DNA of 64,000 nucleotides from Bryobacteraceae bacterium (GTDB lineage: Bacteria; Acidobacteriota; Terriglobia; Bryobacterales; Bryobacteraceae), in contig JAHCHE010000035.1 in the NCBI GenBank assembly GCA_026129905.1, positions 1-64,000 of the forward strand, written 5' to 3'. The notes beneath the pieces were generated by a model. That model was given only the letters and a program-made list of their open reading frames with translations. It did not search any database and had not been told where the DNA came from. The translations under genes were made by a program, and so were the position numbers. This document shows, piece by piece, positions 1 to 64,000 of the stretch. How positions within the stretch are numbered: position 1 is the first letter of the stretch; each line of letters begins with the position of its first letter.

Positions 1-47
1 TTGGCGTCTACCTCAACGACCAGTTCGAGCTTGTTGTCGGCGGGCAT
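1..47 (-). CDS. Tail tape-measure protein, N-terminus only (partial)
   Basis: Only the first 15 codons lie in the window, reading MPADNKLELVVEVDA from an ATG at 47 and running off the left edge. Phage tape-measure proteins often open with a short hydrophilic stretch followed by a KLELVIEVD-like strand, and this fits. Position agrees: in lambda-like phages the tape measure follows the tail assembly chaperones gpG/gpGT, and here those end at 1025 on the same strand, with a plus-strand gene inserted between. The identification rests on 15 residues plus gene order, so it is tentative. Confidence 0.5.
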   Translation of the reverse strand, partial: MPADNKLELVVEVDA

Positions 48-253
48 TGTGAGCGGGGGCGGACGTCGTCAGCCTTGATGCGGCGTCAATCTGCCGGATG
101 CGGGTTTAACAGGGCACTAACTCGGCCCGCCCTGGGCCTTGGGCTCGCGGCCTGCGGTCAAATTCAACGCATCGCGCGTTCTCAAGGTCCGGATGGGGCG
201 TATTCCGACCACAATCGGCCTCCAGCAGGGTACAGATCCAAGAGTAAGAACGG

Positions 254-259
254 TATGAT
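254..259 (+). promoter_or_regulatory. Putative -10 hexamer TATGAT next to a start codon
   Basis: TATGAT ends 5 nt before the ATG at 265. No convincing -35 is visible. If used, the transcript would begin at or next to the ATG, so the message would be leaderless, as inferred for several other genes in this window. Confidence 0.3.
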
Positions 260-264
260 TGGGC

Positions 265-744
265 ATGGCCCAAAAAGGGAGCGTCAACGAAGATGGCAGA
301 GTGTTCGAAATTCGCGATGTAAAGCTTACGGAACACTACAGCAACCCTGATTACCCCTATGAATTCGAGCGTCTTGCGAAATTAAGCGACACCGCAGAGT
401 GGTTCCTGTTTCTGTTCATGCGCAGAGGAGGAGGTCCTTGGTTTCGCGGGCGGTGGGATGAAGATAAAGAAACTATCGATGTCGACATCTTTGACGTCGC
501 TGCGCCTGAAAAACTCACTTTCACGCGCGGTGACACCAAGTATGGGCATCACACAATTCAAGGCTCTGATGCGACACGCTACCGCTTTCATCTGAACATA
601 GCGATACCGCACGGAGAGCGAGTGTTCGAGGGCGACATCACTTTCACGGTTTTTCGAAAATTCGCGTCTAGCGATCAAGCTAGCATGTCCTCTGTGGAGA
701 AGTCCACGGTTGTGAAGATTGATGGCGACGTGCCGCGCGCCTGA
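265..744 (+). CDS. Unknown 159-aa protein, plus-strand moron in the tail operon
   Basis: I do not recognise this 159-residue protein. It is soluble-looking, without signal peptide or membrane segment, and rich in aromatic and acidic residues (for example PWFRGRWDEDKETIDVDIFD near the middle), suggesting a beta-rich fold. The gene points against the surrounding tail genes and sits between the gpGT frame and the tape-measure start. Its base composition is visibly less G+C-rich than the tail genes. These are the marks of a phage moron (an independently acquired, separately transcribed gene). The ATG at 265 was preferred over TTG at 259. No Shine-Dalgarno is evident, but a TATGAT hexamer lies just upstream. 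The stretch 745-1024 that follows holds no gene I can support. Confidence 0.55.
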   Translation: MAQKGSVNEDGRVFEIRDVKLTEHYSNPDYPYEFERLAKLSDTAEWFLFLFMRRGGGPWFRGRWDEDKETIDVDIFDVAAPEKLTFTRGDTKYGHHTIQGSDATRYRFHLNIAIPHGERVFEGDITFTVFRKFASSDQASMSSVEKSTVVKIDGDVPRA

Positions 745-1024
745 AAAGCGGGGTCCGAGTTGGACGTCAGCCTGCTCCGCTTACCAAGCGCGAGGGAAAG
801 GTTTTGAGCAGCGTACCTGGTTGCATTTCGGGTTATGGGAGTCTGCTGACATCTCCAGCCCACATGGACGAAGCGTCCTGTGGGAGTTGTGTCTCCGGCG
901 GTCCACAAAGGGTGCCGGGAACGATGTATTTGTCCTGGGTGGATTGTCGGCAACCCGGAAGTTGGCCAGCAACCGAGTAGAGAAGCTCCCTTTGACAGAA
1001 GTCATGGGACTTCGGCTTTGAGGT

Positions 1025-1366
1025 TCACCCGGTCTGGTGACTACCAAGTCCTGGCAATCGGTCGCGGTCCATCTGGTCCACCTCCTGTTCGAGAATCTGC
1101 ATCGCGAAGAACTCCCCGGCCCGGATTTCGTTGAGCGGGATGTAGATGCCAAGCTTCAATGCCGTTCGCAAATCGACAGCGCGGCCGATGAGCATGCCTG
1201 CGGGACTGTGCTGCGCACTGTCGAGCTTGTCCAACGGGCAGTTGTCACAGCGGCCACCGTCAGGCGCATCCGGGCAGAGCTTCGGATCGCAGAGCTCCTC
1301 TCGCCGCAGCGCCCAATGCACCAGGAAACGCAGCGACGGCCGTTCCGGCCACTCGCCGCTCAGAAG
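1025..1366 (-). CDS. Tail assembly chaperone gpT domain, expressed as gpG-T by -1 frameshift
   Basis: This 113-codon frame is open from the slippery site at the end of gpG to a TGA at 1025. In siphophages the gpT part is made only as a gpG-T fusion, which chaperones tail-tube polymerisation around the tape measure. The frame has no ATG and no Shine-Dalgarno near its beginning (the first candidate is GTG at 1321), which fits frameshift expression. It carries four clustered cysteines (LCDPKLCPDAPDGGRCDNC), possibly a metal knuckle. Joined to gpG it would make a protein of about 319 residues. The family assignment comes from position and the frameshift arrangement, not from strong sequence recognition. 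Confidence 0.65.
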   Translation of the reverse strand, partial: LLSGEWPERPSLRFLVHWALRREELCDPKLCPDAPDGGRCDNCPLDKLDSAQHSPAGMLIGRAVDLRTALKLGIYIPLNEIRAGEFFAMQILEQEVDQMDRDRLPGLGSHQTG

Positions 1367-1983
1367 TTTGGGTCCCGGTCCTCCTGGAACAAGGCTTCTA
1401 AGGCGTCAATGGCGGCCTTCACCGCAACGGCCTGATGGATGATAGGAATGTCGCCAGCGTAGCCTTCCTTCTCTTCCGCCAGCTTCTTGTATAGTTCCCC
1501 CGCCGCCCGCAGATTGATGGTCAACTCCTGCTTGTTATACGGCAGGTCCAGCACCCGCGCGAAGCTCCGTCGGTAGTCGAAGACGTCCTTCGCCGAAGGC
1601 ATCCGGAGTTCGTGGACGACGGTGCCGCCCAGGACGCGCAGGGTGACGCGATACCCATCGCCGTTGGATAACACGTCATCCACCTCAGCTTGGCCCAACT
1701 GCTCGATGACCTTGGCCGCCTCGAACGGGTCAACTTCCGCCGGCGTCTCCTCCTCCAGGCGGATCTTGGCCAGGAGCGCGGCGTCCACTTCCTCGGCGTT
1801 CGGAATCGTGGTTTCGGAGACCCCGCGCCCCAGGTGCTTGATGATGACCTTGCGCCGGCGCTGGCGTTCCACCCATTCGTCGTCGGACGGAAAGCGGACG
1901 CGGACGGTCTTCGCGCCGGTTGGCGTCCGGAGTTGGATCGCGATTGGGCGCGTCGTGTCGAACACTGCCGTACTGGTCTGCAT
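1360..1983 (-). CDS. Tail assembly chaperone gpG-like protein (207 aa)
   Basis: A 207-residue protein encoded directly after the tail tube gene and before the tape measure, the place of lambda gpG. The N-terminal part (about residues 1-45) looks like a beta-sandwich start with RPIAIQLRTPTG, followed by a charged alpha-helical body and an alpha-helical C-terminus ending LFQEDRDPNF. Its last codons contain the heptamer CCCAAAC in the phase needed for -1 slippage into the gpT frame, six bases before the TGA stop. ATG 1983 lies 8 bp after the tail-tube stop. Gene order and the recoding signal support the role; the sequence itself is divergent. Confidence 0.65.
   Translation of the reverse strand: MQTSTAVFDTTRPIAIQLRTPTGAKTVRVRFPSDDEWVERQRRRKVIIKHLGRGVSETTIPNAEEVDAALLAKIRLEEETPAEVDPFEAAKVIEQLGQAEVDDVLSNGDGYRVTLRVLGGTVVHELRMPSAKDVFDYRRSFARVLDLPYNKQELTINLRAAGELYKKLAEEKEGYAGDIPIIHQAVAVKAAIDALEALFQEDRDPNF
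1366..1372 (-). other. Programmed -1 frameshift slippery site CCCAAAC
   Basis: On the minus strand the gpG codons ...GAC CCA AAC TTC TGA contain C CCA AAC, the X XXY YYZ pattern for tandem -1 slippage. After slippage ribosomes read CTT CTG AGC GGC and continue in the gpT frame with no stop until 1025. Location just before the gpG stop is as in the conserved gpG/gpGT recoding of long-tailed phages. Use in vivo is inferred. Confidence 0.65.
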
Positions 1984-1991
1984 GGTGCCTC

Positions 1992-3035
1992 CTACTGACA
2001 AATCCCATCCACCCCGCACACCGCCACCGCCGAGACGATCCCGTTGGTCGAGTCGTACAGCGGCAGGCAATCCACCGCGACCGTCAGGATGCCGTCCGTC
2101 TCGCCCAGTTCCACCGCCGAGTAGGAGATCTTCTGCCAGGTAAGCTGGAGCGAGTTGTTGGCGTCGTACTGAAGGTTGATGACCGTCGTGCCGGTGGTCT
2201 GGGCCTTGAGCTTGGTGTACTCGGTCGAGCCGTTCTCGAAGCGGGCGACGAACTTCAGGTTGCCCTGCCGGTTGCCGAACTCCAGGCGACCGCGGATGGC
2301 GCCCGAGGAGCCATCGCCGGCGGTCTGAAAGCCGGAGCCGGGGAAGAAGCCGGCGTCGGTCCTCAGGTTGTTCTTCCAGCCGGTTTCGAGCGAGACGATG
2401 TTCTTGTTGGTGACGTAGTCGACGCCGTTGATGGACAGCGTGAGGGAGGCCGAGGGCAGGAGCTTCTCCGTCTGTGCCGCTGGCATGGTGAGGCCGGTGG
2501 CCGAGTCGATCACCTTGCCGGAGCCGACGAACTCAATGCTGATCTTGGAATTCGCCCGGCCAGGACCGGAGCCGATCGAGATCTGCCAGGACTCGATCGC
2601 GCAACCGACAGCCAACCGGTCGAGCACCACGCCGGCGCCAGGCCGGATCTGCTCGCAGAAGGAGAAGTAGGGCAGTTCCGCGGCGTCGCCGTTCGACGGG
2701 ATTAGGGGCGTGCAGGTGTAGGTAAGGTTTGGAGCGCTGCCGGACTTGACGACCTTGCCTAGGCTGAAGGCCATGGCCCACGCGGCGATCTCCGCTCCGA
2801 GGTACTTCTCCAACGTCCCGGTGACGTCCCAGGAGGTCTTGAACGTCTGAGTAGGAAACTCGTGCCCCTTGCCGTACTCGTCGGCGTCGCTCTCGGTGGC
2901 GAGCTTCGGGTTGGCGAGCGCGGCGTTGAGCTTGCTGAAGCGCCACAGCGCGGCCGAGACCTGCGCCGTGGCGATATCGGCCTGCTTGCCCTTGCCAAAG
3001 GCGATCAGGACTTCCTGGAGTCTAGTCGTGGACAT
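1992..3035 (-). CDS. Phage tail tube protein (347 aa)
   Basis: A 347-residue protein placed between the connector/tail-completion genes and the gpG/gpGT chaperones, the usual site of the major tail tube protein. The N-terminus (residues 1-60) is helical and conserved-looking (LQEVLIAFGKGKQADIATA), with a motif around GHEFPTQTFKTSWDV, followed by long beta-rich repeats typical of siphovirus tube subunits. It ends in a short beta segment with two cysteines (VAVCGVDGIC). Tail tube subunits polymerise as hexameric rings to form the DNA conduit. At about 350 residues it is longer than lambda gpV (246 residues) but within the range of tail tube families that carry extra beta domains. Confidence 0.75.
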   Translation of the reverse strand: MSTTRLQEVLIAFGKGKQADIATAQVSAALWRFSKLNAALANPKLATESDADEYGKGHEFPTQTFKTSWDVTGTLEKYLGAEIAAWAMAFSLGKVVKSGSAPNLTYTCTPLIPSNGDAAELPYFSFCEQIRPGAGVVLDRLAVGCAIESWQISIGSGPGRANSKISIEFVGSGKVIDSATGLTMPAAQTEKLLPSASLTLSINGVDYVTNKNIVSLETGWKNNLRTDAGFFPGSGFQTAGDGSSGAIRGRLEFGNRQGNLKFVARFENGSTEYTKLKAQTTGTTVINLQYDANNSLQLTWQKISYSAVELGETDGILTVAVDCLPLYDSTNGIVSAVAVCGVDGICQ

Positions 3036-3180
3036 CTTCGGTTATCTCCTCGTGCATTGCGGGTGGTTCGCACTGGGCCCAGCCGGCGACCATCCTGGGA
3101 ATGAGGTTCTCTGGGTTCGCTTCGACCTGCTGCGGCTCTCCCTGCCCGAACGGGGGAGCAAGCCAGACGTACTCACTCAT
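3022..3180 (-). CDS. Small phage protein (52 aa) packed between tail genes
   Basis: A 52-codon gene that is easy to miss. ATG at 3180 overlaps the stop of the preceding gene (3173-3175), and its TAG at 3022 overlaps the start of the tail tube gene (3035) by 14 bp. The product begins MSEYVWLAPPFGQGEPQQVE and ends in an acidic tail; no domain is recognised. Overlaps at both ends are strong circumstantial support, because phage late genes are packed this way and translation would be coupled. Short proteins at this place just upstream of tube genes occur in other phages, with no assigned function that I know of. Confidence 0.6.
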   Translation of the reverse strand: MSEYVWLAPPFGQGEPQQVEANPENLIPRMVAGWAQCEPPAMHEEITEDVHD

Positions 3181-3646
3181 CGCCAATCTCCGTGAAAGAT
3201 ATGTTCACTTCGAAATAATCCAGCCCCTCCGCGTCCGTCTGCCGCTGAATCGACGGCAGGTCCATCGGGTAGCAGGAAGGGTGGATGGTTGCGTTGATCA
3301 TCGGCACGCCAGCCGAGGACGGCACGCCTTTCGTGATCAGCCGGAACAGGCGGTAATAAGAGGTGGGCGGTTCAGAATCCGACGTCTCACGCGCGCGCAG
3401 GTATAGCGTCACCTGGTGCTTCCAGACGTCGTGGCCGCCGAAGCTGCCTGGCGCAGTTCCCTGCCAGGCGACCATGATTCCCGGCGCCGGCATCTGGTGG
3501 ATGGCCAGCGGCAGGCTGGAGCGCTTCGGGTAGTGGTCGTGGTAGGCGTAGACGCGCTCCGGGTCGCCGTTCATCTCCGCGACCAGGTCAGGGATGTCGC
3601 GCAAGGCGGAGGCGAAGTTGTCCACGAGTGTGGAGGAGTCGATCAT
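3173..3646 (-). CDS. Phage tail-terminator-like protein (157 aa)
   Basis: 157 residues, ATG at 3646. It begins with a helix (STLVDNFASALRDIPDLVAEM) followed by a beta-rich body with WKHQVTLYLRAR and ends in acidic FTEIGDE. The size, a helical start and this position immediately before the tube gene resemble tail terminator/completion proteins (lambda gpU-like), which cap the tail tube and join it to the head. I cannot prove that from sequence. Upstream in the operon, a plus-strand gene (3734-4087) has been inserted between this gene and the 151-residue morphogenesis gene, so the start must lie at or close to 3646. Confidence 0.5.
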   Translation of the reverse strand: MIDSSTLVDNFASALRDIPDLVAEMNGDPERVYAYHDHYPKRSSLPLAIHQMPAPGIMVAWQGTAPGSFGGHDVWKHQVTLYLRARETSDSEPPTSYYRLFRLITKGVPSSAGVPMINATIHPSCYPMDLPSIQRQTDAEGLDYFEVNISFTEIGDE

Positions 3647-3694
3647 CGGCGTTTGCCACTGAAGATTGACGGCAAGCAAACACTCCCGCGAGGA

Positions 3695-3703
3695 TGTTAT
3701 GCT
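3695..3703 (+). promoter_or_regulatory. Putative extended -10 promoter TGTTATGCT
   Basis: TGTTATGCT contains TGn followed by TATGCT, an extended -10 box, in a locally A+T-richer stretch about 30 nt before the ATG at 3734. No good -35 is present. It would drive the inserted plus-strand gene independently of the late operon. Confidence 0.4.
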
Positions 3704-3733
3704 AACCAGAACGTTGCCGCACTGTTCGAAGAC

Positions 3734-4087
3734 ATGAGCATGAAATTTACATCCTTCAGATCGCTGGGAACGATCGCAGTACTCTGGGGCTTTCTCCTGG
3801 TTCCTGCTTTCGCCCAACCTCCGAGCGGAACCGTGTCTGCGCAATCGCAAGCAGTAGACGTACCGCTCTTCTCGGTGATCGAGTCGATCGAGTTCAATGA
3901 TGTTCGACCCGGATTGCAGAAAGTTGCGCTTGAGCGCCTGGGCGTACGAGTCGGCGATATTCTGACTGGCGAGGCCCGTCAACGGATCGGCCGAGAGCTC
4001 GGCCACGTCCAGAAGGGGATGACGTTCACGTACAAGCCTGGCTCAAAGTTCGGAACAGCAAAACTGATTATCAGCGGAGATTGCTGA
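3734..4087 (+). CDS. Secreted POTRA-like protein, plus-strand moron
   Basis: 117 residues starting MSMKFTSFRSLGTIAVLWG, a clear signal peptide (basic start, hydrophobic core, PAFAQ cleavage region around residue 28). The mature part, about 85 residues, reads as a single POTRA-like module: SVIESIEFNDVRP, then LERLGVRVGDILT, then TFTYKPGSKFGTAKLIIS, the alternating strand-helix-helix-strand-strand pattern seen in BamA/FtsQ-type POTRA domains and in many acidobacterial secreted proteins. It is encoded opposite to the tail genes and is less G+C-rich than they are. The product is probably periplasmic and made by the lysogen, a candidate for lysogenic conversion such as altering the envelope. ATG 3740 is an alternative start. 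No terminator is obvious. Confidence 0.65.
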   Translation: MSMKFTSFRSLGTIAVLWGFLLVPAFAQPPSGTVSAQSQAVDVPLFSVIESIEFNDVRPGLQKVALERLGVRVGDILTGEARQRIGRELGHVQKGMTFTYKPGSKFGTAKLIISGDC

Positions 4088-4166
4088 GGCTCGGCTCGCT
4101 TCAGCGCCGGCTCGACTTTCTGCGCTGCAGAATGTCAGAATCTCAACCGCGACCGTCGGCGGATTC

Positions 4167-4622
4167 TCACCACTGTCTGCCCCCGAAAAGCCTCTCCACC
4201 ACCAGCCGCGGTTTCATCTCCGCGAGCACCCGCCGCGTGGCCTCGAGCACCGCCGCCCGGGTCTTCGGCGAGAACACGAGCCACGGCTCGATCTTCTGGT
4301 TCGCCCATGCCTTAATGCGGTCCTTGCGCGTGGACAGCCCTGCTCGGGACTTGTTCTCGCTCACCGTCCGGACCTGGAGGTTCCTCAGCATGCCGCCGCT
4401 GAAGGAAAGATTCCTCCGGTTCCCCAGCCCGAGCTTGGTCTTCTGAATCGCGTACCTTTTGGTGAGCGGCTTCGCGGGAGCGTCGCTCGGACCCTGCGAA
4501 GCGGCAAGCCGATTCTTCACGGCCGCGACGCCGACCGTGCCGACCTTGAGCATCTGCTGCTGACGGAAGGACAGATGATCAATGCGCAGCTGCCGTTTGA
4601 ACCATACGCGAACGCTGGGCAT
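4167..4622 (-). CDS. Phage tail-completion / HK97 gp10-like morphogenesis protein
   Basis: 151 residues, very basic, lying between the head-tail connectors and the tail terminator candidate. It has a helical N-terminus, a central KTKLGLGNRRNLSFSGGMLRNLQVR segment (part quoted only) and a helical C-terminus. Basic proteins of about 150 residues at this position belong mostly to the HK97 gp10-like / minor tail Z-like group that completes the head-proximal end of the tail. Assignment is by size, charge and gene order; sequence recognition is weak. Confidence 0.45.
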   Translation of the reverse strand: MPSVRVWFKRQLRIDHLSFRQQQMLKVGTVGVAAVKNRLAASQGPSDAPAKPLTKRYAIQKTKLGLGNRRNLSFSGGMLRNLQVRTVSENKSRAGLSTRKDRIKAWANQKIEPWLVFSPKTRAAVLEATRRVLAEMKPRLVVERLFGGRQW

Positions 4623-4678
4623 CGCTCAGTTCAGGCGCGAGTCTGCAACCGAAAAGTCGAACGGTTCTGGTCTTCTCG

Positions 4679-4927
4679 TCAGTACTTCGCAAGCTTCCCG
4701 CGTTGAGGCGACGTTGTGTCAATCCGGTGCTTGCTGGCGAACTCACGTACCTTCTCGAAGTTGTCACCGGCAGATCCTACACCGGCAGAGGCGAGTTCCG
4801 GAGCGTCGATCTCAGCCACCGATCGGCCCGGTTCCGGTTCCATCATCACGGTTACTCCTTCCGGTGCGTCAAGGTTCACGATTCCGTGAATAAACCCGCC
4901 GGCATCAAAATGAACATAGGTCTTCAT
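4679..4927 (-). CDS. Hypothetical phage protein (82 aa)
   Basis: 82 residues beginning MKTYVHFDAGGFIHGIVNLD. The first 40 residues look like a small beta domain (VNLDAPEGVTVMMEPEPG), and the C-terminus is helical and basic. It lies in the connector region of the late operon, with 13 bp to the upstream gene and 56 bp to the downstream gene. No family is recognised. Short beta proteins of this kind sometimes decorate or assist virions, but nothing here shows that. Confidence 0.5.
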   Translation of the reverse strand: MKTYVHFDAGGFIHGIVNLDAPEGVTVMMEPEPGRSVAEIDAPELASAGVGSAGDNFEKVREFASKHRIDTTSPQRGKLAKY

Positions 4928-4940
4928 CGCTTACCCTCCT

Positions 4941-5234
4941 TTAAGCGGATATCCAGCTGATCCCAACGCCGTAGCCCGGCGTAGGGAAGCTTCCCACATT
5001 TCGCACCGTGAAAAGGAGCGTGTGGCCGCCCGGACTGCCATCGACACGAACGTTTTCCACAGCAAGCACCCGGTGGGGATGAAAAGGGTTCCCGACGACT
5101 GAATGGGCTGTTACCGCCAGTGCATCACCGTATTTGAAGCCCGTCATCCACCAGCCATGTGCCGCTCCGGGCGCAAGATCGCTGCCATGCCCAGGGGACG
5201 TCCAACTGAAAAACGCGCGATTTACAGTGGCCAT
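4941..5234 (-). CDS. Hypothetical phage protein (97 aa), possible virion-associated
   Basis: 97 residues, beta-rich, rich in Gly, Pro, aromatic residues and His (TSPGHGSDLAPGAAHGWWMTG near the start, quoted in part; FTVRNVGSFPTPGYGVGISW at the end). The last half looks like an immunoglobulin-like strand pattern with a NVRV...LLFTVRNVG core. It is cotranscribed with head-tail connector genes. A small Ig-like or carbohydrate-binding decoration protein is possible. No family is named with confidence. Confidence 0.5.
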   Translation of the reverse strand: MATVNRAFFSWTSPGHGSDLAPGAAHGWWMTGFKYGDALAVTAHSVVGNPFHPHRVLAVENVRVDGSPGGHTLLFTVRNVGSFPTPGYGVGISWISA

Positions 5235-5356
5235 AGCCTACCTCCTGTGATTCAGACAGTATACGTCGCCGGGCCCGTTGATGGAGTTGCTTGCGTTCCG
5301 GTCAGATCAGGGTGCCGCGAACCAACTTCTTGGCGATGCGGCCTGCTATTCGGGAT

Positions 5357-5659
5357 TCACTGCCACCGCACGGCCAGCGTGACGCCGCCCTGCCCGTCCG
5401 CCTCGATCTCGAACACCTTGTACGTCGAGCCGTCGATGATCACCGCATCTCCGCGCTTAGGAGCCTGCGGCAGATCCGCCAATCTCACGAACAACAGCGC
5501 GTACGTCCCCGGCGAGTTGTCCTCAGGCTCCCGCCCTTCCCGGAGGACCGCCCTTACAGGAAACGAACCGCCCGACTCCGGCTGGTACGTCACCTCGCGT
5601 CCGAACGCGCCCAGCACGCCGGTGTTGAGCGCGTCGACGAGCGAGTCCCAGGCAGCCAT
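5357..5659 (-). CDS. Head-tail joining protein, lambda gpFII-like
   Basis: 100 residues encoded 4 bp after the capsid gene. It starts with an amphipathic helix (WDSLVDALNTGVLGAFG), followed by beta strands (REVTYQP, FPVRAVLRE) and a GDAVIIDGSTYKVFEIEAD segment. This helix-plus-beta-barrel pattern and position immediately after the major capsid are those of lambda gpFII-type neck proteins, which bind the gpW/portal vertex and form the docking surface for the tail. Length (lambda FII 117 residues) is compatible. Confidence 0.6.
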   Translation of the reverse strand: MAAWDSLVDALNTGVLGAFGREVTYQPESGGSFPVRAVLREGREPEDNSPGTYALLFVRLADLPQAPKRGDAVIIDGSTYKVFEIEADGQGGVTLAVRWQ

Positions 5660-5663
5660 CGCG

Positions 5664-6671
5664 TCACGCCTTCGTGCCGCGGATCAAAACTTCGGGTCGC
5701 AAGCAGAGCGGCAAGCTATTTTGTTGCGTGTGCAAATCGGTCCCGCGCCCGAACTTCCGCGGCTCCTGCTTCGCGTACAGCGGCAGCCCCAGCGTGTTCG
5801 CCGTCTCGTTGAAGTCCGCCGGCGCGAAGTACGTCCGGAACGTGCTCGCCGTGCCGAGCGGAAAGAAGTGCGCCTCATCGTCGGCGATGAACTTGCGCAC
5901 GTTGCCGGCGGCGTCGGTCGCCTGGCCCCGGTATTCCTCGAACGTGATGCCGCCGAACGTGAAGCCCGTCCGGTTGTCCGACAGCAGCGCCAGGCCGTTC
6001 TGCCAGCGCGAGTAGGCTTCCTTCACCTTGGCGTGCGTCGTCAGCGCGTCGAAGAAGCCCGCCGAGCACAGGCACATCACGCCGGTCATGAACTCGCCCT
6101 TCAGGTTGTCCTCGATGTGGCGCTTCACCTCCAGCACCTTCGTCAGCACTTCGGTCTGCGCGTTCGCCAAGGCGAAGCTCACCGTCTTGGCCACGATGTT
6201 GAACTCGGTGTAGAGGTCGTACAGCGTCGAGCCGTCGGCGTCAAGGATCACGCCTTTCAAGGCGCCCATGCGCAAGTGCTCAAGCGTGATCGCGTGCTTG
6301 TTGCGCATCGTGGCCAGCTTCTGCGCGAGCAGGTTCGCCAGCGCGTCGGTCTCGGTTTCCGCGCCGAACGCCCGGATGCCCTGGACTTCTTCGGGCAGCA
6401 CGGTATCGTCATGCGGGATGTGCGGGATCACGAACGAGCGCACCTTGCGCTTGCCGACCGTGCCAAGCGTGCCGGGCGCTCCCACCGGCTGCGTCGGCAG
6501 CAGGTTCAGCACGCCGCTCATCTCCTCGATGATGATGGTGCGGGTGCGGACGCCGGCGCCGGGCATCAGGTTCAACTGTTCCAGGCGGCCGTAGTTGTTC
6601 GGGATCTTGTTGATCGCGGCCGTGAGCGCCGCCATCTCAAAAGCATCGGAAGCAAAGGGATTGAGGATCAT
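5664..6671 (-). CDS. Major capsid protein, lambda gpE family
   Basis: 335 residues, close to lambda gpE (341). Typical family features are visible: an N-terminal MILNPF...FEMAALTAAINKIPN, the segment GVRTRTIIIEEMSGVLNLLPT, then RSFVIPHIPHDDTVLPEEVQGIRAFG, and an internal GALKGVILDADGSTLYDLY. These match the HK97-fold capsid family that includes gpE. It forms the icosahedral shell, assembled on the scaffold and stabilised by the gpD-like protein encoded just upstream (4-bp gap). Start ATG 6671. Confidence 0.92.
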   Translation of the reverse strand: MILNPFASDAFEMAALTAAINKIPNNYGRLEQLNLMPGAGVRTRTIIIEEMSGVLNLLPTQPVGAPGTLGTVGKRKVRSFVIPHIPHDDTVLPEEVQGIRAFGAETETDALANLLAQKLATMRNKHAITLEHLRMGALKGVILDADGSTLYDLYTEFNIVAKTVSFALANAQTEVLTKVLEVKRHIEDNLKGEFMTGVMCLCSAGFFDALTTHAKVKEAYSRWQNGLALLSDNRTGFTFGGITFEEYRGQATDAAGNVRKFIADDEAHFFPLGTASTFRTYFAPADFNETANTLGLPLYAKQEPRKFGRGTDLHTQQNSLPLCLRPEVLIRGTKA

Positions 6672-6674
6672 CGG

Positions 6675-7343
6675 TTACGCTCCTTGGCGGACCAGGATGC
6701 CCGCGCTCGTGAGCTGCGCGATCGCAGCGTTCTTCTGATTCGTGGTGGCGCCGGCGGGCCAGGTGATGCCGTTGTCGGAAACGATGGCGTTGCGCACGAT
6801 GGCGACGGCGGAGCGGTCCGCTCCGTTGGGAGCGGTTGTATCGAGCAGCAGGATGCCGCAGGCAACGTCGCTGCCGTCGGTGGCGGCGAAATCGATCTGC
6901 TTCACCTTGCCGGAACCGGCCGCGACCGTGATGGTGAACGCGTCGCCGGCCGCGAAGTCGGGGTCTCCGTCGGCGATGGTGAACGTCAGGTGGGTGGTGA
7001 ACTCGACGCCCACGGTGGCCACGCCGATCAGCACGCCATCGGGGTCCTCGACGCTGAACTTGCCGGCGTTCCCGGCAGGCTCAATGCAGACGATGCGGTA
7101 GACGCCCGGCTTGGCCGCCGCTCCCACCGCAGGGGCCGCGGTAATCGTTCCATTGCCGGCGTTGCCGGCTACGGCTGCTCCTGTGGCCGCGCCTTTCGTC
7201 ACGCGGCCCAGCACCATGCCGGTGGTCAACGCGCGATCGGCGCCGCTGCCGGCGAGCACCGTCACCACGTCCCGGCTGTAGTGGTTGTCCGGCTCCCACT
7301 TGAGCCAGTCGCCCAGATACTTGCCTTCGGTTTGTACAGGCAT
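6675..7343 (-). CDS. Head decoration protein, lambda gpD-like, enlarged (222 aa)
   Basis: 222 residues, twice the size of lambda gpD (110). The N-terminus has the family signature: GKYLGDWLKWEPDNHYSRDV, then VTVLAGSGADRALTTGMVLG. The C-terminal part (about residues 150-222) shows the remaining gpD elements (DVACGILLLDTTAPNG...AVAIVRNAIVSDNGI...AIAQLTSAGILVRQ). Between them, about residues 50-145, is an extra Ala/Gly/Thr-rich beta segment. gpD trimers clamp the expanded capsid. The insertion probably forms a surface-exposed domain on the head. It is encoded 1 bp from the protease/scaffold gene. Confidence 0.85.
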   Translation of the reverse strand: MPVQTEGKYLGDWLKWEPDNHYSRDVVTVLAGSGADRALTTGMVLGRVTKGAATGAAVAGNAGNGTITAAPAVGAAAKPGVYRIVCIEPAGNAGKFSVEDPDGVLIGVATVGVEFTTHLTFTIADGDPDFAAGDAFTITVAAGSGKVKQIDFAATDGSDVACGILLLDTTAPNGADRSAVAIVRNAIVSDNGITWPAGATTNQKNAAIAQLTSAGILVRQGA

Positions 7344-7344
7344 C

Positions 7345-7677
7345 TCAGTTCACTCCTTTTCCGGCCAGCCGCTCGACGGCCTTCACAACCGGGTTGTTCT
7401 CCAGCGGGACCTTCGCGTTCGTGCCCGTCTCGGGCAAGACGTGCGAGCGGATCTCGGGCGCGTCCTCGGCGGCCCGGGCTTCCATCAGGAACTGCCGCGC
7501 TTCGGCCGGCGACGCGTTACGCGCCAGCAGTCCAGCCGCTTTCGAGGGCATGCCGGCCAGCGCGCACAGCTCGACGATCTCGCGCGCCTCGGCGTAGCCT
7601 TGCTGGCGAGCCTGTGCGCGGATTGCTTCCACATCGACTTGCTCAGCCGGCGCGGGCTGAGCGGTTTCATCGGTCAT
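7345..7677 (-). CDS. Internal start: capsid scaffold (Nu3-like, 110 aa)
   Basis: Within the 3' part of the protease gene and in the same frame, an ATG at 7677 is preceded on the minus strand by AAGGAGG nine to ten bases upstream, a near-perfect ribosome binding site that has no other use there. The product (MTDETAQPAPAEQVDVEAIR...) is 110 residues, acidic and alpha-helical, as expected for an assembly scaffold. This mirrors lambda, where scaffold Nu3 starts inside gene C. The scaffold would be degraded by the protease during maturation. Confidence 0.7.
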   Translation of the reverse strand: MTDETAQPAPAEQVDVEAIRAQARQQGYAEAREIVELCALAGMPSKAAGLLARNASPAEARQFLMEARAAEDAPEIRSHVLPETGTNAKVPLENNPVVKAVERLAGKGVN

Positions 7678-8508
7678 GATCGTTTTGCCTCCTTGTGTGG
7701 CTGAAGTACTTGGCTTGGAACCGATGCCGCTGGGCCTGGCGGCGACGGCGAAATCGGCCAGCGCGTTCCGCAGGGTTCCGGTGCGGTCCGCCAAGTTAGT
7801 GGCTACCGCGTCGGGACCGCGTTTGAGCGCCGCTCCGAGTGATCGAACGGCGTCGTCGGTCATTCCGCGCCGTCTGGCGACAGCGCCGACAAACAGCGCG
7901 TAGAGCCGGGCGACTTCGGCTTCGAGCGCGGTCCGGGCAGAGTCCGAGAGCGGCTCGTTGGGGTTGCCGTCGGTCTTGCCCTCGCCCTCGGCGATGTAGG
8001 TGACCTGGACGCCGAGCTTGCGGTTGTACTCGCTCCAATCGACATGCTCGGCGTAGACGCCAATGCTGCCCGCGCCTCCGGTGAACTGCGGCACGTAAAT
8101 GCGCTCGGCCGCCGTTGCGAGCAGGTACGCCGCGCTGAACATGCGATTGTCGGCGATGGCCCACATCGGCTTGCGCCGGCCCAGTTCCTCGAGCGCCGCG
8201 GCGGTTTCAAAGGCGTGGTCGGAATCGCCGCCTGGCGAGTTGATGCGCAGCAGGATGCCCCGCACATCGCGGTCGGCGGCCGCCTGCTCCACTTCGTCGA
8301 GAATCTGGCCATAGCCGGTTGCGCCGAGAAACAGCGCCTCGAACAGCGATGGCTCGTTGGCGAGCACGCCGGCGATGTCGACGATCGCGATGCCGTTGTG
8401 GAGCGCGTACGGGCGGCGGGCGCCGTACGCGGCATCGAGCTGCGCCGCGTCGATCAACAGCGGCTTGGCGCCGAACAGCCGCAGGACCTGATCACGTTGG
8501 GTTGTCAT
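7345..8508 (-). CDS. Prohead protease, S49 family (lambda gpC-like), with scaffold domain
   Basis: 387 residues from ATG 8508 (ATG 8520 is also possible; both overlap the portal stop). Residues about 40-260 are an S49/SppA-type protease: IVDIAGVLAN, then RGILLRINSPGGDSDHAFE (the conserved INSPGG), then NRMFSAAYLLATAA with the presumed nucleophile serine, and GSIGVYAEH...EGEGKTDGNP with the presumed catalytic lysine. The last 110 residues are the helical scaffold that also starts independently at 7677. It cleaves scaffold and portal or itself in the prohead. Genes follow the lambda order B-C-D-E. Confidence 0.88.
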   Translation of the reverse strand: MTTQRDQVLRLFGAKPLLIDAAQLDAAYGARRPYALHNGIAIVDIAGVLANEPSLFEALFLGATGYGQILDEVEQAAADRDVRGILLRINSPGGDSDHAFETAAALEELGRRKPMWAIADNRMFSAAYLLATAAERIYVPQFTGGAGSIGVYAEHVDWSEYNRKLGVQVTYIAEGEGKTDGNPNEPLSDSARTALEAEVARLYALFVGAVARRRGMTDDAVRSLGAALKRGPDAVATNLADRTGTLRNALADFAVAARPSGIGSKPSTSATQGGKTIMTDETAQPAPAEQVDVEAIRAQARQQGYAEAREIVELCALAGMPSKAAGLLARNASPAEARQFLMEARAAEDAPEIRSHVLPETGTNAKVPLENNPVVKAVERLAGKGVN

Positions 8509-9940
8509 TGTCGTTCTCATTCGATGGCGGGGCGCCGCCGGACCGCGCGTCGGAGTCGTATTCGAGGCCCAACGAATCGGCCCTCGCGTTGTCGGCAGCG
8601 ATCTCCTCGTCGATGGCCTCGGCATCGTAGCCCTGCTCGGAGACCACCTCGGCGCGGCTCTTGAAGCCGGCGCGCACCGCCATCACCTGCGCCTTGATGT
8701 CTTTCAACGGATCGACCCAGGCGAAGCCCGGCGGAATCCACTTCGCCCCGGGTACATCGGCGGCAGCCTGGGGCAGTGCGCCACTGAGAATGGCCACCTG
8801 CAACCAGGCGCTCCAGATCGGCCGGCACATCTGGAAGACGATCACCTGGTGCTGGAACTGCTCGCAGCGGCGGCGGAACTCCAGCAGGCCGGCCCGGATC
8901 GAGGAGTAGTTCACGCCGGTGAGGTCGCCGGTCAACTGCTCGTAGGTGATGCCCATGCCGGCGGCGATCGAACGCAACTGGACCCGCATGAACGTCTCGT
9001 AGCTCGCGCCCACATCGGCCGGAGAGGAGAACGTCACATCCTCGCCGGGCAGCAGCACCTGCAGCGTGCCCGGCTCCAGGCCGGCGAGCGCAACGCCAGT
9101 CGCGTCCTGGCTGGTTTCGCCGAGCAGCGAATCCTGCGGGGCGTTCTTGGTGATGAAGCCGGCGAACATCGCCGCCGTCTTCTTGCGGACCAGTTCGGCG
9201 TCGTCGTACTGGTCCAGTTCGTGGAGCTTGATCAGCACGTGCGTCAGCCAGGGCTGCCCGCGGAGCTGGCCGGGACGCAACGGCCGGAACAGATGCAGCA
9301 CCGATTCCGCCGGCACGCGCGCCAACTCGGTTGAAGCGAGCGGATGGCTGGTGTCGCCGGGATGCTCCCGGTACAGGTGGTACGCGACCCTCTTGCCAAT
9401 GCCGTTGAACTCGATCCCGGCGCGGGTGTAGTTGCCGTTTTCCAGCTTGCGCGTCTCGCTGGAAGGCAGGTGCTCCGCTTCGAGCAATTGCAGTTGGAGC
9501 GGCACCGACAGGCCATCTTTGGGCAATCGCGGCCGCAGGCGGATGAAACACTCGCCGGCCTCCATCACCGAACGGCACGCCATCGCCTGCAAGCCATAGA
9601 AGTCCGTCAGGCCCGCGGCGTCGGCTTCGTCGGTCCAGCGCAGCCACAGCGCCTGGATCTGTTCCTTTGTGGCCGCGTCCGGATGCAGCGACTGCGGCTT
9701 GATGCCGGTGCCGATGCAATTTCCCACGAAGGCGTCGAGCGCGTTCGTGGCCCACGGGTTCCGCCGCACCATGTCCCGCGAGCGAGCGCGGAGCGTCTCG
9801 GCGCTGCGGAAGACGAGCGTGTTGATGTCGCTCGCTGGCGGCGTCCAGCCGGTGGTGCGCCGGGAGGCGGAGGCCGCTTCGTAATCGGCCGCCTCGAAGA
9901 AACGGGGCCACGCCTTCCGCAGCCGCTCGAACCATCGCAA
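8492..9940 (-). CDS. Portal protein, lambda gpB family
   Basis: 482 residues. Family features include NPWATNALDAFVGNCIGTGIKP near residue 60-82 (quoted in part), a LQLLEAEHLP motif, GIEFNGIGKRVAYHLYREHPGD, and VLHLFRPLRPGQLRGQPWLTHV in the middle, all characteristic of lambda-type portals. It forms the dodecameric ring at one capsid vertex through which DNA is packaged and ejected, and binds the terminase. It is encoded 2 bp after gpW and overlaps the protease start, so translation is likely coupled. Size (lambda gpB 533) is compatible. Confidence 0.92.
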   Translation of the reverse strand: MRWFERLRKAWPRFFEAADYEAASASRRTTGWTPPASDINTLVFRSAETLRARSRDMVRRNPWATNALDAFVGNCIGTGIKPQSLHPDAATKEQIQALWLRWTDEADAAGLTDFYGLQAMACRSVMEAGECFIRLRPRLPKDGLSVPLQLQLLEAEHLPSSETRKLENGNYTRAGIEFNGIGKRVAYHLYREHPGDTSHPLASTELARVPAESVLHLFRPLRPGQLRGQPWLTHVLIKLHELDQYDDAELVRKKTAAMFAGFITKNAPQDSLLGETSQDATGVALAGLEPGTLQVLLPGEDVTFSSPADVGASYETFMRVQLRSIAAGMGITYEQLTGDLTGVNYSSIRAGLLEFRRRCEQFQHQVIVFQMCRPIWSAWLQVAILSGALPQAAADVPGAKWIPPGFAWVDPLKDIKAQVMAVRAGFKSRAEVVSEQGYDAEAIDEEIAADNARADSLGLEYDSDARSGGAPPSNENDNDNPT

Positions 9941-9942
9941 CG

Positions 9943-10146
9943 TCAGAAGCCCTTCTCGGTGTACACCCGGATCTGCCGGATGGCCGTCCCGCCGCCGCTC
10001 CCGGCCAAGTCGGCTTCGGCGGCGGCAATCGCCGCTTTCAACTCATCGATGGTCCGGTATTCGATCTCGCGATCCGCGAAGCGGACTCGCCGGACGCCGT
10101 TGGCCAGAGCATCGCGCAGCGCCTGCAATTGTTGGTCCGTGTACAT
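9943..10146 (-). CDS. Head-tail joining protein gpW
   Basis: 67 residues, the length of lambda gpW (68). Sequence MYTDQQLQALRDALANGVRR, then RVRFADREIEYRTIDELKAAIAAAE shows the gpW alpha-beta-beta-alpha pattern. gpW seals the portal after packaging and is needed before tail attachment. In lambda gpW sits between the large terminase and the portal. Here the portal follows at once but the terminase lies 9 kb away, because an oppositely oriented 4-kb island and the methyltransferase block have been inserted. Confidence 0.88.
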   Translation of the reverse strand: MYTDQQLQALRDALANGVRRVRFADREIEYRTIDELKAAIAAAEADLAGSGGGTAIRQIRVYTEKGF

Positions 10147-10213
10147 CGAATTCGCCTGTCAATCGCCTCGATCCGATTTCCGGACAAAAATCGGCTAATG
10201 ATGCCGAATTCGC

Positions 10214-10242
10214 TTGCTTTTTTCGGGAACCCGAGTGATGAA
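10214..10242 (+). promoter_or_regulatory. Repeated prophage promoter-like element, copy 0
   Basis: TTGCTT (10214-10219), 17 bp, then GATGAA (10237-10242), inside the shared sequence TTGC-N13-CCGAGTGATGAATCGT found four more times in this island. Unlike those, similarity stops soon after the -10-like box, and the downstream gene has a normal leader with AAAGGAG before ATG 10292. This supports a promoter role over a translated leader. Confidence 0.55.
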
Positions 10243-10291
10243 TCGTGTGGTGCCAGAGACAAGCACAAACGAAAAAGGAGAACAGAACACG

Positions 10292-10897
10292 ATGTTTACG
10301 ATTGATAACGAAAACATGATCCTGGCCGGCGCCTCCGCCGAGGAGGCTCAAATGGCTGGAGTCGAGGCCTTCGCCACCCAGAAGGAACTGGCGAAACTCG
10401 CCGCCAACTGGCCCGCCAGCCGCCTGGTGGAAACCTGGAACGGATTCGCCGGCGCGGTTCCGTTCGACGATTTGAAGCCGGTGAAGAAGTTCACCGACCG
10501 CAAAACGGCGGTCGCCCGGATCTGGTCGGCCATCCAACGCCTGAACGCGCACGTTGCGCCCCAGGCGTCCCAGGACGAGCCCGCCGAGGCGCCCGCGACC
10601 ACCGAGGCCACGCCGGAAGAGAAGGCCCCCAAAACGCCCAAGGCCTCGAAAAAGGCCAAACCCAAGAAGGAAGCCGCCGCCCCCAAAACCGCCCGCGAGG
10701 GCAGCAAGACCACCGCAGTCCTGGACCTGATCCGCCGCCCGGACGGCGCCACGCTCAGCGAGATCATGGCCGCCACCGGCTGGCAGAAGCACAGCGTGCG
10801 CGGCTTCATTTCCGGCGCGGTCGGCAAGAAGATGGGCCTCACGGTCGAGTCCTCGCGCCGCGAAGACGGCGAGCGCGTGTACCGGCTGGCCATCTAA
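10292..10897 (+). CDS. DUF3489 protein (201 aa)
   Basis: 201 residues from ATG 10292, chosen for the AAAGGAG upstream. The N-terminal ~85 residues are helical (TQKELAKLAANWPASRLVETWNG), followed by an Ala/Pro/Lys-rich linker (about 90-135) and a C-terminal winged-helix-like domain: SKTTAVLDLIRRPDGATLSE, then IMAATGWQKHSVRGFISGAV, then KKMGLTVESSRREDG. This C-terminal block is the DUF3489 domain, common in phages and integrated elements of G+C-rich bacteria and probably DNA-binding. It may regulate the island. An earlier in-frame ATG at 10238 would put the conserved element inside the coding region. A strong terminator follows. A 60-bp fragment of this gene recurs at 12831-12892. Confidence 0.8.
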   Translation: MFTIDNENMILAGASAEEAQMAGVEAFATQKELAKLAANWPASRLVETWNGFAGAVPFDDLKPVKKFTDRKTAVARIWSAIQRLNAHVAPQASQDEPAEAPATTEATPEEKAPKTPKASKKAKPKKEAAAPKTAREGSKTTAVLDLIRRPDGATLSEIMAATGWQKHSVRGFISGAVGKKMGLTVESSRREDGERVYRLAI

Positions 10898-10922
10898 CCG
10901 GAGGGACCGTGATGAACCAACC

Positions 10923-10955
10923 GCCGCCGGCCAACGCGCGCCGGCGGCTTTTTTT
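10923..10955 (+). terminator. Intrinsic terminator after the DUF3489 gene
   Basis: A perfect 9-bp G+C stem (10923-10931 with 10940-10948), 8-nt loop and seven T residues. It is followed after 18 bp by the next promoter-like element, so the cassettes are insulated from each other. Confidence 0.85.
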
Positions 10956-10973
10956 CTTCCGGTCCGATTTCCC

Positions 10974-11002
10974 TTGCAATCCCAGGCCACCCGAGTGATG
11001 AA
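10974..11002 (+). promoter_or_regulatory. Repeated prophage promoter-like element, copy 1
   Basis: TTGCAA (10974-10979), 17-bp spacer, GATGAA (10997-11002). The ATG of the next gene lies 15 nt after the first base of the -10-like box, so a transcript would start within about 0-3 nt of the start codon. No Shine-Dalgarno is present. An alternative reading is a five-codon leader ORF (10998-11015) whose TGA overlaps the ATG. Confidence 0.6.
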
Positions 11003-11011
11003 TCGTCGTGT

Positions 11012-11392
11012 ATGAAACAACCAAAGCAACGCCGCAAACCACACGGCCAGGTCCCCGCCGATATCGCCGGCCACGGCTTCGTCGCCGACCTGGAACACGA
11101 GATGTCGCAACTGGCCGCGGGATTCGGCATCCGCGTCCACAGGTTCCGGAAGAACGGCGACTGGTTCCTGGCCGTGCGCCTGCCGGACCGGGACGAGCTC
11201 GCCAGGATCGACCGCGACTCCACGGGCGAGGACGCGCCGGCGCAGACCATGACCGCCTCGACGGAGGGCGACGACAACTATCCGATCCACCTGGTCGTCA
11301 CCGGCGATGCCGGCCAGATCGAGTTCGAGGACGATGTCCCCAGCATTGAACTGGGCGATGCGTTCATTGACGTTCGGGTCGTCGACGGCTAA
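11012..11392 (+). CDS. Unknown prophage protein (126 aa)
   Basis: 126 residues, not recognised. A basic N-terminal 20 residues (MKQPKQRRKPHGQ) precedes a helix (FVADLEHEMSQLAAGFGIRV) and an acidic beta-rich half (IHLVVTGDAGQIEFEDDVPS). Overall strongly acidic, which for small phage proteins sometimes points to DNA mimicry or inhibition of a host protein, but there is no direct evidence. It starts immediately after copy 1 of the repeated element, which shares the codons for MK with the genes behind copies 2-4. A short hairpin without T-run lies at about 11428-11443, before the next gene. Confidence 0.6.
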   Translation: MKQPKQRRKPHGQVPADIAGHGFVADLEHEMSQLAAGFGIRVHRFRKNGDWFLAVRLPDRDELARIDRDSTGEDAPAQTMTASTEGDDNYPIHLVVTGDAGQIEFEDDVPSIELGDAFIDVRVVDG

Positions 11393-11465
11393 CCGCCGGC
11401 GCCCCGGCCTCGCCCGCGCCCGCCCGGCATAGGCGGGCTTAACGGCGTGAAAGGATCAAACGGCA

Positions 11466-11699
11466 ATGGATATCGATCTCATCAACGCCATCAACGCGCT
11501 GGCCGCGATATCGGATCAGCGCATGACCGACGCCTTGCGGGACGGCGACCCGGTCCCCTCCAATCCCGCGCTGCAACACACGCGCGACGCGGTGCGCAAA
11601 CGGGTGCGGGACCTCGCGGATCGCCTCAATCGCGCGGCCGACGCCGCGGAAGTCGCTTCGACAAACGCCAGTCTGGGCCTGCCGGAGGCTGCCCAATGA
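11466..11699 (+). CDS. Small helical prophage protein (77 aa)
   Basis: 77 residues, almost entirely helical: MDIDLINAINALAAISDQR, then TRDAVRKRVRDLADRLNRAADAAEVA. No family is recognised; it may form a coiled-coil oligomer. AAAGGA 12-17 nt before ATG 11466 could serve as ribosome binding site. Its TGA overlaps the ATG of the next gene (ATGA), so the two are translationally coupled. Confidence 0.55.
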   Translation: MDIDLINAINALAAISDQRMTDALRDGDPVPSNPALQHTRDAVRKRVRDLADRLNRAADAAEVASTNASLGLPEAAQ

Positions 11700-11905
11700 A
11701 AAAGGCCGGCGTCCAGATCAACGCGACCTACGCAGTCAGGATCGCCGGGCGCCTCGCGCCGGTCACGATCCTTCGCCGCTCGCCGGACGGCGGCTGGGTG
11801 GGGCGCAACGAGCGGACGGGCCGCGAGGTCCGCGTCCGCAGCGCTACCAAGCTCCTGCATCTATGCGCGCCGCACCCGCAACTCTTCTTCCATCGCGAAG
11901 GCTAA
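11696..11905 (+). CDS. Small beta-barrel-like prophage protein, paralog 1 (69 aa)
   Basis: 69 residues. Its first ~55 residues are nearly identical in pattern to the gene at 12180-12425: both begin MKKA-VQINATY, then V(R/K)-(I/V)-GRLAPV-IL, then GGWVGRN--TGREVR(V/I)RSA-KL. The alternating hydrophobic strands with GW and R-rich turn suggest a small SH3-like or KOW-like barrel that could bind nucleic acid. Function unknown. The C-termini differ (LCAPHPQLFFHREG here). Start ATG 11696 overlaps the previous stop. A terminator follows at 11907. Confidence 0.65.
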   Translation: MKKAGVQINATYAVRIAGRLAPVTILRRSPDGGWVGRNERTGREVRVRSATKLLHLCAPHPQLFFHREG

Positions 11906-11906
11906 A

Positions 11907-11936
11907 CCGCCAGGGTTGGCGGATGTTCTTTTTTCC
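11907..11936 (+). terminator. Probable intrinsic terminator
   Basis: Stem CCGCCA (11907-11912) with TGGCGG (11917-11922), 4-nt loop, then a T-rich tract with six T residues. It is weaker than the terminators at 10923 and 13377 but holds the same position ahead of the next promoter-like element. Confidence 0.55.
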
Positions 11937-11956
11937 TTTTGGACGTCCGATTTCCC

Positions 11957-11985
11957 TTGCAATTCCGGGCCACCCGAGTGATGAA
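11957..11985 (+). promoter_or_regulatory. Repeated prophage promoter-like element, copy 2
   Basis: TTGCAA (11957-11962), 17 bp, GATGAA (11980-11985), with the ATG of the next gene at 11995, again 15 nt from the first base of the -10-like box. The flanks (CCGATTTCCC upstream, CGTCGTGT downstream) match copies 1 and 3. Confidence 0.6.
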
Positions 11986-11994
11986 TCGTCGTGT

Positions 11995-12183
11995 ATGAAG
12001 CACTCAACAAAGCAGCACATGGTAGTAGTCAAGGCGAAGGACGGCTATGACGAGCACTTCGCCAACGAGGAGGCGGCATGGCAGTACATGGACTTGCACC
12101 GCCTCCCCAGGGAGGCCTACAAGGGGTGGAGGCTGGTTGAAACCAGCCCCGCCTGCCCCGCCGGATTGGAGGCTGTCCAATGA
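11995..12183 (+). CDS. Small prophage protein (62 aa)
   Basis: 62 residues: MKHSTKQHMVVVKAKDGYDE, then HFANEEAAWQYMDLHRLPRE, then AYKGWRLVET. It looks like a compact alpha/beta domain with aromatic residues; no family recognised. It starts right behind copy 2 of the repeated element and its stop overlaps the ATG of the second VQINATY paralog (ATGA). In the first cassette the partner gene ahead of the paralog is a different, helical protein, so only the second gene of the pair was duplicated or kept. Confidence 0.6.
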   Translation: MKHSTKQHMVVVKAKDGYDEHFANEEAAWQYMDLHRLPREAYKGWRLVETSPACPAGLEAVQ

Positions 12184-12425
12184 AAAAGGCCGACGTCCAG
12201 ATCAACGCGACCTACGTGGTCAAGGTCTCCGGTCGCCTCGCCCCGGTCAAAATCCTCCGCGAATCGCCGTACGGCGGCTGGGTGGGACGTAACGAGGGAA
12301 CGGGCCGCGAGGTCCGCATCCGCAGCGCCGCCAAACTTCGCCAGCCGTATCGTACCGGCAACGCGACGGCCTTCAATCGCGCCAACGTCGAGGGCGACGC
12401 CAGCACCGCCAACAGGGAGGAGTGA
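12180..12425 (+). CDS. Small beta-barrel-like prophage protein, paralog 2 (81 aa)
   Basis: 81 residues, paralog of 11696-11905: MKKADVQINATYVVKVSGRL, then APVKILRESPYGGWVGRNEG, then TGREVRIRSAAKL, followed by a unique 27-residue tail (NATAFNRANVEGDAST). Both copies are second genes of an ATGA-coupled pair. Retention of two copies with different tails within 500 bp suggests recent tandem duplication and diversification. Function unknown; an SH3-like nucleic-acid or protein adaptor is a guess. Confidence 0.65.
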   Translation: MKKADVQINATYVVKVSGRLAPVKILRESPYGGWVGRNEGTGREVRIRSAAKLRQPYRTGNATAFNRANVEGDASTANREE

Positions 12426-12431
12426 AACACC

Positions 12432-12755
12432 ATGGCGCGGGATGTCCAACGCGTTCAAACAACCGGATCGCCCGCCGAAGGCGTGGCCTTCCGCATCCGC
12501 AACGACGTCTATTCGTGGGAGCAGCCCGAGCGGCTGAATCGGGCGCTGGCGTCGCTGCTCAACCACTTTGGCCGGCATCGGTACGCCAACTACACCAGGT
12601 TCCGGAGGAGCCATACGGAAATCCAATGCACGCTCTTCCTTCTGAGCGCGCTGTCGCGCACGGGCAAGGCCGGTTATTTCGGCCTCATCGATTTGGACCA
12701 GGAATGGTCCGAATTCGGATGGATCAAGCACGAAGAGGACGACGCCGCAGCGTAG
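12432..12755 (+). CDS. Unknown prophage protein (107 aa)
   Basis: 107 residues, 6 bp after the previous stop with GGGAGG 15-20 nt upstream of the ATG. Sequence AFRIRNDVYSWEQPERLNRA, then LASLLNHFGRHRYANYTRFR, then TLFLLSALSRTGKAGYFGLI, then a very acidic end (DLDQEWSEFGWIKHEEDDAAA, part). Mixed alpha/beta, aromatic-rich, no family recognised. It ends the operon that starts with copy 2 of the repeated element. A degraded hairpin like the 10923 terminator follows at about 12776-12800. Confidence 0.6.
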   Translation: MARDVQRVQTTGSPAEGVAFRIRNDVYSWEQPERLNRALASLLNHFGRHRYANYTRFRRSHTEIQCTLFLLSALSRTGKAGYFGLIDLDQEWSEFGWIKHEEDDAAA

Positions 12756-12830
12756 GTTCCAAATCCCGCGCTCCCCGCCGCCGGCCACGCGCAGGCGGCT
12801 TTCTTGCTTCTGGGCGGCGCATCGCTCGTG

Positions 12831-12892
12831 GAAACGCCCACGTTGCGCCACAGGCCGCCCAGGACGCGCCGGAAGCGCCCGCCGCGACCATG
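12831..12892 (+). pseudogene. Fragment of a DUF3489 gene
   Basis: About 60 bp closely resemble 10543-10602 of the DUF3489 gene. Translated, NAHVAPQAAQDAPEAPAAT matches NAHVAPQASQDEPAEAPATT, then a TAG stop follows. Neither the upstream helical domain nor the C-terminal domain is present. It marks a past duplication or recombination within the island. It lies in the otherwise gene-free stretch 12756-13044. Confidence 0.7.
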
Positions 12893-12947
12893 TAGGCCAG
12901 CCGGAAGAAGAACGGCCCCAAATGGCCGTGGGGCGGCCGAAACCAAT

Positions 12948-12983
12948 CCCGCCGGCGGCGTCCGGCGCGCGGCGGCTTTTTCT
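12948..12983 (+). terminator. Possible imperfect terminator
   Basis: G+C-rich self-complementary sequence (CGCCGG 12950-12955 with CCGGCG 12962-12967, further GGCGG pairs possible) followed by a T-rich run at 12977-12984. It lies in the same place relative to promoter copy 3 as the clean terminators do to copies 1 and 4, but the stem is not clean. Confidence 0.4.
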
Positions 12984-13006
12984 TTCGATCCGGCGTCCGA
13001 TTTCCC

Positions 13007-13035
13007 TTGCAATCCCCGGCCACCCGAGTGATGAA
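13007..13035 (+). promoter_or_regulatory. Repeated prophage promoter-like element, copy 3
   Basis: TTGCAA (13007-13012), 17 bp, GATGAA (13030-13035), ATG at 13045. Nearly identical to copies 1 and 2 from the GTCCGATTTCCC upstream flank through the start codon. Confidence 0.6.
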
Positions 13036-13044
13036 TCGTCGTGT

Positions 13045-13344
13045 ATGAAGCACGCCATCAAAACCCCAAAGACCTACCGGAACGCCACGCCCGGCTTCGC
13101 CATCGAGATCACCGACGACACCGAGCTGGGTTCCGGCATCCTGATCGCCGTCGGAGACGGAAGGTACCAACCGCTCGGCGTCGTAATCAGCATTAATGAG
13201 GCGCGCGAAGTCGCCGACGACGACCTGCGCCGCCGCATGCGCGAACTGGAGGCCGGCGGCGAGCCGATGTGCCCGGAAAGCTACGTCGTGTGGGCGATGG
13301 GCCTCGAAGGCGAGTACCGCGAACTGAAGCGATTCAGGCTGTAA
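13045..13344 (+). CDS. Unknown prophage protein (99 aa)
   Basis: 99 residues: MKHAIKTPKTYRNATPGFAI, then EITDDTELGSGILIAVGDGR, then YQPLGVVISINEAREVADDD, then a charged helical end. The middle looks like a small beta domain with a GDGRYQPLG turn, and the C-terminal half is helical and acidic. No family is recognised. The first codons (MKHA) are part of the conserved start-associated element. Single-gene cassette: promoter-like copy 3 before it, terminator 13377-13407 after it. Confidence 0.6.
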   Translation: MKHAIKTPKTYRNATPGFAIEITDDTELGSGILIAVGDGRYQPLGVVISINEAREVADDDLRRRMRELEAGGEPMCPESYVVWAMGLEGEYRELKRFRL

Positions 13345-13376
13345 CGGCCCTTCGCACCCCAAGGTCCAAATCCACC

Positions 13377-13407
13377 GCCGCCGGTCCGACGCCGGCGGCT
13401 TTTTTTC
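13377..13407 (+). terminator. Intrinsic terminator
   Basis: Nine-pair stem (13377-13385 with 13391-13399, one G-T pair), 5-nt loop and eight T residues. Its arms GCCGCCGG and GCCGGCGGC are the same as those of the 10923 terminator, so the terminator is itself part of the repeated cassette. Confidence 0.85.
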
Positions 13408-13431
13408 TTTCGATTCGGCGGCCGATTTTCG

Positions 13432-13460
13432 TTGCAATTTCGGGCCAGCCGAGTGATTAA
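13432..13460 (+). promoter_or_regulatory. Repeated prophage promoter-like element, copy 4 (diverged)
   Basis: TTGCAA (13432-13437), 17 bp, GATTAA (13455-13460), ATG at 13470. In this copy the ATG of the five-codon leader ORF is changed to ATT, while spacer and hexamer geometry are kept, which favours a promoter over a leader peptide. Confidence 0.6.
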
Positions 13461-13469
13461 TCGTCATGT

Positions 13470-13739
13470 ATGAAGCACAACCCAACAGAACGCGCCGCGC
13501 GGATTGCGGAGGCCGCGATGGATCAGGTGTTCGGCGCAGACGAGACGAAGCCCGCCGGCGCCGCGAAACTGGCGAGGACGGAGGTCATCGAGATCCTCGG
13601 CCAGAAGATCCTGGACATCGAGACCCTGGAAACACGCAACCGCGACGGCCTCGATTTCTACGAGCTGGCGGTGTGGAAGATCCGCACAGCGCTCGAAGCC
13701 GCCTACGAGGCCGGTCTCGCCCAGGGAGCGCGGAAATGA
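13470..13739 (+). CDS. DUF6900-like prophage protein (89 aa)
   Basis: 89 residues: a helical N-terminus (ERAARIAEAAMDQVFG), a polar linker, then IEILGQKILDIETLETRNRD, then GLDFYELAVWKIRTALEAAY. The block LETR-x2-DxLDF-x3-AVW-x-(I/V)-xxALxAAYxAG is what I remember of the DUF6900 family, small proteins of unknown function on plasmids and phages. First gene of a three-gene chain, all joined by ATGA overlaps, behind promoter-like copy 4. Confidence 0.65.
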   Translation: MKHNPTERAARIAEAAMDQVFGADETKPAGAAKLARTEVIEILGQKILDIETLETRNRDGLDFYELAVWKIRTALEAAYEAGLAQGARK

Positions 13740-13942
13740 ACCACGACGCCTGGAAAGGCCAACGGATTGTCGACCAACCCGACTTCCGGACGTACCAGCC
13801 CGAGTGGGTGGCCGCCGGCAACGGAGAAGAGGTCCTCCTGCAACTGTGCGAGGAACTCGATCCCGAATCCCTTCGGTGGGAGCCGTTCTACGCGACGCTC
13901 GCGCGCCGTCAGAAACCGCAGGAGCAGAGGAATCAGCAATGA
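13736..13942 (+). CDS. Small prophage protein (68 aa)
   Basis: 68 residues, start ATG overlapping the previous stop. MNHDAWKGQRIVDQPDFRTY, then QPEWVAAGNGEEVLLQLCEE, then LDPESLRWEPFYATLARRQK. Helical and acidic in the middle; no family recognised. Translational coupling on both sides (13736-13739 and 13939-13942) argues that it is a real gene acting with its neighbours. Confidence 0.55.
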   Translation: MNHDAWKGQRIVDQPDFRTYQPEWVAAGNGEEVLLQLCEELDPESLRWEPFYATLARRQKPQEQRNQQ

Positions 13943-14148
13943 ACAGGAAACGCGCTGCGATCATCAACAACCTGGCGATGGACCAGACGATGATGGATCG
14001 CGAGAACGAAAGCGAGATCGCCGCCGAGGACGCGGCCAACATCAACCAGGCCAGTTTCCGGAACGAATGGGAACGCCGCCAGTTCAAGCACGACTACCGC
14101 CGCCACGCCCGGAACATCGCCGAAGGGAATCCGTTCTACGGACTCTGA
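13939..14148 (+). CDS. Small prophage protein (69 aa)
   Basis: 69 residues, strongly charged and helical: MNRKRAAIINNLAMDQTMMD, then NINQASFRNEWERRQFKHDY, then RRHARNIAEGNPFYGL. No family is recognised; charge pattern suggests a nucleic-acid or protein binding helix bundle. Last gene of the plus-strand island. Its 3' end overlaps by 13 bp the end of the oppositely transcribed holin-like gene. Confidence 0.55.
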   Translation: MNRKRAAIINNLAMDQTMMDRENESEIAAEDAANINQASFRNEWERRQFKHDYRRHARNIAEGNPFYGL

Positions 14149-14429
14149 CGCCGTTCGGCCGGATCATATCGGCACCGCTCGGCCTCGTAGCGGCAGCGTT
14201 CGGTGAACAACGATGCCACGTGGGCCTTGGCGGCTTCCTCGCGCAGCACGCATTCCTTCGTCCGGACGTAGGTGCCGTTGATCCGCGTGAAGATCCGGTT
14301 CTCCAGTTCGGCGAGTTCTCGCCGGACCTCAGCCAGCAGCGCGCGGTTCTGAAGGCCCACGTAGGCGCCGAGCAAGCCCGAGACCAGTCCCACTGCCGCC
14401 AGCGCCAGGCTGATCACGCCTTCCGACAT
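14136..14429 (-). CDS. Holin-like small membrane protein (97 aa)
   Basis: 97 residues from ATG 14429: one transmembrane segment right at the N-terminus (VISLALAAVGLVSGLLGAYV, residues 5-24), then a long charged helix (LLAEVRRELAELENRIF) and a basic cysteine-containing tail. One-TM proteins with a coiled-coil tail in late operons are often class III holins or Rz-like spanins; the M15 peptidase gene lies 5 kb upstream in the same operon. The topology supports a membrane role in lysis, but the family is not established. The longer reading from 14486 would overlap the upstream gene heavily. Confidence 0.5.
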   Translation of the reverse strand: MSEGVISLALAAVGLVSGLLGAYVGLQNRALLAEVRRELAELENRIFTRINGTYVRTKECVLREEAAKAHVASLFTERCRYEAERCRYDPAERRQSP

Positions 14430-14608
14430 CGCTGTCTCTCCTCCAGGATCCTCATCTCCGCCGACCAGTCCGCGAGAGCCAGGCATAGACCCATGACGTC
14501 GCCGTTGCCGCTGCGAAGCGCCGTCTCAATCGCGGCGATCTCCAACTGGCACCGGTTCATCTCGGCCTCCTCCGCGGCGGCTTCAGACGCTTCGGTATGG
14601 CCTTCCAC
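14414..14608 (-). CDS. Small helical phage protein (64 aa)
   Basis: 64 residues, helical and acidic: MEGHTEASEAAAEEAEMNRC, then QLEIAAIETALRSGNGDVMG, then LCLALADWSAEMRILEERQR. No family is recognised. It overlaps the holin-like gene by 16 bp and starts 15 bp after the methyltransferase remnant, so it belongs to the late operon. Possibly a lysis-associated or packaging accessory gene by position only. Confidence 0.5.
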   Translation of the reverse strand: MEGHTEASEAAAEEAEMNRCQLEIAAIETALRSGNGDVMGLCLALADWSAEMRILEERQRCRKA

Positions 14609-14623
14609 TCCGGTCCCGCACGC

Positions 14624-14821
14624 TCACGCCGCCGCTTTCGCCAGTTCATCGAAGCCGAGGCCGGAGGCGGCGTGCGTCGCTCTTCCACCGCCGTATTGTT
14701 GCCAGCGGCGAAGAACAACATCACAGTACTTGGGATCGATCTCCACCAACCGCGCCTGGCGCCCTGTCTTCTCGCAGGTCAGATTTACGAACTCCTCGTG
14801 ACAGGCTCTCGTCAAAATCAC
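14624..14821 (-). pseudogene. Remnant of a third DNA methyltransferase (C-terminal end)
   Basis: 65 codons from GTG 14821, overlapping the nuclease stop (GTGA). The stretch TCEKTGRQARLVEIDPKYCD, then VVLRRWQQYGG is the C-terminal signature of phage ParB-type/N6-N4 methyltransferases; compare GLEINAGYCDIALRRWQTFTG and GVEISPAYCDVVLRRMWSLTG of the two intact enzymes upstream. Everything before it, including the catalytic DPPY and the FxGxG motif, is missing and replaced by the low-G+C nuclease gene. It may still be translated by coupling. Confidence 0.7.
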
Positions 14822-15354
14822 GCGACTTCAAAAAGCGTGCCCTGATCCCGAGGAACCGCGCGAACAGATTCTGGTTTGGGAGACAGCACCGGACGCTTGC
14901 CTGAAAGAACAGCCAACACTGATTCAATAGGAAACTGATCTATGGTGCGTGTTCGCGCTGTCCGCCCCGAGCCGTGATGGCCCGGCGGTCGCAAATAAAT
15001 TGTTTGCAGAATTCGTCCTTCAAAAGGCAAATAGGCGATAATCCTTATGTCTAAGGCAACTAACGCAAGGATATCGAACTCGTCGTCAGCATATTGGCGC
15101 TTCCGATACTTGCCTGCCCTCCGCACGTGGTACAAGTAACCCGGTGTGTCTCCTTTACGCTGCGGCATTCTCTTCACTTCGCGACTCGATTTCACTTGGA
15201 CTCGATATAGCTTCCCTTCGTGGTCGACGACCGCATCATAAGGTAGGCCCTGATCGGTTAGATAGGCACGATACCCACACAGGATAAGATCCGCCACTAC
15301 GAGATGCTCGGCCGCTTTTCCGATTTCGAGATCTGTGATTTCGTCGGTGTTCAT
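14818..15354 (-). CDS. PD-(D/E)XK nuclease family protein (178 aa)
   Basis: 178 residues resembling the PD-(D/E)XK endonuclease group typified by intron-associated enzymes (Pfam PDDEXK_5). An N-terminal helix (EIGKAAEHLVVADLILCGYR), then LPYD40AVVDHEGKLYRVQ53VK55SS gives the D...(E/Q)xK core with the QxK variant. A basic region and the segment FDILALVALDIRIIAYLPFE follow. It is coupled to the upstream methyltransferase by an ATGA overlap. The gene is strikingly A+T-rich (about 40% G+C at 15001-15060, counted) compared with its neighbours, so it is a recent acquisition. It may form a restriction-modification-like pair with the adjacent methyltransferase, or be a homing-type endonuclease. Confidence 0.75.
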   Translation of the reverse strand: MNTDEITDLEIGKAAEHLVVADLILCGYRAYLTDQGLPYDAVVDHEGKLYRVQVKSSREVKRMPQRKGDTPGYLYHVRRAGKYRKRQYADDEFDILALVALDIRIIAYLPFEGRILQTIYLRPPGHHGSGRTARTRTIDQFPIESVLAVLSGKRPVLSPKPESVRAVPRDQGTLFEVA

Positions 15355-16610
15355 GCACAGGCCGCCGTTCTGGCTTGCGATATCTGGTCAAACGTCCGGC
15401 CATCCTTTTCTAAGATCGAGGCCTTACCGGTGAACGTCTGCCAGCGCCGCAAGGCGATGTCACAATAGCCCGCATTAATTTCTAGGCCGTAACAAATCCG
15501 CTTGATGGTCTCAGCCGCGATGATGCTGGTGCCGCTGCCGAGGAACGGGTCGTATACCACCTGGCCCGGACGCGAGTTGTTCAGCATGGGCCGGCGCATG
15601 CACTCGACAGGCTTCTGCGTGCCGTGACCGTGGCCGTCATCCTCGCGAGCGCTGATCTTCCACAGCGTGCTCTGCGAGCGGTCCCCGTTCCAATGTGCGT
15701 TGTTCCGGACCGCGTACCAGCAGGGCTCGTGCTGCCAATGGTAATTCCCGCGGCTTAAGGCGAACCTTTCCTTGGCCCAGATGATCTGGCTGCGGATCTC
15801 AAATCGGCATGCTTCGATGGACTGCTGCACTGTGGCCGCGTGCCTACCGGCGTGCCAGACGTACATCACGTCGCCTGGGAATAACGTCCAAGCCTCACGC
15901 CAGTCTGCGCGATCGTCATTCTCGACTCTTCCAAGCTTCGACTGGTTCTTATTTACCCCGGCATCGGCGCGCCATTCCGGATCGTACTCGACCCCATAAG
16001 GTGGATCTGTCGTCATGAGAATCGGGCATTTACCGTTCAGCGCCCGCTCGACATCGCTTGCCAATGTGGCGTCGCCGCACAGCAGGCGATGCTCGCCCAG
16101 GAGCCACAGGTCGCCCGGCTTGGTGACCGCCTCTTCCGGCTCCTCCGGAACCGCGTCCTCGTCCGTCAGGCCCTCGCGCTCGGCCTCCGGCTCAGCGAGC
16201 AGCGCTTCCAGTTCTTCATCCGAGAAGCCGACGATGTCGAGATCGAAGCCGTCTTCCTGCAGCGCCTGCAACTCGACGCGCAGCATCTCTTCGTCCCATC
16301 CGGCGCCTTGGATCGCCAGTTGGTTATCCGCGATTACCAGCGCCCGCCGCTGCGTTTCCGTGAGGCCGTTCAAGACGATCACCGGGATCTCTTTCATTCC
16401 CAGCTTCCGCGCCGCCTCGAGCCGAGCGTGGCCGGCGATGATGACGCCGTTCTCTCCCACAAGAAGTGGATTTGTCCACTTGAACTCCACGATCGAGGCA
16501 GCGATCTGCGCCACCTGTTCGTCAGTGTGGGTCCGGGCATTCCTGGCGTACGGCAAGAGCCGCTCCACCGGCCACATCTGGATCTGGTAGTTGTCGCGGA
16601 CCAGATTCAC
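15351..16610 (-). CDS. ParB-domain DNA methyltransferase, DPPY type (419 aa)
   Basis: 419 residues. Residues 10-100 are a ParB/Srx-like domain (RNARTHTDEQVAQIAASIVE; GVIIAGHARLEAARKLG; ADNQLA), a linker rich in Glu follows, then a beta-class methyltransferase: LWLLGEHRLLCGD at about 168-180, motif IV TDPPY at 201-205, and motif I YDPFLGSGTS near 362, ending in YCDIALRRWQTFTG. DPPY points to adenine-N6 modification. It overlaps the other methyltransferase upstream and the nuclease downstream by 4 bp each (ATGA). Prophages use such enzymes to evade restriction or to mark their DNA. Confidence 0.9.
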   Translation of the reverse strand: MNLVRDNYQIQMWPVERLLPYARNARTHTDEQVAQIAASIVEFKWTNPLLVGENGVIIAGHARLEAARKLGMKEIPVIVLNGLTETQRRALVIADNQLAIQGAGWDEEMLRVELQALQEDGFDLDIVGFSDEELEALLAEPEAEREGLTDEDAVPEEPEEAVTKPGDLWLLGEHRLLCGDATLASDVERALNGKCPILMTTDPPYGVEYDPEWRADAGVNKNQSKLGRVENDDRADWREAWTLFPGDVMYVWHAGRHAATVQQSIEACRFEIRSQIIWAKERFALSRGNYHWQHEPCWYAVRNNAHWNGDRSQSTLWKISAREDDGHGHGTQKPVECMRRPMLNNSRPGQVVYDPFLGSGTSIIAAETIKRICYGLEINAGYCDIALRRWQTFTGKASILEKDGRTFDQISQARTAACA

Positions 16611-18136
16611 GAGGCTTTCCCCTCGCGGCCGTAGCAGGGCATGCCGTTCGGCTTGCGGCGAATTGAGCGCGAATCCCGGCGGCGCAGGTCATCGACAGCA
16701 TTGATCTTTACGCCACGGGCTTCAGCGACGGCTGAGAACGCCTCACCGATCCCCGCCAAGGAAGGTTCTTCTCCGGTTAGGCTCCACATCCTGCGCAGGA
16801 CGACATCGCAATACGCCGGCGAGATCTCCACCCCGCAGCCGGCGCGATCGAGCACCGCGGCGGCCGCCATCGCCGAACCGCTGCCGAGAAATGGATCGAA
16901 GATCAGGTCGCCCGGATCCGAGTAGGCTTTCACGAAGAACTCCACCAGCGCGCGCGGAAACGGCGCTGAGTGCGATCCCTGGCTGCTCTCGGTCTTGGCT
17001 TCGATCACGTTCGATGGCCGTGCGATGCCGCGATACCGGCCGTCGCCGTCGCTTGCGCCGGGCTTGGCGGCGGCTTCTCCCCGCGCCCCCGTGCCGAGCA
17101 GTCCGCTTCCGGACGTGGACTTCGGATTATCCGGCGAGTACTCGAAGCAATCCTCGGAGACATGCCCCACCGCGTGAGGCCGAAACTTGATCTGCGATTG
17201 GCGGCAAAGATGAAACACCGGCTCCCAAGCGTTCTTGAAGCGATTGTTCCAGCCGCCCGGCACGCCGTTGTCGGTCTTGCGCCAGCACAGTTCATCCACG
17301 AACCGCCAGCCCCACTGCCGCACGTGCGCGATCACCAGGTCCTTCACGTACAGGTTCCGCTGCCCCTCGTCGGCGTGCTCCTTGATGTTCAGAAAGTACG
17401 AGCCGTCCGCGCCAAGACTCGATTCGATCATCGCGGCCACGCTCCGGTACCAGGCGACGTACTCCTCCGGCCGGATCGGCTTGAAGCCGCTCGTCGGGTC
17501 GTACTCGCGCTGCGTGGCGTAGGGCGGCGATGTAATGACCACATTCGCCTGCCGGCCATCGAGAAGCCTCCGAACCAGATCCTGGTCCCGGCAGTCGCCG
17601 CAGATCAGCCGGTGCGGACCGATGAGCCAGACGTCGCCAGGCTGGGTGACCGCAACCGCCGGCGCTTCCGGGATCTCCTCTTCGGCGGCGGTCTCCTCCT
17701 GCGCGTCCTCGACGCCGGCCAGCAGGGCCCGGAGCTCCTCATCCTCGAAGCCGGCCAGAGACAGGTCGAATCCATCGCGCTCCAACTCGGCCAACTCTTC
17801 AGCCAGCAAATCCTCGTCCCACCCCGATCCCTCGGCGAGCCTGTTGTCAGCCAGGATGTAGGCTCGCTTCTGCGTCTCGGTCAGATGTTCAAGGATCACA
17901 ACCGGGACCTCATGAAGCCCGAGCTTCTTCGCCGCCAGGAGCCGCCCGTGCCCGGCAATCACCCCCGCATCGGAATCCACCAGGATCGGCGCGTTGAAGC
18001 CGAACTCGACGATGGATGCGGCGATCTGTGCCACCTGCGCCTCCGAATGCGTGCGCGGGTTGCGCTCGTACGGCGCGAGGCGCTCCACCGGCCAGGCCTC
18101 GATGCGCCGCGCCATCTTTGCCGTCGTTGCCGTCAT
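16607..18136 (-). CDS. ParB-domain DNA methyltransferase, TSPPY type (509 aa)
   Basis: 509 residues from ATG 18136, which overlaps the stop of the preceding gene. ParB-like domain at residues 11-105 (RNPRTHSEAQVAQIAASIVE; GVIAGHGRLLAAKKLG), then a methyltransferase with VWLIGPHRLICGD at 169-181, motif IV TSPPY at 202-206 and motif I FDPFLGSGS near 427. SPPY is more typical of cytosine-N4 enzymes, so this and its downstream paralog probably modify different bases. The two share domain order and arose by duplication or successive acquisition. A longer reading frame upstream exists but would run through the preceding gene. Confidence 0.9.
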   Translation of the reverse strand: MTATTAKMARRIEAWPVERLAPYERNPRTHSEAQVAQIAASIVEFGFNAPILVDSDAGVIAGHGRLLAAKKLGLHEVPVVILEHLTETQKRAYILADNRLAEGSGWDEDLLAEELAELERDGFDLSLAGFEDEELRALLAGVEDAQEETAAEEEIPEAPAVAVTQPGDVWLIGPHRLICGDCRDQDLVRRLLDGRQANVVITSPPYATQREYDPTSGFKPIRPEEYVAWYRSVAAMIESSLGADGSYFLNIKEHADEGQRNLYVKDLVIAHVRQWGWRFVDELCWRKTDNGVPGGWNNRFKNAWEPVFHLCRQSQIKFRPHAVGHVSEDCFEYSPDNPKSTSGSGLLGTGARGEAAAKPGASDGDGRYRGIARPSNVIEAKTESSQGSHSAPFPRALVEFFVKAYSDPGDLIFDPFLGSGSAMAAAAVLDRAGCGVEISPAYCDVVLRRMWSLTGEEPSLAGIGEAFSAVAEARGVKINAVDDLRRRDSRSIRRKPNGMPCYGREGKAS

Positions 18137-18999
18137 CCGCCGCGCGCCAGCAGCCGCCACACGTTCTGATCGATCCGAGCCAGCGTCTCTGCCTGTTCCG
18201 CCGTCAGGCCGCCGCCCTCGGCCAGCCGGTTGTACTCCGACGACCGGTCGGTCCGGTACACCACCACGCTCATCGGATGGCCCAGAGAGAGCGCCTCCTG
18301 AGGAAACAACCGCCGGCATGGAATCGGGATCTCCGGCCGCGGATCCTGCTCGCCGGTATCCTGCGCGTGGCTCACCCAGCGCGGGCCTCCCGGCGTCGTC
18401 ACCCACTCGCCCGGCGCGCCAATGCCGTCTTTGTACTTCGCTTGGAGAAGCGCCGCCGCGCTGTGGTAATCCGATCCGATTCCGATCAGCCACTGCCGGC
18501 GCGTCTCGCCGCGCCAGTCAATGCCGAACGGACCGGTGACGAAGCTCGACTGCTCGACGACATTGCTCGCGCCAAGCTCGGCCGCGAGCGCCTGCGCCTC
18601 CGCCCGGCTGCACAGGATCGCGGGGCTGAGCGGCTGCGTCTTGCCGTCAGGCCCGACCACCACCGCCGGCGTGGGCGCAACGACGTACTTGGGATAGGCG
18701 TACTTGCCTGGCAGATTCGGCGCCGCCGCTTCACGCGCCGTGATCGCCAGCTTCTGAAACGACCGCGTCACCGGATCGAAGTAGTCGTACTGAACGATGT
18801 GAGTGTCCGGATCATCGACGCCCTCGAGCGCCGTCGTGTCGGCCCAGCGCTTGATCCTTCGCTGCTTGTCCCACGGCGGAGCCTGCGCGTCGAAGGCCTG
18901 CTCCCAGGTGAGCCGGTTGTGCCGATCGAACAGCAGCAGCCGGTCGATCGGATAGAACGGCTCATCGGGCAGACTCAGTTCTTTCGGTTTGCTGACCAT
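18133..18999 (-). CDS. Unknown phage late protein (288 aa)
   Basis: 288 residues from ATG 18999. Not recognised. The N-terminal third contains PIDRLLLFDRHNRLTWEQAF and ADTTALEGVDDPDTHIVQYD, then a PKYVVAPTPAVVVGPDGKTQ segment, and a C-terminal helix LTAEQAETLARIDQNVWRLL. No signal peptide or TM segment. It lies between the M15 peptidase and the methyltransferases in the late operon and overlaps the methyltransferase start (ATGA). The N-terminal part might be a catalytic domain, but I see no motif that names one. The upstream in-frame extension overlaps the peptidase and terminase genes and was not used. Confidence 0.6.
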   Translation of the reverse strand: MVSKPKELSLPDEPFYPIDRLLLFDRHNRLTWEQAFDAQAPPWDKQRRIKRWADTTALEGVDDPDTHIVQYDYFDPVTRSFQKLAITAREAAAPNLPGKYAYPKYVVAPTPAVVVGPDGKTQPLSPAILCSRAEAQALAAELGASNVVEQSSFVTGPFGIDWRGETRRQWLIGIGSDYHSAAALLQAKYKDGIGAPGEWVTTPGGPRWVSHAQDTGEQDPRPEIPIPCRRLFPQEALSLGHPMSVVVYRTDRSSEYNRLAEGGGLTAEQAETLARIDQNVWRLLARGG

Positions 19000-19019
19000 G
19001 TTGTTTTCCTTCACCCCGT

Positions 19020-19367
19020 TCAGCCGGTCCACGAGTAGCGGCGCTCGCGCACGTCGACATGGGTGTGACCCGCGTACGCGCCGATGCCCCGCAGGGCCGC
19101 GACCGCCCGGACTGCCGTGGCCACCGCCGCCGGCGTAAGCTCCGGAACGCGAATGTCGGCCGCTTGGCCGCGGAGATGGTAACTGTTGCGCGCGCCGCCC
19201 ACGGCCCGGTTGTGACCGGGGCACCGGAAGCCGCTCGCGACGATGATTGGGCGCATCACAATGGCGCGCAGGTCCTCCAACGCTGCGACCAAGCGCGGGT
19301 CCACCGCGTCGCGGCGGCAACAGGGGCAGGCGAACTCGTGCGAATCGAAATGGGCCGAGAGCTTCAT
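19020..19367 (-). CDS. M15-family peptidase, probable endolysin (115 aa)
   Basis: 115 residues from ATG 19367, 5 bp after terL. It is a compact peptidase M15A-type domain: SGFRCPGHNRAVGGA, then S62YH64LRGQAAD71 and H101THVD105, giving the zinc ligands H64, D71 and H103 and catalytic residues of D-Ala-D-Ala/L,D-endopeptidases. Cysteines at 14, 16, 17 and 49 may bind metal or form disulphides. Cleaves peptidoglycan crosslinks; here most likely the lysis enzyme, or a tail-less small virion enzyme. No signal peptide, so export would need a holin (candidate at 14136-14429). Confidence 0.85.
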   Translation of the reverse strand: MKLSAHFDSHEFACPCCRRDAVDPRLVAALEDLRAIVMRPIIVASGFRCPGHNRAVGGARNSYHLRGQAADIRVPELTPAAVATAVRAVAALRGIGAYAGHTHVDVRERRYSWTG

Positions 19368-19372
19368 AGGCG

Positions 19373-21199
19373 TCAGAACTGCCGCGCGCCCGATTGGATC
19401 CAGTTGCTCCGCAGCACGCGCCGCCCGGGCGGCGGACTCGGGATGTTGGGTTTCCCCGCCACGCTGCCTGGTTCCGGGCGCAATGCCTCGATCCGTTCCG
19501 CCTCGGCGTCCAGCCGCAGTCCCATGGAGACAAGGCCGCAGAGCGCTGCGTAAGCGTACACGCGCGCGTCCAGCGCTTCCGACCGGACGCCTTTCTTCTT
19601 CCGCCACTCCCGCACCGGCACGCCCCGCGAGTAGGTCGTCACCAGCGTCTCGGCCAGCAACTGCTCGAACCACCCGGCCGTCCGCTCTCGCGGGAAGTGG
19701 GAGTAACCCGGTCCGGCCTGCTCGATCTTCAGCCGCCCGTAGATGACGCTCTTCGCGCTGTCCACGCCCACGATCCACATCGGAGTCCGGTTGATGGTGT
19801 TCCGCGTCGGCTTCTTCGGCCACACCGGCAGGGGCCCGGACTTGCCCTTGATGGCCAGGATCCGCCGGCTGTAGCGGGTGCGGCAGAAGTCATAAACCGC
19901 CTGCGTGTGAAACCCTGAGTCGATGGCGCACGCCGCCACCGGCAGCGTGATCCCATACTCGTGCGTCCATTGGCGGCTCAGGTATTCATCGAGCGCCCGC
20001 CAGAGTTCCGGCGCGCTGGGATCGCCGGGAAACACCCGGTACTCGATCGACCACGACTCTTCGCCCCGGCCCCAGCCGACCAACTCCAGCTCGGCCCGAT
20101 CCAACTGCACATCCACGCCCGCGGTGAGCGTGCAAACCCCGGCAGGCAGCCGCGCGCCATAAGGCTCGCACCGCGTCAACAGCGACGCCGCATCGACGTG
20201 CGTCTCGGCTTCGTCGTCCCACAGTTCTCCCAGCGCCGTGTTGATGAACGCCCGCAGCGTCTCCGGGCCGCCGGCCTTCGCCTCCAGGAACTCCGCCGCC
20301 GTCTCCGGCCATTCCTTCCACGGCGAGTACAACTGCGAGATCCAGAACCCGGCGATCTTCGACTTCGGGTTCCCCGCGCGCCATTCCCCCCGCGCCAGCA
20401 TCCACGGCTTGCGGTACGGCGGAATCAGCGCCGCGCAATGCTCGCACCGATACCGCGCCTCCTCCGGTTGCCCCTCCGGCCACTCGACGTTCGGCCAGGC
20501 CAGCACCTGGAAGCGGCCGCATTCCGGACAAGGCGCCCAGAAGCGCGACCGGGTGCTCCTGAGCCACCAGGACTCGATGCGGCTTGCGCCCTTCACCGTC
20601 GGCGACGACACCAGCAGGATCTTGCGGTTCCACCAGGTAGTCGACCGCTTCACCGCCAGGCTGACCGGATCGCCTTCCGTTCCGGCCGACGCCGGATACC
20701 GGTCCACCTCGTCGAGCAGAACGAACCGGATCGGACGCATCGCCAAGCCCGCTGGACTGTTCGCCCCCGCGATCGTGATGCTGCCGCCCTGAAACTTCTT
20801 GTGCAGCACCCGGTTGTTCGAGTCCCGCGAGCGCACGTCGGCCACCTTGCCGCCCAGACAAGGCGTGTCGCGCAGCATCGGCGCCAGCCGGTCCTTGCTC
20901 CACGCTTCGCCATCTTCCACGCGCGGCTGCACCACCAGAATCGGGCCCGGATCCTGGTCGATGACGTAGCCGACGAACGAATTTAGGCACTCCGTTTTCC
21001 CAACCTGGCTCGACGACATGAACACGACCCGCTCATACGGGCTGTTCGGCGTCAGCGCGTCGAGGATCGCCCGTTGGTAGGGCGCGCGGTCCGTCCGCCA
21101 GTCGCCGGCCTCGGCTGATGCTTCCGACGACAGGCGGCGATTCCGATCCGCCCATTCGGCGACCGTGAGCCGCGGCGGCGGCTCGAGGGCTGCCGCCAC
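19373..21199 (-). CDS. terL: Terminase large subunit, lambda gpA family
   Basis: 608 residues. LTVAEWADRNRRLSSEASAE and the following GDWRTDRAPYQRAILDALT are typical gpA starts. ATPase: Walker A-like SSSQVGKTE at 62-70, Walker B FVLLDEVDR at 159-167, SSPTVKG (motif III) near 198. A CPECG...CEHC zinc element lies around 220-250. Nuclease domain: VDVQLDRAELELVGWG near 360, and later AIDSGFHTQAVYDFCR. It translocates and cuts DNA at cos sites. A GTG start at 21199 is assumed; no ATG lies upstream before the terS stop. Confidence 0.93.
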   Translation of the reverse strand: MAAALEPPPRLTVAEWADRNRRLSSEASAEAGDWRTDRAPYQRAILDALTPNSPYERVVFMSSSQVGKTECLNSFVGYVIDQDPGPILVVQPRVEDGEAWSKDRLAPMLRDTPCLGGKVADVRSRDSNNRVLHKKFQGGSITIAGANSPAGLAMRPIRFVLLDEVDRYPASAGTEGDPVSLAVKRSTTWWNRKILLVSSPTVKGASRIESWWLRSTRSRFWAPCPECGRFQVLAWPNVEWPEGQPEEARYRCEHCAALIPPYRKPWMLARGEWRAGNPKSKIAGFWISQLYSPWKEWPETAAEFLEAKAGGPETLRAFINTALGELWDDEAETHVDAASLLTRCEPYGARLPAGVCTLTAGVDVQLDRAELELVGWGRGEESWSIEYRVFPGDPSAPELWRALDEYLSRQWTHEYGITLPVAACAIDSGFHTQAVYDFCRTRYSRRILAIKGKSGPLPVWPKKPTRNTINRTPMWIVGVDSAKSVIYGRLKIEQAGPGYSHFPRERTAGWFEQLLAETLVTTYSRGVPVREWRKKKGVRSEALDARVYAYAALCGLVSMGLRLDAEAERIEALRPEPGSVAGKPNIPSPPPGRRVLRSNWIQSGARQF

Positions 21200-21215
21200 C
21201 TGCTCGGCGCATTCT

Positions 21216-21731
21216 TCAATGGCGTTGATAGCGGATCTCCTCCTGCAGGCCGCGCAAGATCGCCGTCATCTCCGCGTCCAGCAGGTCTCGGATGTCTTTC
21301 GTGTCGCCCAGCGCCGCCAACTGCGGCGCGAGCTTCGCCGGCATCGCCAGCAGCTTGTCCCGGATCGTGCGCGCGATGGTGAACCACTTCACCTTGACCT
21401 CGTCGGCGCCGATGAGCTTGCCGGTCCGGGTTTCGAATTCCAGCTTCTTCAGCCGCGCCCGGAACACCATCTCCGCCGTTCGCGCTTGCGCGAAGCTGGC
21501 GCCGGAAGCGCCCGCCACGCTCTCGACAGCCGGCCGCGTTACGCTCGGCGACGTTTCGTGCGTCTCGAAGTCAACAGGTTTGTCGTCGAGAACGGCGTCG
21601 CTGGCGGCCACATCCACGAGCTTGCCCCGCATCACGAGGATGCCGCGCTTGGCTAACCGGCTAATGTGGGAACGGTTTACGTCGCGGCGCCGCGCATAGG
21701 CGGCCTGCGTCATCAGCCCCGGCTGCTCCAT
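21216..21731 (-). CDS. terS: Terminase small subunit, Nu1-like
   Basis: 171 residues. N-terminal winged-helix/MerR-like DNA-binding segment (TQAAYARRRDVNRSHISRLA; KRGILVMRGKLVDVAASDA), a polar linker, then helices ARTAEMVFRARLKKLEFETR and KWFTIARTIRDKLLAMPAKL that form the oligomerisation and TerL-binding part. This is the layout of lambda Nu1-type subunits, which recognise the packaging site. terL starts 16 bp downstream. A cos site should lie just upstream, in or near 21732-22420, but I cannot identify it. Confidence 0.85.
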   Translation of the reverse strand: MEQPGLMTQAAYARRRDVNRSHISRLAKRGILVMRGKLVDVAASDAVLDDKPVDFETHETSPSVTRPAVESVAGASGASFAQARTAEMVFRARLKKLEFETRTGKLIGADEVKVKWFTIARTIRDKLLAMPAKLAPQLAALGDTKDIRDLLDAEMTAILRGLQEEIRYQRH

Positions 21732-21836
21732 CCGACTGTTGCCTTCTGTTGACTCCTGTTGCCTTGTTTTTGCGCCGTTTCACTAGCCAAAGCGTGCCAT
21801 GCCGCCTACCCGCTGTTTTCAACAACTTATCAGTAC

Positions 21837-22076
21837 CTAAATCGGATCTAGAACTCCGTTGGTCCGCCGGCCGAAGAGCGTCCGCGGCATGTCCTCAGTC
21901 ATCGCCTTCTTCGGAATCGGTCCGGAACGCGCAGACCTTCGCAGGGAGTGTGAGCGAGACACCAACGACGCTGTTGCTGCTGCGAGCATGACGGGCTCGT
22001 GCTGGGCGGTCCGCCGGTAGTCCGCTCGGGCCCTCGCAATGTACCGGGCCCCAATCTGCTTGCGCGCTCTTTTCAC
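21837..22076 (-). CDS. Small basic phage protein (79 aa), GTG start
   Basis: 79 residues read from a GTG that overlaps the stop of the preceding gene (GTGA at 22073-22076): KRARKQIGARYIARARADYR, then HEPVMLAAATASLVSRSHSL, ending MPRTLFGRRTNGVLDPI. Very basic. No family is recognised. An alternative longer frame begins at 22178 inside the upstream gene and is less likely than the coupled start. It lies upstream of terS in the late direction. Confidence 0.45.
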   Translation of the reverse strand: MKRARKQIGARYIARARADYRRTAQHEPVMLAAATASLVSRSHSLRRSARSGPIPKKAMTEDMPRTLFGRRTNGVLDPI

Positions 22077-22420
22077 GTGACGAGGCAGTCCGCAATCACC
22101 TGGAGGAAGATGATCCTGATCTCCGACGGCGCGTACGTCTTCCCGTCGCCGATGCCGCCCAGCCGCTTCAACTCCCACGCGTGCCCGTGCTCCAGCCGTT
22201 CCCGGAAGCTGTACTTGCGTCCGGCGTAGGCGGCGACGGGGACGGGTTTGGGCTCGCCTGGTCGCCCCAGCAGGATCGCGCGGTTCACGTGCCCTTTGCG
22301 GTGGCGAACCAGGCGGATCAGCCCGAGCTTGTCAAGCCGGGCGATGCGCCGGGCGGTCGCCTGCTCGATGAAGGCGCCGTCGCAGGCATACAGCGGTATC
22401 GTTCTGGTTTGGAGAGACAC
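22073..22420 (-). CDS. Hypothetical phage protein near terS (115 aa)
   Basis: 115 residues from GTG 22420. RIARLDKLGLIRLVRHRKGHVNRA (first part quoted in short) suggests a winged-helix DNA-binding segment at residues 25-45, followed by a conserved-looking YAGRKYSFRERLEHGHAWEL and GKTYAPSEIRIIFLQVIADC. No family name can be given. Being the first gene before terS, a small regulatory or packaging DNA-binding protein is plausible. It is the last prophage gene before the tRNA-Pro gene. Confidence 0.55.
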   Translation of the reverse strand: MSLQTRTIPLYACDGAFIEQATARRIARLDKLGLIRLVRHRKGHVNRAILLGRPGEPKPVPVAAYAGRKYSFRERLEHGHAWELKRLGGIGDGKTYAPSEIRIIFLQVIADCLVT

Positions 22421-22934
22421 GGGGAGCTACAGAGATGCGGGAAGGAGTTTTTAGTCGGAGAGTCCCGGCGCTCCTATTGCCGAAGTCGGTTTGGCTCGGG
22501 TCCTACTCTACTCGTAACCGGGATGCGTTCGGCCGTCAATAGCCGTGGCGGGGGGTTCGAACGAAAAAAGCGCAAATTTGTGGAGCGCGCCACCGGCCTT
22601 ACGTTCAGGTCTCCTTGGAGAGCGCCCGCGTACCCCCGTCAATCATGGTCATTCGCAGACGTCGAGCGGCAGCGGTCGCCGGGGAAGTTCTCTTCCAGGC
22701 CGGCAGGCGAGAGCCATGTTGGTCATGATGCTCATATAGGGCAAATCCAAATTTGTCTTCCTGAGAAGCAGAATCAAAAAACACGCGTGACATGACCATC
22801 ATGACCACCCAAAGGGTCCGGAGAGCAGGCTTAGAGCGACGTTTGGCGTCCAAAAAATGGACTCCACACCGCCACCACGAGGACTTCACGCGAGCTTGAG
22901 CGGGACGGAAGTTACTGTAAGTGTTAGGGTTATT
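22421..22934. other. Gene-free stretch at the prophage-host junction
   Basis: No convincing gene. Reading frames here are short or are read out of the tRNA gene. It separates the last prophage gene from the 3' end of tRNA-Pro and presumably contains the right attachment site. I see no obvious repeat of the tRNA 3' end inside the window; the other copy should lie beyond the left edge. Confidence 0.4.
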
Positions 22935-23012
22935 TGGTCGGGCCGCCGGGATTTGAACCCGGGACCTCTTGCACCCCAAGCAAGCGCGCTAGCCAGGCTG
23001 CGCCACGGCCCG
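22935..23012 (-). tRNA. tRNA-Pro (anticodon GGG), CCA encoded
   Basis: On the minus strand a full cloverleaf: acceptor CGGGCCG with CGGCCCG, D-stem GCGC/GCGC, anticodon stem CTTGC/GCAAG with loop TTGGGGT (anticodon GGG), T-stem CCGGG/CCCGG with loop TTCAAAT, discriminator A and an encoded CCA. Its 3' end faces the prophage, as expected when a phage integrates at a tRNA 3' end. Confidence 0.95.
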
Positions 23013-23215
23013 ATTCGTTCTTCATTCTACCGCATCCGGTTGTCCACGCCAGCCGAATCCAGGCCGTGAAACTGCGAGCTATCACCCACCACGGCGCGTC
23101 CATCAGCCTATTCCCATCCTTAACTCCTTGTAATCACGGGGGTAGGGCTTTTTGGCGCCCGGATTGCTCTTCTATTCCGTTCTGGGCCCCCCGATTCGAG
23201 GAAAGGACGGCCAGC

Positions 23216-25444
23216 ATGCCCGAAAGCGCTATGACGACCGCGACTGAAACCCTCCGCACTTTGCCCGGAGACGATGCGCGCCAGATCATGTGGCGCTTCA
23301 GCGACCGCTTCGACCTCCAGATGCTCGTTCAGTCGGCGCGCCGCGTCGCCCGCGGCCCCGTTGCCAAGATGGTCGCCGACGGCGTCCGCAACAGCCACGA
23401 CTGGACCAGCCGCAAGGCCGAGATGCTCCGCGAGTTCGACGAATCCGGCATCACCTCCGTCTTTATGGATCCCGAGCATGGGGGCTACATCGAGGGGCCG
23501 AAGAACCTCGCTCTCGCGCTGGCGGCGTTTGAACTCGCCTGGGTCGATGGCGGCGCGGCAACGTGCAGCCTCGCCACGGGTCTCGCCCTCGCTCCCATCC
23601 ACGAGCGTGGTACCGACGAGCAGAAACAGCGTTATATGACCCTATCGGTTCCCGGTCCCGGATCGTCTCCGTGGCGCGGCGCGTTTTGCCTCACCGAGCC
23701 TCTGCCTTACGTCGGCGTCGAAACCGGCCTTCTCGGCGGCAAGGTTAGCATCGCCGAGTGGAATGAAGGTGAAGAACCGGTCCTGGAAGTCAGCAAGCGC
23801 GGCCGCTTCATCACCAACATGGGCTTCGCCAATTACGTCACGGCGGCGGTGGATTCGGGCGACGAGCGCATCAAAGGTTCCTGCATAGTGATCCTCGAGG
23901 AAACCGATCCGGGCATTTTCGACCGGGGAACGCCCGCGCGCAAACTGGTGCACCAGCTCTCCTCGACGAACGATCCCGCCTTCCGGTTGCGCATCCCGGC
24001 CAGCCGGATCATCGGCGGCTACGCGGTCAAAGACGGACAGATCGTTCCCAACTACAGCCACGGCGAAATTATTGAAGCGGTGTTCCGCCGCACCCGCGTC
24101 ACCGTGGGTCTGATGACAACCGCGAAGCTCCTTTCGGCGGTGGAGCCTCTCATCCGCTATCACCGCGACCGCTTCCGCGGCGGCGACCAGGTGGCGCCCG
24201 GCTCTCCGCGCTGGGAACTCGGGCTCCAGCAACGCGAGGACGTGTTACACCGCCTGATCGACGTCTGGGCCACCGGCGAGGCGGCGGCTTCCCTTGGCTT
24301 CGCGGCGGCGCGGCTGTTCGACCAACTCGATCCGTTAGAGCGCGAAAAGGATCGCGCGCTGGCGGCGCTGGGCCTCCGAGGGACCGCCGCGTTCAAGACG
24401 CTTCGCAATCGCCAGAAGGAAGCTCTCGAACTGATCGATCTCCGGACCCAGCCGCCGGGGCGCAGGAATGCGGCTCGCCTCGCGCAACTGGAAGCCGACA
24501 CCGTCGTCGGGTTCCTCGTCCTCGACGCGCTGGCCAATGTGCTTTGCCCGGCGGCCAAGCTGTGGAACACAGGGCATGGCGCCAACGTCATGCGCGAAGC
24601 CGTAAGCCTGATGGGGGGCTACGGCATCACGGAAGACTGCCCTGGCTTCCTTGGGCACAAGTGGATGGACGCCCAGCTCGAGGCCACCTACGAAGGACCC
24701 GAGGCCGTCCAGCGCCGCCAGCTCAGCGTCACCATGACAAACGAGGTTTTCCTCGCGCAGTTCCGGCATTGGATCGGCGAAATGCGCCAGATCGCCGCGC
24801 GCCGGCCCGGCACGGGAGCGTGCGCGCTCGCCTCGGCGATGCAGCTATGGTTGTGGACGCTGGACCACCTGCAAACCGCCAGGGATGCCTCCGGCGTTCG
24901 CCTGTTCCAGGGCGCGCGCCAGGGCGTCACCTTCGCGCTGGCCGACGCGCTGTGCTGGATCCTCGCGTCGCGCCACCAGATTCTGGACGTCATCGAACTC
25001 GAGGAGAAGGGGCCGGCGAATCCGGTCGTAGCGGAAGGGCTCGATGGGCTGCTCGCCTTTTTTACCGATCTCTGTCACGTCCAGGTAGCTCGCGCCGCCG
25101 GCGAAGTTGGCCGCATCTGCGCCGAACTGGTCTTCGGCTACAATCGCCACCCGGCCTGGGACGACGAGAGTTACCGCGGTTGCTACCACGAGGACGAACT
25201 TCTCGCGATTGAGAGCCTTATCCCCGGCATGTCCGGTTTCGCCACCGATCACGAGGTGATCAAGGCGGACGGATCGCACCCGCGGAAAGCCGGCCCTTGC
25301 GCCCGATTCGCCGGCTACGAGGATTTCAACCGACTGCGCAACCGGCTCGATTCCTGCCTCACCGGCGCCATGCTGGCCAAGGACCGCGCCGCCCGCGCCT
25401 TGACCAAGGTGATGATCCCGGCCGCCCTGGACTATCCGGCATGA
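23216..25444 (+). CDS. Acyl-CoA dehydrogenase, long form (742 aa)
   Basis: 742 residues from ATG 23216, chosen because GAAAGGA lies 8 nt upstream; the frame further upstream runs through the tRNA gene and is spurious. Residues about 60-560 carry acyl-CoA dehydrogenase features: GAFCLTEP at about 155, an FAD/substrate loop, and MGGYGITEDCPGFLGHKW followed by ATYEGPEAVQRRQ, in which the Glu of YEG is at the place of the usual catalytic base. About 180 C-terminal residues follow, longer than usual. It oxidises acyl-CoA to enoyl-CoA and hands electrons to ETF, encoded in the same operon. Its stop overlaps the fixC-like start (ATGA), so translation is coupled. Confidence 0.88.
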   Translation: MPESAMTTATETLRTLPGDDARQIMWRFSDRFDLQMLVQSARRVARGPVAKMVADGVRNSHDWTSRKAEMLREFDESGITSVFMDPEHGGYIEGPKNLALALAAFELAWVDGGAATCSLATGLALAPIHERGTDEQKQRYMTLSVPGPGSSPWRGAFCLTEPLPYVGVETGLLGGKVSIAEWNEGEEPVLEVSKRGRFITNMGFANYVTAAVDSGDERIKGSCIVILEETDPGIFDRGTPARKLVHQLSSTNDPAFRLRIPASRIIGGYAVKDGQIVPNYSHGEIIEAVFRRTRVTVGLMTTAKLLSAVEPLIRYHRDRFRGGDQVAPGSPRWELGLQQREDVLHRLIDVWATGEAAASLGFAAARLFDQLDPLEREKDRALAALGLRGTAAFKTLRNRQKEALELIDLRTQPPGRRNAARLAQLEADTVVGFLVLDALANVLCPAAKLWNTGHGANVMREAVSLMGGYGITEDCPGFLGHKWMDAQLEATYEGPEAVQRRQLSVTMTNEVFLAQFRHWIGEMRQIAARRPGTGACALASAMQLWLWTLDHLQTARDASGVRLFQGARQGVTFALADALCWILASRHQILDVIELEEKGPANPVVAEGLDGLLAFFTDLCHVQVARAAGEVGRICAELVFGYNRHPAWDDESYRGCYHEDELLAIESLIPGMSGFATDHEVIKADGSHPRKAGPCARFAGYEDFNRLRNRLDSCLTGAMLAKDRAARALTKVMIPAALDYPA

Positions 25445-27258
25445 TCGACCGCCCGGCGATCGAGGTGGACATCGCTTGCGTCGGCTTCGGTCCGGCGGTC
25501 GGCGGCTTCCTCACGACGTTGTCTCGGCGACTGGGCGACCCGGCGCTGCCGCCGGTCGAAAGCCGCGCCGCCCAGGGCCTCCCGCTCCAGGTCGTGTGCT
25601 ACGAACGCGCCGACGACATCGGCTTTGGCGTCTCGGGCGTCGTTACGAAGGCCCGCGGCATACGGCGAAGCTTTCCCGACCTTCGCGCCGAGGATGTCCC
25701 GATGGCGGCCGACGTTAAGAAGGAGAAGGTGCTCTATCTCCTCGATCCCGCCGGCGCCAGCCGCCGGACAGCCGCGATGCGGATCGCCGACGGCGCGATT
25801 CGCGCACTCAAGCGCGTGTTGCCCTTCGAGCGCGACGCGCTCGAACTTCCGTATACCCCGGAGTTCCTTCGCAAGAAGGGCGGCCTCGTCCTTTCGCTCG
25901 GCCAGTTCAACCAGTGGGTGGGCCAGCAACTCATGATGTCGGGCGCGGTGCAGATCTGGCCCGGTTCCCCGGCGGCGGAGCCGTTGATCGAAGACAATCG
26001 CGTTGCCGGCATCCGGCTGATGGACCAGGGCGTCGACCGCGGCGGCGCTCCCACCGCAAGCTACCTACCCGGCATGGACGTGAGGGCCCAACTGACCGTG
26101 GTGGGCGATGGACCGGTGGGCCAGATCGGCCGAAAGATCGACGAGCGCTTCGGCCTGCCCGAGGGCCACAGCAGGCATGAGTGGGCCGTCGGCATGAAAA
26201 TGGTGATCGAGTTGCCCGACGGCGTGGAACTGGAACCCGGCACGGTCTTCCATACGCTGGGATATCCGGAGCCGGAGATATTCGGTTTCCTCTACGCCCA
26301 CCCGGAGCGGGTGGTCTCCGTGGGCATCTTCGTCCCCTCGTGGTTCGACAGCCCCGTCCGCACGGCGTATCGCTACCTGCAGCATTACATCCAGCACCCA
26401 TACCTTTGGCGCTATCTCAATGGCGGGCGCCTGCGCTCCTGGGGGGCCAAGTCCATCCAGGAATCGGGCAGGCGGGGCGAGCCGCGCCTGGCGGGCAACG
26501 GCTACTGCCGCATTGGCGAGGGTTCCGGAAGCACGAACGTCCTTACCGGCTCGGGCGTCGATGAAGCGTGGACCACCGGCGCGCTGCTCGCCGAAGGCGT
26601 TCTCGATCTGCTCGATCGGGGCCGGCCATTCACCGAAGAGAACCTGGATGCCGCCTATGGCGAGCGCCGCCGGGCAAGCTGGGTGGAGAGCGAAGGGCGG
26701 GTCGCGGAAAAAGCGCGCGACGGCTTCCAGCGGGGGTTTCTTACCGGCCTCGCCGGAATGGCGCTCGCCGGCCTGTCCGGCGGCCGGCTCGCCGCGCCCG
26801 GCAAGCCGCTGCCGCCCGGTGAACGGGTTCATACCGCCGAGGCGTTCTTTCGACGGCGGCTCGGCATCGAGGAGATTGCGAATATCCGCGAGGAATGCGC
26901 AAAGCGGGGCAAGCCGTTGCATGACGAGTTGATGGATCGTTGCGGGTGGCCGCCGATCGAGTATGACGGCCGTCTCCTGGTCAGCCATCAGGATGCGCTC
27001 CTTGTCGGTGGCAAGGTCCAGGCCCCGGCGGGCGTGGCGGATCACGTGGTCTTCATCTATCCGGAGCTGTGCGAAAGCTGCGGGACGCGCATCTGCGTGG
27101 AAATGTGCTCGGGCGAAGCGATTCATCCCGACGCGGACGGCCCGCCCGTCTTCGATCGCGAGAAATGCGTCCACTGCGGCGCCTGCCTTTGGAACTGTTC
27201 GGAGGAGAATATACGGTTCGAAGCCGGGGCTGGAGGACTCCATTCGGCGGAAAACTAG
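25441..27258 (+). CDS. ETF:quinone oxidoreductase, FixC-FixX fusion (605 aa)
   Basis: 605 residues, ATG 25441 overlapping the dehydrogenase stop. N-terminal FAD-binding CVGFGPAVGGF at about 13-23; the flavoprotein part of the FixC/ETF-QO type extends to about residue 460 with GSTNVLTGSGVDEA near the FAD-binding end. After a helical hinge, a ferredoxin-like domain carries CESCGTRIC...C (about 543-555) and CVHCGACLWNC (about 577-587), the FixX part. It should take electrons from reduced ETF and pass them via a 4Fe-4S cluster to quinone in the membrane. In Fix systems FixC and FixX are separate; here they are one chain, as in ETF-QO. Confidence 0.85.
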   Translation: MIDRPAIEVDIACVGFGPAVGGFLTTLSRRLGDPALPPVESRAAQGLPLQVVCYERADDIGFGVSGVVTKARGIRRSFPDLRAEDVPMAADVKKEKVLYLLDPAGASRRTAAMRIADGAIRALKRVLPFERDALELPYTPEFLRKKGGLVLSLGQFNQWVGQQLMMSGAVQIWPGSPAAEPLIEDNRVAGIRLMDQGVDRGGAPTASYLPGMDVRAQLTVVGDGPVGQIGRKIDERFGLPEGHSRHEWAVGMKMVIELPDGVELEPGTVFHTLGYPEPEIFGFLYAHPERVVSVGIFVPSWFDSPVRTAYRYLQHYIQHPYLWRYLNGGRLRSWGAKSIQESGRRGEPRLAGNGYCRIGEGSGSTNVLTGSGVDEAWTTGALLAEGVLDLLDRGRPFTEENLDAAYGERRRASWVESEGRVAEKARDGFQRGFLTGLAGMALAGLSGGRLAAPGKPLPPGERVHTAEAFFRRRLGIEEIANIREECAKRGKPLHDELMDRCGWPPIEYDGRLLVSHQDALLVGGKVQAPAGVADHVVFIYPELCESCGTRICVEMCSGEAIHPDADGPPVFDREKCVHCGACLWNCSEENIRFEAGAGGLHSAEN

Positions 27259-27297
27259 ATGCATTCCAAAAAACACGGACAATAAACCAATCAAGCG

Positions 27298-28098
27298 ATG
27301 AGTGATTACTACCATATTGTCGTCTGCGGCGGCATCGCGCCGGACCCGCTGCAGACGCTTGAGCCCGTCGCCGGACCCGCGCTCAAGAACGAACTGATGC
27401 TGCCGGCCGTCCTCGATCCCTGGGCCGCGCACGCGCTCTTTGAAGCGGCCCACCTGGCCCGGAGCGCTCCGGGAAGCAGGGTGTGGCTTGTCAGCCTGAG
27501 CCCGAAAGCCAAGCTGCAACAGGTGATGATGACGATCGCCCAGAAGGCGCCGTTCGAACTTGTCGTGGTGGATGGCCCGTCGAGCGGATTCACGGACAGC
27601 TTCGACGTCGCCGCCGCGATAGCCGGCGCGATCGAGAACATCGCAGGACTGGACCGTTCCCGGCTGCTGGTCTTCGGCGGGTGGGAGTCCGCCGCGCGGG
27701 GCGCCGGAACCACCATGCAAATGGTTGGCGAACGCCTGGGAATTATGGATCAATTTCAGGGCGTGGACGAGCTGAAGGCGGAAGCCGACGGCTCGTTGGC
27801 TATCCTGGAGCGCATCGAAGGTGGCCGGCATCAGGTCTCGCGGTGCGCCGGCCCGCCGGCGCTGCTCGGATGGGCAACGGGCTCGCTGCCGGAGCCGCCA
27901 AACCAGCCGCAAATCGGCATGGCGAACATGCGGACCATCATGCCGTCGCTGCAGCGCGCCAAACCGGCCGCCTTGCCCGGCGACGGCATCGTCTTCCGCA
28001 AGGTGGCCCTGCCCCGGCAGCAGCGCGACACGCGCGTCGTCAAGGATCTGCCCGCGGACGCCGTGGCGAAGGAAATCGTCGAGTGGATTCGGGGGTGA
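27298..28098 (+). CDS. Electron transfer flavoprotein, beta subunit (divergent)
   Basis: 266 residues, the usual length of ETF beta/FixA (about 260). Features: IVVCGGIAPDP at the N-terminus, LDPWAAHALFEAAHLA (equivalent of NxxDxxAlE), WLVSLSPKAKLQQVMMTIAQ, then LLVFGGWESAARGAGTTMQM for the AMP-binding loop, and a C-terminal TRVVKDLPADAVAKEIVEWI helix. The N-terminal loop that normally reads KxVPDxxxxxxx is altered (GGIAPDPLQTLEPVAGPALK). It pairs with the alpha subunit encoded 2 bp downstream. Confidence 0.85.
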   Translation: MSDYYHIVVCGGIAPDPLQTLEPVAGPALKNELMLPAVLDPWAAHALFEAAHLARSAPGSRVWLVSLSPKAKLQQVMMTIAQKAPFELVVVDGPSSGFTDSFDVAAAIAGAIENIAGLDRSRLLVFGGWESAARGAGTTMQMVGERLGIMDQFQGVDELKAEADGSLAILERIEGGRHQVSRCAGPPALLGWATGSLPEPPNQPQIGMANMRTIMPSLQRAKPAALPGDGIVFRKVALPRQQRDTRVVKDLPADAVAKEIVEWIRG

Positions 28099-28100
28099 AC

Positions 28101-29129
28101 ATGGAGAGACTCCTGCTGCTTCTGCACGCCGACGAGTCCGGCTCGCTGCCGAAGGTCGCGCTCGAATGCATCGAGAGCGCCCGGACCCTTGGAGGCCAAC
28201 TCGACGCCGCCTGGACCGTGGGCCTCGTCGGGGGTCAGGCCGGCGCCGCTGCGGCGGCTATCGGATCATGCGGCGCCGCGCGGTTTCTCGCCGTGGAGGG
28301 ACCCGACTTCGACGCGCCGCGGTACGCCACCGACGCGGCGGCCGCCGAAGCGTTGTGCCTCAAGGCGGATGCCACGCTAGTCCTCGCGCCGGCCACCTCG
28401 CGCTGGATGCGCGCCTTGCCGGGCGTCGCGCAGCGCCTCGGCGGCCGCGTGGATACGCACGTGGTCGGCGTGAGCGTCCAGGATGGCGCGATCGAGATTC
28501 AGCGCTGGTACTACCGGCAGCGCATGGAAGCGGTGTTGACGCGGGCCGCTCGTCCCTGGATCGTCCTTGCGGATCCCGGCGCCTCGGAAGCCTGGGGCGG
28601 CGCGCCGCAGGAAGTCTCCGTGGAAACCGTGAGCGTGGAGGTTCCGGAGTCGCTCCGGCGCACCACGGTAATCGGCGCGCGAGCAGCGGAGTCCGGCGCG
28701 CAGACGATCCGTCCGGACGCGGCGCTGCTGTTTGTCGCCGGCGCCGGCTGGACGAAGAAACAGAAGGACGGGCAGGTGCGTGCGCAGGAAGCGTCGGAGC
28801 TAATCCTGGACATCGTGCGGAAAGCGCAGGCCTCGCTCGGCAGCAGCAAATCCCTGGTGGACCTGGCGGGCGAAGGACAGGCGGTGCTGCCGTTCCTCAC
28901 GCACCTGCACCAAGTGGGACAAACCGGCTCGACGCCGCGCCATCCGAAGGGCCTCGCCACGTGTTGTCACGGCGAGGAGCCGCACGTCGTGGGCTGGCGC
29001 TTCATCAACGAGCGCCGGGCGGTGAACCTCGATCCGAACTGCGGCTGGGCGCGCGGGAAGGCGGACGTCCTTTACGTGGCCGACGCTTTCGAAGTGGTGC
29101 GCAAGGTGAACGAACTGCTCGACGCGTAA
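28101..29129 (+). CDS. Electron transfer flavoprotein, alpha subunit (divergent)
   Basis: 342 residues from ATG 28101. The N-terminal half is the ETF alpha nucleotide-fold (LLLLHADESGSLPKVALECI; EALCLKADATLVLAPATSRW; LAQRLGGRVDTHVVGV-like), and the C-terminal half is the FAD domain: DAALLFVAGAGWTKKQ, VGQTGSTPRHPKGLATCCHG, VNLDPNCGWARGKADVLYVA, then FEVVRKVNELL. The consensus motif with GxSGxxxP and GISGAIQH is only partly matched, so this belongs to a divergent ETF clade, together with its beta partner. Last gene of the acyl-CoA oxidation operon. Confidence 0.82.
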   Translation: MERLLLLLHADESGSLPKVALECIESARTLGGQLDAAWTVGLVGGQAGAAAAAIGSCGAARFLAVEGPDFDAPRYATDAAAAEALCLKADATLVLAPATSRWMRALPGVAQRLGGRVDTHVVGVSVQDGAIEIQRWYYRQRMEAVLTRAARPWIVLADPGASEAWGGAPQEVSVETVSVEVPESLRRTTVIGARAAESGAQTIRPDAALLFVAGAGWTKKQKDGQVRAQEASELILDIVRKAQASLGSSKSLVDLAGEGQAVLPFLTHLHQVGQTGSTPRHPKGLATCCHGEEPHVVGWRFINERRAVNLDPNCGWARGKADVLYVADAFEVVRKVNELLDA

Positions 29130-29178
29130 CCACCACGTGCAGCCGTCCGGCCGGCGGCCGCCTGCCGCACGGTAGTGC

Positions 29179-30366
29179 TCAGAACGAAGCGCCGAGCACC
29201 AGTTCAAGGTCGTTCGTATTGGTGCGCGGGTAGTTGAACGGTACGCCCGACGGAAGCCAGGACGGCCGCGGGTCCTGGGCCCACCGCGTATAGCGGATAC
29301 CAGGAGACAGCCGGGCGTCTCTCGCGCGCGCTTCGATGCCGCCCCCCACCGTCAGGCCGTAGTGTGACGGGTTGTAGCCGTTGAGATTGCCCGCGAGGCG
29401 GAACGACGGGCCCGCCTCCGCGAACGGCGACCACTTGCCCACGGGCCGGGAGTATCTCGCAAGGACGGGGAATTGCCAGGTCAACACCGAGAAGCGGTGC
29501 GTGTCATCGCCGCCGGCCCGCAGAGGCTTGTAGATGGCGTCGACTTCAATCGAGAGGTTGCCCTTCAGCTTCGTCCGGGCCACCAGCCCCGCCAGGTACC
29601 GCATCCTTTCCGGGACCCTCTCGCCCAAAATCGGATGAAAGCCTCGCGTCACAGGCAGTCCCACGATGGCGCCGAGTTCCAGCGCGCGGCCGGCCACGCG
29701 CCGCGATCCGGGGTCCGTCTCATAGGAAACGGTGGTGAGGAACTCGAGCTGGTCCGGCTTGGTCGCATAGCGCGGCGCGATCGATTCCCGCCGCCATCGC
29801 GCGTAACGCAGCGTGGGCGAGACGTGAATCCTGCCCCACCTGAGAGCGACGCCGGCGCCGGCGGACAGGCCGAATTGCGAGGGCTGCACGGCCCCGGCGT
29901 CTTCCTGCGTCCGGAACGATGGTCCGGCGGCGAAGAATGGCCGCGCGCGCCCCGCCTGCCGCGAAGAAGGCAGCGTGTACTTCAGCAGCACGGGGAATTC
30001 CCACGCGCGCGCGGCCGTCAACTGATACCGCGTGGTCACGTTCGAGCCATCGGGGAAGAATTCGGTGAAAACGATCTGCGACTTCAACGGCCGGTGAAGC
30101 ACGTTCGCTTCCAAGGAGAGCTGTTCCGAGATTCCGACCTCCGCCATGGCGCCGAAAATGAAACTTCTGGGCCCCGTCAAATACTGAAAACGGTTCGCCG
30201 GGTTGCCGAACGCGTCGGCCGGAGTTGAGACGTCCGTCACCGGGAAGTTCGAAGTGAGATTTGTACCGCCGGCCACGCCAAAGTGGAGCCGCTGACCGGA
30301 GCCGGCGGAGGCGAAAACGAACCAGGCTGCAAGCAGAAGGAAAGGAATGCGTATGGAGATCGCCAT
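29179..30366 (-). CDS. Outer-membrane beta-barrel protein with two tandem repeats (395 aa)
   Basis: 395 residues with a signal peptide (IPFLLLAAWFVFASAGS). The mature part has two homologous halves, each with a barrel pattern: LHFGVAGGTNLT...ISEQLSLEANVLHRPLKSQ...PVLLKYTLP...PFFAAGPSFRTQ...HVSPTLRYARW, and LELGAIVGLP...LSIEVDAIYKPLR...PVLARYSRPVGKWSPFAEAG...LSPGIRYTRW. This is the PorT/OmpW-like beta-barrel of about 190 residues, repeated. C-terminal Phe (VLGASF) fits BAM-dependent insertion. Function unknown. Transcribed toward the ETF operon. Confidence 0.8.
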   Translation of the reverse strand: MAISIRIPFLLLAAWFVFASAGSGQRLHFGVAGGTNLTSNFPVTDVSTPADAFGNPANRFQYLTGPRSFIFGAMAEVGISEQLSLEANVLHRPLKSQIVFTEFFPDGSNVTTRYQLTAARAWEFPVLLKYTLPSSRQAGRARPFFAAGPSFRTQEDAGAVQPSQFGLSAGAGVALRWGRIHVSPTLRYARWRRESIAPRYATKPDQLEFLTTVSYETDPGSRRVAGRALELGAIVGLPVTRGFHPILGERVPERMRYLAGLVARTKLKGNLSIEVDAIYKPLRAGGDDTHRFSVLTWQFPVLARYSRPVGKWSPFAEAGPSFRLAGNLNGYNPSHYGLTVGGGIEARARDARLSPGIRYTRWAQDPRPSWLPSGVPFNYPRTNTNDLELVLGASF

Positions 30367-30525
30367 TGCGTGTCCGCGCTCTCAGTTGCACTTGGATGGC
30401 CACTGCTGTGCGCGGCCGGAAAGCGCGGCTTCGGAGGCTTACCTTTCGTGCCGGTGCGCCACGCCTGACGAGTAGCGTTCACACAATCGCCGGCCGGCGC
30501 GCGACCGGCGCAGGCGGCGACTCGC

Positions 30526-30531
30526 TACAAT
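30526..30531 (+). promoter_or_regulatory. Putative -10 hexamer TACAAT before metY-like gene
   Basis: TACAAT ends 7 nt before ATG 30539; GAGG (30534-30537) lies between. The transcript would start at or next to the ATG. No -35 consensus is visible. Confidence 0.35.
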
Positions 30532-30535
30532 TTGA

Positions 30536-32376
<1,841 letters not shown>

Positions 32377-32380
32377 CCGC

Positions 32381-33277
32381 TCACGCCTTCGGGTGGGCCT
32401 TGTCGTAAACCGCCATCAAGTCGGCGAGGGACACCTGCGTGTACTTCTGCGTGGTGGAGAGCCTCGCGTGGCCGAGCAGTTCCTGGATTGAGCGCAGGTC
32501 GGCGCCATCCGCCAGCAGGTGCGTGGCAAACGCGTGGCGCAGGCTGTGCGGATGCAGCGCCGCGTCGCCTGTCAGCATCGTGGCGTAGAGCTTCACGATA
32601 TTGCGCACGCCGCGGTCGGTCAACCGCCGGCCGCGGTGATTGACGAAAATCGCGCGCTCGCCGGGCGCGGCGGAGCGTTCGGCAAGGTAACGTTCCAGCG
32701 CGGCGGCGGCTTTGACCGGGAAGGGGACTTGCCGTTCCTTGCGGCCTTTACCCCGCACGCGGAGCCAGCGTTCGCCGAGGTCGAGGTCCTCCAGGTCCAG
32801 CCCGGCCAGTTCGCTCACTCGCAGTCCGGCGCCGTACAGCACTTCAAAAATAGCGACGTCGCGGCGGGGGTGCGCCTGTTTCAAGTCGGCTTCCGACACC
32901 AGGTCGAGCAGGCGGTTCGTCTGCTCGGCGCTCATTACGCGGGGCAGGGTCTTCGGCGCTTTGGGCGTGCCCACCAGCTTCGCCGGGTTCGCGCCCACGA
33001 CGCCTTCGCGTACCAGAAATTGGAACAACGACCGGACAGCGGCCAACTTGCGCCGGATGGTAACCGCGGAGAGTCCCTGCCGGTAGAGGCCGCCCATCCA
33101 TTCGCGAATCGACAGGACGTCCAGCTCGCCGGCGGCTGGGCAGGTTCCTTCGGGCAGCGTGAAGTAGTCCAGGAATTGGCGCAGGTCCGCTCCATAGTTC
33201 CTGATGCTATGGGGAGACGCGTTCTCCCGACGCAGCTCGCCGAGAAAACGCCCGATCTGCTCGCCCAGTTCAGACAT
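32381..33277 (-). CDS. xerC: Tyrosine recombinase XerC
   Basis: 298 residues from ATG 33277, typical XerC length. N-terminal SAM-like core-binding domain (FLGELRRENASPHSIRNYGA; GLSAVTIRRKLAAVRSLFQF) and a catalytic domain with R in GAGLRVSEL, K in RGKGRKERQVP, HSLRHAFATHLL (H-x-x-R), LGHARLSTTQKYTQ (H and the Tyr nucleophile). With XerD it resolves chromosome dimers at dif. Directly downstream of and overlapping trmFO by 8 bp, the order trmFO-xerC found in several phyla, which argues that it is the housekeeping recombinase and not a phage integrase. Confidence 0.92.
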   Translation of the reverse strand: MSELGEQIGRFLGELRRENASPHSIRNYGADLRQFLDYFTLPEGTCPAAGELDVLSIREWMGGLYRQGLSAVTIRRKLAAVRSLFQFLVREGVVGANPAKLVGTPKAPKTLPRVMSAEQTNRLLDLVSEADLKQAHPRRDVAIFEVLYGAGLRVSELAGLDLEDLDLGERWLRVRGKGRKERQVPFPVKAAAALERYLAERSAAPGERAIFVNHRGRRLTDRGVRNIVKLYATMLTGDAALHPHSLRHAFATHLLADGADLRSIQELLGHARLSTTQKYTQVSLADLMAVYDKAHPKA

Positions 33278-34604
33278 GCGCGGGAAGATACCGCTCGAGC
33301 GCGGCGAGGGCGCGGCGGGAGATCTCGGCGTGACGCGCCCGCCGGTCGCGCCGCAGCCGCGCGCGCGTCTCCTCGTCGAGCGCCGGCAGCAGGTCGAATG
33401 TAATGTTCGCCGGCTGGTAGTCGCTCGCCTCCGCGCCGGAGATGTAGTGGCACAGCGACCCGAGCGCCGTTTCCCGCGGCGGGGGCTCGACAGGCCGGCC
33501 CTGAGCCAGCGCGGCAGCATTTCGTCCTGCCAGCAGGCCGGTAGCGATCGCCTCGACGTACCCTTCGACGCCCGAGATCTGGCCGGCGAAAAAGACGCGC
33601 GGATCGGCGCGCAACGCTAACGTCGGCGCCAGCAGGGCCGGCGCGTTGATGTAGGTATTGCGATGAATCTGGCCGTAGCGGAGGAACTCGGCGCGCTGCA
33701 AGCCGGGGATCATGCGGAAGATGCGGGCCTGTTCCGGGTAGCGCAGGTAGTTCTGAAAGCCCACCATGTTGTAGCTGTCGGCGCGCAGGCTTTCCTGACG
33801 CAGTTGAACGGCCGCGTACGGCCAGCGGCCTGTCCGCGGATCATCCAGCCCCACCGGCTTCATCGGGCCGAACCGCAGCGTGTCCCGCCCGCGCCGGGCC
33901 AGCTCCTCCACCGGTAGACACGCTTCGAAATAGGGCACGTCGTCCGCGATGTGCGGCGTGTGGGCCTGCGCCTCCAGCAACGCGTCCACAAACCGGTCAT
34001 ATTCTTCCCGATTCAGAGGACAATTAACATAATCCCCGCCGCCGTCGAGCGATTTTCCGTAACGGGAAGCCCGAAAAGCGACGCTCATGTCGACCGAATC
34101 GGCTTCGACTATGGGGCTGATGCTGTCGTAGAAATAAAGCCGCGCGGAACTCGTCAGCCGGGCGATGTCCAGCGCCAACGCGTCGCTGGTGAGCGGACCG
34201 GTCGCCACGATAACGATTTCGTTCTCCGGGATGAACTCGACTTCTTCTCTTCGCAGCTCGATCGACGGATGCGCGAGAATGGCGCGCGAAACCTCGGCGG
34301 CGAACAACTCGCGATCGACGGTAAGCGCCTGTCCTCCCGGCACGCGGGCCGCTGAAGCGCAGCGGAGCAGCAGCGAATCCAGCCGCCGCAGTTCCTGCTT
34401 CAGGAGCCAGGGCGCGCTATGCTCGGCCTCGCTCTTCAGCGAGTTGCTGCACACCAGTTCGGCGAGATTGCCCGTCTTGTGCGCCGGCGTCGAGCGGCGG
34501 GGCCGCATTTCATACAGCGTCACGCGGGGCCCGGCGTTCGCTGCCTGCCACGCCGCTTCGCAGCCGGCCAACCCTCCGCCGAGGATATGAATGCGGGAAG
34601 ACAA
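33270..34604 (-). CDS. trmFO: tRNA (uracil-54-C5)-methyltransferase, folate-dependent (TrmFO)
   Basis: 444 residues from a TTG at 34604 (GAAGGA 3-8 nt upstream). FAD-binding GGGLAGCEAAWQAA at 9-22, LAELVCSNSLKSEAEHSAPW near 48-67 (TrmFO signature), and GQISGVEGYVEAIATGLLAG in the C-terminal third. Uses methylenetetrahydrofolate and FADH2 to make ribothymidine-54 in tRNA. Length (435-450) and motif agreement are good. Located just upstream of xerC as in many genomes. Confidence 0.95.
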   Translation of the reverse strand: MSSRIHILGGGLAGCEAAWQAANAGPRVTLYEMRPRRSTPAHKTGNLAELVCSNSLKSEAEHSAPWLLKQELRRLDSLLLRCASAARVPGGQALTVDRELFAAEVSRAILAHPSIELRREEVEFIPENEIVIVATGPLTSDALALDIARLTSSARLYFYDSISPIVEADSVDMSVAFRASRYGKSLDGGGDYVNCPLNREEYDRFVDALLEAQAHTPHIADDVPYFEACLPVEELARRGRDTLRFGPMKPVGLDDPRTGRWPYAAVQLRQESLRADSYNMVGFQNYLRYPEQARIFRMIPGLQRAEFLRYGQIHRNTYINAPALLAPTLALRADPRVFFAGQISGVEGYVEAIATGLLAGRNAAALAQGRPVEPPPRETALGSLCHYISGAEASDYQPANITFDLLPALDEETRARLRRDRRARHAEISRRALAALERYLPAHV

Positions 34605-34714
34605 GATCCTTCGTCCATTCTAAAGCCCGCGGCGCTCGGCTGACCTCCCGCGGGCGAGAGCCTATCGGCGTGCGCGCCGATGCGAGCCGACGCATATCCG
34701 TGCTCCTGCTAACC

Positions 34715-34723
34715 TGTGATACT
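34715..34723 (+). promoter_or_regulatory. Putative extended -10 TGTGATACT before the Fur-family gene
   Basis: TGn followed by GATACT (34718-34723). A transcript from here would start near 34730 and give a 30-nt leader containing GGGAG before ATG 34763. Confidence 0.4.
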
Positions 34724-34762
34724 AGAGTACGGGCGATGCAACATCGCGCCCGGGAGTGGAAC

Positions 34763-35272
34763 ATGCCGCTTCGCAGCATCAAGAATTCGCTGAAGGAAAA
34801 AGGGGTCCGCCTGACGCGCCAGCGGCAGATTCTGCTCGACCTCATCGACAGCTCCGGGCAGCACCTGGACGCCGAGCAGCTCTACAAGCTCGCTCGCGAC
34901 AAAGACCCTGGGATCAATCGGGTCACCGTCTACCGCACGCTGAAGCTTCTGAAAGAAACGGGGCTCGTCGACGAACTGGATCTCATGCACTTCGAGGGCG
35001 ATCAGCACTACTACGAAACGCGGCTAAAGCAGGAGCACGCCCACGTCATCTGCCTCTCCTGCGGCAAAGTGGAGGAATTCTTCGGCGAACCACTGTACCG
35101 TCTCCGGCACCAGGTGGAGAAAAGTCTCGGCTACCAGGTGGTGATCGCCCGTACGGAAATCGGCGGCTATTGTTCGCACTGCCGGGCGGTAAGAGCGCGC
35201 GAACTGGAAGAAGCGCGGATCGGATCGCCGGCCCAACCCGAACCGAAACGGCGCGCGACCACCCAAAGGTAA
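34763..35272 (+). CDS. Fur-family transcriptional regulator (169 aa)
   Basis: 169 residues from ATG 34763, preferred for GGGAG upstream (ATG 34736 possible). Winged helix: LKEKGVRLTRQRQILLDLID, then GINRVTVYRTLKLLKETGLV. Metal sites: H92/H94 in EHAHVIC97LSC100, and C137/C140 in GYCSHC, the structural zinc site of Fur/PerR/Zur-type proteins. Which metal or peroxide it senses cannot be read from the sequence. The FHA-GAF-SpoIIE gene starts 6 bp downstream, so both are probably cotranscribed. Confidence 0.9.
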   Translation: MPLRSIKNSLKEKGVRLTRQRQILLDLIDSSGQHLDAEQLYKLARDKDPGINRVTVYRTLKLLKETGLVDELDLMHFEGDQHYYETRLKQEHAHVICLSCGKVEEFFGEPLYRLRHQVEKSLGYQVVIARTEIGGYCSHCRAVRARELEEARIGSPAQPEPKRRATTQR

Positions 35273-35278
35273 CCCGAC

Positions 35279-36937
35279 ATGCCGGAACGACAGCGGGCCG
35301 CTCTGATCGTCAGCAGCCCATCCGGACTTCGCCGGCGCGTGCCGGTGGAAAAGACCCCGTTCACCATCGGCCGGCAGGGGAGCAACGACCTCGTGATTCG
35401 CGACAACCGCGTCTCGCGCCAGCACGCGCGCATCGTTCGCGAGCCTTCCGGCTACTTCATCGAGGACATCGAGAGCCGCCACGGCCTGTTCATCAACGAG
35501 CAGCGGGTGAGCCGGCAACCGCTGCGCAGCTCCGACATCATCTCGTTCGGATTCACGGACTCCTACCAGGTGAAATTCACGCTGGAGGAAGGAGAACTCG
35601 GGCGCCTGCTCGATCACATTCCCGCCTCTCCCGAGGTTCTGGTGTCGGGCACCCAGAACCTTGCCAAGCTGCGGGCAGTGGTGGAAGTGGCGCGCGCGGT
35701 GCAGACATCGCTTTCGACCGCCGAAGTGCTCGAGGCCGTAGTGGACGCGGCGTTGACGATCACCGGTTCCGAGCGCGGCTTCCTGCTGCTCCGCGAAAAC
35801 GGCGAGCTGAGCGTGAAGGTGGGCCGGCAGTTGAATGGCGCCCCGCTGCGCAAGGAGGACCTCAAGGTGCCGGCCGGGCTCATCCAGCGCGCCCTCAGGG
35901 AGCGAAAGGACCTGCTGTCGATGAGCTTCGATCCGCAGGCCGCCGGCGGGCTCACCCCCGACGCCTCGGTCGCCAACCTGGAACTCCGCAGCGCCGTCTG
36001 CGTGCCGCTGGTTCGCGTGCAGGGGGCGCAACTCCAGGAGACGATGAGCGCCTCGGTAAACGACACGGTGGGGCTGATTTACTTGGACTCCCGCAGCGAT
36101 GTAGCGGACCTGTCGAGCGGCAACCGCGAACTGCTGCAATCGCTCGCGCTCGAGGCGTCGATCATTCTCGAAAACGCGCGACTGCTGGAGCAGGAGCGTT
36201 CGCGCCAGAAACTCGAAGAGGAACTGACCATCGCCCGCGCCATCCAGCAGGCGCTCCTGCCCAAGCAACTGCCCAGCGCCGGCTGGCTGCGGGTCGCCGG
36301 CGCCAGCATTCCCTCGCGCCAGGTGGGCGGCGATTACTTCGATGTCATCCAGACGGGCCGGGACGTATGGGCGATCGTCGTCGCCGACGTATCGGGCAAG
36401 GGCGTCAGTTCAGCGCTGCTGGCAGGGCTTCTGCAGGGCGCGTTCTTACGGGCCGCGGGCAGCGCCGAGCAGATCCGGGAGATGCTCACGCGGATGAATC
36501 TCTTTCTGCTGGAGCGCACCGCGGGCGAGAAGTACGCGACGTTGTTTTACTCGATCCTGGCGGCCGACGGCTCGCTCCGCTGGGCGAACGCCGCGCACTG
36601 CCAGCCGATCATACTGCGCGCCGGCGGAGAACCCGAGACGCTCGAATCCACGGGCATGCCGGTGGGCCTGCTCGAGATCGCCCAGTACGAGGTAAGAACT
36701 TCCTCGCTTGCCCCGGGCGACAAGCTCATCGTCTACACCGACGGGCTGACCGACGCGCGCAGCGAAGACGGACAGGTGTTCGGCGTCAAGCGGCTCATGT
36801 CCATGCTGAAACGCCTTCGATGCGCCGGCTGCGAGGAACTCCACCAGGCGATCGTCGAGGAACTCGAGGAGTTCACCGGAGAGGCCGAGCAGGCCGACGA
36901 CGTCACGCTGCTGGTTGTCGAATACCGCCCGCAATAG
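35279..36937 (+). CDS. FHA-GAF-SpoIIE (PP2C-type) signalling phosphatase (552 aa)
   Basis: 552 residues. FHA domain at about 1-95 (TIGRQGSNDLVIRDNRVSRQHA, quoted in part; ESRHGLFINEQ), GAF domain at about 120-295 (VARAVQTSLSTAEVLEAVVD; VCVPLVRVQG; GLIYLDSRS), a short coiled-coil (QERSRQKLEEELTIARAIQQALLPKQLP; first part) and a SpoIIE/RsbU phosphatase at about 330-552 with GGDYFDV, VVADVSGKGVSSAL, YTDGLTDARS and QADDVTLLVVEY. It senses phospho-partners and a small ligand and dephosphorylates a Ser/Thr-phosphoprotein such as an anti-sigma antagonist. Confidence 0.9.
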   Translation: MPERQRAALIVSSPSGLRRRVPVEKTPFTIGRQGSNDLVIRDNRVSRQHARIVREPSGYFIEDIESRHGLFINEQRVSRQPLRSSDIISFGFTDSYQVKFTLEEGELGRLLDHIPASPEVLVSGTQNLAKLRAVVEVARAVQTSLSTAEVLEAVVDAALTITGSERGFLLLRENGELSVKVGRQLNGAPLRKEDLKVPAGLIQRALRERKDLLSMSFDPQAAGGLTPDASVANLELRSAVCVPLVRVQGAQLQETMSASVNDTVGLIYLDSRSDVADLSSGNRELLQSLALEASIILENARLLEQERSRQKLEEELTIARAIQQALLPKQLPSAGWLRVAGASIPSRQVGGDYFDVIQTGRDVWAIVVADVSGKGVSSALLAGLLQGAFLRAAGSAEQIREMLTRMNLFLLERTAGEKYATLFYSILAADGSLRWANAAHCQPIILRAGGEPETLESTGMPVGLLEIAQYEVRTSSLAPGDKLIVYTDGLTDARSEDGQVFGVKRLMSMLKRLRCAGCEELHQAIVEELEEFTGEAEQADDVTLLVVEYRPQ

Positions 36938-36952
36938 TAGAATCCCAAGTTC

Positions 36953-37711
36953 ATGCGCAGCAAGAGCCTTTTCGCGGAGCTTGTCTCCGAGTTCTTCGGG
37001 ACCTTCATCCTCATTCTGTTCGGCGCCGGCGTGGTTGCCATGGTGCAGCTTTTCGGTTCGGGCATTCCCGGAGAGATTGTGCACGGCGGGTGGACCAACA
37101 TCACTTTTGCCTGGGGCCTGGGCGTCGTGCTCGGCATTTACACCAGCCAGCGGAGCGGCGCCCATATCAACCCAGCCGTCACCCTGTCGTTCGCCCTGCT
37201 CAAAGGCTTTCCGTGGCGGAAGGTCGCGCCCTATTGCGCCGCTCAGGTGGCCGGCGCATTCTGCGGAGCGGCCCTGGTTTTCCTGAACTATAAAGAAGCG
37301 CTGTTGAAATTCGATCCGAACCTGGAAAAAACGGCCGGAATTTTCACTACCTTTCCGGCGTTTCCTGGCCTGCCCGTGGCGGGTTTCTTCGACCAGGTGG
37401 TGGGCACGGCGCTGCTGCTGTTTCTGGTGCTGGTCATTATCGATCATGCGCCGCCGTCGTTGCAGCCGCTGCTGATCGGAGGCGCCGTCGTCGCCATCGG
37501 AATGTCGTGGGGCGGGCTGCACGGCTACGCGATCAATCCGGCCCGCGATTTCGGTCCCCGCCTGTTCACCGCGCTGGCCGGTTTCAAGAACAACGGCCTC
37601 ACGGATGGGACGGGCGTTTTCTGGGTGCCGATCGCCGGGCCGTTCCTCGGCGGCGCGATCGGCGCGTTCATCTACATGCAGTGCATCAGGCGATTCGCCG
37701 CGAAGCCGTAG
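36953..37711 (+). CDS. Aquaglyceroporin (MIP family)
   Basis: 252 residues with six hydrophobic segments and the two half-helix motifs: HINPAVTLSFALLKGFPW near residue 63 and HGYAINPARDFGPRLF near 183. Asp after the second NPAR (NPARD) favours the glycerol-conducting GlpF branch over water-only AqpZ. It facilitates diffusion of glycerol or other small polyols. TAGAAT (36938-36943) ends 9 nt before ATG. No glpK is nearby. Its 3' end overlaps by 26 bp the convergent hydrolase-like gene. Confidence 0.9.
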   Translation: MRSKSLFAELVSEFFGTFILILFGAGVVAMVQLFGSGIPGEIVHGGWTNITFAWGLGVVLGIYTSQRSGAHINPAVTLSFALLKGFPWRKVAPYCAAQVAGAFCGAALVFLNYKEALLKFDPNLEKTAGIFTTFPAFPGLPVAGFFDQVVGTALLLFLVLVIIDHAPPSLQPLLIGGAVVAIGMSWGGLHGYAINPARDFGPRLFTALAGFKNNGLTDGTGVFWVPIAGPFLGGAIGAFIYMQCIRRFAAKP

Positions 37712-39785
37712 CGAGCAGGAGCCCGGGCGTCCAGGCGGCCACGGGCGGCGTCGTCACCCGAGTGGACTCCGCGGCGGCTCCGATCGGACGCAGTGCGCGC
37801 CGGGAGGCGTCGAAGCCAACCCATTCCAGCCCGGCGTATCGGCCCGGCAGCCGCAACGTGAGGCCCTCCAGCGGCTCCAACGACCCGTTCAGCAGGTAGC
37901 AGGCCAGGCGATCCTCGTCCGGCTTCCGAACCCACGCATGCACCCGGGCGAACGACTCGACGAACACCGGCAGACGGCCCCGGCTGATCCAGTCGCAGAT
38001 CGCCTTCATCTGAGAGGCCTTCGCCAGGTTGTGCATCTGCGACCACGGGAAATAGCTCGTCACCACCACCCGGCCTCCCAACGGGTTCTCAAATGCCGTG
38101 ACCGAGTTGCCCAACTCCCGGTCCTGATAGTCGATGATCCTGGCGAGCGCCTCCACGCCGGCGGCGCGCGGCTCGAGAGCGACCGCCGGTTCGCGCCAGA
38201 ACGACTGGCGGCAGTCGCGCGACCATCCGGCGAAGCGTCCGTTCACCCGGTGGGAAGTCAGTTGCTCGATGGCGTCCTTGTCGAAGCGGTTCCCCGGGCG
38301 CACTCCCGCCAACTCGCCGAGGCCGAGCGACTCGAGCGCTTCCAGCGCGGCGGCGTCCATTAGCACGCCTCCGGCCAGCGTTTTCCGCAGTTCGTCCTTG
38401 CTGAATGCCAGCACGGACGATCCGGCGAGCGCCACGGCTACCGCGCCCTCGCGGGCGTAGCAGACCGGCACGCCGATCTCGCTCAGCGCATATGGCTGGC
38501 TCTGCGCCGCCAGGGCGTCCTGGGGCCCTTCCGGCCACGAGCCGCCGATGCTGTTGGCCGCCATCAGGTCGCCGTTCCACGCGGGCCAGATCCCGGTGAC
38601 CAGGCTGCGGCCCAACTCCCGGCGCAGGATTTCGTAAAACGGTTTGGTCTTCCGGATGCGGCCCAACAGGGGCTCGAACTCCTCGAGCGGATCGGGGCGC
38701 TGGCTCAGCACATTGAAAGCCGTCGCGGTGGTTCCCGCCGCCATGTGCGTCGCCGCCTCGACGGCCGTCGTGTAGGCGCTCTTGCGCAGAAGGTCGTAAG
38801 GGAAGTTCTCGATCTCCGACTGAATCACGCGGACCTCTGCGGGAAGCGAGGCAACCTGCCGCCCCAGCACGTGCGCTTTTTGTGAAAGCTCAACCAGCCG
38901 CTCCTCGGAATAGAAGCCGGCGCCCGGCCGCCACCGCACCGGCGCTCCGCCCGGTCCGGCGAGCGTTTTCGCCCAATCCGCGAAACCGGCGCGTTCGTAA
39001 ACCATCGGCCCGGTCATGTGACCGAGCGAAATGTCGGGCTTGACCCGGTGTACCGCTTTTTCGATCGCGGCAAGCAGGTTATCGATCGTCGTCCGGTTGT
39101 GCTCCAGCCATCGCCGCCGCAGGTCCAGCCGTTCCGGGACGCTGCCGGACGCAAACGCCGGGACAAGGGTCTCGCGAGTGAACGAGCGCCCGGTTTCCGC
39201 CGAGAAATTGCGCATGCACACGTCGCAGAAGCAGGCGAATTGGATGGGCGGATGGTGCGCGATGCGAACGTCGTCGTCCACCCAGATGAAGGCGGGCGAG
39301 GCTTCCGCCATGGCGGCGTACATCCTGTCCACGTACGCCAAAAACTCCTTGCCGGCGGGACAGTAGCTGCCGCGCGGTTCTCGCCCGCTCGGGTCCACCA
39401 TGCGCTGCCAGGGCTCGTTGAGCGAGGTATCGAGGTTCTCGTCCAGGTGCCCGATGGTTGCGAGCACGTTGATGCCGGCTTCCATTCCGCCCCGGCGAAC
39501 CGCGGCGATCCGCTTGGCCAGCAGTTCCGCCCGTCGCAGCATCTCGTCGAGCGGCCGCGGCGGATGCGTTCCGGCGGTAAAGAAGGCCAGCTCGTCGGCC
39601 GTTCCGGGGTGCTTTTCGAAAAACGCGAGCAGAGCTTCAAAACGGCGGTCGTCGATCCAGTGATAATGCGAGACGCGGAACGCCACCAGCGTGTCCGGCC
39701 TGGAGGGCGCGTGAACGCCGGCCGGCAGCGAGAACGCCAGCGCGGCCTGCGCGAATTCACGACGTGTAGGACCGAAATCAGGCAT
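37686..39785 (-). CDS. Tat-exported large protein, putative glycoside-hydrolase-like (699 aa)
   Basis: 699 residues. N-terminus TRREFAQAALAFSLPAGVHA is a twin-arginine-type signal. The main part has a TIM-barrel feel: VAFRVSHYHWIDDRRFEALL, ...ASPAFIWVDDDVRIAHHPPI, ...CFCDVCMRNFSAETGRSFTR, ...IQSEIENFPYDLLRKSAYTT, with an acidic WVDDD that could be a catalytic strand. A C-terminal beta-sandwich (residues about 600-699) follows. I cannot name the family; these features recall uncharacterised secreted sugar hydrolases of Acidobacteriota. TAATAC/GATAAT lie 6-8 nt before the start, right inside what was a parE gene. Confidence 0.6.
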   Translation of the reverse strand: MPDFGPTRREFAQAALAFSLPAGVHAPSRPDTLVAFRVSHYHWIDDRRFEALLAFFEKHPGTADELAFFTAGTHPPRPLDEMLRRAELLAKRIAAVRRGGMEAGINVLATIGHLDENLDTSLNEPWQRMVDPSGREPRGSYCPAGKEFLAYVDRMYAAMAEASPAFIWVDDDVRIAHHPPIQFACFCDVCMRNFSAETGRSFTRETLVPAFASGSVPERLDLRRRWLEHNRTTIDNLLAAIEKAVHRVKPDISLGHMTGPMVYERAGFADWAKTLAGPGGAPVRWRPGAGFYSEERLVELSQKAHVLGRQVASLPAEVRVIQSEIENFPYDLLRKSAYTTAVEAATHMAAGTTATAFNVLSQRPDPLEEFEPLLGRIRKTKPFYEILRRELGRSLVTGIWPAWNGDLMAANSIGGSWPEGPQDALAAQSQPYALSEIGVPVCYAREGAVAVALAGSSVLAFSKDELRKTLAGGVLMDAAALEALESLGLGELAGVRPGNRFDKDAIEQLTSHRVNGRFAGWSRDCRQSFWREPAVALEPRAAGVEALARIIDYQDRELGNSVTAFENPLGGRVVVTSYFPWSQMHNLAKASQMKAICDWISRGRLPVFVESFARVHAWVRKPDEDRLACYLLNGSLEPLEGLTLRLPGRYAGLEWVGFDASRRALRPIGAAAESTRVTTPPVAAWTPGLLLATASRRIA

Positions 39786-39835
39786 CGCCCTGTATTATCC
39801 GTCAAGGCGAGCCCAATGTGTCCCTCGGTGAGAGA

Positions 39836-40018
39836 GCCTGCCAGGTCTTCTCGGTGATGGCCCATGCCGGGTGTCTGCGCCAGGCGCGTGAAGGCGACGT
39901 ACAGCCGTTCCAAAACCCGGTCTGCGTCTTCTGGACTATCTTCGGCAATGTAGTTCCAGATTTCGAGAAGATCGGCGCGAGCCTGTGGGGTGAGAAGAAA
40001 CCGGGCGGCCCGGCTCAC
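39836..40018 (-). pseudogene. Truncated ParE-type toxin
   Basis: Residues 1-61 match the RelE/ParE toxin start: RFLLTPQARADLLEIWNYIA, then EDSPEDADRVLERLYVAFTR, then LAQTPGMGHHREDLAG. The expected continuation (about 35 residues, with the W/RF-x-V-xx-YLIVYR strand and the C-terminal active-site arm) is missing; unrelated codons follow and the frame runs on into the next gene. The toxin should be inactive. Start overlaps the antitoxin stop (ATGA). Confidence 0.75.
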
Positions 40019-40302
40019 TTGCGGGTTTCCGCCCGGCGGCGCGCGCTCAACTGACGGATTTCGTCAAACACGGCTTCGCCGTCGAGGAACTCGCCGCGAT
40101 CGGCCTCTTCGACTCCGCGCCGCAGTTGGGCCCGCAGTTCTTCGAGAGCCGCTTCCCGAGTCCGCTCGCGTTCTTCGAGCAGCCGCAGGCCTTCCCGGAT
40201 TACTTCGCTAGCAGTCTGGTAGCGGCCTGAGGCGACGCGCGACTGGACGAACTGTTCGAGTTCCGGCGTGAGCGACACGTTCAGGCTGGCGCGATTGGGC
40301 AT
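40015..40302 (-). CDS. parD: ParD-type antitoxin (95 aa)
   Basis: 95 residues, ribbon-helix-helix type: SLNVSLTPELEQFVQSRVAS, then GRYQTASEVIREGLRLLEER, with an acidic C-terminal half (LRRGVEEADRGEFLDGEAVF) that normally wraps the toxin. Dimeric DNA-binding autorepressor of the parDE operon. The antitoxin is intact while the partner toxin is truncated. It may persist as an orphan that neutralises related ParE toxins or by selective neutrality. Confidence 0.88.
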   Translation of the reverse strand: MPNRASLNVSLTPELEQFVQSRVASGRYQTASEVIREGLRLLEERERTREAALEELRAQLRRGVEEADRGEFLDGEAVFDEIRQLSARRRAETRK

Positions 40303-40368
40303 ACCTCACCCATGCCACAGGAAACGCCGCTGTGTCAAATTGTGGTACAGGGCGCCACCCGTTCAGCT

Positions 40369-40899
40369 TCAGGCGACGAACTTCTCGCCCTTGTGCCAGT
40401 CGGCGCCGCACAGGCCGCCGCTCTGGAAGGCCTCGACGGTCCGTAGAACCTCGGCCGGGCTGCGGCCTACTTGCGTGTCGTTGATGCTGACCGACCGGAT
40501 GATGCCTTTGTCGTCGACGACAACCGTGGCGCGATACGCGATGCCGGCGTCTTCGTTCAGAACGCCGAACGCGCGGCTCACCTGATGGCCGGTGTCGGCC
40601 AGAACCGGGTGGGTGATCTCGGCGGGGAACGTCTTCCGGTCCGCGAACCAGGCGCTGTGAGAATAGAACGAATCCGTGCTGACCCCGATCACAGCCACGC
40701 CGCCGGCGGTGAATTCGGGTAGCAGCGCCTGAAAGCCGCGGATCTCGGTCGGACACACAAACGTGAAATCCAGCGGATACCAGTACAGGACGTACCACTT
40801 GCCTTTGAAGTCGGAGCTCTTGAGTTCCTTTTGTTCGCCACCAACGTAGGCGGCGGCTTTCCACTCCGGAGCTTTCTGGCCAATCATCATCGTGTTCAT
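40369..40899 (-). CDS. Peroxiredoxin, AhpC/2-Cys type (176 aa)
   Basis: 176 residues. Thioredoxin fold with YWYPLDFTFVC49PTE, in which C49 is the peroxidatic cysteine, and QSGGLC164GADWHKG with the likely resolving cysteine. GVSTDSFYSHSAWFADRK and HPVLADTGHQVSRAFGVLNE are typical of AhpC. It reduces H2O2 and organic hydroperoxides. No AhpF or AhpD is adjacent, though an AhpD-like selenoprotein gene lies 20 kb away. TAGGAGA lies 4-10 nt before the ATG, so this gene uses a classical ribosome binding site. Confidence 0.93.
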   Translation of the reverse strand: MNTMMIGQKAPEWKAAAYVGGEQKELKSSDFKGKWYVLYWYPLDFTFVCPTEIRGFQALLPEFTAGGVAVIGVSTDSFYSHSAWFADRKTFPAEITHPVLADTGHQVSRAFGVLNEDAGIAYRATVVVDDKGIIRSVSINDTQVGRSPAEVLRTVEAFQSGGLCGADWHKGEKFVA

Positions 40900-41010
40900 C
40901 GTCTCCTAAGGAATCAGAATAGTGCATTCGGACTGGGTAACGATTCCGGTCCTTTCCCTAAGATGCCCGACCGCCTCCGAACGTCGCAACCAGATGAAGA
41001 GCTGCGCGAA

Positions 41011-41019
41011 TGATATAAA
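41011..41019 (+). promoter_or_regulatory. Extended -10-like TGATATAAA next to a start codon
   Basis: TGA followed by TATAAA (41014-41019), ending 8 nt before ATG 41028. No ribosome binding site lies in between. Suggests a leaderless or near-leaderless transcript. Confidence 0.45.
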
Positions 41020-41027
41020 TATTCATC

Positions 41028-42299
41028 ATGACGAAACATTCGCGACGCGCGTTTTTGGCTTCCACCGGCGCCGCTTTCGGAGGGGCGCTCGGGTTGCAGA
41101 GCCTGTCGGCGGCCGTACAGGCCAACAGTTCGCCGTACCGCCGTCCAAAGCTCAAGATCACGGACATTCGCACCGCGGAGGTCCGCGTCCACGGTTTACA
41201 GACGCACGTCCGCGTCTACACCGATGAGGGCCTGTTCGGCGAAGGCGAAAGCACGGACGCTTCCCACGGCGCCGCGTCCATCATCCAACGCGCCTTCCGC
41301 CCCTTCCTGATGAATCAGGATCCGCTCAACATCGACTTCCTGTGGGAACGCGCCCGGACGTTTGGCATCTTCGCGGGCGCGCAAGCCGGCCAGTACGTCA
41401 CCGCGTTGAGCGGCGTCGAAATCGCGCTCTGGGACCTCGCCGGCAAGGCGCTGGGCCTGCCCATCTACCAGCTTATGGGCGGCAAGATGCGCGACAAGGT
41501 GCGGATCTACTGCGACTCGGCCCACCACCACGCCGACGATCCGAAATCGAAGGCCATGTTCGAACAGATCCAGAAGATGGGCTTCAGCGCCGTGAAAATC
41601 GACGTGGACGACGCGCGCAATCCCAACCGCTGGGACCGCGTGAACTGGACCGCCAACAACCGCGAAATGGATGACATGGTGAACGAAGTGAAATTCGTCC
41701 GCGAGTCGTTCCCGAAGGAGATCGAGCTGGCCGTGGACGGACACGGCCGCTTTGACATGGGCACCGGCAAGCGGCTGGCCAAGGCCTTCGAGCCGTTCCG
41801 CCTCATGTTTTTCGAAGAGCCGGTGCCGGCGGAAAACGTGGCCGCCATGCGCGACATCCGCCAGTCCACCAGCACGCCCATCTGCTGCGGCGAGAACCGC
41901 TTCCTGCGCCACGGCTTCACCGACATCCTGGAGCAGCGCGCGGCCGACATCATCATGCCCGACATCCAGAAATGCGGCGGCCTGCTCGAATCGCGCAAAA
42001 TCGCCGACATGGCGCACGCGCACTACGTGCCGTTCGCTCCGCATTGCGTCGTCTCCCCCATCGGTACGATGGCTTCCTGTCACGTCTGCGCGACGGTTCC
42101 GAACTTCCTCGTGCTGGAATGGCATTGGATCGCCAATCTCGAGGCCTGGCGGAATTTCGTTCAGGAAGGGGAGATCATCAAGGACGGCTTCGTGGAGTTG
42201 ACGGACCGCCCAGGCATTGGCGTCACCATGAACGAGGAGGCCGCGCGCAAACGCCAGGTTCCCAACACGACCTGGTTCGAGCCGACGAAGCAATCGTAG
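41028..42299 (+). CDS. Enolase-superfamily enzyme (mandelate racemase / sugar-acid dehydratase), Tat-exported
   Basis: 423 residues with a Tat signal (SRRAFLASTGAAFGGALGLQ). Capping domain then a barrel: SGVEIALWDLAGKALGLPIY, GFSAVKIDVDD, metal ligands in LAVDGHGRFD, FFEEPVPAENV and CCGENRF, then DIIMPDIQKCGGLLESRKIA and APHCVVSPIGTMAS with a conserved His. These are the hallmarks of the MR/MLE group. Specific substrate cannot be told; galactonate-type dehydratases are the nearest fit by motif style. Export by Tat for such an enzyme is typical of Bryobacterales-like genomes. Confidence 0.88.
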   Translation: MTKHSRRAFLASTGAAFGGALGLQSLSAAVQANSSPYRRPKLKITDIRTAEVRVHGLQTHVRVYTDEGLFGEGESTDASHGAASIIQRAFRPFLMNQDPLNIDFLWERARTFGIFAGAQAGQYVTALSGVEIALWDLAGKALGLPIYQLMGGKMRDKVRIYCDSAHHHADDPKSKAMFEQIQKMGFSAVKIDVDDARNPNRWDRVNWTANNREMDDMVNEVKFVRESFPKEIELAVDGHGRFDMGTGKRLAKAFEPFRLMFFEEPVPAENVAAMRDIRQSTSTPICCGENRFLRHGFTDILEQRAADIIMPDIQKCGGLLESRKIADMAHAHYVPFAPHCVVSPIGTMASCHVCATVPNFLVLEWHWIANLEAWRNFVQEGEIIKDGFVELTDRPGIGVTMNEEAARKRQVPNTTWFEPTKQS

Positions 42300-42307
42300 A
42301 CGCGCGC

Positions 42308-43081
42308 TCAGGCGTGATGGTTCACCGGACCGGCGCCGCGGCCGAGGCCCGGGTTCGTCTGGATGGCCCGAGTAATGTACGCCTTGGCGCCCGCGACCGC
42401 CTCTTCCAGCGCGACGCCGCGCGCCAGTTCGGCGGTGATGGCGGCGGAGTACGCGCAACCGGTACCGTGCGTGTGCCGCGTCGCCACCCGCGGGGCCGAG
42501 TATTCGCGCCACCGGCTGCCGTCGAACAGGACGTCCACGGCGTCGCCCGCCAGGTGTCCGCCCTTCACCAGCGCGGCGCGGGCCCCCATTGCCACCAGCC
42601 GTTCGGCCGCCGCTCTCATTCCCGCGAGATCGTTAACGGGCAGGTCGCATAGCGCCGAAGCCTCCGGAAGGTTCGGCGTGATCAGCGCGGCGCGCGGCAG
42701 CAGCGCCGTCCGCACCGCCTCGCGGGCGTCGTCCCTCAACAGCGGCGCGCCATGCTTGCTGATCATCACCGGATCCACCACCAGCGGAAAGTCGAAGCCC
42801 TCGGCCGCCTCCGCGATGGCTCTGGCGAGCGCCGCATTGCCGAGCGCTCCCGTCTTGGCCGCCTGCGGAGGGATGTCGTCCAGGACGGCCTCAAGCTGCG
42901 CCAGCACGAGATCCGGCGGCAAGCATTCCACCCGTTGCACGCCGACGGTGTTCTGAACCGTCAGCAGCGTGATCACCGCCTCGCCATACACGCCGAACTG
43001 GTGAAACGTTTTCAGGTCCGCCTGGATTCCGGCCCCGCCGCTTGGATCGGAGCCGGCGATGGTCAGCGCCGCCGGCTTCAT
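42308..43081 (-). CDS. thiD: Hydroxymethylpyrimidine / phosphomethylpyrimidine kinase
   Basis: 257 residues, the usual ThiD length. LTIAGSDPSGGAGIQADLKT at the N-terminus binds HMP and ATP, VVDPVMISKHGAPLL in the middle, TPNLPEASALC, and HTHGTGCAYSAAITAELARG with the catalytic/anion-hole GTGC near the end. It phosphorylates HMP twice for thiamine synthesis. No other thi gene is present nearby. Start at ATG 43081, with AATAAT 6 nt upstream inside a perfect dyad. Confidence 0.94.
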   Translation of the reverse strand: MKPAALTIAGSDPSGGAGIQADLKTFHQFGVYGEAVITLLTVQNTVGVQRVECLPPDLVLAQLEAVLDDIPPQAAKTGALGNAALARAIAEAAEGFDFPLVVDPVMISKHGAPLLRDDAREAVRTALLPRAALITPNLPEASALCDLPVNDLAGMRAAAERLVAMGARAALVKGGHLAGDAVDVLFDGSRWREYSAPRVATRHTHGTGCAYSAAITAELARGVALEEAVAGAKAYITRAIQTNPGLGRGAGPVNHHA

Positions 43082-43099
43082 GCATTCATTATTGAATGC
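43082..43099. promoter_or_regulatory. Perfect dyad covering the putative thiD -10
   Basis: GCATTCA-TTAT-TGAATGC, two 7-bp arms with a 4-nt centre, directly before the thiD start. It includes AATAAT on the minus strand (43088-43093), exactly 6 nt before the ATG. Could be an operator at a leaderless promoter. Confidence 0.4.
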
Positions 43100-44462
43100 G
43101 GCGCTTCTCCGACGTCCCAGCCGAGTTGACGAACTCCACTTCCACCGCGCCGAGTTGCGCCGGATCGCCGGTCACCGGGAACAGCGCGGTCAGCGAGAAC
43201 ATTCCCCCGACTTGCGAGGTCGCGAAGTAGTCGCGGAAGGCGGCCGTGACAAAGGCCCGAATCGGCTGCGCCGCCAGCACACGCCCGCGGTTGTCGTAGA
43301 ACGTGAACTTGACCTCGGAGGTGGAACGGCTGTTGTCCAACCCTTGCGCCTGCACCTCCACCGACGAGGCGTTGCGCTGCCAGGACGCCGAGTCGATCGC
43401 CACTGGCGCCGCCGCCACGGTGGCCGACGCGCGCACCAGGTGCGCGCCGAGCGATACGACGAACGTGATCGTGCCCGCCGTCGAGCCCGTCTGGAACACA
43501 GCCTCCGGCTCGCCGCCCAGCTTCGCCGCGGTTTCTCCCATCGTGACGTTCACCGGCACGGTTCTCGAGCCGCCCGACACGAACAGAATCGCCGGGTCGT
43601 CGCCCGCGCCCTCCACCGATGGCTGGAACTCGATCCGCAGCTCGCCCGTCCCATCGCCGAACGGCGACGAGGCGAAGCGGACCGAGACTTTGCTCTGCTG
43701 GCCGCTCCGCAGCGCCTGGCTTTCCAGCACGATCTCGGGCGCCGGGAACGGAGGATCGAACGCCACCGCCTCCAGCACGAACACCCGATCGTCCACTTTG
43801 AAATTCGCCCTGTGGATGCCGGCCTTCTGCGGCTGGTATGTAATGACGAAATCGGAGACCGCTCCGGGTTTCAGCTTGAGCGGCGCCGGCGGCAGGCCGG
43901 ACGAATCGAAGGGACCGGCCGCGATCGTCAGCGACGACACGGTCAATTCGGCCGAGCTCGCGTTCTCCAGCCGGAAGCGGCGGGGCAGCGTTTTCCCTCG
44001 TTCGACGCGGCCCAGCACGATCGGCTCGTCGGTCTGAAGTACGCGGAACTTGCCCTCCTCCTCGATGCTGAGCGTTGCCGTGGCGGGCGAGTCGCCGAAG
44101 ATCAGCACGCTGATATCGTTGATCTCCAGCGTCGCGCTGTAGGAGCCGTAACTCGGCGGCCGGAAGCGAACGCGAAAATCGACGTTGGTCCCGGCGGCCA
44201 TGATGTACGGGATTGACGGGTGCGCCTCCAGCGAGAAGCCCGCGCCGCGCACCCGAAAGCGCGTCAAGGTAATCGCCTCTTCTTCCGCTTTGTTGCGGAT
44301 GCGGAGTTTCGTATCGAGGATATCGCCGGCCGCCGCGCGTCCGACATCCAGGCTCGAGCCGACAGGCTGCTCGCTCCCCGGCGCGTCGATGCGGAACAGA
44401 TGAAGCTGTCCGAGCGCCAGGCTCGCGGCCCAGAGGCCGATCGCGGCCAGCCGGGCCGTCAT
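43089..44462 (-). CDS. Secreted choice-of-anchor-type Ig-like repeat protein (457 aa)
   Basis: 457 residues with signal peptide (LAAIGLWAASLALGQ). Mature part has repeated Ig/ASPM-SPD-2-Hydin-like modules: DTKLRIRNKAEEEAITLTRF, ...VDFRVRFRPPSYGSYSATLE, ...AVSDFVITYQPQKAGIHRANF (part), ...KVSVRFASSPFGDGTGELRI, which are features of choice-of-anchor D-type domains. Function unknown; such proteins are surface or periplasmic scaffolds. Start overlaps the stop of the next-upstream gene by 4 bp (ATGA) and the gene ends 8 bp before thiD, so all belong to one operon. Confidence 0.72.
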   Translation of the reverse strand: MTARLAAIGLWAASLALGQLHLFRIDAPGSEQPVGSSLDVGRAAAGDILDTKLRIRNKAEEEAITLTRFRVRGAGFSLEAHPSIPYIMAAGTNVDFRVRFRPPSYGSYSATLEINDISVLIFGDSPATATLSIEEEGKFRVLQTDEPIVLGRVERGKTLPRRFRLENASSAELTVSSLTIAAGPFDSSGLPPAPLKLKPGAVSDFVITYQPQKAGIHRANFKVDDRVFVLEAVAFDPPFPAPEIVLESQALRSGQQSKVSVRFASSPFGDGTGELRIEFQPSVEGAGDDPAILFVSGGSRTVPVNVTMGETAAKLGGEPEAVFQTGSTAGTITFVVSLGAHLVRASATVAAAPVAIDSASWQRNASSVEVQAQGLDNSRSTSEVKFTFYDNRGRVLAAQPIRAFVTAAFRDYFATSQVGGMFSLTALFPVTGDPAQLGAVEVEFVNSAGTSEKRRIQ

Positions 44463-45250
44463 CGCGCGCCTCCCGGCAATCGGTAGAGTTCCGCGCTATC
44501 CGCCGAGACGCGCAGCGCCCACGAACGTCCGTCTTCGCTCAGCAGATGGACCCACTCCCCTCCGATCGGCTCCAGCCGCCCTATGGGAGCGGCCAGCGGA
44601 AACCTGGTTTCCGACATGTCGCGCCGGCGCACCGCCGCCTCCGCGCCGTCGGCGAACGCGATCGCCCCGCCGGGCAGCAGAGCCAGCGCGCTCGAAACGC
44701 CCGGCAGCAAAACCTCCGAACGTATCGCGCCTGTTTTCGAGCGGAGGGAGACCATCCACAATTGCTCGCCCCGCTCGATGGCCAGCAGAATCACGCCTCC
44801 GGCGTTGGCGGCAATCGCGCGGACCGGGTCCTCCGGCCGGAGCGCCGCGCACTCCACCTTCGCGAGTTCTTCTCCCGCGAACCGGTACAGCTCCGCCGCT
44901 TGCGGGAAATAGGCTGCCGCCGGAGCGCCGCCTGCGTCCAGGGCGAACAAAGCGTCCCCGGCCGGGGCGCTGAGCTTGGCGCTCACTTGCTGCTGCGCAT
45001 CCAGGATCAGAACCTCTTCGTCCGTCTTGACCACCCCACCGCCCGGCGAAAATGCCGCCGCCCGCGCCCCTTCGAATAGCGGCCCTCCCGGCAGGAAGTT
45101 GCCGCGGACGCCCAGCAGCGGCCGGATCGCTCCGCCCGCGTCGCGCACGTATCCGATGCGCGGCGCCCGGAGCCCGGATTGGGCGCAGAGAAGAGCCGCC
45201 AGGAGCGGCACAGCCAGAACGCGGGACAGGAACCACCACAGCGATCGCAT
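44459..45250 (-). CDS. Secreted beta-propeller-like protein (263 aa)
   Basis: 263 residues from ATG 45250 with a signal peptide (LSRVLAVPLLAALLCAQSGL). Repeating strands such as AAAFSPGGGVVKTDEEVLIL, DALFALDAGGAPAAAYFPQA, AIAANAGGVILLAIERGEQL and SALALLPGGAIAFADGAEAA form blades of a propeller-like fold. No family is named. It sits between an Ig-domain gene and the choice-of-anchor gene, each overlapping by 1-4 bp, which suggests a secreted complex made from a single transcript. Confidence 0.65.
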   Translation of the reverse strand: MRSLWWFLSRVLAVPLLAALLCAQSGLRAPRIGYVRDAGGAIRPLLGVRGNFLPGGPLFEGARAAAFSPGGGVVKTDEEVLILDAQQQVSAKLSAPAGDALFALDAGGAPAAAYFPQAAELYRFAGEELAKVECAALRPEDPVRAIAANAGGVILLAIERGEQLWMVSLRSKTGAIRSEVLLPGVSSALALLPGGAIAFADGAEAAVRRRDMSETRFPLAAPIGRLEPIGGEWVHLLSEDGRSWALRVSADSAELYRLPGGAR

Positions 45251-45876
45251 CAAGGTTTTCCTACCTGGATGGAGGGAGCGCCGACCGACAGCGACGTCGA
45301 GGCATCGGCGTTTCCGGCGCCCGTTTGCGCCGACTTGCCGGTCAAGCCCAGCGCCAGGCCGCCCGCCGCCGCCCCTGCGGCGACCACCGCGATGGCCACC
45401 CACCGCCCGCGCGTCTTGGATGTCCGCGACCGGTTTGCGTCCGCCTTCCCTGGTGAGCCGTCTTGCGGATCCGCCACGTATTGGAGCGAGAAGATCCCGG
45501 CTCGAACCTCCCCCTTCACCGCGGTGATTCGCACCTTGACCGGCCCCGGCGTCTTGCCCCATCGGATGCCCCACGCGGCGGCCTTGCCGTCGGCGCCGGT
45601 TACTTGTACTTCGGTGGGGAGCCCGCTCTCAAACCGTCCGCTGGCCCCTTCGGGCGGCAGGCGAAAACTGACCGTGGCGCCTTGCACAGGCCGTCCCGTT
45701 TCGTCGCTAACCAGCACCACGATAGAGCTGGCCGAGCGCGAACCCGACCTGTGCGCCATGCCCTCACCCTCGATCACCTTGAGCTGCAGGACCGCGATCT
45801 CCTGAGAGAACTGGCCGTAACCGCCGGCGGGCGTCATCAAAGACACGCCAAGCGTGAGCGCGAGATAACGTTTCAT
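45250..45876 (-). CDS. Secreted protein with Ig-like domain and C-terminal TM anchor (208 aa)
   Basis: 208 residues from ATG 45876. Signal peptide (YLALTLGVSLMTPAGGYGQ), then a big-1-like Ig domain: LQLKVIEGEGMAHRSGSRSA, then VVLVSDETGRPVQGATVSFR, then GIRWGKTPGPVKVRITAVKG. A basic stretch precedes a transmembrane segment VAIAVVAAGAAAGGLALGLT near 170-190. The domain resembles acidobacterial secreted proteins with intimin-like Ig folds. Upstream is the PP2C phosphatase gene (48-bp gap), downstream the propeller gene. Confidence 0.68.
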   Translation of the reverse strand: MKRYLALTLGVSLMTPAGGYGQFSQEIAVLQLKVIEGEGMAHRSGSRSASSIVVLVSDETGRPVQGATVSFRLPPEGASGRFESGLPTEVQVTGADGKAAAWGIRWGKTPGPVKVRITAVKGEVRAGIFSLQYVADPQDGSPGKADANRSRTSKTRGRWVAIAVVAAGAAAGGLALGLTGKSAQTGAGNADASTSLSVGAPSIQVGKP

Positions 45877-45923
45877 TCGGTTCTCGTCGAAGGCCGCCAA
45901 CCCCGGCAGCGGAGGAAGCGCGG

Positions 45924-46640
45924 CTATTTCTGAGGCACGCGCAGCAGTACGGCCGTGATGTTGTCCGGCCCTCCCGCTTTTCGCGCAGCTTCAATCAGGT
46001 AGTGGCATTTGTCGGCCAAAGATCGCTCACTACCTAAGGCCTGCGCGATGGTTTCCTGCGGCACGACGCCGTGGAGACCGTCGCTGGACAGCAGAAGCTG
46101 CAAACCCTGCTGTTTGGGGATGGTACTGGTGTTGACTTTGAGGGATGTCGATGCGCCGATCGCCATGGTCAGCACGTGACGCATCGGATGATAACGTAGC
46201 TGGTCTTCGTTGATTCCGAGCCGCCGGCCCACTTCCTGGACCCAGGTCTGGTCGGTGGTCACCAGCGACAGCTCGCCGTCGAGGAAGTAATAGCAGCGGC
46301 TGTCGCCGACCGAGGCGACCTCCAGGTGGTCTTCGCAATCCAGCACGCTCACCAGGGTGGTACCCATGCCCGTGAGGGTGGGATCGGTGGAGGCCACCTC
46401 CAGGACGCGGCGGTTAGCTTCCTCGAACGCCTCGCGCAGAAGTTCCGCCGAGCCGTCCGACGCGCGCGCCACCACCTCCAGGACCGTATCGGCGGCCACC
46501 TTCGACGCCCGCTCCCCCGCCTGCGCTCCTCCCATGCCGTCGGCTACCAGGTAAAGTCCGAATTCCGGCTCAACCAGGTAGCAGTCTTCGTTGTTTTGCC
46601 GGACACAACCGCGGTCCGAGAGCCCGTAGGCTTCCAGCAT
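45924..46640 (-). CDS. PP2C-type serine/threonine protein phosphatase
   Basis: 238 residues, the size of bacterial Stp/PrpC phosphatases. YGLSDRGCVRQNNEDCYLVE (motif 1 with D, R, N, E, D), VADGMGGAQAGERAS (motif 2), GDSRCYYF, SSDGLHGVV and AGGPDNITAVLLRV are the PP2C metal-binding signatures. It reverses Hanks-type kinase phosphorylation. No kinase gene is adjacent, but the following genes encode secreted Ig and propeller proteins. A perfect TATAAT ends 10 nt upstream of the ATG. Confidence 0.93.
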   Translation of the reverse strand: MLEAYGLSDRGCVRQNNEDCYLVEPEFGLYLVADGMGGAQAGERASKVAADTVLEVVARASDGSAELLREAFEEANRRVLEVASTDPTLTGMGTTLVSVLDCEDHLEVASVGDSRCYYFLDGELSLVTTDQTWVQEVGRRLGINEDQLRYHPMRHVLTMAIGASTSLKVNTSTIPKQQGLQLLLSSDGLHGVVPQETIAQALGSERSLADKCHYLIEAARKAGGPDNITAVLLRVPQK

Positions 46641-46650
46641 TAGATCTTCG

Positions 46651-46656
46651 ATTATA
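46651..46656 (-). promoter_or_regulatory. Perfect -10 hexamer TATAAT before the PP2C gene
   Basis: TATAAT on the minus strand ends 10 nt before the ATG at 46640. No ribosome binding site fits between. Start would fall 2-4 nt before the ATG. Confidence 0.5.
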
Positions 46657-46706
46657 AACCTTCGTTATTCGCAGATGCGCCAAGGCATTTTCGCGGCTCG
46701 TCAACG

Positions 46707-47888
46707 CTACTCGGCCTCGTTTCGCATCGTCTTCCAGGCGTTGATGCCGGCGCTCTGATAGTTCTCTTTGAGCCGCTCCAGTCCCTCATCGCTTAGGTCG
46801 CCTCGCCGCGGACCGTTGTTACCCAGACAGCGCTCCAGCAACAGTTGGGCGTCCAGATCGCTCGGATCGAGCTTAAGCGCGGCCCGAAATCGCTCCTGCG
46901 CGCCCTGCAGATCTCCCTGTTTCCACAACAGGTACCCCGCGTTGAACTGGTAATCAGCATCGTCGGCCTCGGCTTCCATCACCTTCCAAAGCGTTTGCCA
47001 TGCGCGATGGTCCTTGGCCAGAAGGCGGCTCAGCGCGAGGTTGTTCAGGACTTCGTTTGCCGGCCTCGCGCGCGCCACCCGGTCAAATGCCTCCACGGCG
47101 CCCGCCGCGTCGCCTAAGTGATAGCGGCACAACCCCAAAAGAAAATGCGCTTCAAAGTAGTGAGAGTCATGCGCGGCCACTCTCTCCAGCCACTGCGCCG
47201 CTCCTCGATACAGACGTTCCTCCCATTGCATCAGCCCAAGCTGAAAGCGCGGCTCGGAGAATTCCGGATCGAGCAGCGCCGCCTGCGTGAAGTGGCGATG
47301 CTTCTGCTCCGGCGTCGCGGCTTGGATTCCGCGAACGTAGCTTTCCAGCGCCTCGGTTTTTGCCGGCGGCCGGCCTTCCAGGAATTGTTCTTTCGGAGGA
47401 ACGCGCTCGGCTCGTGCATGCCGCAGCAGCCGCCACGCCAACCGGGCCTGGATGGCGCTCAACTGCGCCAGCGGACCTTCTTCCTCCAACGCCCGCGAGG
47501 CGTAGCGGTCCAGATCGATGAGACGGGCCGTGAGGCGGACGTTGCCTTGGGGCGGGAGCGGCGCGTTTTCGATGCGGCTCAGGCCGAACTCTCCATGGAC
47601 GAGGTAAGCGCAGCCAAGCTCTTCTCCCAGCTTCAGCAGGCCTGCTTTCGACAACGCGGCAACAGCGCCGCCTCGCCTCTGAATCAACTCGTCCCTGACG
47701 TCCCGGCTAACCACCGGCGATCCGCTGGCGGCGAGGAACTCACCCAGCATTTCCGATGCGCCCTCGCCCAGCCAATCCAGGCCCGATACTCCGGAGTTGT
47801 TGGTGAATGGCAGGATCAGGAACTCTTGGGCGGCAAGCCCGGCGGCGCCGGCGACGGTCAGCGACAGGAGCGCGATGAACCTTCGCAC
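46707..47888 (-). CDS. Secreted TPR protein with TolB-like N-terminal domain (393 aa)
   Basis: 393 residues from GTG 47888 (ATG 47918 would lie upstream of the putative -10). Signal peptide RRFIALLSLTVAGAAGLAAQ, then a segment EFLILPFTNNSGVSGLDWLG...EGASEMLGEFLAASGSPVVS...YLVHGEFGLSR, resembling the nucleoside-binding-like/TolB-type start of proteins that count a signal, then TPR units: PRFQLGLMQWEERLYRGAAQ, FEAHFLLGLCRYHLGDAAGA, VLNNLALSRLLAKDHRAWQT and GYLLWKQGDLQGAQERFRAA. TPR scaffolds bind proteins in the periplasm. TACACT ends 6 nt before GTG. Confidence 0.75.
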   Translation of the reverse strand: MRRFIALLSLTVAGAAGLAAQEFLILPFTNNSGVSGLDWLGEGASEMLGEFLAASGSPVVSRDVRDELIQRRGGAVAALSKAGLLKLGEELGCAYLVHGEFGLSRIENAPLPPQGNVRLTARLIDLDRYASRALEEEGPLAQLSAIQARLAWRLLRHARAERVPPKEQFLEGRPPAKTEALESYVRGIQAATPEQKHRHFTQAALLDPEFSEPRFQLGLMQWEERLYRGAAQWLERVAAHDSHYFEAHFLLGLCRYHLGDAAGAVEAFDRVARARPANEVLNNLALSRLLAKDHRAWQTLWKVMEAEADDADYQFNAGYLLWKQGDLQGAQERFRAALKLDPSDLDAQLLLERCLGNNGPRRGDLSDEGLERLKENYQSAGINAWKTMRNEAE

Positions 47889-47894
47889 CCGACC

Positions 47895-47900
47895 AGTGTA
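47895..47900 (-). promoter_or_regulatory. Putative -10 hexamer TACACT exactly 6 nt before a GTG start
   Basis: TACACT on the minus strand with 6 nt to the GTG at 47888, the geometry of a leaderless transcript. It excludes the alternative ATG at 47918, which would be upstream of the promoter. Confidence 0.4.
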
Positions 47901-48023
47901 GCAAGGTCCATCGCGCATCCCGGCGCTCTGGAAACCGGCAATCCGCCCGTCGTTTAGGCGTCCCCGGAAGGGGTCCAGACCGGGGAGCTGCTTTGGCGCC
48001 GGAGATGGCCGGATTTCGGCGAA

Positions 48024-48338
48024 TCAGTTGAAGACCAGCTTCTGGTTGGTGCCGCCCAGCCGGATTTCGGCCACGCGAAGCTTTCCGTCGCCGTTGTCGT
48101 AACGGACCGTTGTGGATTTGTACTTGTCTGGCGCCGTCTCGGTCTTTACCGTGGCTTCCACGGTTTTGCGGCCTTTCTTGAACGTCACGCGTTCGTTATC
48201 GACCGTCAGTTGGTAATCCCCAGCCTCGAGTTCCGTGCCCGCCACCACCGAGGGCTGAAACAACGTAACCCGGTAATTCTCTTTCGCCGCGACTACGGTC
48301 ATCAGTCCGGCCGCAAACAACAAGAGAAGCGTCTTCAT
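48024..48338 (-). CDS. Small secreted beta-rich protein (104 aa)
   Basis: 104 residues from ATG 48338 with GGAGGA about 9-14 nt upstream, so a classical ribosome binding site. Signal peptide LLLLFAAGLMTVVAAKENYR. The mature part is one small beta domain: YRVTLFQPSVVAGTELEAGD, YQLTVDNERVTFKKGRKTVE, ATVKTETAPDKYKSTTVRYD, then LRVAEIRLGGTNQKLVF. I recognise it as a common acidobacterial type of about 100 residues of unknown function (hypothetical secreted protein). No enzymatic residues stand out. Confidence 0.75.
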   Translation of the reverse strand: MKTLLLLFAAGLMTVVAAKENYRVTLFQPSVVAGTELEAGDYQLTVDNERVTFKKGRKTVEATVKTETAPDKYKSTTVRYDNGDGKLRVAEIRLGGTNQKLVFN

Positions 48339-48476
48339 TCCCAGTCCTCCTTTATTGCTCCGATCGCAGGAGCGCCGCCCGACGCCACGGTTTGGGCGCA
48401 ACGCCGCCGTTCCGGCGAGCCCAGGTTATTGGTTTGTTACCGGCGTCTGTTCCGGCGCTCCCCTGAATCTCACCCT

Positions 48477-49445
48477 CTATATACGAAGCGATCGCGGAAA
48501 TGTTTCGTCGCCGGCGGGCGAGTGGATACGAGCGGCGATTTTTTCTTTCGCGGCTGCCTGAATCCCGGCATCTTGCCCGAAGCCGTTCAGCCACTCGATG
48601 CCCGCCTCGCGCCGGAACCACGTCAGTTGCCGCTTGGCGTAGCGCCGCGTGCCGAGTTGGGTTTGTGCGATGGCCTCCTCCACGGAAATCCCTCCTCGCA
48701 AGACGCGCACCGCTTCTTTGTAGCCGAGCGATAACAGCGCCTTCGATTCCGGCGAATAGCCCAGCGAAAGAATCCGCTGCGTTTCCTCGATCAGCCCGTT
48801 TTCGAACATCAGCCGGCTGCGGCGGTCGAGACGCGCATAGAGTTGCTCCCGCGGCGGCGCCACGCCGATCTTCAGAAGCCGGAAGCCGCACAAAGGCTCG
48901 CGCCCTTCCGCGTGCAAGACCGAAAGGGGACGCCGGGCGAGCAGGCAAACCTCGAGCGCGCGCACCAGCTTGTTTGTATCGTTGGCGTGTATGCGCCGCG
49001 CGGAGGCCGCGTCGAGCCGCCGCAACAGGCGATGGAGCGAACCGGATCGTTTTCCCTCGCGATCGCTCAGCCGCTTGCGCAACGACGCGTCGCGCCGGGG
49101 CCCGGCAAACAGCCCGTCCAACAGAGCGCGCAGATAGAAACCCGTTCCGCCGGCAACCACCGGCAGCTTTCCTCGCGAGGCAATCTCCGTCAGGATCGTG
49201 CGCGCCTGCGCCGAATAATCGCCGGCGGTCACCAGTTCGTCCGGTTCGGCGATGTCGAGCATGTGGTGCGGAATACCGCGCCGCCCGCCGGGCGGAGTCT
49301 TGGCCGTCCCGATATCAAGGTAGCGGTAGACTTGCACGGAATCGCAATTCACGATTTCGCCGTCATACGCCCCGGCGATCTCGAGCGCCAGATCGCTCTT
49401 GCCCGAACCGGTGGGACCGACGACGGCAACCAGCAGCCGATCCAT
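48477..49445 (-). CDS. miaA: tRNA dimethylallyltransferase
   Basis: 322 residues from ATG 49445 (the upstream stop shares one base). P-loop GPTGSGKS at 10-17; DSVQVYRYLDIGTAKT follows, GIPHHMLDIAEPDE, DYSAQARTILTEIASRGKLP, VVAGGTGFYLRALLDGLFAG, and LGYKEAVRVLRG. These match MiaA, which adds dimethylallyl to A37 of tRNAs reading UNN codons. Typical length about 310. Cotranscribed with the upstream TIGR03437-like gene. Confidence 0.95.
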   Translation of the reverse strand: MDRLLVAVVGPTGSGKSDLALEIAGAYDGEIVNCDSVQVYRYLDIGTAKTPPGGRRGIPHHMLDIAEPDELVTAGDYSAQARTILTEIASRGKLPVVAGGTGFYLRALLDGLFAGPRRDASLRKRLSDREGKRSGSLHRLLRRLDAASARRIHANDTNKLVRALEVCLLARRPLSVLHAEGREPLCGFRLLKIGVAPPREQLYARLDRRSRLMFENGLIEETQRILSLGYSPESKALLSLGYKEAVRVLRGGISVEEAIAQTQLGTRRYAKRQLTWFRREAGIEWLNGFGQDAGIQAAAKEKIAARIHSPAGDETFPRSLRI

Positions 49446-51172
49446 CAGGGCGCCTGGTCTCCCCCCAGCCGCCACCAGCCGAACGAGCCGCTGCCGGACG
49501 CCGAGTCGTAGGAGCAGAACCCTCCGGTGATCGGTCCCGAGGCCGGTTCTTGCGGCAGCCGGAAGTTAACCTGGTAAATGCCCGTGAGACCGGGGGCCAA
49601 ACCCGCAAACAGCGTCTCGGCGTCCGTGGCGTAGGGTAGAAAGCGGCATCGAAATGAGCCTTCGATCGGCAACGCCATATCCGTTGGCGCGGGCGTCCCG
49701 GTCTGTACGGCGCCTCGCACACGGCCGAGTCCCGTTGCGTAGGCCACGAAGATCTCACCGGGTTTTGGGTCCGACGTCAGGAAGCCGCTGAAATCCGCGC
49801 GAACCGCCTTGAAACCCAGCGCGCTTGTCTCTCCCGGCGCGAGCGGCTCGAACCGCGGCGCCATTTCGCCCACGGCGACAAGCTGCTCCTGACGAAAAGG
49901 AGATGCCTCCGAGGACGCAAAGCGAAACACATACTGTCGCGGCGCGCTCAGTTCCCATGGCGCCTGCACCCCGACTTCTTCCGGGCCGGCGAAAAGCATG
50001 GGAAGCGGGATGTCGTCAAGGAACATGCGGCTCTCTCCTTCAGCGAAGTTCTCCGGAAAGGATCCTCTGAGTCGCGTCAGCGATCCCGGCGCAAATCGGG
50101 GTAGGTCCCGGACGTAGGGCGTGGCGGGAACGAGGGTTCGAGCGGACGTGCCCGCGTCGAGGTCAATCGCTACGATCCGGCCTTTTGTCGTGACGACAAA
50201 CGCGGTTCTCCCATCGCCGCTCAACGCGCCTTCAACCGTCCCTTCTCCGTCGCCCGGCTCAAGCGCCGCGTTCTCCCCCGTCCGCGTATTGGCGATGAAA
50301 GCCGGCCCATCAAACCATCGCTCGCCGGCGCGATACAGCAGCCGCGATCCGTTGTTGCTTATGCCAATCGGCCAGAGCGACGCCGCGGATCCGGCGCGCG
50401 AGAAGACGACGGTCTCGCGTCCCGAGACCAGATCCCGCGCCACAAGTTCCTGCCGGGGGTTTTCCGGGAAATCGGCGAGCGCGGCATAGATGAGTATCCG
50501 GGCGTCATCGCTGATCCCCCAGATCGTGAACGGCCCGGTTATGGAAAGCGGCGCAAACCGGCCCTGCCGCCACAAGCCCGGTCCCGACGATCGCTGGCCT
50601 ACAACCGTACCATCGGAGGCGACGGCAAGCCGGACGCCCGGCGGGGGAGGCGGGACGCTCGACCGCTCTCCTGTTTCGAGGTCGATCAGCGTCGCGTCGG
50701 GCGTTATGTTCGCCGGCGGCGGTCCGGCAGGCTGCGTGAGAAGAGCCCAACGGCGATTCCGGCTCATCAGGAGCGAGCCTTCTCCTATCACGCCTTCATG
50801 GCGGCCGCGGAGCGCGGCGATCGTGACGGGCGTCACGCAAGGATCTTGCGGCGCGCAGGCGCCCGGAAGGCTGAAACCCACCGTCTGGCCGTCTCCGGAA
50901 ACCTGTGGCGCGCGGGCGCCGTCTCCGCTGGCGAAGCTCGTCCCCGGCGCCAGGGCGCCCCGTTCGGCGAACAGCTCGATGCTGCCCGTCTCCGTGACGC
51001 GGTAGATCCGGAATTCGCCATGGTCCGGGCGCGCGCCCGCAAGCCGAAGCGTCGATGAGAAATATAGCTGATGGCCGTCGTCGGTGGAAGCGAGTTCAAC
51101 GTACTGACCCAACGCGGGAATAAAAAAGAAGACGGGAATAAATAGGATGAACGGAACCAAAAAGCGGCTCAT
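49445..51172 (-). CDS. Secreted beta-propeller protein with Solibacter-type C-terminal domain (575 aa)
   Basis: 575 residues with a signal peptide (LVPFILFIPVFFFIPALGQ). Residues 20-330 form propeller-like blades (TDDGHQLYFSSTLRLAGARP; GDGARAPQVSGDGQTVGFSL; AVASDGTVVGQRSSGPGLWR; SLWPIGISNNGSRLLYRAGE). The C-terminal ~220 residues look like the Solibacter uncharacterised C-terminal domain TIGR03437: DLPRFAPGSLTRLRGSFPEN, DDIPLPMLFAGPEEVGVQAP, PKPGEIFVAYATGLGRVRGA, APGLTGIYQVNFRLP. Its function is unknown; it is a hallmark of this bacterial group. TACAAT lies 7 nt before ATG. Confidence 0.82.
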   Translation of the reverse strand: MSRFLVPFILFIPVFFFIPALGQYVELASTDDGHQLYFSSTLRLAGARPDHGEFRIYRVTETGSIELFAERGALAPGTSFASGDGARAPQVSGDGQTVGFSLPGACAPQDPCVTPVTIAALRGRHEGVIGEGSLLMSRNRRWALLTQPAGPPPANITPDATLIDLETGERSSVPPPPPGVRLAVASDGTVVGQRSSGPGLWRQGRFAPLSITGPFTIWGISDDARILIYAALADFPENPRQELVARDLVSGRETVVFSRAGSAASLWPIGISNNGSRLLYRAGERWFDGPAFIANTRTGENAALEPGDGEGTVEGALSGDGRTAFVVTTKGRIVAIDLDAGTSARTLVPATPYVRDLPRFAPGSLTRLRGSFPENFAEGESRMFLDDIPLPMLFAGPEEVGVQAPWELSAPRQYVFRFASSEASPFRQEQLVAVGEMAPRFEPLAPGETSALGFKAVRADFSGFLTSDPKPGEIFVAYATGLGRVRGAVQTGTPAPTDMALPIEGSFRCRFLPYATDAETLFAGLAPGLTGIYQVNFRLPQEPASGPITGGFCSYDSASGSGSFGWWRLGGDQAP

Positions 51173-51179
51173 TGTTAGG

Positions 51180-51185
51180 ATTGTA
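51180..51185 (-). promoter_or_regulatory. Putative -10 hexamer TACAAT before the propeller gene
   Basis: TACAAT on the minus strand ends 7 nt before ATG 51172, without a ribosome binding site between them. Confidence 0.4.
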
Positions 51186-51368
51186 TCGTTCCGCCCCGCT
51201 CAGGAGCCCGCGAATCCCGGCCGCGCCGAGTGCATCCTTCCTGAATTCAGCCGATTGCGGCGCCCGCCGCGCCGCAACTCGCCGCCGGGTATACTGAGGA
51301 CAGGGATTCGGCGTTTCTTTGACTGCAGAAGCTTCGGGATCCGGAGAGGCGAGACGAAGGTCCACAAA

Positions 51369-53429
51369 ATGCTGAAAAGCGTGCATTGTCTGTTCTTGTG
51401 CGCCGTTATGTTTTTCACGGCGGTCGCTTCCGCGGCCGCGCAATCGCGGTCCGACCCGGCGAAAGAGGCGCCCTCCGGAAAAGCGGCGGCCTACTATCAC
51501 TTCGCGCTGGGTCACCTGTACGCCGAACTGGCCGGCGCCTACGGAAACAAAGGGGATCTGCTCGATAAGGCGATCGACAACTACCGCGAAGCGCTGCGGG
51601 TCGATCCGGAGGCGACGTTTCTCGCCGACGAACTGTCGGATCTCTACGTGCAAGCCGGCCGTTTGCGCGAAGCAGTCGAGGAGGCCAAGGCCGCCCTGGA
51701 CAGGAATCCCAACGATCTCAATTCGCGCCGCATCCTCGGCCGTATCTACACCCGCCTGTTGGGCGACCCGCGCCAGGGCAGCGTCAACGAGGAGATGGTG
51801 CAGCGCGCGATCGAGCAGTTCCAGAAGCTGAGCGAAGCCGCGCCCAACGATGTCGAGACGTGGCTGACGTTGGGCAGGCTTCACAAGCTCGCTCACAATT
51901 CCAACGAGTCCGAAGCGGCCTACAAGAAGGTATTGGAAATCGACGCCGACCATGAGGAAGCCCTGATCGGGCTCGCCATGGTCTACTCCGATCTCGGCGA
52001 TCAGCCCCGGTCGGCGGAAATGCTGCGCCGCGTGGTGGCCAAGCACCCCAGCGCCAGAACCCTTACCGCGCTCGGCCGCACCTACGAGCAGCAGAAAGAG
52101 TACGCGCAGGCCGCCGAGATCTTCAAGCAAGCCCTGGGCCTGTCGCCCGACAATTCCAGCCTGAAGTATTCGCTGGCGGAGAACCTGCTGCTGTCGGACC
52201 AGGTCGATGACGCGGTGAAGGTCTATCGGGAGCTGTCGCAGGAGGACCAGAAGGACTACCGTCCTCCGCTGCGCTTGTCGCAGGTGTACCGGACCCAGGG
52301 CAAGTTCGCCGATGCCCGCAAGGAACTCGAGAAGGCCCGCGAAGCCGCCCCGGACAACCTCGAAGTCCGCTATCACGAGGTGAACCTGCTCGAAAGTGAA
52401 GGCAAGGCCGATGAAGCCATCGGCGTCCTGAAGAATATCCTCGACTCGACCCGCAAAGACGCCTACAGTTCCGGCGAACGCTCCAACCGCGCGGTGTTTC
52501 TCGAGCGGCTGGGCCTGATGTACCGTTCCAACGATCAATTCGAGGAAGCGGTCGCGACTTTCCGTGAACTTCAGAATCTGGACGCGGAGTTCGAGCTGCG
52601 GGCGCTGGCCCAGGTGAGCGACACCCACCGCCAGGAGAAGGAGTTCCGAAAGGCCCTGGAAGTCATCGACGAAGCGTACAAGAAAGACCCGGATAACCGC
52701 ATGGTGGCGATGGTGCGCGCCACTGTGCTCGCCGACCTCGGCCGCTCCGACGAAGCGGTCGATGCCGTCCGCGCGCTCCTCAAGGACAACAAGGACCTTG
52801 AGAGTTACCTCACGCTCGCCCAGATTTACGAGAAAACCAAGCGTTTCCGTGACATGGGCGCCTCGCTGGAGCACGCGCTCCCGTTCGCCAAAACCGACGA
52901 GGACAAGGCGAACGTCCTGTTTATGAAGGGCGCAATGCACGAGCGGATGAAAAATTTCGACGAAGCCGAAGCCTCTTTCCGCGAGGTGCTGCGGTTGACG
53001 CCCGACAACACGTCGGCGATGAACTACCTCGGCTACATGTTCGCCGACCGGAACGTGCGCCTTGAGGAGGCGCTAAAGCTGATCACGAAGGCTCTCGAGA
53101 CGGAGCCTAACAACGGCGCCTACCTGGACAGCCTTGGCTGGGTCTACTACCGGCTGGGTCGGCTCGAAGAGGCCGAGGAGAACCTGAAGCGCGCGGCTCA
53201 AAAAGTCTCTCGCGATCCCGTGGTGCACGACCACCTCGGCGACGTCTACTTCCGCCAGGGCAAGCTCAAGGAAGCCATCGCCCACTGGCGCGTTTCGCTC
53301 AAGGAGTGGGAGTCCAGTTCCGCCGGCGAAAAGGACCCCAGCCAGGTGGCGAGTGTTCAGAAGAAACTCGAAAGCGCTGAAGTCCGGTTAGCGAAGGAGT
53401 CCGCGACCGAAGGCGCCAAGAACCCGTAG
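51369..53429 (+). CDS. Secreted multi-TPR protein (686 aa)
   Basis: 686 residues from ATG 51369, which follows a purine-rich GGAGAGG-like stretch. Signal peptide (VHCLFLCAVMFFTAVASAAA), then at least 14 TPR-like units, for example AIDNYREALRVDPEATFLAD, NSNESEAAYKKVLEIDADHE, YAQAAEIFKQALGLSPDNSS, DEAVDAVRALLKDNKDLESY, NFDEAEASFREVLRLTPDNT, and GWVYYRLGRLEEAEENLKRA. Such proteins assemble or dock envelope complexes. TATACT at 51290-51295 could be its -10, giving a leader of about 70 nt. Confidence 0.85.
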   Translation: MLKSVHCLFLCAVMFFTAVASAAAQSRSDPAKEAPSGKAAAYYHFALGHLYAELAGAYGNKGDLLDKAIDNYREALRVDPEATFLADELSDLYVQAGRLREAVEEAKAALDRNPNDLNSRRILGRIYTRLLGDPRQGSVNEEMVQRAIEQFQKLSEAAPNDVETWLTLGRLHKLAHNSNESEAAYKKVLEIDADHEEALIGLAMVYSDLGDQPRSAEMLRRVVAKHPSARTLTALGRTYEQQKEYAQAAEIFKQALGLSPDNSSLKYSLAENLLLSDQVDDAVKVYRELSQEDQKDYRPPLRLSQVYRTQGKFADARKELEKAREAAPDNLEVRYHEVNLLESEGKADEAIGVLKNILDSTRKDAYSSGERSNRAVFLERLGLMYRSNDQFEEAVATFRELQNLDAEFELRALAQVSDTHRQEKEFRKALEVIDEAYKKDPDNRMVAMVRATVLADLGRSDEAVDAVRALLKDNKDLESYLTLAQIYEKTKRFRDMGASLEHALPFAKTDEDKANVLFMKGAMHERMKNFDEAEASFREVLRLTPDNTSAMNYLGYMFADRNVRLEEALKLITKALETEPNNGAYLDSLGWVYYRLGRLEEAEENLKRAAQKVSRDPVVHDHLGDVYFRQGKLKEAIAHWRVSLKEWESSSAGEKDPSQVASVQKKLESAEVRLAKESATEGAKNP

Positions 53430-53505
53430 ACACTCAGACTCGCTGAATCCAACGAAGCCATCTCCGCCCCACAGGCCGCTGATCAAGGCCAAGGATGTTC
53501 TTTGG

Positions 53506-54372
53506 GTGCTGTATCTTTATCCGGTCCGGGCGCTGGCCAGGTGGCTCCCGCTCGGTTGGATCTACACCGTGGGACGGCTCGCCGAACCTGCTTTTCAATT
53601 CGTGATGCGCCGCGCCAGGCGCAAGGCTGCCGAACGCCTTGTCAAGTTGATCGACCTCCCTTCTGCCGAGGCCGCTCCCGTCGCGCGCCGATTTGTCTCG
53701 AACGCTCTCCGGCGAAGCCTCGACGACCTGACGCTGGAGCGTCTGGCCGCCGGCGGCAAGATACGCGCGGAGATTCACGGGCTGGATCATCTCCAACGCG
53801 CGCTCGATGCCGGTAAGGGCGCGCTCCTTGTCGGCGCTCATTTTTACGGCTACAGGCTGGCCAAGCGCTACCTGGCGGACATGGGATATCCGATGCTGGC
53901 CGTCCGGCACGCGGAACCGCCGGACGAGATGATGGGCCGGCTGGGCGCCCGTTACCTGAAGAAACGCTACATCGCCTTCCTCCACGACGTCATTGAGGAC
54001 GAGGTTATGCTGCAGGACCCGGAACTGGCGCTCAAGCTTTTCAAACGCCTGCGTTCCGGTGGGCTGGCTTACGTTCACCTCGACGCGATGTTCTCCAACG
54101 TCTGGATCGAGCTGCCGTTTCTCAGCAAACCGCGCCCCATCGCCACCGGAGCGTGGGAAATCGCGCGCCTGTCGGGCTGCGCCGTAGTCCCGCTCATTGG
54201 CCTTGGCGACGCGCGGTCGCTCACCATCTATTTCGAGCCGCCGCTGGAGCTGACGCCGGCGCCAACCCGCGAAGCGTTCGCCGCCGCCAACCTCCCCCGC
54301 GCCCTGCAAACCGTCGCTTCCTACGTCCGCCGATACCCGGACCAATGGGATTCCTGGGTCCGGCTGGGCTGA
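53506..54372 (+). CDS. LpxL/HtrB-like lysophospholipid/lipid acyltransferase (288 aa or slightly longer)
   Basis: Read from GTG 53506, but the frame remains open upstream to about 53431, so an unusual start such as CTG 53443 may be the real one (then about 309 residues). LYPVRALARWLPLGWIYTVG is a membrane-associated N-terminus; KGALLVGAHFYGYRLAKRYL carries the H-x4-x-type acyltransferase motif seen in LpxL/HtrB as G-H-x-G-NWE variants; LRSGGLAYVHLDAMFSNVWI, ELPFLSKPRPIATGAWEIAR and GCAVVPLIGLGDARSLTIYF follow that family. It acylates lipid A or another membrane lipid precursor. Confidence 0.75.
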   Translation: MLYLYPVRALARWLPLGWIYTVGRLAEPAFQFVMRRARRKAAERLVKLIDLPSAEAAPVARRFVSNALRRSLDDLTLERLAAGGKIRAEIHGLDHLQRALDAGKGALLVGAHFYGYRLAKRYLADMGYPMLAVRHAEPPDEMMGRLGARYLKKRYIAFLHDVIEDEVMLQDPELALKLFKRLRSGGLAYVHLDAMFSNVWIELPFLSKPRPIATGAWEIARLSGCAVVPLIGLGDARSLTIYFEPPLELTPAPTREAFAAANLPRALQTVASYVRRYPDQWDSWVRLG

Positions 54373-54420
54373 AGCGTCGGCGCCTGCAAGCCGGCATGCC
54401 GGCTTTGCGTCGCCACGGGC

Positions 54421-54484
54421 GTGGCGCACGGTCTCACCGCGCCGAGTCCACATTCGTGTGGACTCCTGTGCCGGCAGACCGATG
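54421..54484. repeat. 64-bp intergenic repeat, copy A
   Basis: 54 of 64 bases equal copy B at 57284-57347, in the same orientation. Core AGTCCACATTCGTGTGGACT is a near-perfect 8-bp-arm hairpin. It lies between two convergent genes, directly outside the vWA gene. Confidence 0.85.
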
Positions 54485-54494
54485 AGAACTCCGG

Positions 54495-56807
54495 CTACAA
54501 CGACAGCGCCTTGCCAACCTGTTTCCAGCCCGTACGCGCACTCAGCGCGAGCGCAAGCCACCGGCCCGACGGGACTCTTCCCGTCAACGCCGCTTCGAGC
54601 GCCCGCTCCAACAACAACTTCTCCTTGTCGGAAGAAACGGAGACGGATCGGAGGAATCCCACCAGCCGCGACATGTGCAGCCGGAACGCCCCGTCGGCAA
54701 CCGTGTGACCTTCGGCGGCAAAAGCCAGCACCGCCGCAATCGACCGCGCGATCCGGACGCCGAGGTTGTCTCCCGGCATTCCGCCATCCGGTTCCAGCAA
54801 AGCGGCCAGCTCGAGAACCGTTGGCTCAGCTTCGCGCATGAGGGCGCTCTCCGCCATCCGGCTGGCGGACCGTCCGAGCGCGAACCACCGTTTTCCCGAC
54901 CTTTTCTTCGCCGCCGAGGAGTAGTCCATCTGCAACGGCATGGCGGTGGAAGCCACTTGGCAAGCCATGCGACTCGTATCGCCGAAATACGCGTCGAACG
55001 CCGTATCCTGCGCCATGCCGACCGGGACGACGCGCGTCTCGGGCAGCTCGCCTGGACGGTCGCCCTGGCGCTTCACCACCGCCACCAGCGACATCTCGCG
55101 GCTCGCGAGCCCATACGTCGCGCTCAGTTCGGCCAATCGCGCGGCAACGCGGCTTTGCCGGCGCGCCGCCACCGGACCCGTCGCTTCTCCGGCCGGATAG
55201 CGGCTTTCCCAATCGGTGATCAGGCGGGATCCCCGCAACAGGCGGACGGTTTCTCCGGTTTCGGCGTCGCCTTCGGGCACATCGAGGCGCATAGCGCCGC
55301 CGTCCCAGGTCAGTGAGACGGCGCCGGACGAATCGCCGGTCTCCGCGGTTTGATCCGAGTCGCCAAATAGGAGAACGGGCGTTCCGGCGAACACCACCTC
55401 CGGAGGCTCGGGCTGCGCGTTGTCCGCTTTCAGGCCCGTGGCTACGGGCCGCCCCATTGACGCGAACAGGTCGACCGCCGCCAGATCCACCCGCTCCCGC
55501 GCGGTCACGAACCGGCCGATTCCACCGGTCTCGCGGGCCAGCAGCGCGAGAAAGCGGTCCTGGCTCGCGCTGCCGATGCCGAGACAGAACAGCCGGATGC
55601 CCGTAGCGCGAGCCTGGGCGAGGATCGCCTCCGTACCGAACACTTGCCCGTCGGTGATGATCAGGATATCGCCTCCGCCGCCCAGCGCCCGGGCGGCTTC
55701 CGTAACGCCGGCGGCGAGTTCCGTGCCGCCGCGCGCATCCACCCGCTTCAGGAATGCCCGGGCGGCCTCGCGCTGCTCGCGAGTGGCCGGCGCTACTCCG
55801 CCGCCCATCGCCTCCACGTTGTTGTCAAATGCCATCAGGCTGAACGAGTCCTTCTCGGATAGCGCCGCCAGGCAGGCTTCAATCGCCTTGCGCGCTTGCG
55901 CGATCGGCTCGCCTTGCATCGACCCGGAACGGTCCAGCAGGATCGCGGTCCGCCGGGGCTTTTCTTCGTTCCGGCCGAACATCGTGGACGGCACGATCAG
56001 CGCGAACGACCGCTTTCCGTCGCCCGACGGACCCGACAGCGCCTGAACCTGGGTCGCCTGGTACCGCGCGTCAACCACGAGATCGCGGTTGGGAACGTCC
56101 TTCGCGGGCGCGAGCGCCACCCGGGTGGAGCCCACTGCTCCCCCCATCACCTTCACGGAATGCGAGGGCGATCCGACCTCCTCCAGAGGCAGTCCGTGCA
56201 GCACGGAAAGCTCGAAGCCAACCTCGTGCAGCGATCCGGCGTCCTCTCGGAAAGGCGGCAGGATCACGTCTCCGAACTCGTCCGCGGGCAGTTCCATCTC
56301 GCCTTGCGCCCCGGCAACGGCGGCGCGCATCCGCGCGTGGTACGCCGGCGCCAGCGTGAATGGAAACCGGAAGCGGAATCCATCGTCGCGCATCTCCACG
56401 CCGGTCAGGATTTCGAGATAGACCTTTACCGTCTCCTTGGGCCGAACGTTGCCGACCGTCAGGTTCACCAGCCCGTCGCCATACTGGCGCGCAAGCGTCG
56501 AAAGGGATCCGTCCGCGACGCCTCGTTCGTAGGCGCGCACGGCCTCTTCCGTCGCTTTCAGCTCCGAGTGCGCTTCAAAGCCATCGCCGGTAATGCGAAA
56601 TCCGCGCAGCGCCGCGTCCCGCGGCAGCGGGAACGAATAAATGACCTCCAGCGGCCGCTCTTCGTCCGACCGGAAGACGTGCTGTACAACAAGGCGCGCG
56701 CCGGCCGCCATGACGCGCCCGGTTAGCCACAACCGCTGCATTGCCAGGCGCACGGACTCCCCCGTGGAGGCCGCGATCGGCTTAAAACTCGCTACTGCGC
56801 TGCTCAT
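54495..56807 (-). CDS. VIT and vWA domain protein (770 aa)
   Basis: 770 residues, no signal peptide. VIT domain at about 20-150 (RLVVQHVFRSDEERPLEVIY; SFPLPRDAALRGFRI; ETVKVYLEILTGVEM), then a vWA domain at about 285-450 with the MIDAS sequence LLDRSGSMQGEP (D-x-S-x-S), LMAFDN and GGGDILIITDGQVFG. C-terminal ~200 residues are helical with SATYGLASREMSLVAVVKRQ and a conserved-looking end. Bacterial VIT-vWA proteins resemble inter-alpha-trypsin inhibitor heavy chains; their role is unknown. It overlaps the merR gene stop by 4 bp (ATGA) and is therefore controlled by it. Confidence 0.88.
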   Translation of the reverse strand: MSSAVASFKPIAASTGESVRLAMQRLWLTGRVMAAGARLVVQHVFRSDEERPLEVIYSFPLPRDAALRGFRITGDGFEAHSELKATEEAVRAYERGVADGSLSTLARQYGDGLVNLTVGNVRPKETVKVYLEILTGVEMRDDGFRFRFPFTLAPAYHARMRAAVAGAQGEMELPADEFGDVILPPFREDAGSLHEVGFELSVLHGLPLEEVGSPSHSVKVMGGAVGSTRVALAPAKDVPNRDLVVDARYQATQVQALSGPSGDGKRSFALIVPSTMFGRNEEKPRRTAILLDRSGSMQGEPIAQARKAIEACLAALSEKDSFSLMAFDNNVEAMGGGVAPATREQREAARAFLKRVDARGGTELAAGVTEAARALGGGGDILIITDGQVFGTEAILAQARATGIRLFCLGIGSASQDRFLALLARETGGIGRFVTARERVDLAAVDLFASMGRPVATGLKADNAQPEPPEVVFAGTPVLLFGDSDQTAETGDSSGAVSLTWDGGAMRLDVPEGDAETGETVRLLRGSRLITDWESRYPAGEATGPVAARRQSRVAARLAELSATYGLASREMSLVAVVKRQGDRPGELPETRVVPVGMAQDTAFDAYFGDTSRMACQVASTAMPLQMDYSSAAKKRSGKRWFALGRSASRMAESALMREAEPTVLELAALLEPDGGMPGDNLGVRIARSIAAVLAFAAEGHTVADGAFRLHMSRLVGFLRSVSVSSDKEKLLLERALEAALTGRVPSGRWLALALSARTGWKQVGKALSL

Positions 56808-57211
56808 CGGATTTCCTCTTCCTTTCCTTGCTCATCGTCAACTGGCCGCAATCGCCGCGCCAGTTCATCCACCGCCGCACGAATCCGCTTTAGGCGCCAG
56901 GGGCTAGCGTCCGCTCGTACCCATACCGTGACGTCATCGGCGACCGCATGTTGCCACCATGCCGTTGCGGGCGCCGCCGCGGGCTTCTGCTGCCCTCCGT
57001 TCAGCGCCCCGGCGATCTCCGCCAGCGTCCGTCCTTCGGACTGAAGTGCCCGAATGCGATCCAACCGCTCCAGGTGCTCGACCGTATACGCTGCGTCCCG
57101 GCCTCCTTTTACCGGCCCGCGGAGCAGGCCGCGCGCTATGTAGTACCGGATCGTTCGCGCCGGCGCCCCCGACGCTTCCGCGAGTTCGGCCAGCGTCATG
57201 TGTTCCTTCAC
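56804..57211 (-). CDS. MerR-family regulator (135 aa), leaderless GTG start
   Basis: 135 residues from GTG 57211. Winged helix: TLAELAEASGAPARTIRYYI, then ARGLLRGPVKGGRDAAYTVE, then LERLDRIRALQSEGRTLAEI, the MerR signature. The C-terminal domain (VADDVTVWVRADASPWRLKR) is a small beta-rich sensing part of unknown specificity, and has no cysteines for metal. It begins immediately behind a full promoter and its stop overlaps the vWA gene start, so the pair is one transcription unit. Confidence 0.88.
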   Translation of the reverse strand: MKEHMTLAELAEASGAPARTIRYYIARGLLRGPVKGGRDAAYTVEHLERLDRIRALQSEGRTLAEIAGALNGGQQKPAAAPATAWWQHAVADDVTVWVRADASPWRLKRIRAAVDELARRLRPVDDEQGKEEEIR

Positions 57212-57217
57212 GTCTCA

Positions 57218-57246
57218 AGCATACGCCGAAAAAATGACACTGTCAA
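57218..57246 (-). promoter_or_regulatory. Sigma70-type promoter with overlapping dyad for merR
   Basis: On the minus strand TTGACA (57241-57246), exactly 17 bp, then TATGCT (57218-57223), then 6 nt and the GTG at 57211, giving a leaderless message. The dyad TGACA-C-TGTCA (57235-57245) overlaps the -35 and is a likely autoregulatory operator. This is the best promoter in the window. Confidence 0.8.
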
Positions 57247-57283
57247 GTACTGTCTTTAATGCGGCAGCGCCATCTATGCCGGC

Positions 57284-57347
57284 GTGGCGCGCGCTCTCAG
57301 CGAGCCGAGTCCACACTCGTGTGGACTTTTGTCCCGGCAAACGGATG
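57284..57347. repeat. 64-bp intergenic repeat, copy B
   Basis: Same orientation and 54/64 identity with copy A. Core AGTCCACACTCGTGTGGACT is a perfect hairpin (8-bp arms, 4-nt loop). Lies between the divergent merR and TonB-receptor genes. Confidence 0.85.
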
Positions 57348-57463
57348 GCGACAATAGCAACACCCGCGGCAGACGTCATACTTAGAATGGAAAGTCGAAA
57401 TCATGCTGGGCTCCGGCGCCGGTGTTGTCGGCCGCGCGCGAGGCCCCGATAGTCGGGTAGGCG

Positions 57464-59845
57464 ATGCGCGTTCACCGTCCTGGGACTCTCCCTGCTCATC
57501 AGCCGCTACAGCTCTGTCTTTCGTTGGTTGTGACGCTGATTCTGAGCTCCACGCTAAGCGCGCAGATTATGGAGGGCGAACTGCGCATCACGGTTCGCGA
57601 CCAGGGCGGGCGGGCTGTGGCGGCGCGCGCTGAACTCAGTGCTCGAAACCCGCATTTCCGCGCGGCAGCTCAGGCCGACTCGGCCGGGAATGTCCGGCTG
57701 CTGCGGCTACCGCAGGGGATCTACCGCCTGACGGTCACGCATCACGGGTTTGAACCGTTTGGCGACACAATCGAGATTCGCTCCGCAGTGCCCCAGGAAA
57801 GAGAGGTCATCCTCAAGGTGGGCGCCGTCGCGACGGAGATCACGGTGCAGGCGATTGCCCCGCTGCTGGACCGCGCCCAGCCGGGGCTGGTGATGCAAGG
57901 CGGACGCGAGCAACTTGAGGAGACTCTCGGGACGACGCTCGGCCGCGGCGCGATCGACGTCGTCACGACCATGCCAGGCTGGCTCGTTGAAGCCAACGCC
58001 GTGCTGCACCCCCGCGGATCGGAGTACGACACCCAGTATGTTATCGACGGCATGCCGCTCTACGACAACCGGTCCATCGCATTTGCGCCGGCCTTCGAGA
58101 ACAACGAGTTCGAGGCGGTCAACATTATGACCGCGGGCATCCCGCCGGAATACGGCCGGCGCCTCGGCGGCGTGATTGCGCTCGACACCCGGCGGATCAG
58201 CCGGCCGGGGCACGCCTCCGAAGCGGATTTTCAGGCGGGCAGCTTTGGAACGTACTTCGGCTCGCTGGCTCACCAATATCGTGCGGATCGCACGGCCGTG
58301 TCTTTGGGCGTTCATGCCGGCTACACAGACCGCTACCTGGATCCGCCGTCGTTGGAGAATTTCACCAACAAGGCAAGCGCCGGCGGCTTCAACGCCCGGC
58401 TGGAGTACGACCTCAGCAGTCGCGACCGGCTCACAGTTTATCTGCGCTCCAACCGCACAGGTTTTCTCGTTCCCAACGATCTGGCGCAACAGGCAGCGGG
58501 CCAGCGCCAGGATCGCGCCTCAGCCGAGACGGCCGGACAGGCTCATTACCAACACACCTTCTCCGCCCGCGCCCTGGGCTCGGTTCGCGGCATGGTGCGG
58601 GATCTGACGGCAAGGCTTTGGAGCAACACTCTGTCGACGCCGGTCTACGCGGACCAGGACCGGGGCTTTCGGGAAGGCGCCCTCATCGGCAGTTTTACCA
58701 TCGACAGCGAACGCCACACCCTGAAGTTCGGTGGCGACCTGCGGATCAACAACGTCAGGGAGAGCTTTCGTTTCGCCGAGCCGGATGAACTCCCTAACTT
58801 CGACCTTAACTTTACCGAACATCACCGAAGCACGGAGGCAGCCGCTTTCATCCAGGATCACTTCAGGCTCGGAAATTTCGCAGCCACGGCAGGGTTCAGG
58901 GTCGACCGCTACAGCTTTCTGGTCAAGGATACGGCCTTCAGTCCCCGCGTCGCGCTGAGCTACTACGTGCCCCCTGCCGACCTGATGTTGCGAGCCTCCT
59001 ACGACCGCGTCTTTCAGCCGCCGCCGATGGAAAACCTCCTGCTCAGCAGCGCGGCCAGCGGTCTCGACCTGGATGACGTCAAAGGCGCTCTGGCCGTGCC
59101 GCCCAGCCGCGCGAACTTCTACGAGATTGGGCTCCGCAAGCCGATCGGCAACCGGCTGCGCCTGGACGTTAGCCATTATTGGCGAACATTCCGCAATTAC
59201 ATCGACGATGACGTGTTCTTCAATACCGGCCTCTCCTTTCCCATCACATTCGACACGGCGCGGATTCAGGGAACGGAAGTCAGGCTGGAGATGCCGCGCT
59301 GGCGAGGATTCTCCTCGTTCGTCAGCTATTCCAATATGCTCGGGAAGGCCTCGTCACCCGTGACGGGAGGGCTTTTTATTGAAGGTGGAGAGGCCGAAGA
59401 GCTGCGCGAAGGCGTCGAGCGATTCCCCATCAGCCAGGACCAGCGCAATACGCTGGCTGCTCAGGTTCGGCTCGAACCCCACCGGCGGCTCTGGTTCATG
59501 ACGGGCATCCGCTATGGCAGCGGCCTCCCGGTTGAACTCGACGACGACGATGATGACGACGATGACGATGGAGAGCAGGAAGACGACCACGAGCGCGCAA
59601 CGCCAATCCCCCACGCCATCCTCGACAGGGTGAATTTCGAGCGCGGCCGTATCCGGCCCAATTTCAGCCTGGATCTGAGCCTGGGGCTGCGATTATGGCA
59701 GCGCGATGCGCGCTCCGTGACGACGCAGTTCGACGTGCGGAATGCCACGGACCGCCTGAACGTCATCAACTTCAGCGGCTTGTTCTCCGGGACGGCCCTG
59801 GCGCCGGGGCGCCAAATCACGGTTCAGATCAAAACCCGGTTCTGA
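57464..59845 (+). CDS. TonB-dependent receptor with carboxypeptidase-regulatory-like N-terminus (793 aa)
   Basis: 793 residues. Signal peptide (LQLCLSLVVTLILSSTLSAQ), then a CarboxypepD_reg-like domain at about 35-120 (MEGELRITVRDQGGRAVAAR; LPQGIYRLTVTHHGFEPFGD), plug around 150-260 (QYVIDGMPLYDNRSIAFAPA; EAVNIMTAGIPPEYGRRLGG), and a barrel to the C-terminus VQIKTRF. A run of ten Asp residues interrupts the barrel about residue 693-702 in an extracellular-loop position, encoded by repeated GAC/GAT. It imports or senses a large nutrient across the outer membrane. No substrate hints are available. Confidence 0.88.
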   Translation: MRVHRPGTLPAHQPLQLCLSLVVTLILSSTLSAQIMEGELRITVRDQGGRAVAARAELSARNPHFRAAAQADSAGNVRLLRLPQGIYRLTVTHHGFEPFGDTIEIRSAVPQEREVILKVGAVATEITVQAIAPLLDRAQPGLVMQGGREQLEETLGTTLGRGAIDVVTTMPGWLVEANAVLHPRGSEYDTQYVIDGMPLYDNRSIAFAPAFENNEFEAVNIMTAGIPPEYGRRLGGVIALDTRRISRPGHASEADFQAGSFGTYFGSLAHQYRADRTAVSLGVHAGYTDRYLDPPSLENFTNKASAGGFNARLEYDLSSRDRLTVYLRSNRTGFLVPNDLAQQAAGQRQDRASAETAGQAHYQHTFSARALGSVRGMVRDLTARLWSNTLSTPVYADQDRGFREGALIGSFTIDSERHTLKFGGDLRINNVRESFRFAEPDELPNFDLNFTEHHRSTEAAAFIQDHFRLGNFAATAGFRVDRYSFLVKDTAFSPRVALSYYVPPADLMLRASYDRVFQPPPMENLLLSSAASGLDLDDVKGALAVPPSRANFYEIGLRKPIGNRLRLDVSHYWRTFRNYIDDDVFFNTGLSFPITFDTARIQGTEVRLEMPRWRGFSSFVSYSNMLGKASSPVTGGLFIEGGEAEELREGVERFPISQDQRNTLAAQVRLEPHRRLWFMTGIRYGSGLPVELDDDDDDDDDDGEQEDDHERATPIPHAILDRVNFERGRIRPNFSLDLSLGLRLWQRDARSVTTQFDVRNATDRLNVINFSGLFSGTALAPGRQITVQIKTRF

Positions 59846-59866
59846 ATGCTCGCCCCGGTTGTGGTG

Positions 59867-59910
59867 CAGGTTGGCCGAAGGCAACCTGCGGGCCGATCGC
59901 CGATCGGCCC
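59867..59910. repeat. Two consecutive palindromes after the TonB-receptor gene
   Basis: GCAGGTTG / CAACCTGC (arms 59866-59873 and 59882-59889) followed by GGGCCGATC-GCC-GATCGGCCC (59890-59910). No T-run follows either hairpin, so they may be terminators of an unusual kind or a REP-like element between convergent genes. Confidence 0.5.
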
Positions 59911-59936
59911 GGCGGCGAGATGCGCGATACCCGCCG

Positions 59937-60533
59937 CTACTCTCTGACGTATCCGTGCCGGGCCATGCGCTTGCCGCCTTCGCGGTGGGCTTCGTCGGAA
60001 AGAGCGTGCACGCCGGAGGCGTCGATCCAACGGTTATAGAAGTTGAAAAGGGCGCAGACGGTGATGGCGAAGTAGATCGCCTCGTCGTTCCAGCCGGCCG
60101 CGTGGAGCGGTTGCATGTCGGCGGGGGCGATGCGCGGCGAATCGGCGTTGACTTTGTCGACGAATCGGAAGAGAGTCTTCTCCTTCTCCTCGAGTGGGGA
60201 GCTTTCGAGATCGTGGAGCACGCTCCGCACCAGTTCCTCGCTCCCGAGCAGTTCCGCCGCGACCGCGGCGTGCGCCTTCAGTCAAAAAGGACACTGATTG
60301 CGCGAGGAAGTGTACGCCGCGATCAGCTCGCGCAGGCCCGGAGAGATTGGCGCGGGCCCCCGCATGATCTCCTGGGTGAATCTCGCGAGGTGTTCGGTAG
60401 CCTGCGGGCGGTAGGCGAACAGGTGCCAGATCTGGGGGTACTCGAGTCCCGTCTCCTGCATCATGCGCAGGTTGTCGTGGTAAGGACCCGGCTGGGGGTT
60501 GCTTTCCACCTCCGGCAGAAACATGGGTTCCAT
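59937..60533 (-). CDS. Probable selenoprotein: AhpD/carboxymuconolactone decarboxylase-like, CxxU (198 aa)
   Basis: From ATG 60533 (GGAGAGG upstream) to TAG/TAA at 59937 is one 199-codon frame with a single in-frame TGA at codon 84 (60282-60284). The first part (MEPMFLPEVESNPQPGPYHD; LRELIAAYTSSRNQ) and the part after it (LKAHAAVAAELLGSEELVRS; AIYFAITVCALFNFYNRWID) belong to the same peroxidase-related carboxymuconolactone decarboxylase family. At the TGA the sequence reads C81-P-F-U84-L-K-A-H88, where relatives have the catalytic CxxCxxxH. A SECIS-like hairpin follows. Hence TGA most likely encodes selenocysteine. AhpD-like selenoproteins are known. Role: peroxide or disulfide reduction. Confidence 0.85.
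60255..60284 (-). other. In-frame TGA (Sec codon) and bacterial SECIS-like hairpin
   Basis: TGA 60284-60282, then an 11-nt spacer, then CGCCGC (60270-60265), apical loop GGTC (60264-60261) and GCGGCG (60260-60255), a perfect 6-bp stem. In bacterial SECIS elements a stem-loop about 16-37 nt after UGA carries GGU in its apical loop; the loop here begins 18 nt after UGA. Confidence 0.8.
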
Positions 60534-60627
60534 AAATTTGCCTCTCCGCGGCTCGCCCAGGCCAAGAATGAGGCCCGTGGGCGCAGAATAGCATCGGGCG
60601 CCGGGGCCGGACAATACTCACAATGGA

Positions 60628-63351
60628 CTAGCCGCTTTGTCCTAGTGACAAGACGAGTTCCTCGCCAGGCGAGACGATCACCTCCTCGGAGAAAAGAAAT
60701 GACGTCATCGCCCCGGCGGACCGGACCTGGTGCTCGACCGCCCGGCGGCCGATCCGGGCCGAAGGAGCGGCGGCGCTGCCCGCGACGTCCGCACGGCGCA
60801 GCGGGAGGGCGCCTTCCACCACGGCGAGGGAGACGCGCAGACGGCTGTTCGCGAGGACCTGACGGAAGGTCCCCCAGCCGAGGGCGCAGGACCAGAACGA
60901 TTGGAAGGCCGAAGCGTTGAGGCGAGGCGCGATGACAACGCTCTTTTCGCCGCCGTGGTAGCGGAAACCGCCGAGGGCCGGAATCGCCGACCAGGCGGCC
61001 ATAGCGCGGGCATAGTGGCGGCCGCATTCGGCCTCGTCCCACGGATTGCGCCGCTCGCCGTCGTAGCGGCGGCGGATGTTTTCGACGCACTCCACGCCCT
61101 GCCGGACCATGCCCGCGAACATCATGTGGACGGCAGCCTGGTATTCGAAGCCCGTCATCACTTCGGCGTAATAGGGGAATGGAATTTGCGGGCGTTTTCC
61201 TTCGCCGTAGTCGCAGATTACGAGGCCCGCTTCATCATTTAGCGCGAAGATCCGCTGAACCGAGTCGTGTTCGTACAACTGGCGCTTGTAGTTGTACCGG
61301 TAAATCGATTCGAGCGTCCGGCGGACGTTCTCCGGCTTCACCAGCGGTCCCAATCCGGCGATTTCGGCCAGGTACTGCCCCACCGCCTGGTCCACGAGGC
61401 ATCCCTCGCCCAACTGGAACTCCGGCGTATCGGGCCGGTCCGAGCCCATGTCGCCGACGGTAGCCGGCGCGATCCGGTCCTTGGGTATGCTGCGTATCTT
61501 CTGGACGTAGTATTCGCCGTTGAAGAGGTTATCGTCGATCCAGCGGCTGCCCTGCTCGAAGAGGCTGCGGTAGTCGCCGGCCGATTCGGCGTCGCCGATC
61601 GCCTTCGCCATTTCCTCGGCCGCGCGCAAGGCGGCAAGGTAGTAGATGCCGCACTGCGGATTGGGCCCGTAGAACTCGACATCGTAGGTGTTGTGCTGGA
61701 CCCCTTCGAGCACGCCGTCGCGGTCCGCGTCCCAGCCGCCTTGAATCCAGGCGAACTCGACGCCGCGCTTGATGTCCGGCCACCACGCGCGGAGCCATTC
61801 AAGATCGCCCGACAGGGTCCAGTCGAGGTACGCTTTCACGATCTGGCCCATCTGGCCGTCCGCGGCGGCGTAGCCGTACCGCTGGCGGCCATCGGGGAGA
61901 AGTTGGCGGTGGCGCATGCCGCCCTGCTCGTCCTGCGAGAAGCCAAAGGCCGCCTTCCGCAGCGAGCGGGCGAGCGTGGGGAACAGGTGCTGCGTGGCGG
62001 TCTCGTAGTTCCACACGTGGGTGCAGTTGCCGAAGCAGCAGCCGCGCTGGTCGTCGCAACCTTCGAAACCGTGGAATTCGCCGTCGGCGGTGCGAAAGCA
62101 GGTTTGGGTGACGAGGGTGGAAAGGTTGGAAACCGCCGCGTCCTTCACGGCAGCCGGGAGCGTGCTCTCGCGCATGGCCGTAACAAACCGGCGCGTGCGG
62201 GCCTCGAGCTCCGGAAGCTTGCCCGCGGCGTACTCGGCGGCGGCCCAGGCATCGGCGAAGCGTACCGAGTAGTGGTTACCCAGGTTGGCGTTCTCCTCTC
62301 CCTTGGGCGCGGCCCAGCCGGACCAGGCCGGGGTGCGATTCGGGAAATGCCAGCTCAGCAGGAAGCTGTAAGCGGCATCGGCGCCGGCTGCAATGCGGCG
62401 CTTCAGACAGAGCGATCCGACCGGTTTCCGGAGGGCGGCGGGGGGACCAAGCTCGCCGTCGGCGGTGAAATCGTCCCAGAACAGCATGGGGCTGGCCCAC
62501 CATTTCGCGCTGGGCCAGCCGGTGAGGTGGCTGACCTGGCCGTCGCCGGCGTCGAACAGACAGAGGGCGAACGAGCCGTATAGCGGGTCGGCTTCCGGCA
62601 GGCCCGGGTTGCGCATCATCAGCCCTTCGAGCCCGGCCGGCGCCCGCCGGTATTCGTTGACGCGCGGGTCTGTAGCCGCGCGGGTAACGGACTGTGAACC
62701 AGCGCCCACGGGATTGGCAATGGAGAAAGCGATGGAGACCGTCGCGGGTTCCTTACCGGGATTCCGCACGCGGTAACGCAGGATGGCAACGGGCAAGCCC
62801 GAATCTTCGGCGTCAAGGGGGATGAAGGGGCTGAAGGCGTCGAGCATTACCCGGACGGGGAGTTTCGCATCGCGGAACGCCACGCGCGCGCCGGGAAATT
62901 CGCCGGTAAAGGTCGCGCCCTCCAGGCGGGAGAGCCCGGGGGCGTTGTCCGGACCGAGCCCTCGCGCGGCTTCGTAGGGAGGCATCCACTGGGCCTCCAG
63001 AACTCGAGCGACAGGCCGGCGGTTGCCGGCTTGAACCCAGATGGAGGGGAAGGCGTATTCGGGCGACCGGCCTTTATCGGGACGGTTGAAGATCTCCCAG
63101 TCGCGCAGTTGTCCGCGGCCGCCGAGGCTGATGCATCCTGTGCCGATGCCGCCAAGCGGGAAGGCGATCAGGGCCAGGTTCCGCCCGGCATAAGTCCGGG
63201 GGTAACTCGTGGCGGGACGGGTCGCCTTCGGGGGAGACGGCGGGGGAGGCGCTTCGACAGGAACGGGCATGGTCCGCTCCTGGGCGCCGACTCCGGTAAG
63301 CGCGACGGTTTTGAGGAACCCGCGCCGGTCCGCTTTGGTTTGTTCGCCCAT
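60628..63351 (-). CDS. GH116-type glycosidase (non-lysosomal glucosylceramidase family), Tat-type signal
   Basis: 907 residues from ATG 63351. N-terminus KADRRGFLKTVALTGVGAQ is twin-arginine-like, followed by a Pro-rich linker and the DUF608/GH116 body: IAFPLGGIGTGCISLGGRGQ, LRDWEIFNRPDKGRSPEYAF (N-terminal beta domain), then TCFRTADGEFHGFEGCDDQR, GCCFGNCTHVWNYETATQHL, DGQMGQIVKAYLDWTLSGDL, EFYGPNPQCGIYYLAALRAA and YNYKRQLYEHDSVQRIF in the (alpha/alpha)6 domain. Acts on beta-glucosides or related glycoconjugates outside the cytoplasm. A GH20 gene lies directly upstream. Confidence 0.9.
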   Translation of the reverse strand: MGEQTKADRRGFLKTVALTGVGAQERTMPVPVEAPPPPSPPKATRPATSYPRTYAGRNLALIAFPLGGIGTGCISLGGRGQLRDWEIFNRPDKGRSPEYAFPSIWVQAGNRRPVARVLEAQWMPPYEAARGLGPDNAPGLSRLEGATFTGEFPGARVAFRDAKLPVRVMLDAFSPFIPLDAEDSGLPVAILRYRVRNPGKEPATVSIAFSIANPVGAGSQSVTRAATDPRVNEYRRAPAGLEGLMMRNPGLPEADPLYGSFALCLFDAGDGQVSHLTGWPSAKWWASPMLFWDDFTADGELGPPAALRKPVGSLCLKRRIAAGADAAYSFLLSWHFPNRTPAWSGWAAPKGEENANLGNHYSVRFADAWAAAEYAAGKLPELEARTRRFVTAMRESTLPAAVKDAAVSNLSTLVTQTCFRTADGEFHGFEGCDDQRGCCFGNCTHVWNYETATQHLFPTLARSLRKAAFGFSQDEQGGMRHRQLLPDGRQRYGYAAADGQMGQIVKAYLDWTLSGDLEWLRAWWPDIKRGVEFAWIQGGWDADRDGVLEGVQHNTYDVEFYGPNPQCGIYYLAALRAAEEMAKAIGDAESAGDYRSLFEQGSRWIDDNLFNGEYYVQKIRSIPKDRIAPATVGDMGSDRPDTPEFQLGEGCLVDQAVGQYLAEIAGLGPLVKPENVRRTLESIYRYNYKRQLYEHDSVQRIFALNDEAGLVICDYGEGKRPQIPFPYYAEVMTGFEYQAAVHMMFAGMVRQGVECVENIRRRYDGERRNPWDEAECGRHYARAMAAWSAIPALGGFRYHGGEKSVVIAPRLNASAFQSFWSCALGWGTFRQVLANSRLRVSLAVVEGALPLRRADVAGSAAAPSARIGRRAVEHQVRSAGAMTSFLFSEEVIVSPGEELVLSLGQSG

Positions 63352-63367
63352 AGCGTAGGTCCCGGCG

Positions 63368-64000
63368 TTAACGCAGTTCGCGGAACAACTCGCGGAAGCA
63401 GGCCGCCGCTTCGACCGCGGAGGCTTCGGCGCCGGGCTCGCGGAAGTACGCCTTGGCGAAACTTCCGAGGTCGGTCCAGGTGGTTTGAAGCATGCCTTGC
63501 ATGCGGGCCGCCACCGCCGGTGAGCCATGTTCGCGCGCGAGGCGCACAAGGTCGAGTTGGCGCAGCGCGACGCCCGCTTGTCTCCAGGGCGAGGAGACGA
63601 CGGGGAAGCCGCGGAGCGCGAAATAGGAGGCGGTGGGGTGGGCGGACCCATAGTGCCAGTCGCAGATGACGATGTCCTTCGGCACGAGGTCGATGGCGGG
63701 GTGGGTGGCGTTGAGGGACGCTTCCCATTTGCCGAGGCCAGTGGCGTCACCGTCCAGGAGGCGGTCCCCCCACATCCACATGGCGCGGTTGGAGGCGGCC
63801 AGGTGATCGCGCAGCTTGCGCACTTCGCCGGCGAAAAGTTCCGCCTTATTCCTGCCGCGGCAGCGTGGGCAATCGTCCTCGCCGAGGAGGAAGACTTCGT
63901 CCATCCCGACATGGAAGGCGTCGGCCTGGAAGAGGTCGGCAAGCTCGTCGATCAGTTCAAAGAGCACTTCGTGCACCTTAGGATGGAGGGGGCAGTAACT
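63368..64000 (-). CDS. GH20-like beta-N-acetylhexosaminidase, C-terminal part (partial)
   Basis: 210 codons to the right window edge; the N-terminal part is missing. LCHPKVHEVLFELIDELADL-like start, then FQADAFHVGMDEVFLLGEDD with the GH20 catalytic Asp-Glu pair (HxGxDE), CPRCRGRNKAELFAGEVRKL, then WMWGDRLLDGDATGLGKWEA, and KDIVICDWHYG before a Trp-rich end. These are typical of a GH20 TIM barrel C-terminal half, including strands behind the active site. Downstream, 16 bp later, the GH116 gene starts; together they suggest a polysaccharide or glycoconjugate degradation unit. Confidence 0.8.
   Translation of the reverse strand, partial: SYCPLHPKVHEVLFELIDELADLFQADAFHVGMDEVFLLGEDDCPRCRGRNKAELFAGEVRKLRDHLAASNRAMWMWGDRLLDGDATGLGKWEASLNATHPAIDLVPKDIVICDWHYGSAHPTASYFALRGFPVVSSPWRQAGVALRQLDLVRLAREHGSPAVAARMQGMLQTTWTDLGSFAKAYFREPGAEASAVEAAACFRELFRELR

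Follow-up and report, generated by a model that had tools for sequence, protein, structure and literature searches.

The Streptomyces phage phiC31 carries several near-identical phage-specific early promoters, each following a terminator, and the morons of lambdoid phages are small late-region cassettes, variable in number, that bring their own promoter and terminator. The repeated element described here, found in a 64,000-nucleotide stretch of DNA from a Bryobacteraceae bacterium (the window), recalls both arrangements. It resembles the phiC31 early promoters in that repeated, phage-specific putative promoters follow terminators, although sequence, host and gene block are different. The promoter/terminator anatomy of its cassettes and its occurrence at 1 to 7 copies per record are moron-like, but it departs from morons in its single shared promoter type, whole conserved block, conserved first gene and conserved counter-orientation.

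In cluster K mycobacteriophages, a 13-bp start-associated sequence (SAS), GGGATAGGAGCCC, lies at the ribosome-binding site, 3-7 bp from the ATG, and has been proposed to act in translation (PMC3203893). The original prediction likened the window element to such sequences, and the two do share the character of short phage-specific repeats placed just 5' of start codons, mostly in one orientation (PMC3203893). The similarity does not hold beyond this, as the window element contains no Shine-Dalgarno sequence and is followed by leaders of differing length, unlike SAS; moreover, the SAS sequence is absent from the + strand of the window. The class I and II intergenic repeats of halovirus HF2, identified as promoters by reporter assays (PMC8707807), are likewise repeated, virus-specific intergenic sequences ahead of genes, but they are archaeal TATA-type promoters, unrelated in sequence and host. 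An earlier description of the element was not found in the partly covered literature that was searched, and DNA comparison yielded no related annotated phages.

The window contains the minus-strand late region of a lambda-type prophage, with genes for the major head protein, decoration protein, protease, portal, gpW, two ParB-methyltransferases, terminase GpA and a candidate small terminase subunit. A plus-strand block of small genes, harboring all five copies of the element, sits between gpW and the methyltransferases and thus opposes the terminase-portal operon (Table 1). The prophage breaks off at about 21,860, where a tRNA-Pro and host genes follow; early phage genes were not found on that side. 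The opposed arrangement is general: wherever it is visible, the terminase large subunit lies upstream of the block and on the opposite strand in 79 of 83 cases, and the window and a second prophage contig of the same genome, C33, make up two of the four exceptions, their terminase being found beyond the opposite end of the block. Family profile searches gave no matches for most block genes other than those encoding the DUF3489 and DUF6900 proteins; the former combines a C-terminal winged helix with a K/A/P-rich linker, according to its structure model and Foldseek.

Table 1. Positions in the window of the element copies, the cassettes they precede and the neighboring late genes.
Feature	Position	Strand	Evidence
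Portal and gpW-like head-tail adaptor, late operon	8517..10146	-	
Putative promoter copy 1 (TTGCTT...CCGAGTGATGAATCGTG), leader type	10214..10247	+	sequence
Copy 1 leader: stem-loop GTGC-cagagacaa-GCAC, then Shine-Dalgarno AAAAAGGAG	10249..10291	+	sequence
DUF3489 protein, first gene of block	10292..10897	+	Pfam DUF3489 2e-25; model, Foldseek
Intrinsic terminator before copy 2	10923..10955	+	9-bp GC stem + T7
Putative promoter copy 2, leaderless type, ATG 11012	10974..11011	+	sequence
Cassette 2: ORFs 11012-11392, 11466-11699, 11696-11905; without clear family match	11012..11905	+	
Weaker terminator before copy 3	11907..11935	+	terminator scan
Putative promoter copy 3, leaderless type, ATG 11995	11957..11994	+	sequence
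Cassette 3: ORFs 11995-12183, 12180-12425, 12432-12755	11995..12755	+	
Weak terminator candidate before copy 4: GC-rich stem and T tract	12950..12985	+	
Putative promoter copy 4, leaderless type, ATG 13045	13007..13044	+	sequence
Cassette 4: 99-aa protein	13045..13344	+	
Intrinsic terminator before copy 5	13377..13409	+	terminator scan
Putative promoter copy 5 (GATTAA variant), leaderless type, ATG 13470	13432..13469	+	sequence
Cassette 5: DUF6900 protein 13470-13739; ORFs 13736-13942, 13939-14148	13470..14148	+	
Two ParB-methyltransferases, terminase GpA, terminase small subunit candidate	15351..21731	-	

All five predicted copies of TTGC-N13-CCGAGTGATKAATCGT, the fifth of them diverged, were located by pattern scan at the expected positions. 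The right half, CCGAGTGATGAATCG, is exact at 10231, 10991, 11974 and 13024 and appears as the GATTAA variant, with one mismatch, at 13449, and in every copy TTGC begins 17 nt upstream of it. The five copies carry at most one mismatch each, for a chance expectation in the window of 2.6 sites at up to three mismatches. As originally proposed, the G of GATGAA or GATTAA lies exactly 15 nt from the ATG in four copies, these being copies 2-5; in copy 1 the offset is 55 nt and a Shine-Dalgarno sequence precedes the ATG. The claim that copies 1-3 share more of their flanks was mistaken, since the sharers are copies 2, 3 and 4 (68-69 of 95 nt in pairwise comparison, and only 47-50 of 95 against copy 1).

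The 17-bp distance between TTGC and GATGAA is constant in 149 of 151 sites, bearing out the spacing first noticed here. The conserved columns comprise an A/T-rich stretch, CTTGCYTT, the 17-bp spacer, GAGTGATGAATSG and then a purine followed by TG; columns inside the search pattern are bound to be conserved, but conservation extends to columns on which no selection was made, namely A/T at -37 to -33, CTTGCYTT and the downstream purine and TG. The conserved purine lies about 11 nt downstream of the first base of GATGAA and, if taken as the predicted start, places the beginning of TTGC at -34 and that of GATGAA at -11. The element hence has the geometry expected of a bacterial promoter for a sigma-70 superfamily holoenzyme, in which two boxes at a fixed spacing of 16-18 bp are followed by the start 5-9 nt beyond the second; here the start is a predicted one. 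A weight matrix built on it scores above 20 in 176 distinct contexts, the maximum of the reversed-sequence control being 9.9. Like the other counts given here, these figures take related phages as independent and serve only as guides.

The distribution of the element is that of a phage sequence. The 8.57-Mb genome of the host, searched by patterns and stretches, contains eight convincing sites, five of them on the window contig, two on C33 and one on C1, and each of these three contigs bears prophage genes. The right half at up to two mismatches occurs seven times in this genome, on one strand only (five here and two on C33), and the longer pattern adds the C1 site, which is near a second DUF3489 gene. 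Among 257 Bryobacterales genomes, the right half alone (at most one mismatch) is present in 43, with a handful of matches overall for the reversed-pattern control; TTGC stands exactly 13 nt upstream in 35 of 60 unique right-half matches, no other offset accounting for more than three, and by our count the full, correctly spaced element is found in about 17 of the genomes. Pattern scanning recovered at least 120 stretches with the element in viral contigs, and more than half of the 41 matches in species genomes belong to Acidobacteriota. Sixteen-mer matches elsewhere that lack TTGC (L011, L013-L021 and others) were taken as chance. The matches in Lachnospiraceae (L074, L087, L088, L102, L103) look like a single unrelated conserved site. 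In whole viral records of 23-86 kb, the motif sits almost exclusively at the small-gene block.

On sequence grounds, we consider it very probable that the element is a dedicated promoter restarting each small cassette in the counter-oriented prophage block, an assessment that covers the promoter reading and excludes the sigma factor pairing discussed below. The phage-specific promoter first suggested for this locus is strongly supported by the anatomy of the element, its rigid spacing, its placement after terminators, its initiation region, the hairpins in its leaders and its confinement to prophages. Other known classes of site fit poorly: the GG at -24 of sigma-54 (-24/-12) promoters is absent, even if TTGC is present, an operator palindrome (ATGA-atcg-TCAT) breaks down in most of the five copies in the window, and an integron-like or att site does not match the relations to start codons, terminators and leaders.

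The terminators and leaders follow the position of each copy within the block. In the window, strong + strand terminators stand ahead of copies 2 and 5 and weaker ones ahead of copies 3 and 4. The original observation that copies 1, 2 and 4 sit just behind terminators, and copy 3 behind a weaker candidate, was therefore right for copy 2 and, with weaker candidates, for copies 3 and 4, but not for copy 1, which has none on the + strand and whose upstream gene points the opposite way. The same division is seen in the wider set, where terminators precede 44 of 67 later, inter-cassette copies (25/32 and 19/35) and only 5 of 85 first-gene copies, the frequency in random stretches being 54 in 3000 (1.8%). 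First-gene leaders open with a stem-loop in 66 of 71 cases, as compared to 25% of shuffled sequences and 10 of 57 in other classes, and the stem arms covary (GCGG/CCGC, TGCGC/GCGCA, GACCG/CGGTC, GGTCG/CGACC, GCAGGA/TCCTGC). Because MAFFT misaligned these hairpins, rendering the combined MAFFT/RNAalifold result structureless, pairing was counted sequence by sequence; Rfam contains no match for the element.

The suggested, putatively leaderless cassettes are supported for copies 2-5, in which the ATG follows without a Shine-Dalgarno sequence and the 5' end of the transcript is a predicted one. Upstream of the ATG of copies 2 and 5 there is no alternative start codon in frame, and in copy 5 an in-frame stop lies 12 nt upstream of the ATG. 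Leaderless-type sites recur elsewhere (37 of 163), although 12 of them carry GAGGTG 2 nt from the ATG and are less clear as leaderless, this sequence being too close for normal use. The description does not extend to copy 1 or to most other sites, where a leader is present and in nearly all cases includes a Shine-Dalgarno sequence, so that leaderlessness is best regarded as one of two outputs of the promoter. Both outputs are found in a single protein family, with 13 leaderless-type members (ATG at 15/16) and 23 members in which the ATG, at 28-30, follows a short leader bearing a Shine-Dalgarno sequence; the N-termini of the two kinds align by eye, and the cassette 4 protein resembles by eye a family with members of both kinds (e.g. 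L115 and L113). These data make it highly improbable that the element is a translation signal on the mRNA, akin to the cluster K sequence, or a recombination boundary rather than a promoter: the fixed ATG distance of copies 2-5 and the longer flanks common to copies 2-4, as might follow recombination or duplication, could be so explained, but elsewhere the distance ranges from 15 to about 58 nt according to leader type, the TTGC half is held at rigid spacing in an element devoid of a Shine-Dalgarno sequence, and upstream terminators imply that RNA arriving from upstream would mostly lack the element.

The promoter reading raises the question of which factor recognizes it. A scan for the sigma-70 consensus (TTGACA/TATAAT) returned no sites in the block, although TTGACA-N17-TATAAT is overrepresented in the host genome (138 versus 44 reversed); a -10 box so unlike that of sigma-70 makes a dedicated factor likely. 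Some of the phages bearing the motif encode a protein with sigma region 2, and the family it defines (A2) is recognizable as a sigma factor: every one of its eight members gives a match to phrog_1740 (RNA polymerase sigma factor), five of eight match Sigma70_r2 (best 3e-8) and two of eight show a weak region 4 (0.0023), while the top PDB matches of its structure model in Foldseek are ECF sigma factors (best 3.5e-4; pLDDT 68, medium confidence). Phage sigma factors are known in general (PMC9429907), and the PHROG 1740 family is the one matched by the ECF-like gene of these phages. In the host genome, the best A2 members, far above the next matches, are on the prophage contigs C1 and C33. The C1 gene, at 309087-309575, is open and lies 14 kb away from the motif on that contig, and the C33 gene, broken by one internal TGA, is 12 kb away from the two motifs there.

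The association also appears when regions are selected by the sigma gene and not by the motif. Forty regions around sigma genes were collected, 26 of them of at least 11 kb; 13 of these 26 score above 13, about 12 look real, and reversed controls reach at most 8.3. On a Spirochaetales contig, sigma gene and motif are 2-3 kb apart, and at the genome level the sigma gene is associated with 11 of 17 genomes with the motif versus 36 of 240. Sigma and promoter hence often belong to the same phages. Most motif-bearing viral records, possibly fragments, lack the sigma gene, and the sigma tree neither separates motif-bearing from motif-lacking regions nor contains a motif-bearing clade. From this co-occurrence we tentatively favor, at slightly less than even chances, the phage ECF-like sigma as the reader of the promoter over a host sigma factor or a DUF3489 activator.

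Recognition by a host factor alone, be it housekeeping sigma-70 tolerating a poor -10 box or a host ECF sigma, appears unlikely. The spacing and -35/-10 geometry are indeed typical of bacterial RNA polymerase, the host has many ECF sigma factors, and the window contig, on which the prophage is truncated, has copies of the element but no phage sigma gene. Nonetheless, GATGAA does not end in the T of TATAAT, no sigma-70 promoter was detected by the scan, and the convincing copies are confined to the prophage-bearing contigs of the host, unlike a host regulon. Host promoters are usually conserved over much less than about 45 bp, and the conservation of the element over such a length is far above theirs. 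Still more doubtful is the notion that the element is a binding site for the DUF3489 protein, acting as an autoregulated activator or as a repressor on an operator overlapping the promoter. The predicted winged helix and basic tail would suit this role, in most phages the gene comes immediately after the first copy, and its presence in 18 of 20 motif records makes for a linkage at least as tight as that of sigma. However, the conserved parts are promoter elements and start region, with no clear palindrome, the C33 prophage has lost DUF3489 and keeps two copies, and the Acidithiobacillus phage AcaML1 has DUF3489 at the same place without the motif; these last two cases speak somewhat against an activator role.

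In the mechanism that we propose, RNA polymerase with a specificity factor would bind TTGC at about -34 and GATGAATSG at about -11, 17 bp apart, and transcription would start at the conserved purine about 11 nt past the G of GATGAA, driving the counter-oriented small genes embedded in the late operon. Transcripts of the first gene, DUF3489, would begin with a leader that carries a stem-loop at its 5' end and then a Shine-Dalgarno sequence. At each later cassette a terminator would cut off the transcript and the next promoter copy restart it, the ATG lying either behind a short Shine-Dalgarno leader or, effectively leaderless, only 4-5 nt past the start; the latter form is predicted for window copies 2-5. 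The element would be shared by a single large group of temperate phages that infect Bryobacterales and related bacteria.

Acidobacteriota are among the commonest soil bacteria, and their phages have been little studied. The element provides a sequence signature marking one common group of these phages in metagenomes, and our analysis names a candidate sigma-promoter pair that is testable. It is conceivable, if somewhat less than evenly supported as a whole, that an ECF-like phage sigma and its strongly conserved promoter constitute a private transcription system of widespread soil phages, one that would activate a counter-oriented block within the late operon and couple a single promoter to interchangeable leaderless and 5'-hairpin/Shine-Dalgarno starts. 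The genes of one family fed by the same promoter through leaderless and Shine-Dalgarno mRNAs form, in turn, a natural set in which the costs and benefits of leaderless translation may be explored.

The window prophage ends abruptly (window 21860-23012), giving way to a tRNA-Pro and host genes, and it is probably defective, since none of its early and replication genes were found on the tRNA-Pro side. An integrase-like gene lies about 10 kb past this end. At L055:4103, on another fetched stretch, the TTGC-17 bp-GATGAA element precedes an integrase-like gene in a weaker form and is accompanied by a leader hairpin, GGTCG-aacga-CGACC. A second prophage of the same genome resides on contig G000:C33 (stretches L008, 10900-12250, and L280). 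In this prophage, a deletion from the portal gene into the cassette block (same L008 interval) has removed DUF3489, and the sigma gene (C33:24678-25178) carries an internal TGA.

Features of the window in and beyond the prophage
Feature	Window position	Strand	Location
Two adjacent ParB-methyltransferase genes	15351-18493		
tRNA-Pro	22935-23012		past prophage end
Integrase-like gene	32381-33520	minus	host-side sequence

The ParB-methyltransferase pair is apparently a duplication, and the gene is also doubled in many related phages. A Wolbachia phage WO ORF annotated as hypothetical (L353:19911-20408, L354:17899-18393) shows weak similarity (22-25% identity) to the sigma-like family. Acidithiobacillus phage AcaML1 (L234:2632-4750) resembles the present phages in gene order, with a small terminase, an opposite-strand DUF3489 block and a methylase, and has its own repeat of about 50 bp near starts (L234:3420-3470 and 4101-4150).

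Follow-up and report, generated by a model that had tools for sequence, protein, structure and literature searches.

An in-frame UGA almost certainly decoded as selenocysteine in an AhpD-like protein of a soil acidobacterium

Reading through a single in-frame TGA joins two short open frames of a Bryobacteraceae bacterium into one AhpD-like protein, which raises the question whether this TGA is an error, a stop or a codon for selenocysteine (Sec), and what kind of enzyme a Sec-containing product would be. The gene lies in a stretch of 64,000 nucleotides of contig JAHCHE010000035.1, the whole of which is referred to here as the window; its host is a soil acidobacterium.

The interrupted frame and its orthologues

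With the TGA read through, the frame runs on the minus strand from an ATG at 60533 to a TAG at 59937-59939 and encodes MEPMFLPEVE...SSRNQCPF-U-LKAHAAVAAELLG...HGYVRE*, with exactly one in-frame TGA. Under the standard code the same frame is cut into one piece of 110 aa (60614-60282) and another of 97 aa (60230-59937). No promoter and no terminator was detected in scans of the surrounding DNA. The features of the locus are as follows.

59937..60533, minus strand: coding sequence of the predicted AhpD-like selenoprotein, 198 aa plus TAG (TGA-readthrough translation; TIGR01926, CMD PF02627)
60541..60547, minus strand: Shine-Dalgarno-like GGAGAGG upstream of the ATG, read directly from the sequence
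60327..60329, minus strand: codon 69, invariant Glu, proposed proton relay (alignment; present in every motif listed across TGA and Cys homologues)
60291..60293, minus strand: codon 81, TGT, partner Cys of the CxxU pair, Cys in 77/77 Sec-type genes
60282..60284, minus strand: in-frame TGA, codon 84, proposed Sec codon of C81-P-F-U84, TGA in 77/81 orthologues and TGC/TGT in the other 4
60270..60272, minus strand: codon 88, invariant His of CxxUxxxH (alignment), with the spacing of His137 in M. tuberculosis AhpD
60255..60270, minus strand: SECIS stem-loop CGCCGC-GGUC-GCGGCG, arms 60270-60265 and 60260-60255, loop 60264-60261 (conservation, compensatory changes, bSECIS model)

A first-pass annotation of this DNA had given the coordinates and the codon number 84 correctly; the strand, which it did not state, is minus. 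Its description of one continuous frame with a single TGA agreed with the minus-strand translation. The motif around the TGA is E69-x11-C81-P-F-U84-x3-H88, and alignment with homologues confirmed that the TGA replaces the second Cys of CxxCxxxH, as had been proposed. Both flanks were said to belong to one fold, and indeed the CMD domain (PF02627, residues 43-122) and the TIGR01926 match (residues 26-172) both span the TGA.

The orthologue scan, carried out with one genome per species, yielded 80 loci, mostly from Bryobacterales and other Acidobacteriota, and 81 with the window. Codon 84 was TGA in 77 of these close orthologues, the window included, and TGC or TGT in four. Of 200 genomes sampled from the window's order, 90 had a TGA-bearing orthologue without any other stop. 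The alignment showed conservation of the protein continuing through and beyond the TGA, with H88 and other fixed residues in the downstream half; Cys81 was found in all 77 Sec-type genes, and E69 and H88 in every TGA or Cys homologue listed. Position 84 was occupied by Cys or Sec in the homologues, in keeping with the first-pass expectation, and none of the homologues examined truly ended at the TGA, the case which that annotation had named against its own reading.

Corallococcus terminator and two Gemmatimonadota genomes carried Sec-type genes as well. Two contigs labelled Chthoniobacterales and Cyanobacteria (L047, L050) carried typical acidobacterial copies, probably as a result of mis-binning or transfer. 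A maximum-likelihood tree built from 104 sequences required 7 changes between Sec and Cys forms, and several Cys groups were nested inside Sec-type branches. This fits a repeated exchange of Sec and Cys in a clade in which Sec is widespread; since the root was not fixed, the tree does not give the direction of the changes.

More distant members of the superfamily were seen as well. CxxC paralogues with 30-36% identity (L053:4456-4953, L077:2638-3141 and L083:2573-3652) precede the selenoprotein gene, or the Cys form of it, at a short distance, and the first of these scored above the TIGR01926 cut-off. A further paralogue of this group (L127, G167:C37:19021-19518; 39% identity) has a TGA of its own in an E...CFFU...H motif. 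Distant relatives with about 30% identity and a TGA occur in G017 (L128) and other g69 genomes; the L128 motif is ECHYUVDAH, the window-type hairpin is missing there, and this is apparently a separate Sec-type AhpD-like group. In the window's own genome, a second CMD-like match was distant (25% identity) and had no stop.

Fold, catalytic residues and gene neighbourhood

The window protein scored 93.8 bits with the TIGR01926 model ('peroxidase-related enzyme'), above the curated cut-off of 81.8. AlphaFold, run with the orthologue alignment, gave an all-helical model with a pLDDT of 96.1, in which the active-site motif consists of helix 65-78, a turn and helix 82-96. The nearest PDB structures were the peroxidase-related AhpD-like proteins 3c1l, 2pfx, 6k40 and 2prr, with TM about 0.73-0.79. 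Compared with these and with 2oyo, the fold is common over the chain at 21-26% identity and CxxCxxxH is in register, but all five have Cys where the window protein would have Sec. Sestrin2 and the debrominase Bmp8 were more distant structural neighbours; a search of the available literature for Bmp8 gave no direct match.

The proton-relay residues Glu, Cys, Sec and His (E69, C81, U84 and H88) are all present in the two-helix motif. Their spacing equals that of Glu118, Cys130, Cys133 and His137 in M. tuberculosis AhpD (Glu-12-Cys-3-Cys-4-His; PMC3141380), although the whole-chain fold match with that protein was weak and its His132 corresponds to Phe83 in the window protein. The fifth relay residue, His132 or Tyr50 elsewhere, is thus missing, position 83 being Phe in 77/77 Sec-type genes; this residue is not absolutely conserved in AhpD (PMC3141380).

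We consider it highly probable that the product is an AhpD-like TIGR01926 protein of 198 residues with Sec for the second catalytic Cys, likely acting in peroxide or disulfide reduction. C81 and U84, placed at a helix start, would together make up a selenenylsulfide pair of the CxxU type, with E69 and H88 as activating residues. The U84 selenolate would attack the substrate, after which C81 would resolve the intermediate by forming a Se-S bond; proton transfer would fall to E69 and H88, and a thiol reductant would recycle the Se-S form. The substrate would most likely be either an organic hydroperoxide or a disulfide partner. The division of labour, with U84 as the presumed attacking and C81 as the presumed resolving residue, is uncertain, because in human Sestrin2 the first Cys, which is kept, is catalytic and the second is not (PMC4674687). 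Two relatives (L094:3588-4181 and L095:1738-2331) have TxxC in place of CxxU or CxxC. Since they have lost the first Cys and retain the second only, they hint that position 84, rather than 81, may be the essential one. The Pfam sestrin model PA26 also matches the TxxC homologue in L095.

The window gene is flanked by a gene for a TonB-type receptor (57464-59845, opposite strand) and by a GH116 glycosidase gene (60628-63942, same strand). The receptor-like gene contains a run of ten Asp (DDDDDDDDDDGEQEDDH; plus strand, 59540-59590) in its C-terminal part. An open frame on the minus strand at 63368-64000, cut by the end of the window (ADAFHVGMDEVFLLGEDDCPRC), is by eye reminiscent of GH20 hexosaminidase-type proteins.

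Among relatives, the gene directly upstream on the same strand encodes a TonB-dependent receptor with a carboxypeptidase-regulatory-like domain at 20 of 77 loci, the next gene downstream on that strand encodes an MFS carrier at 32 of 75, and both are found at 13 of 72 (L017, L019, L025, L032, L035, L047, L048, L049, L059, L061, L081, L085 and L086). The carrier is nearest to the lactate and oxalate/formate MFS families, with scores below their cut-offs. This recurring arrangement suggests that in cluster-bearing species the role of the selenoprotein may be tied to a transported compound. Taken further, the protein could be a genuine selenoprotein for the selenol-based reduction of one compound handled by receptor and carrier, for example by reductive dehalogenation or carboxylate detoxification, and the kinship of the carrier and the fold shared with debrominase Bmp8 would agree with this. 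The family would then be a clade-specific acidobacterial selenoenzyme of an uptake/export cluster, whose selenol transforms one imported compound rather than scavenging peroxides in general, and the window copy would have left the cluster. We regard both forms of this proposal as unlikely: at the window's locus the MFS carrier and the cluster arrangement are absent, neither gene standing there in that order, Bmp8 was only a distant match (E 0.0016), and the proton-relay residues look peroxidase-like. A search of the available literature for a TonB/AhpD/MFS cluster gave no direct match. Peroxide or disulfide reduction is kept as the preferred role.

The SECIS hairpin and the decoding of UGA

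Starting 11 nt after the TGA is a hairpin with a perfect 6-bp stem and a GGUC loop; 17 nt separate the TGA from the loop. The bSECIS model (PMC13188914) has an apical loop of 3-9 nt, an upper stem of 4-16 bp, a G as first or second base of the loop (mostly N1-G[G/U]-...-N2, with N1 and N2 pairable), 16-37 nt between UGA and apical loop and a free energy of -7.5 kcal/mol or lower. The window hairpin agrees with this model in loop size, stem length, loop bases, spacing and energy. The fold energy was -17.8 kcal/mol for a 51-nt stretch which includes a second small hairpin. Folding of the single sequence, which the first-pass annotation had put forward as a check, was uninformative, with a z of 0.15 and no statistical support in such G+C-rich DNA.

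Comparison among relatives was informative. All six stem pairs were present in 76 of the 82 genes with TGA, whereas none of the 22 Cys-type homologues and paralogues had the full set; for the 24-nt core, -7.5 kcal/mol was reached by 96% of Sec-type but 23% of Cys-type homologues. Synonymous sites are frozen within the hairpin (Ala89 is GCC and Ala92 is GCG, each in 74 of 77 genes), whereas the equally invariant Ala72 and Ala73, and also Ala191, use all four codons. Where Ala89 is GCT, Ala92 is GCA, an exchange of C-G for U-A by which the stem is retained. The loops among the 77 were GGUC (42), AGUU (30), AGGU (4) and GGGU (1), with loop-end pairs N1-N2 of G-C (42), A-U (34) and G-U (1); in a subset of 30 sequences the pair was AU in 15 and GC in 15, with zero breaks. 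In the hairpin alignment 98.1% of cells were paired, and covariation was higher than in any of the 500 shuffles or any slid control. Since synonymous choice and compensatory changes keep the stem, and the Cys homologues are without it, we conclude that the hairpin is real. The spacing, conservation and covariation bear out the earlier view of a SECIS-like hairpin with the expected distance and loop. When the genome was searched with a covariance model of this SECIS, no other credible site came up (the next best had an E of 0.24 and was without the TGA part), so the model does not serve for finding selenoproteins in general.

The window's genome encodes SelA (481.8 bits), SelB (348.3 bits, over the cut-off) and SelD (374.4 bits) together with a tRNA-Sec of 78.7 bits with anticodon UCA, so that all the genes which the first-pass annotation wished to see are present. 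The SelD gene (L105; G000:C10:105744-106667, minus strand) has an in-frame TGA of its own in KAAGUASKLSPKVL, and the genome therefore has at least two selenoprotein genes. Across the 200 genomes of the order, SelA over the cut-off was missing in 7 of 90 genomes with the TGA gene as against 29 of 110 others (Fisher P = 0.0005). We take the seven to be probable assembly gaps; for one of them, G087, a 98%-complete assembly, either an assembly gap or a loss of Sec decoding would account for the absence of a SelA match over the cut-off. A relative with the Cys form, G028, had no SelA.

A TGA shared by 77 of 81 orthologues, with the hairpin kept and the decoding genes present, is not due to chance. 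The UGA is almost certainly decoded as Sec and not as a stop, in line with the first-pass proposal, an assignment that draws on the sel genes, the Cys/Sec homologues and the covarying hairpin. UGA 84 would be read by tRNA-Sec(UCA), brought by SelB bound to the hairpin, while SelA and SelD would provide the charged tRNA and selenophosphate. The sequence and its comparison with relatives establish the TGA, the covariation of the hairpin, the decoding genes, the fold class and the pattern of catalytic residues, and they point to actual Sec insertion in this bacterium.

Readings without Sec fared poorly. Near-cognate suppression, or reassignment of UGA to Trp, Cys or Gly, would explain the open frame itself, and nothing further was found in its favour. 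It is very improbable given the full Sec machinery including a UCA tRNA-Sec, the Cys found as the alternative residue in homologues, and the fit to the SECIS model. Moreover, UGA still serves as a normal stop codon in this genome, since the adjacent gene 57464-59845 terminates in TGA. Still less credit is due to a real stop, with a decaying pseudogene or an 83-residue fragment and a separate or unexpressed downstream half. Standard gene callers would indeed give two fragments, but the downstream half is conserved in dozens of genomes with the invariant H88 and other fixed residues, nearly all the genes have one TGA in an otherwise open frame, and the frozen synonymous sites and compensatory changes lie downstream of the TGA. 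A code change and a pseudogene were accordingly rejected on the Sec machinery, the UGA stop of the neighbour and the conserved downstream half. The least probable reading, a sequencing or assembly error for TGC or TGT in an ordinary Cys-type TIGR01926 enzyme, could appeal to the few relatives with TGC or TGT at codon 84, but 77 of 81 orthologues, drawn from independent assemblies, share the TGA, one of them from strain KBS 96 (L057), assembled as one 6.7-Mb scaffold, and the hairpin accompanies TGA and not TGC/TGT. Both error and true stop are thus excluded by dozens of independent genomes in which this TGA recurs and the downstream half is conserved.

Comparison with known selenoproteins

What is new here is a largely acidobacterial, almost entirely Sec-type clade with a covarying SECIS and, in some relatives, a neighbouring cluster. 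Searches of the available literature for AhpD-like CxxU selenoproteins from Acidobacteria or Solibacter gave no direct match; PMC1794560 gives three selenoprotein families (four proteins) for Acidobacteria. This AhpD-like family, originally described from ocean metagenomes, is common in the window's order (90 of 200 sampled genomes), where standard gene calling would split such genes. The natural SECIS variants, with their clean covarying loop-end pair, form a usable set for tests with SelB, and the TonB/selenoprotein/MFS cluster of relatives offers a concrete lead to the physiological role of an AhpD-like selenoprotein.

Two models of the same superfamily with Sec members do not include the window protein: it scored 35.3 bits with NF041238 (AhpD-related (seleno)protein CFYUT; cut-off 175) and 26.4 bits with NF053654 (YciW-related (seleno)protein; cut-off 310). 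The first AhpD-like CxxU selenoproteins came from marine metagenomes of the Sargasso Sea, where they were labelled COG2128 (PMC1088965), and the GOS survey distinguished two groups, AhpD-like 1 and 2 (PMC2398784); the statement in the first-pass annotation that such proteins are known from metagenomes was therefore right. Compared by description, the Sargasso proteins share CxxU with the window protein but are marine and COG2128, whereas the present clade is, by record titles, mostly from soil and peat Acidobacteriota. CxxU, COG2128 and the Pfam CMD domain are common to GOS AhpD-like 1/2 and the window protein. The closest counterpart is a row of a 2026 catalogue, which lists 'AhpD-like protein, TIGR01926, CxxU' as a prokaryotic selenoprotein (PMC13188914); the window protein shares both its NCBIfam family and its CxxU motif, and the gene therefore belongs to an already described family.
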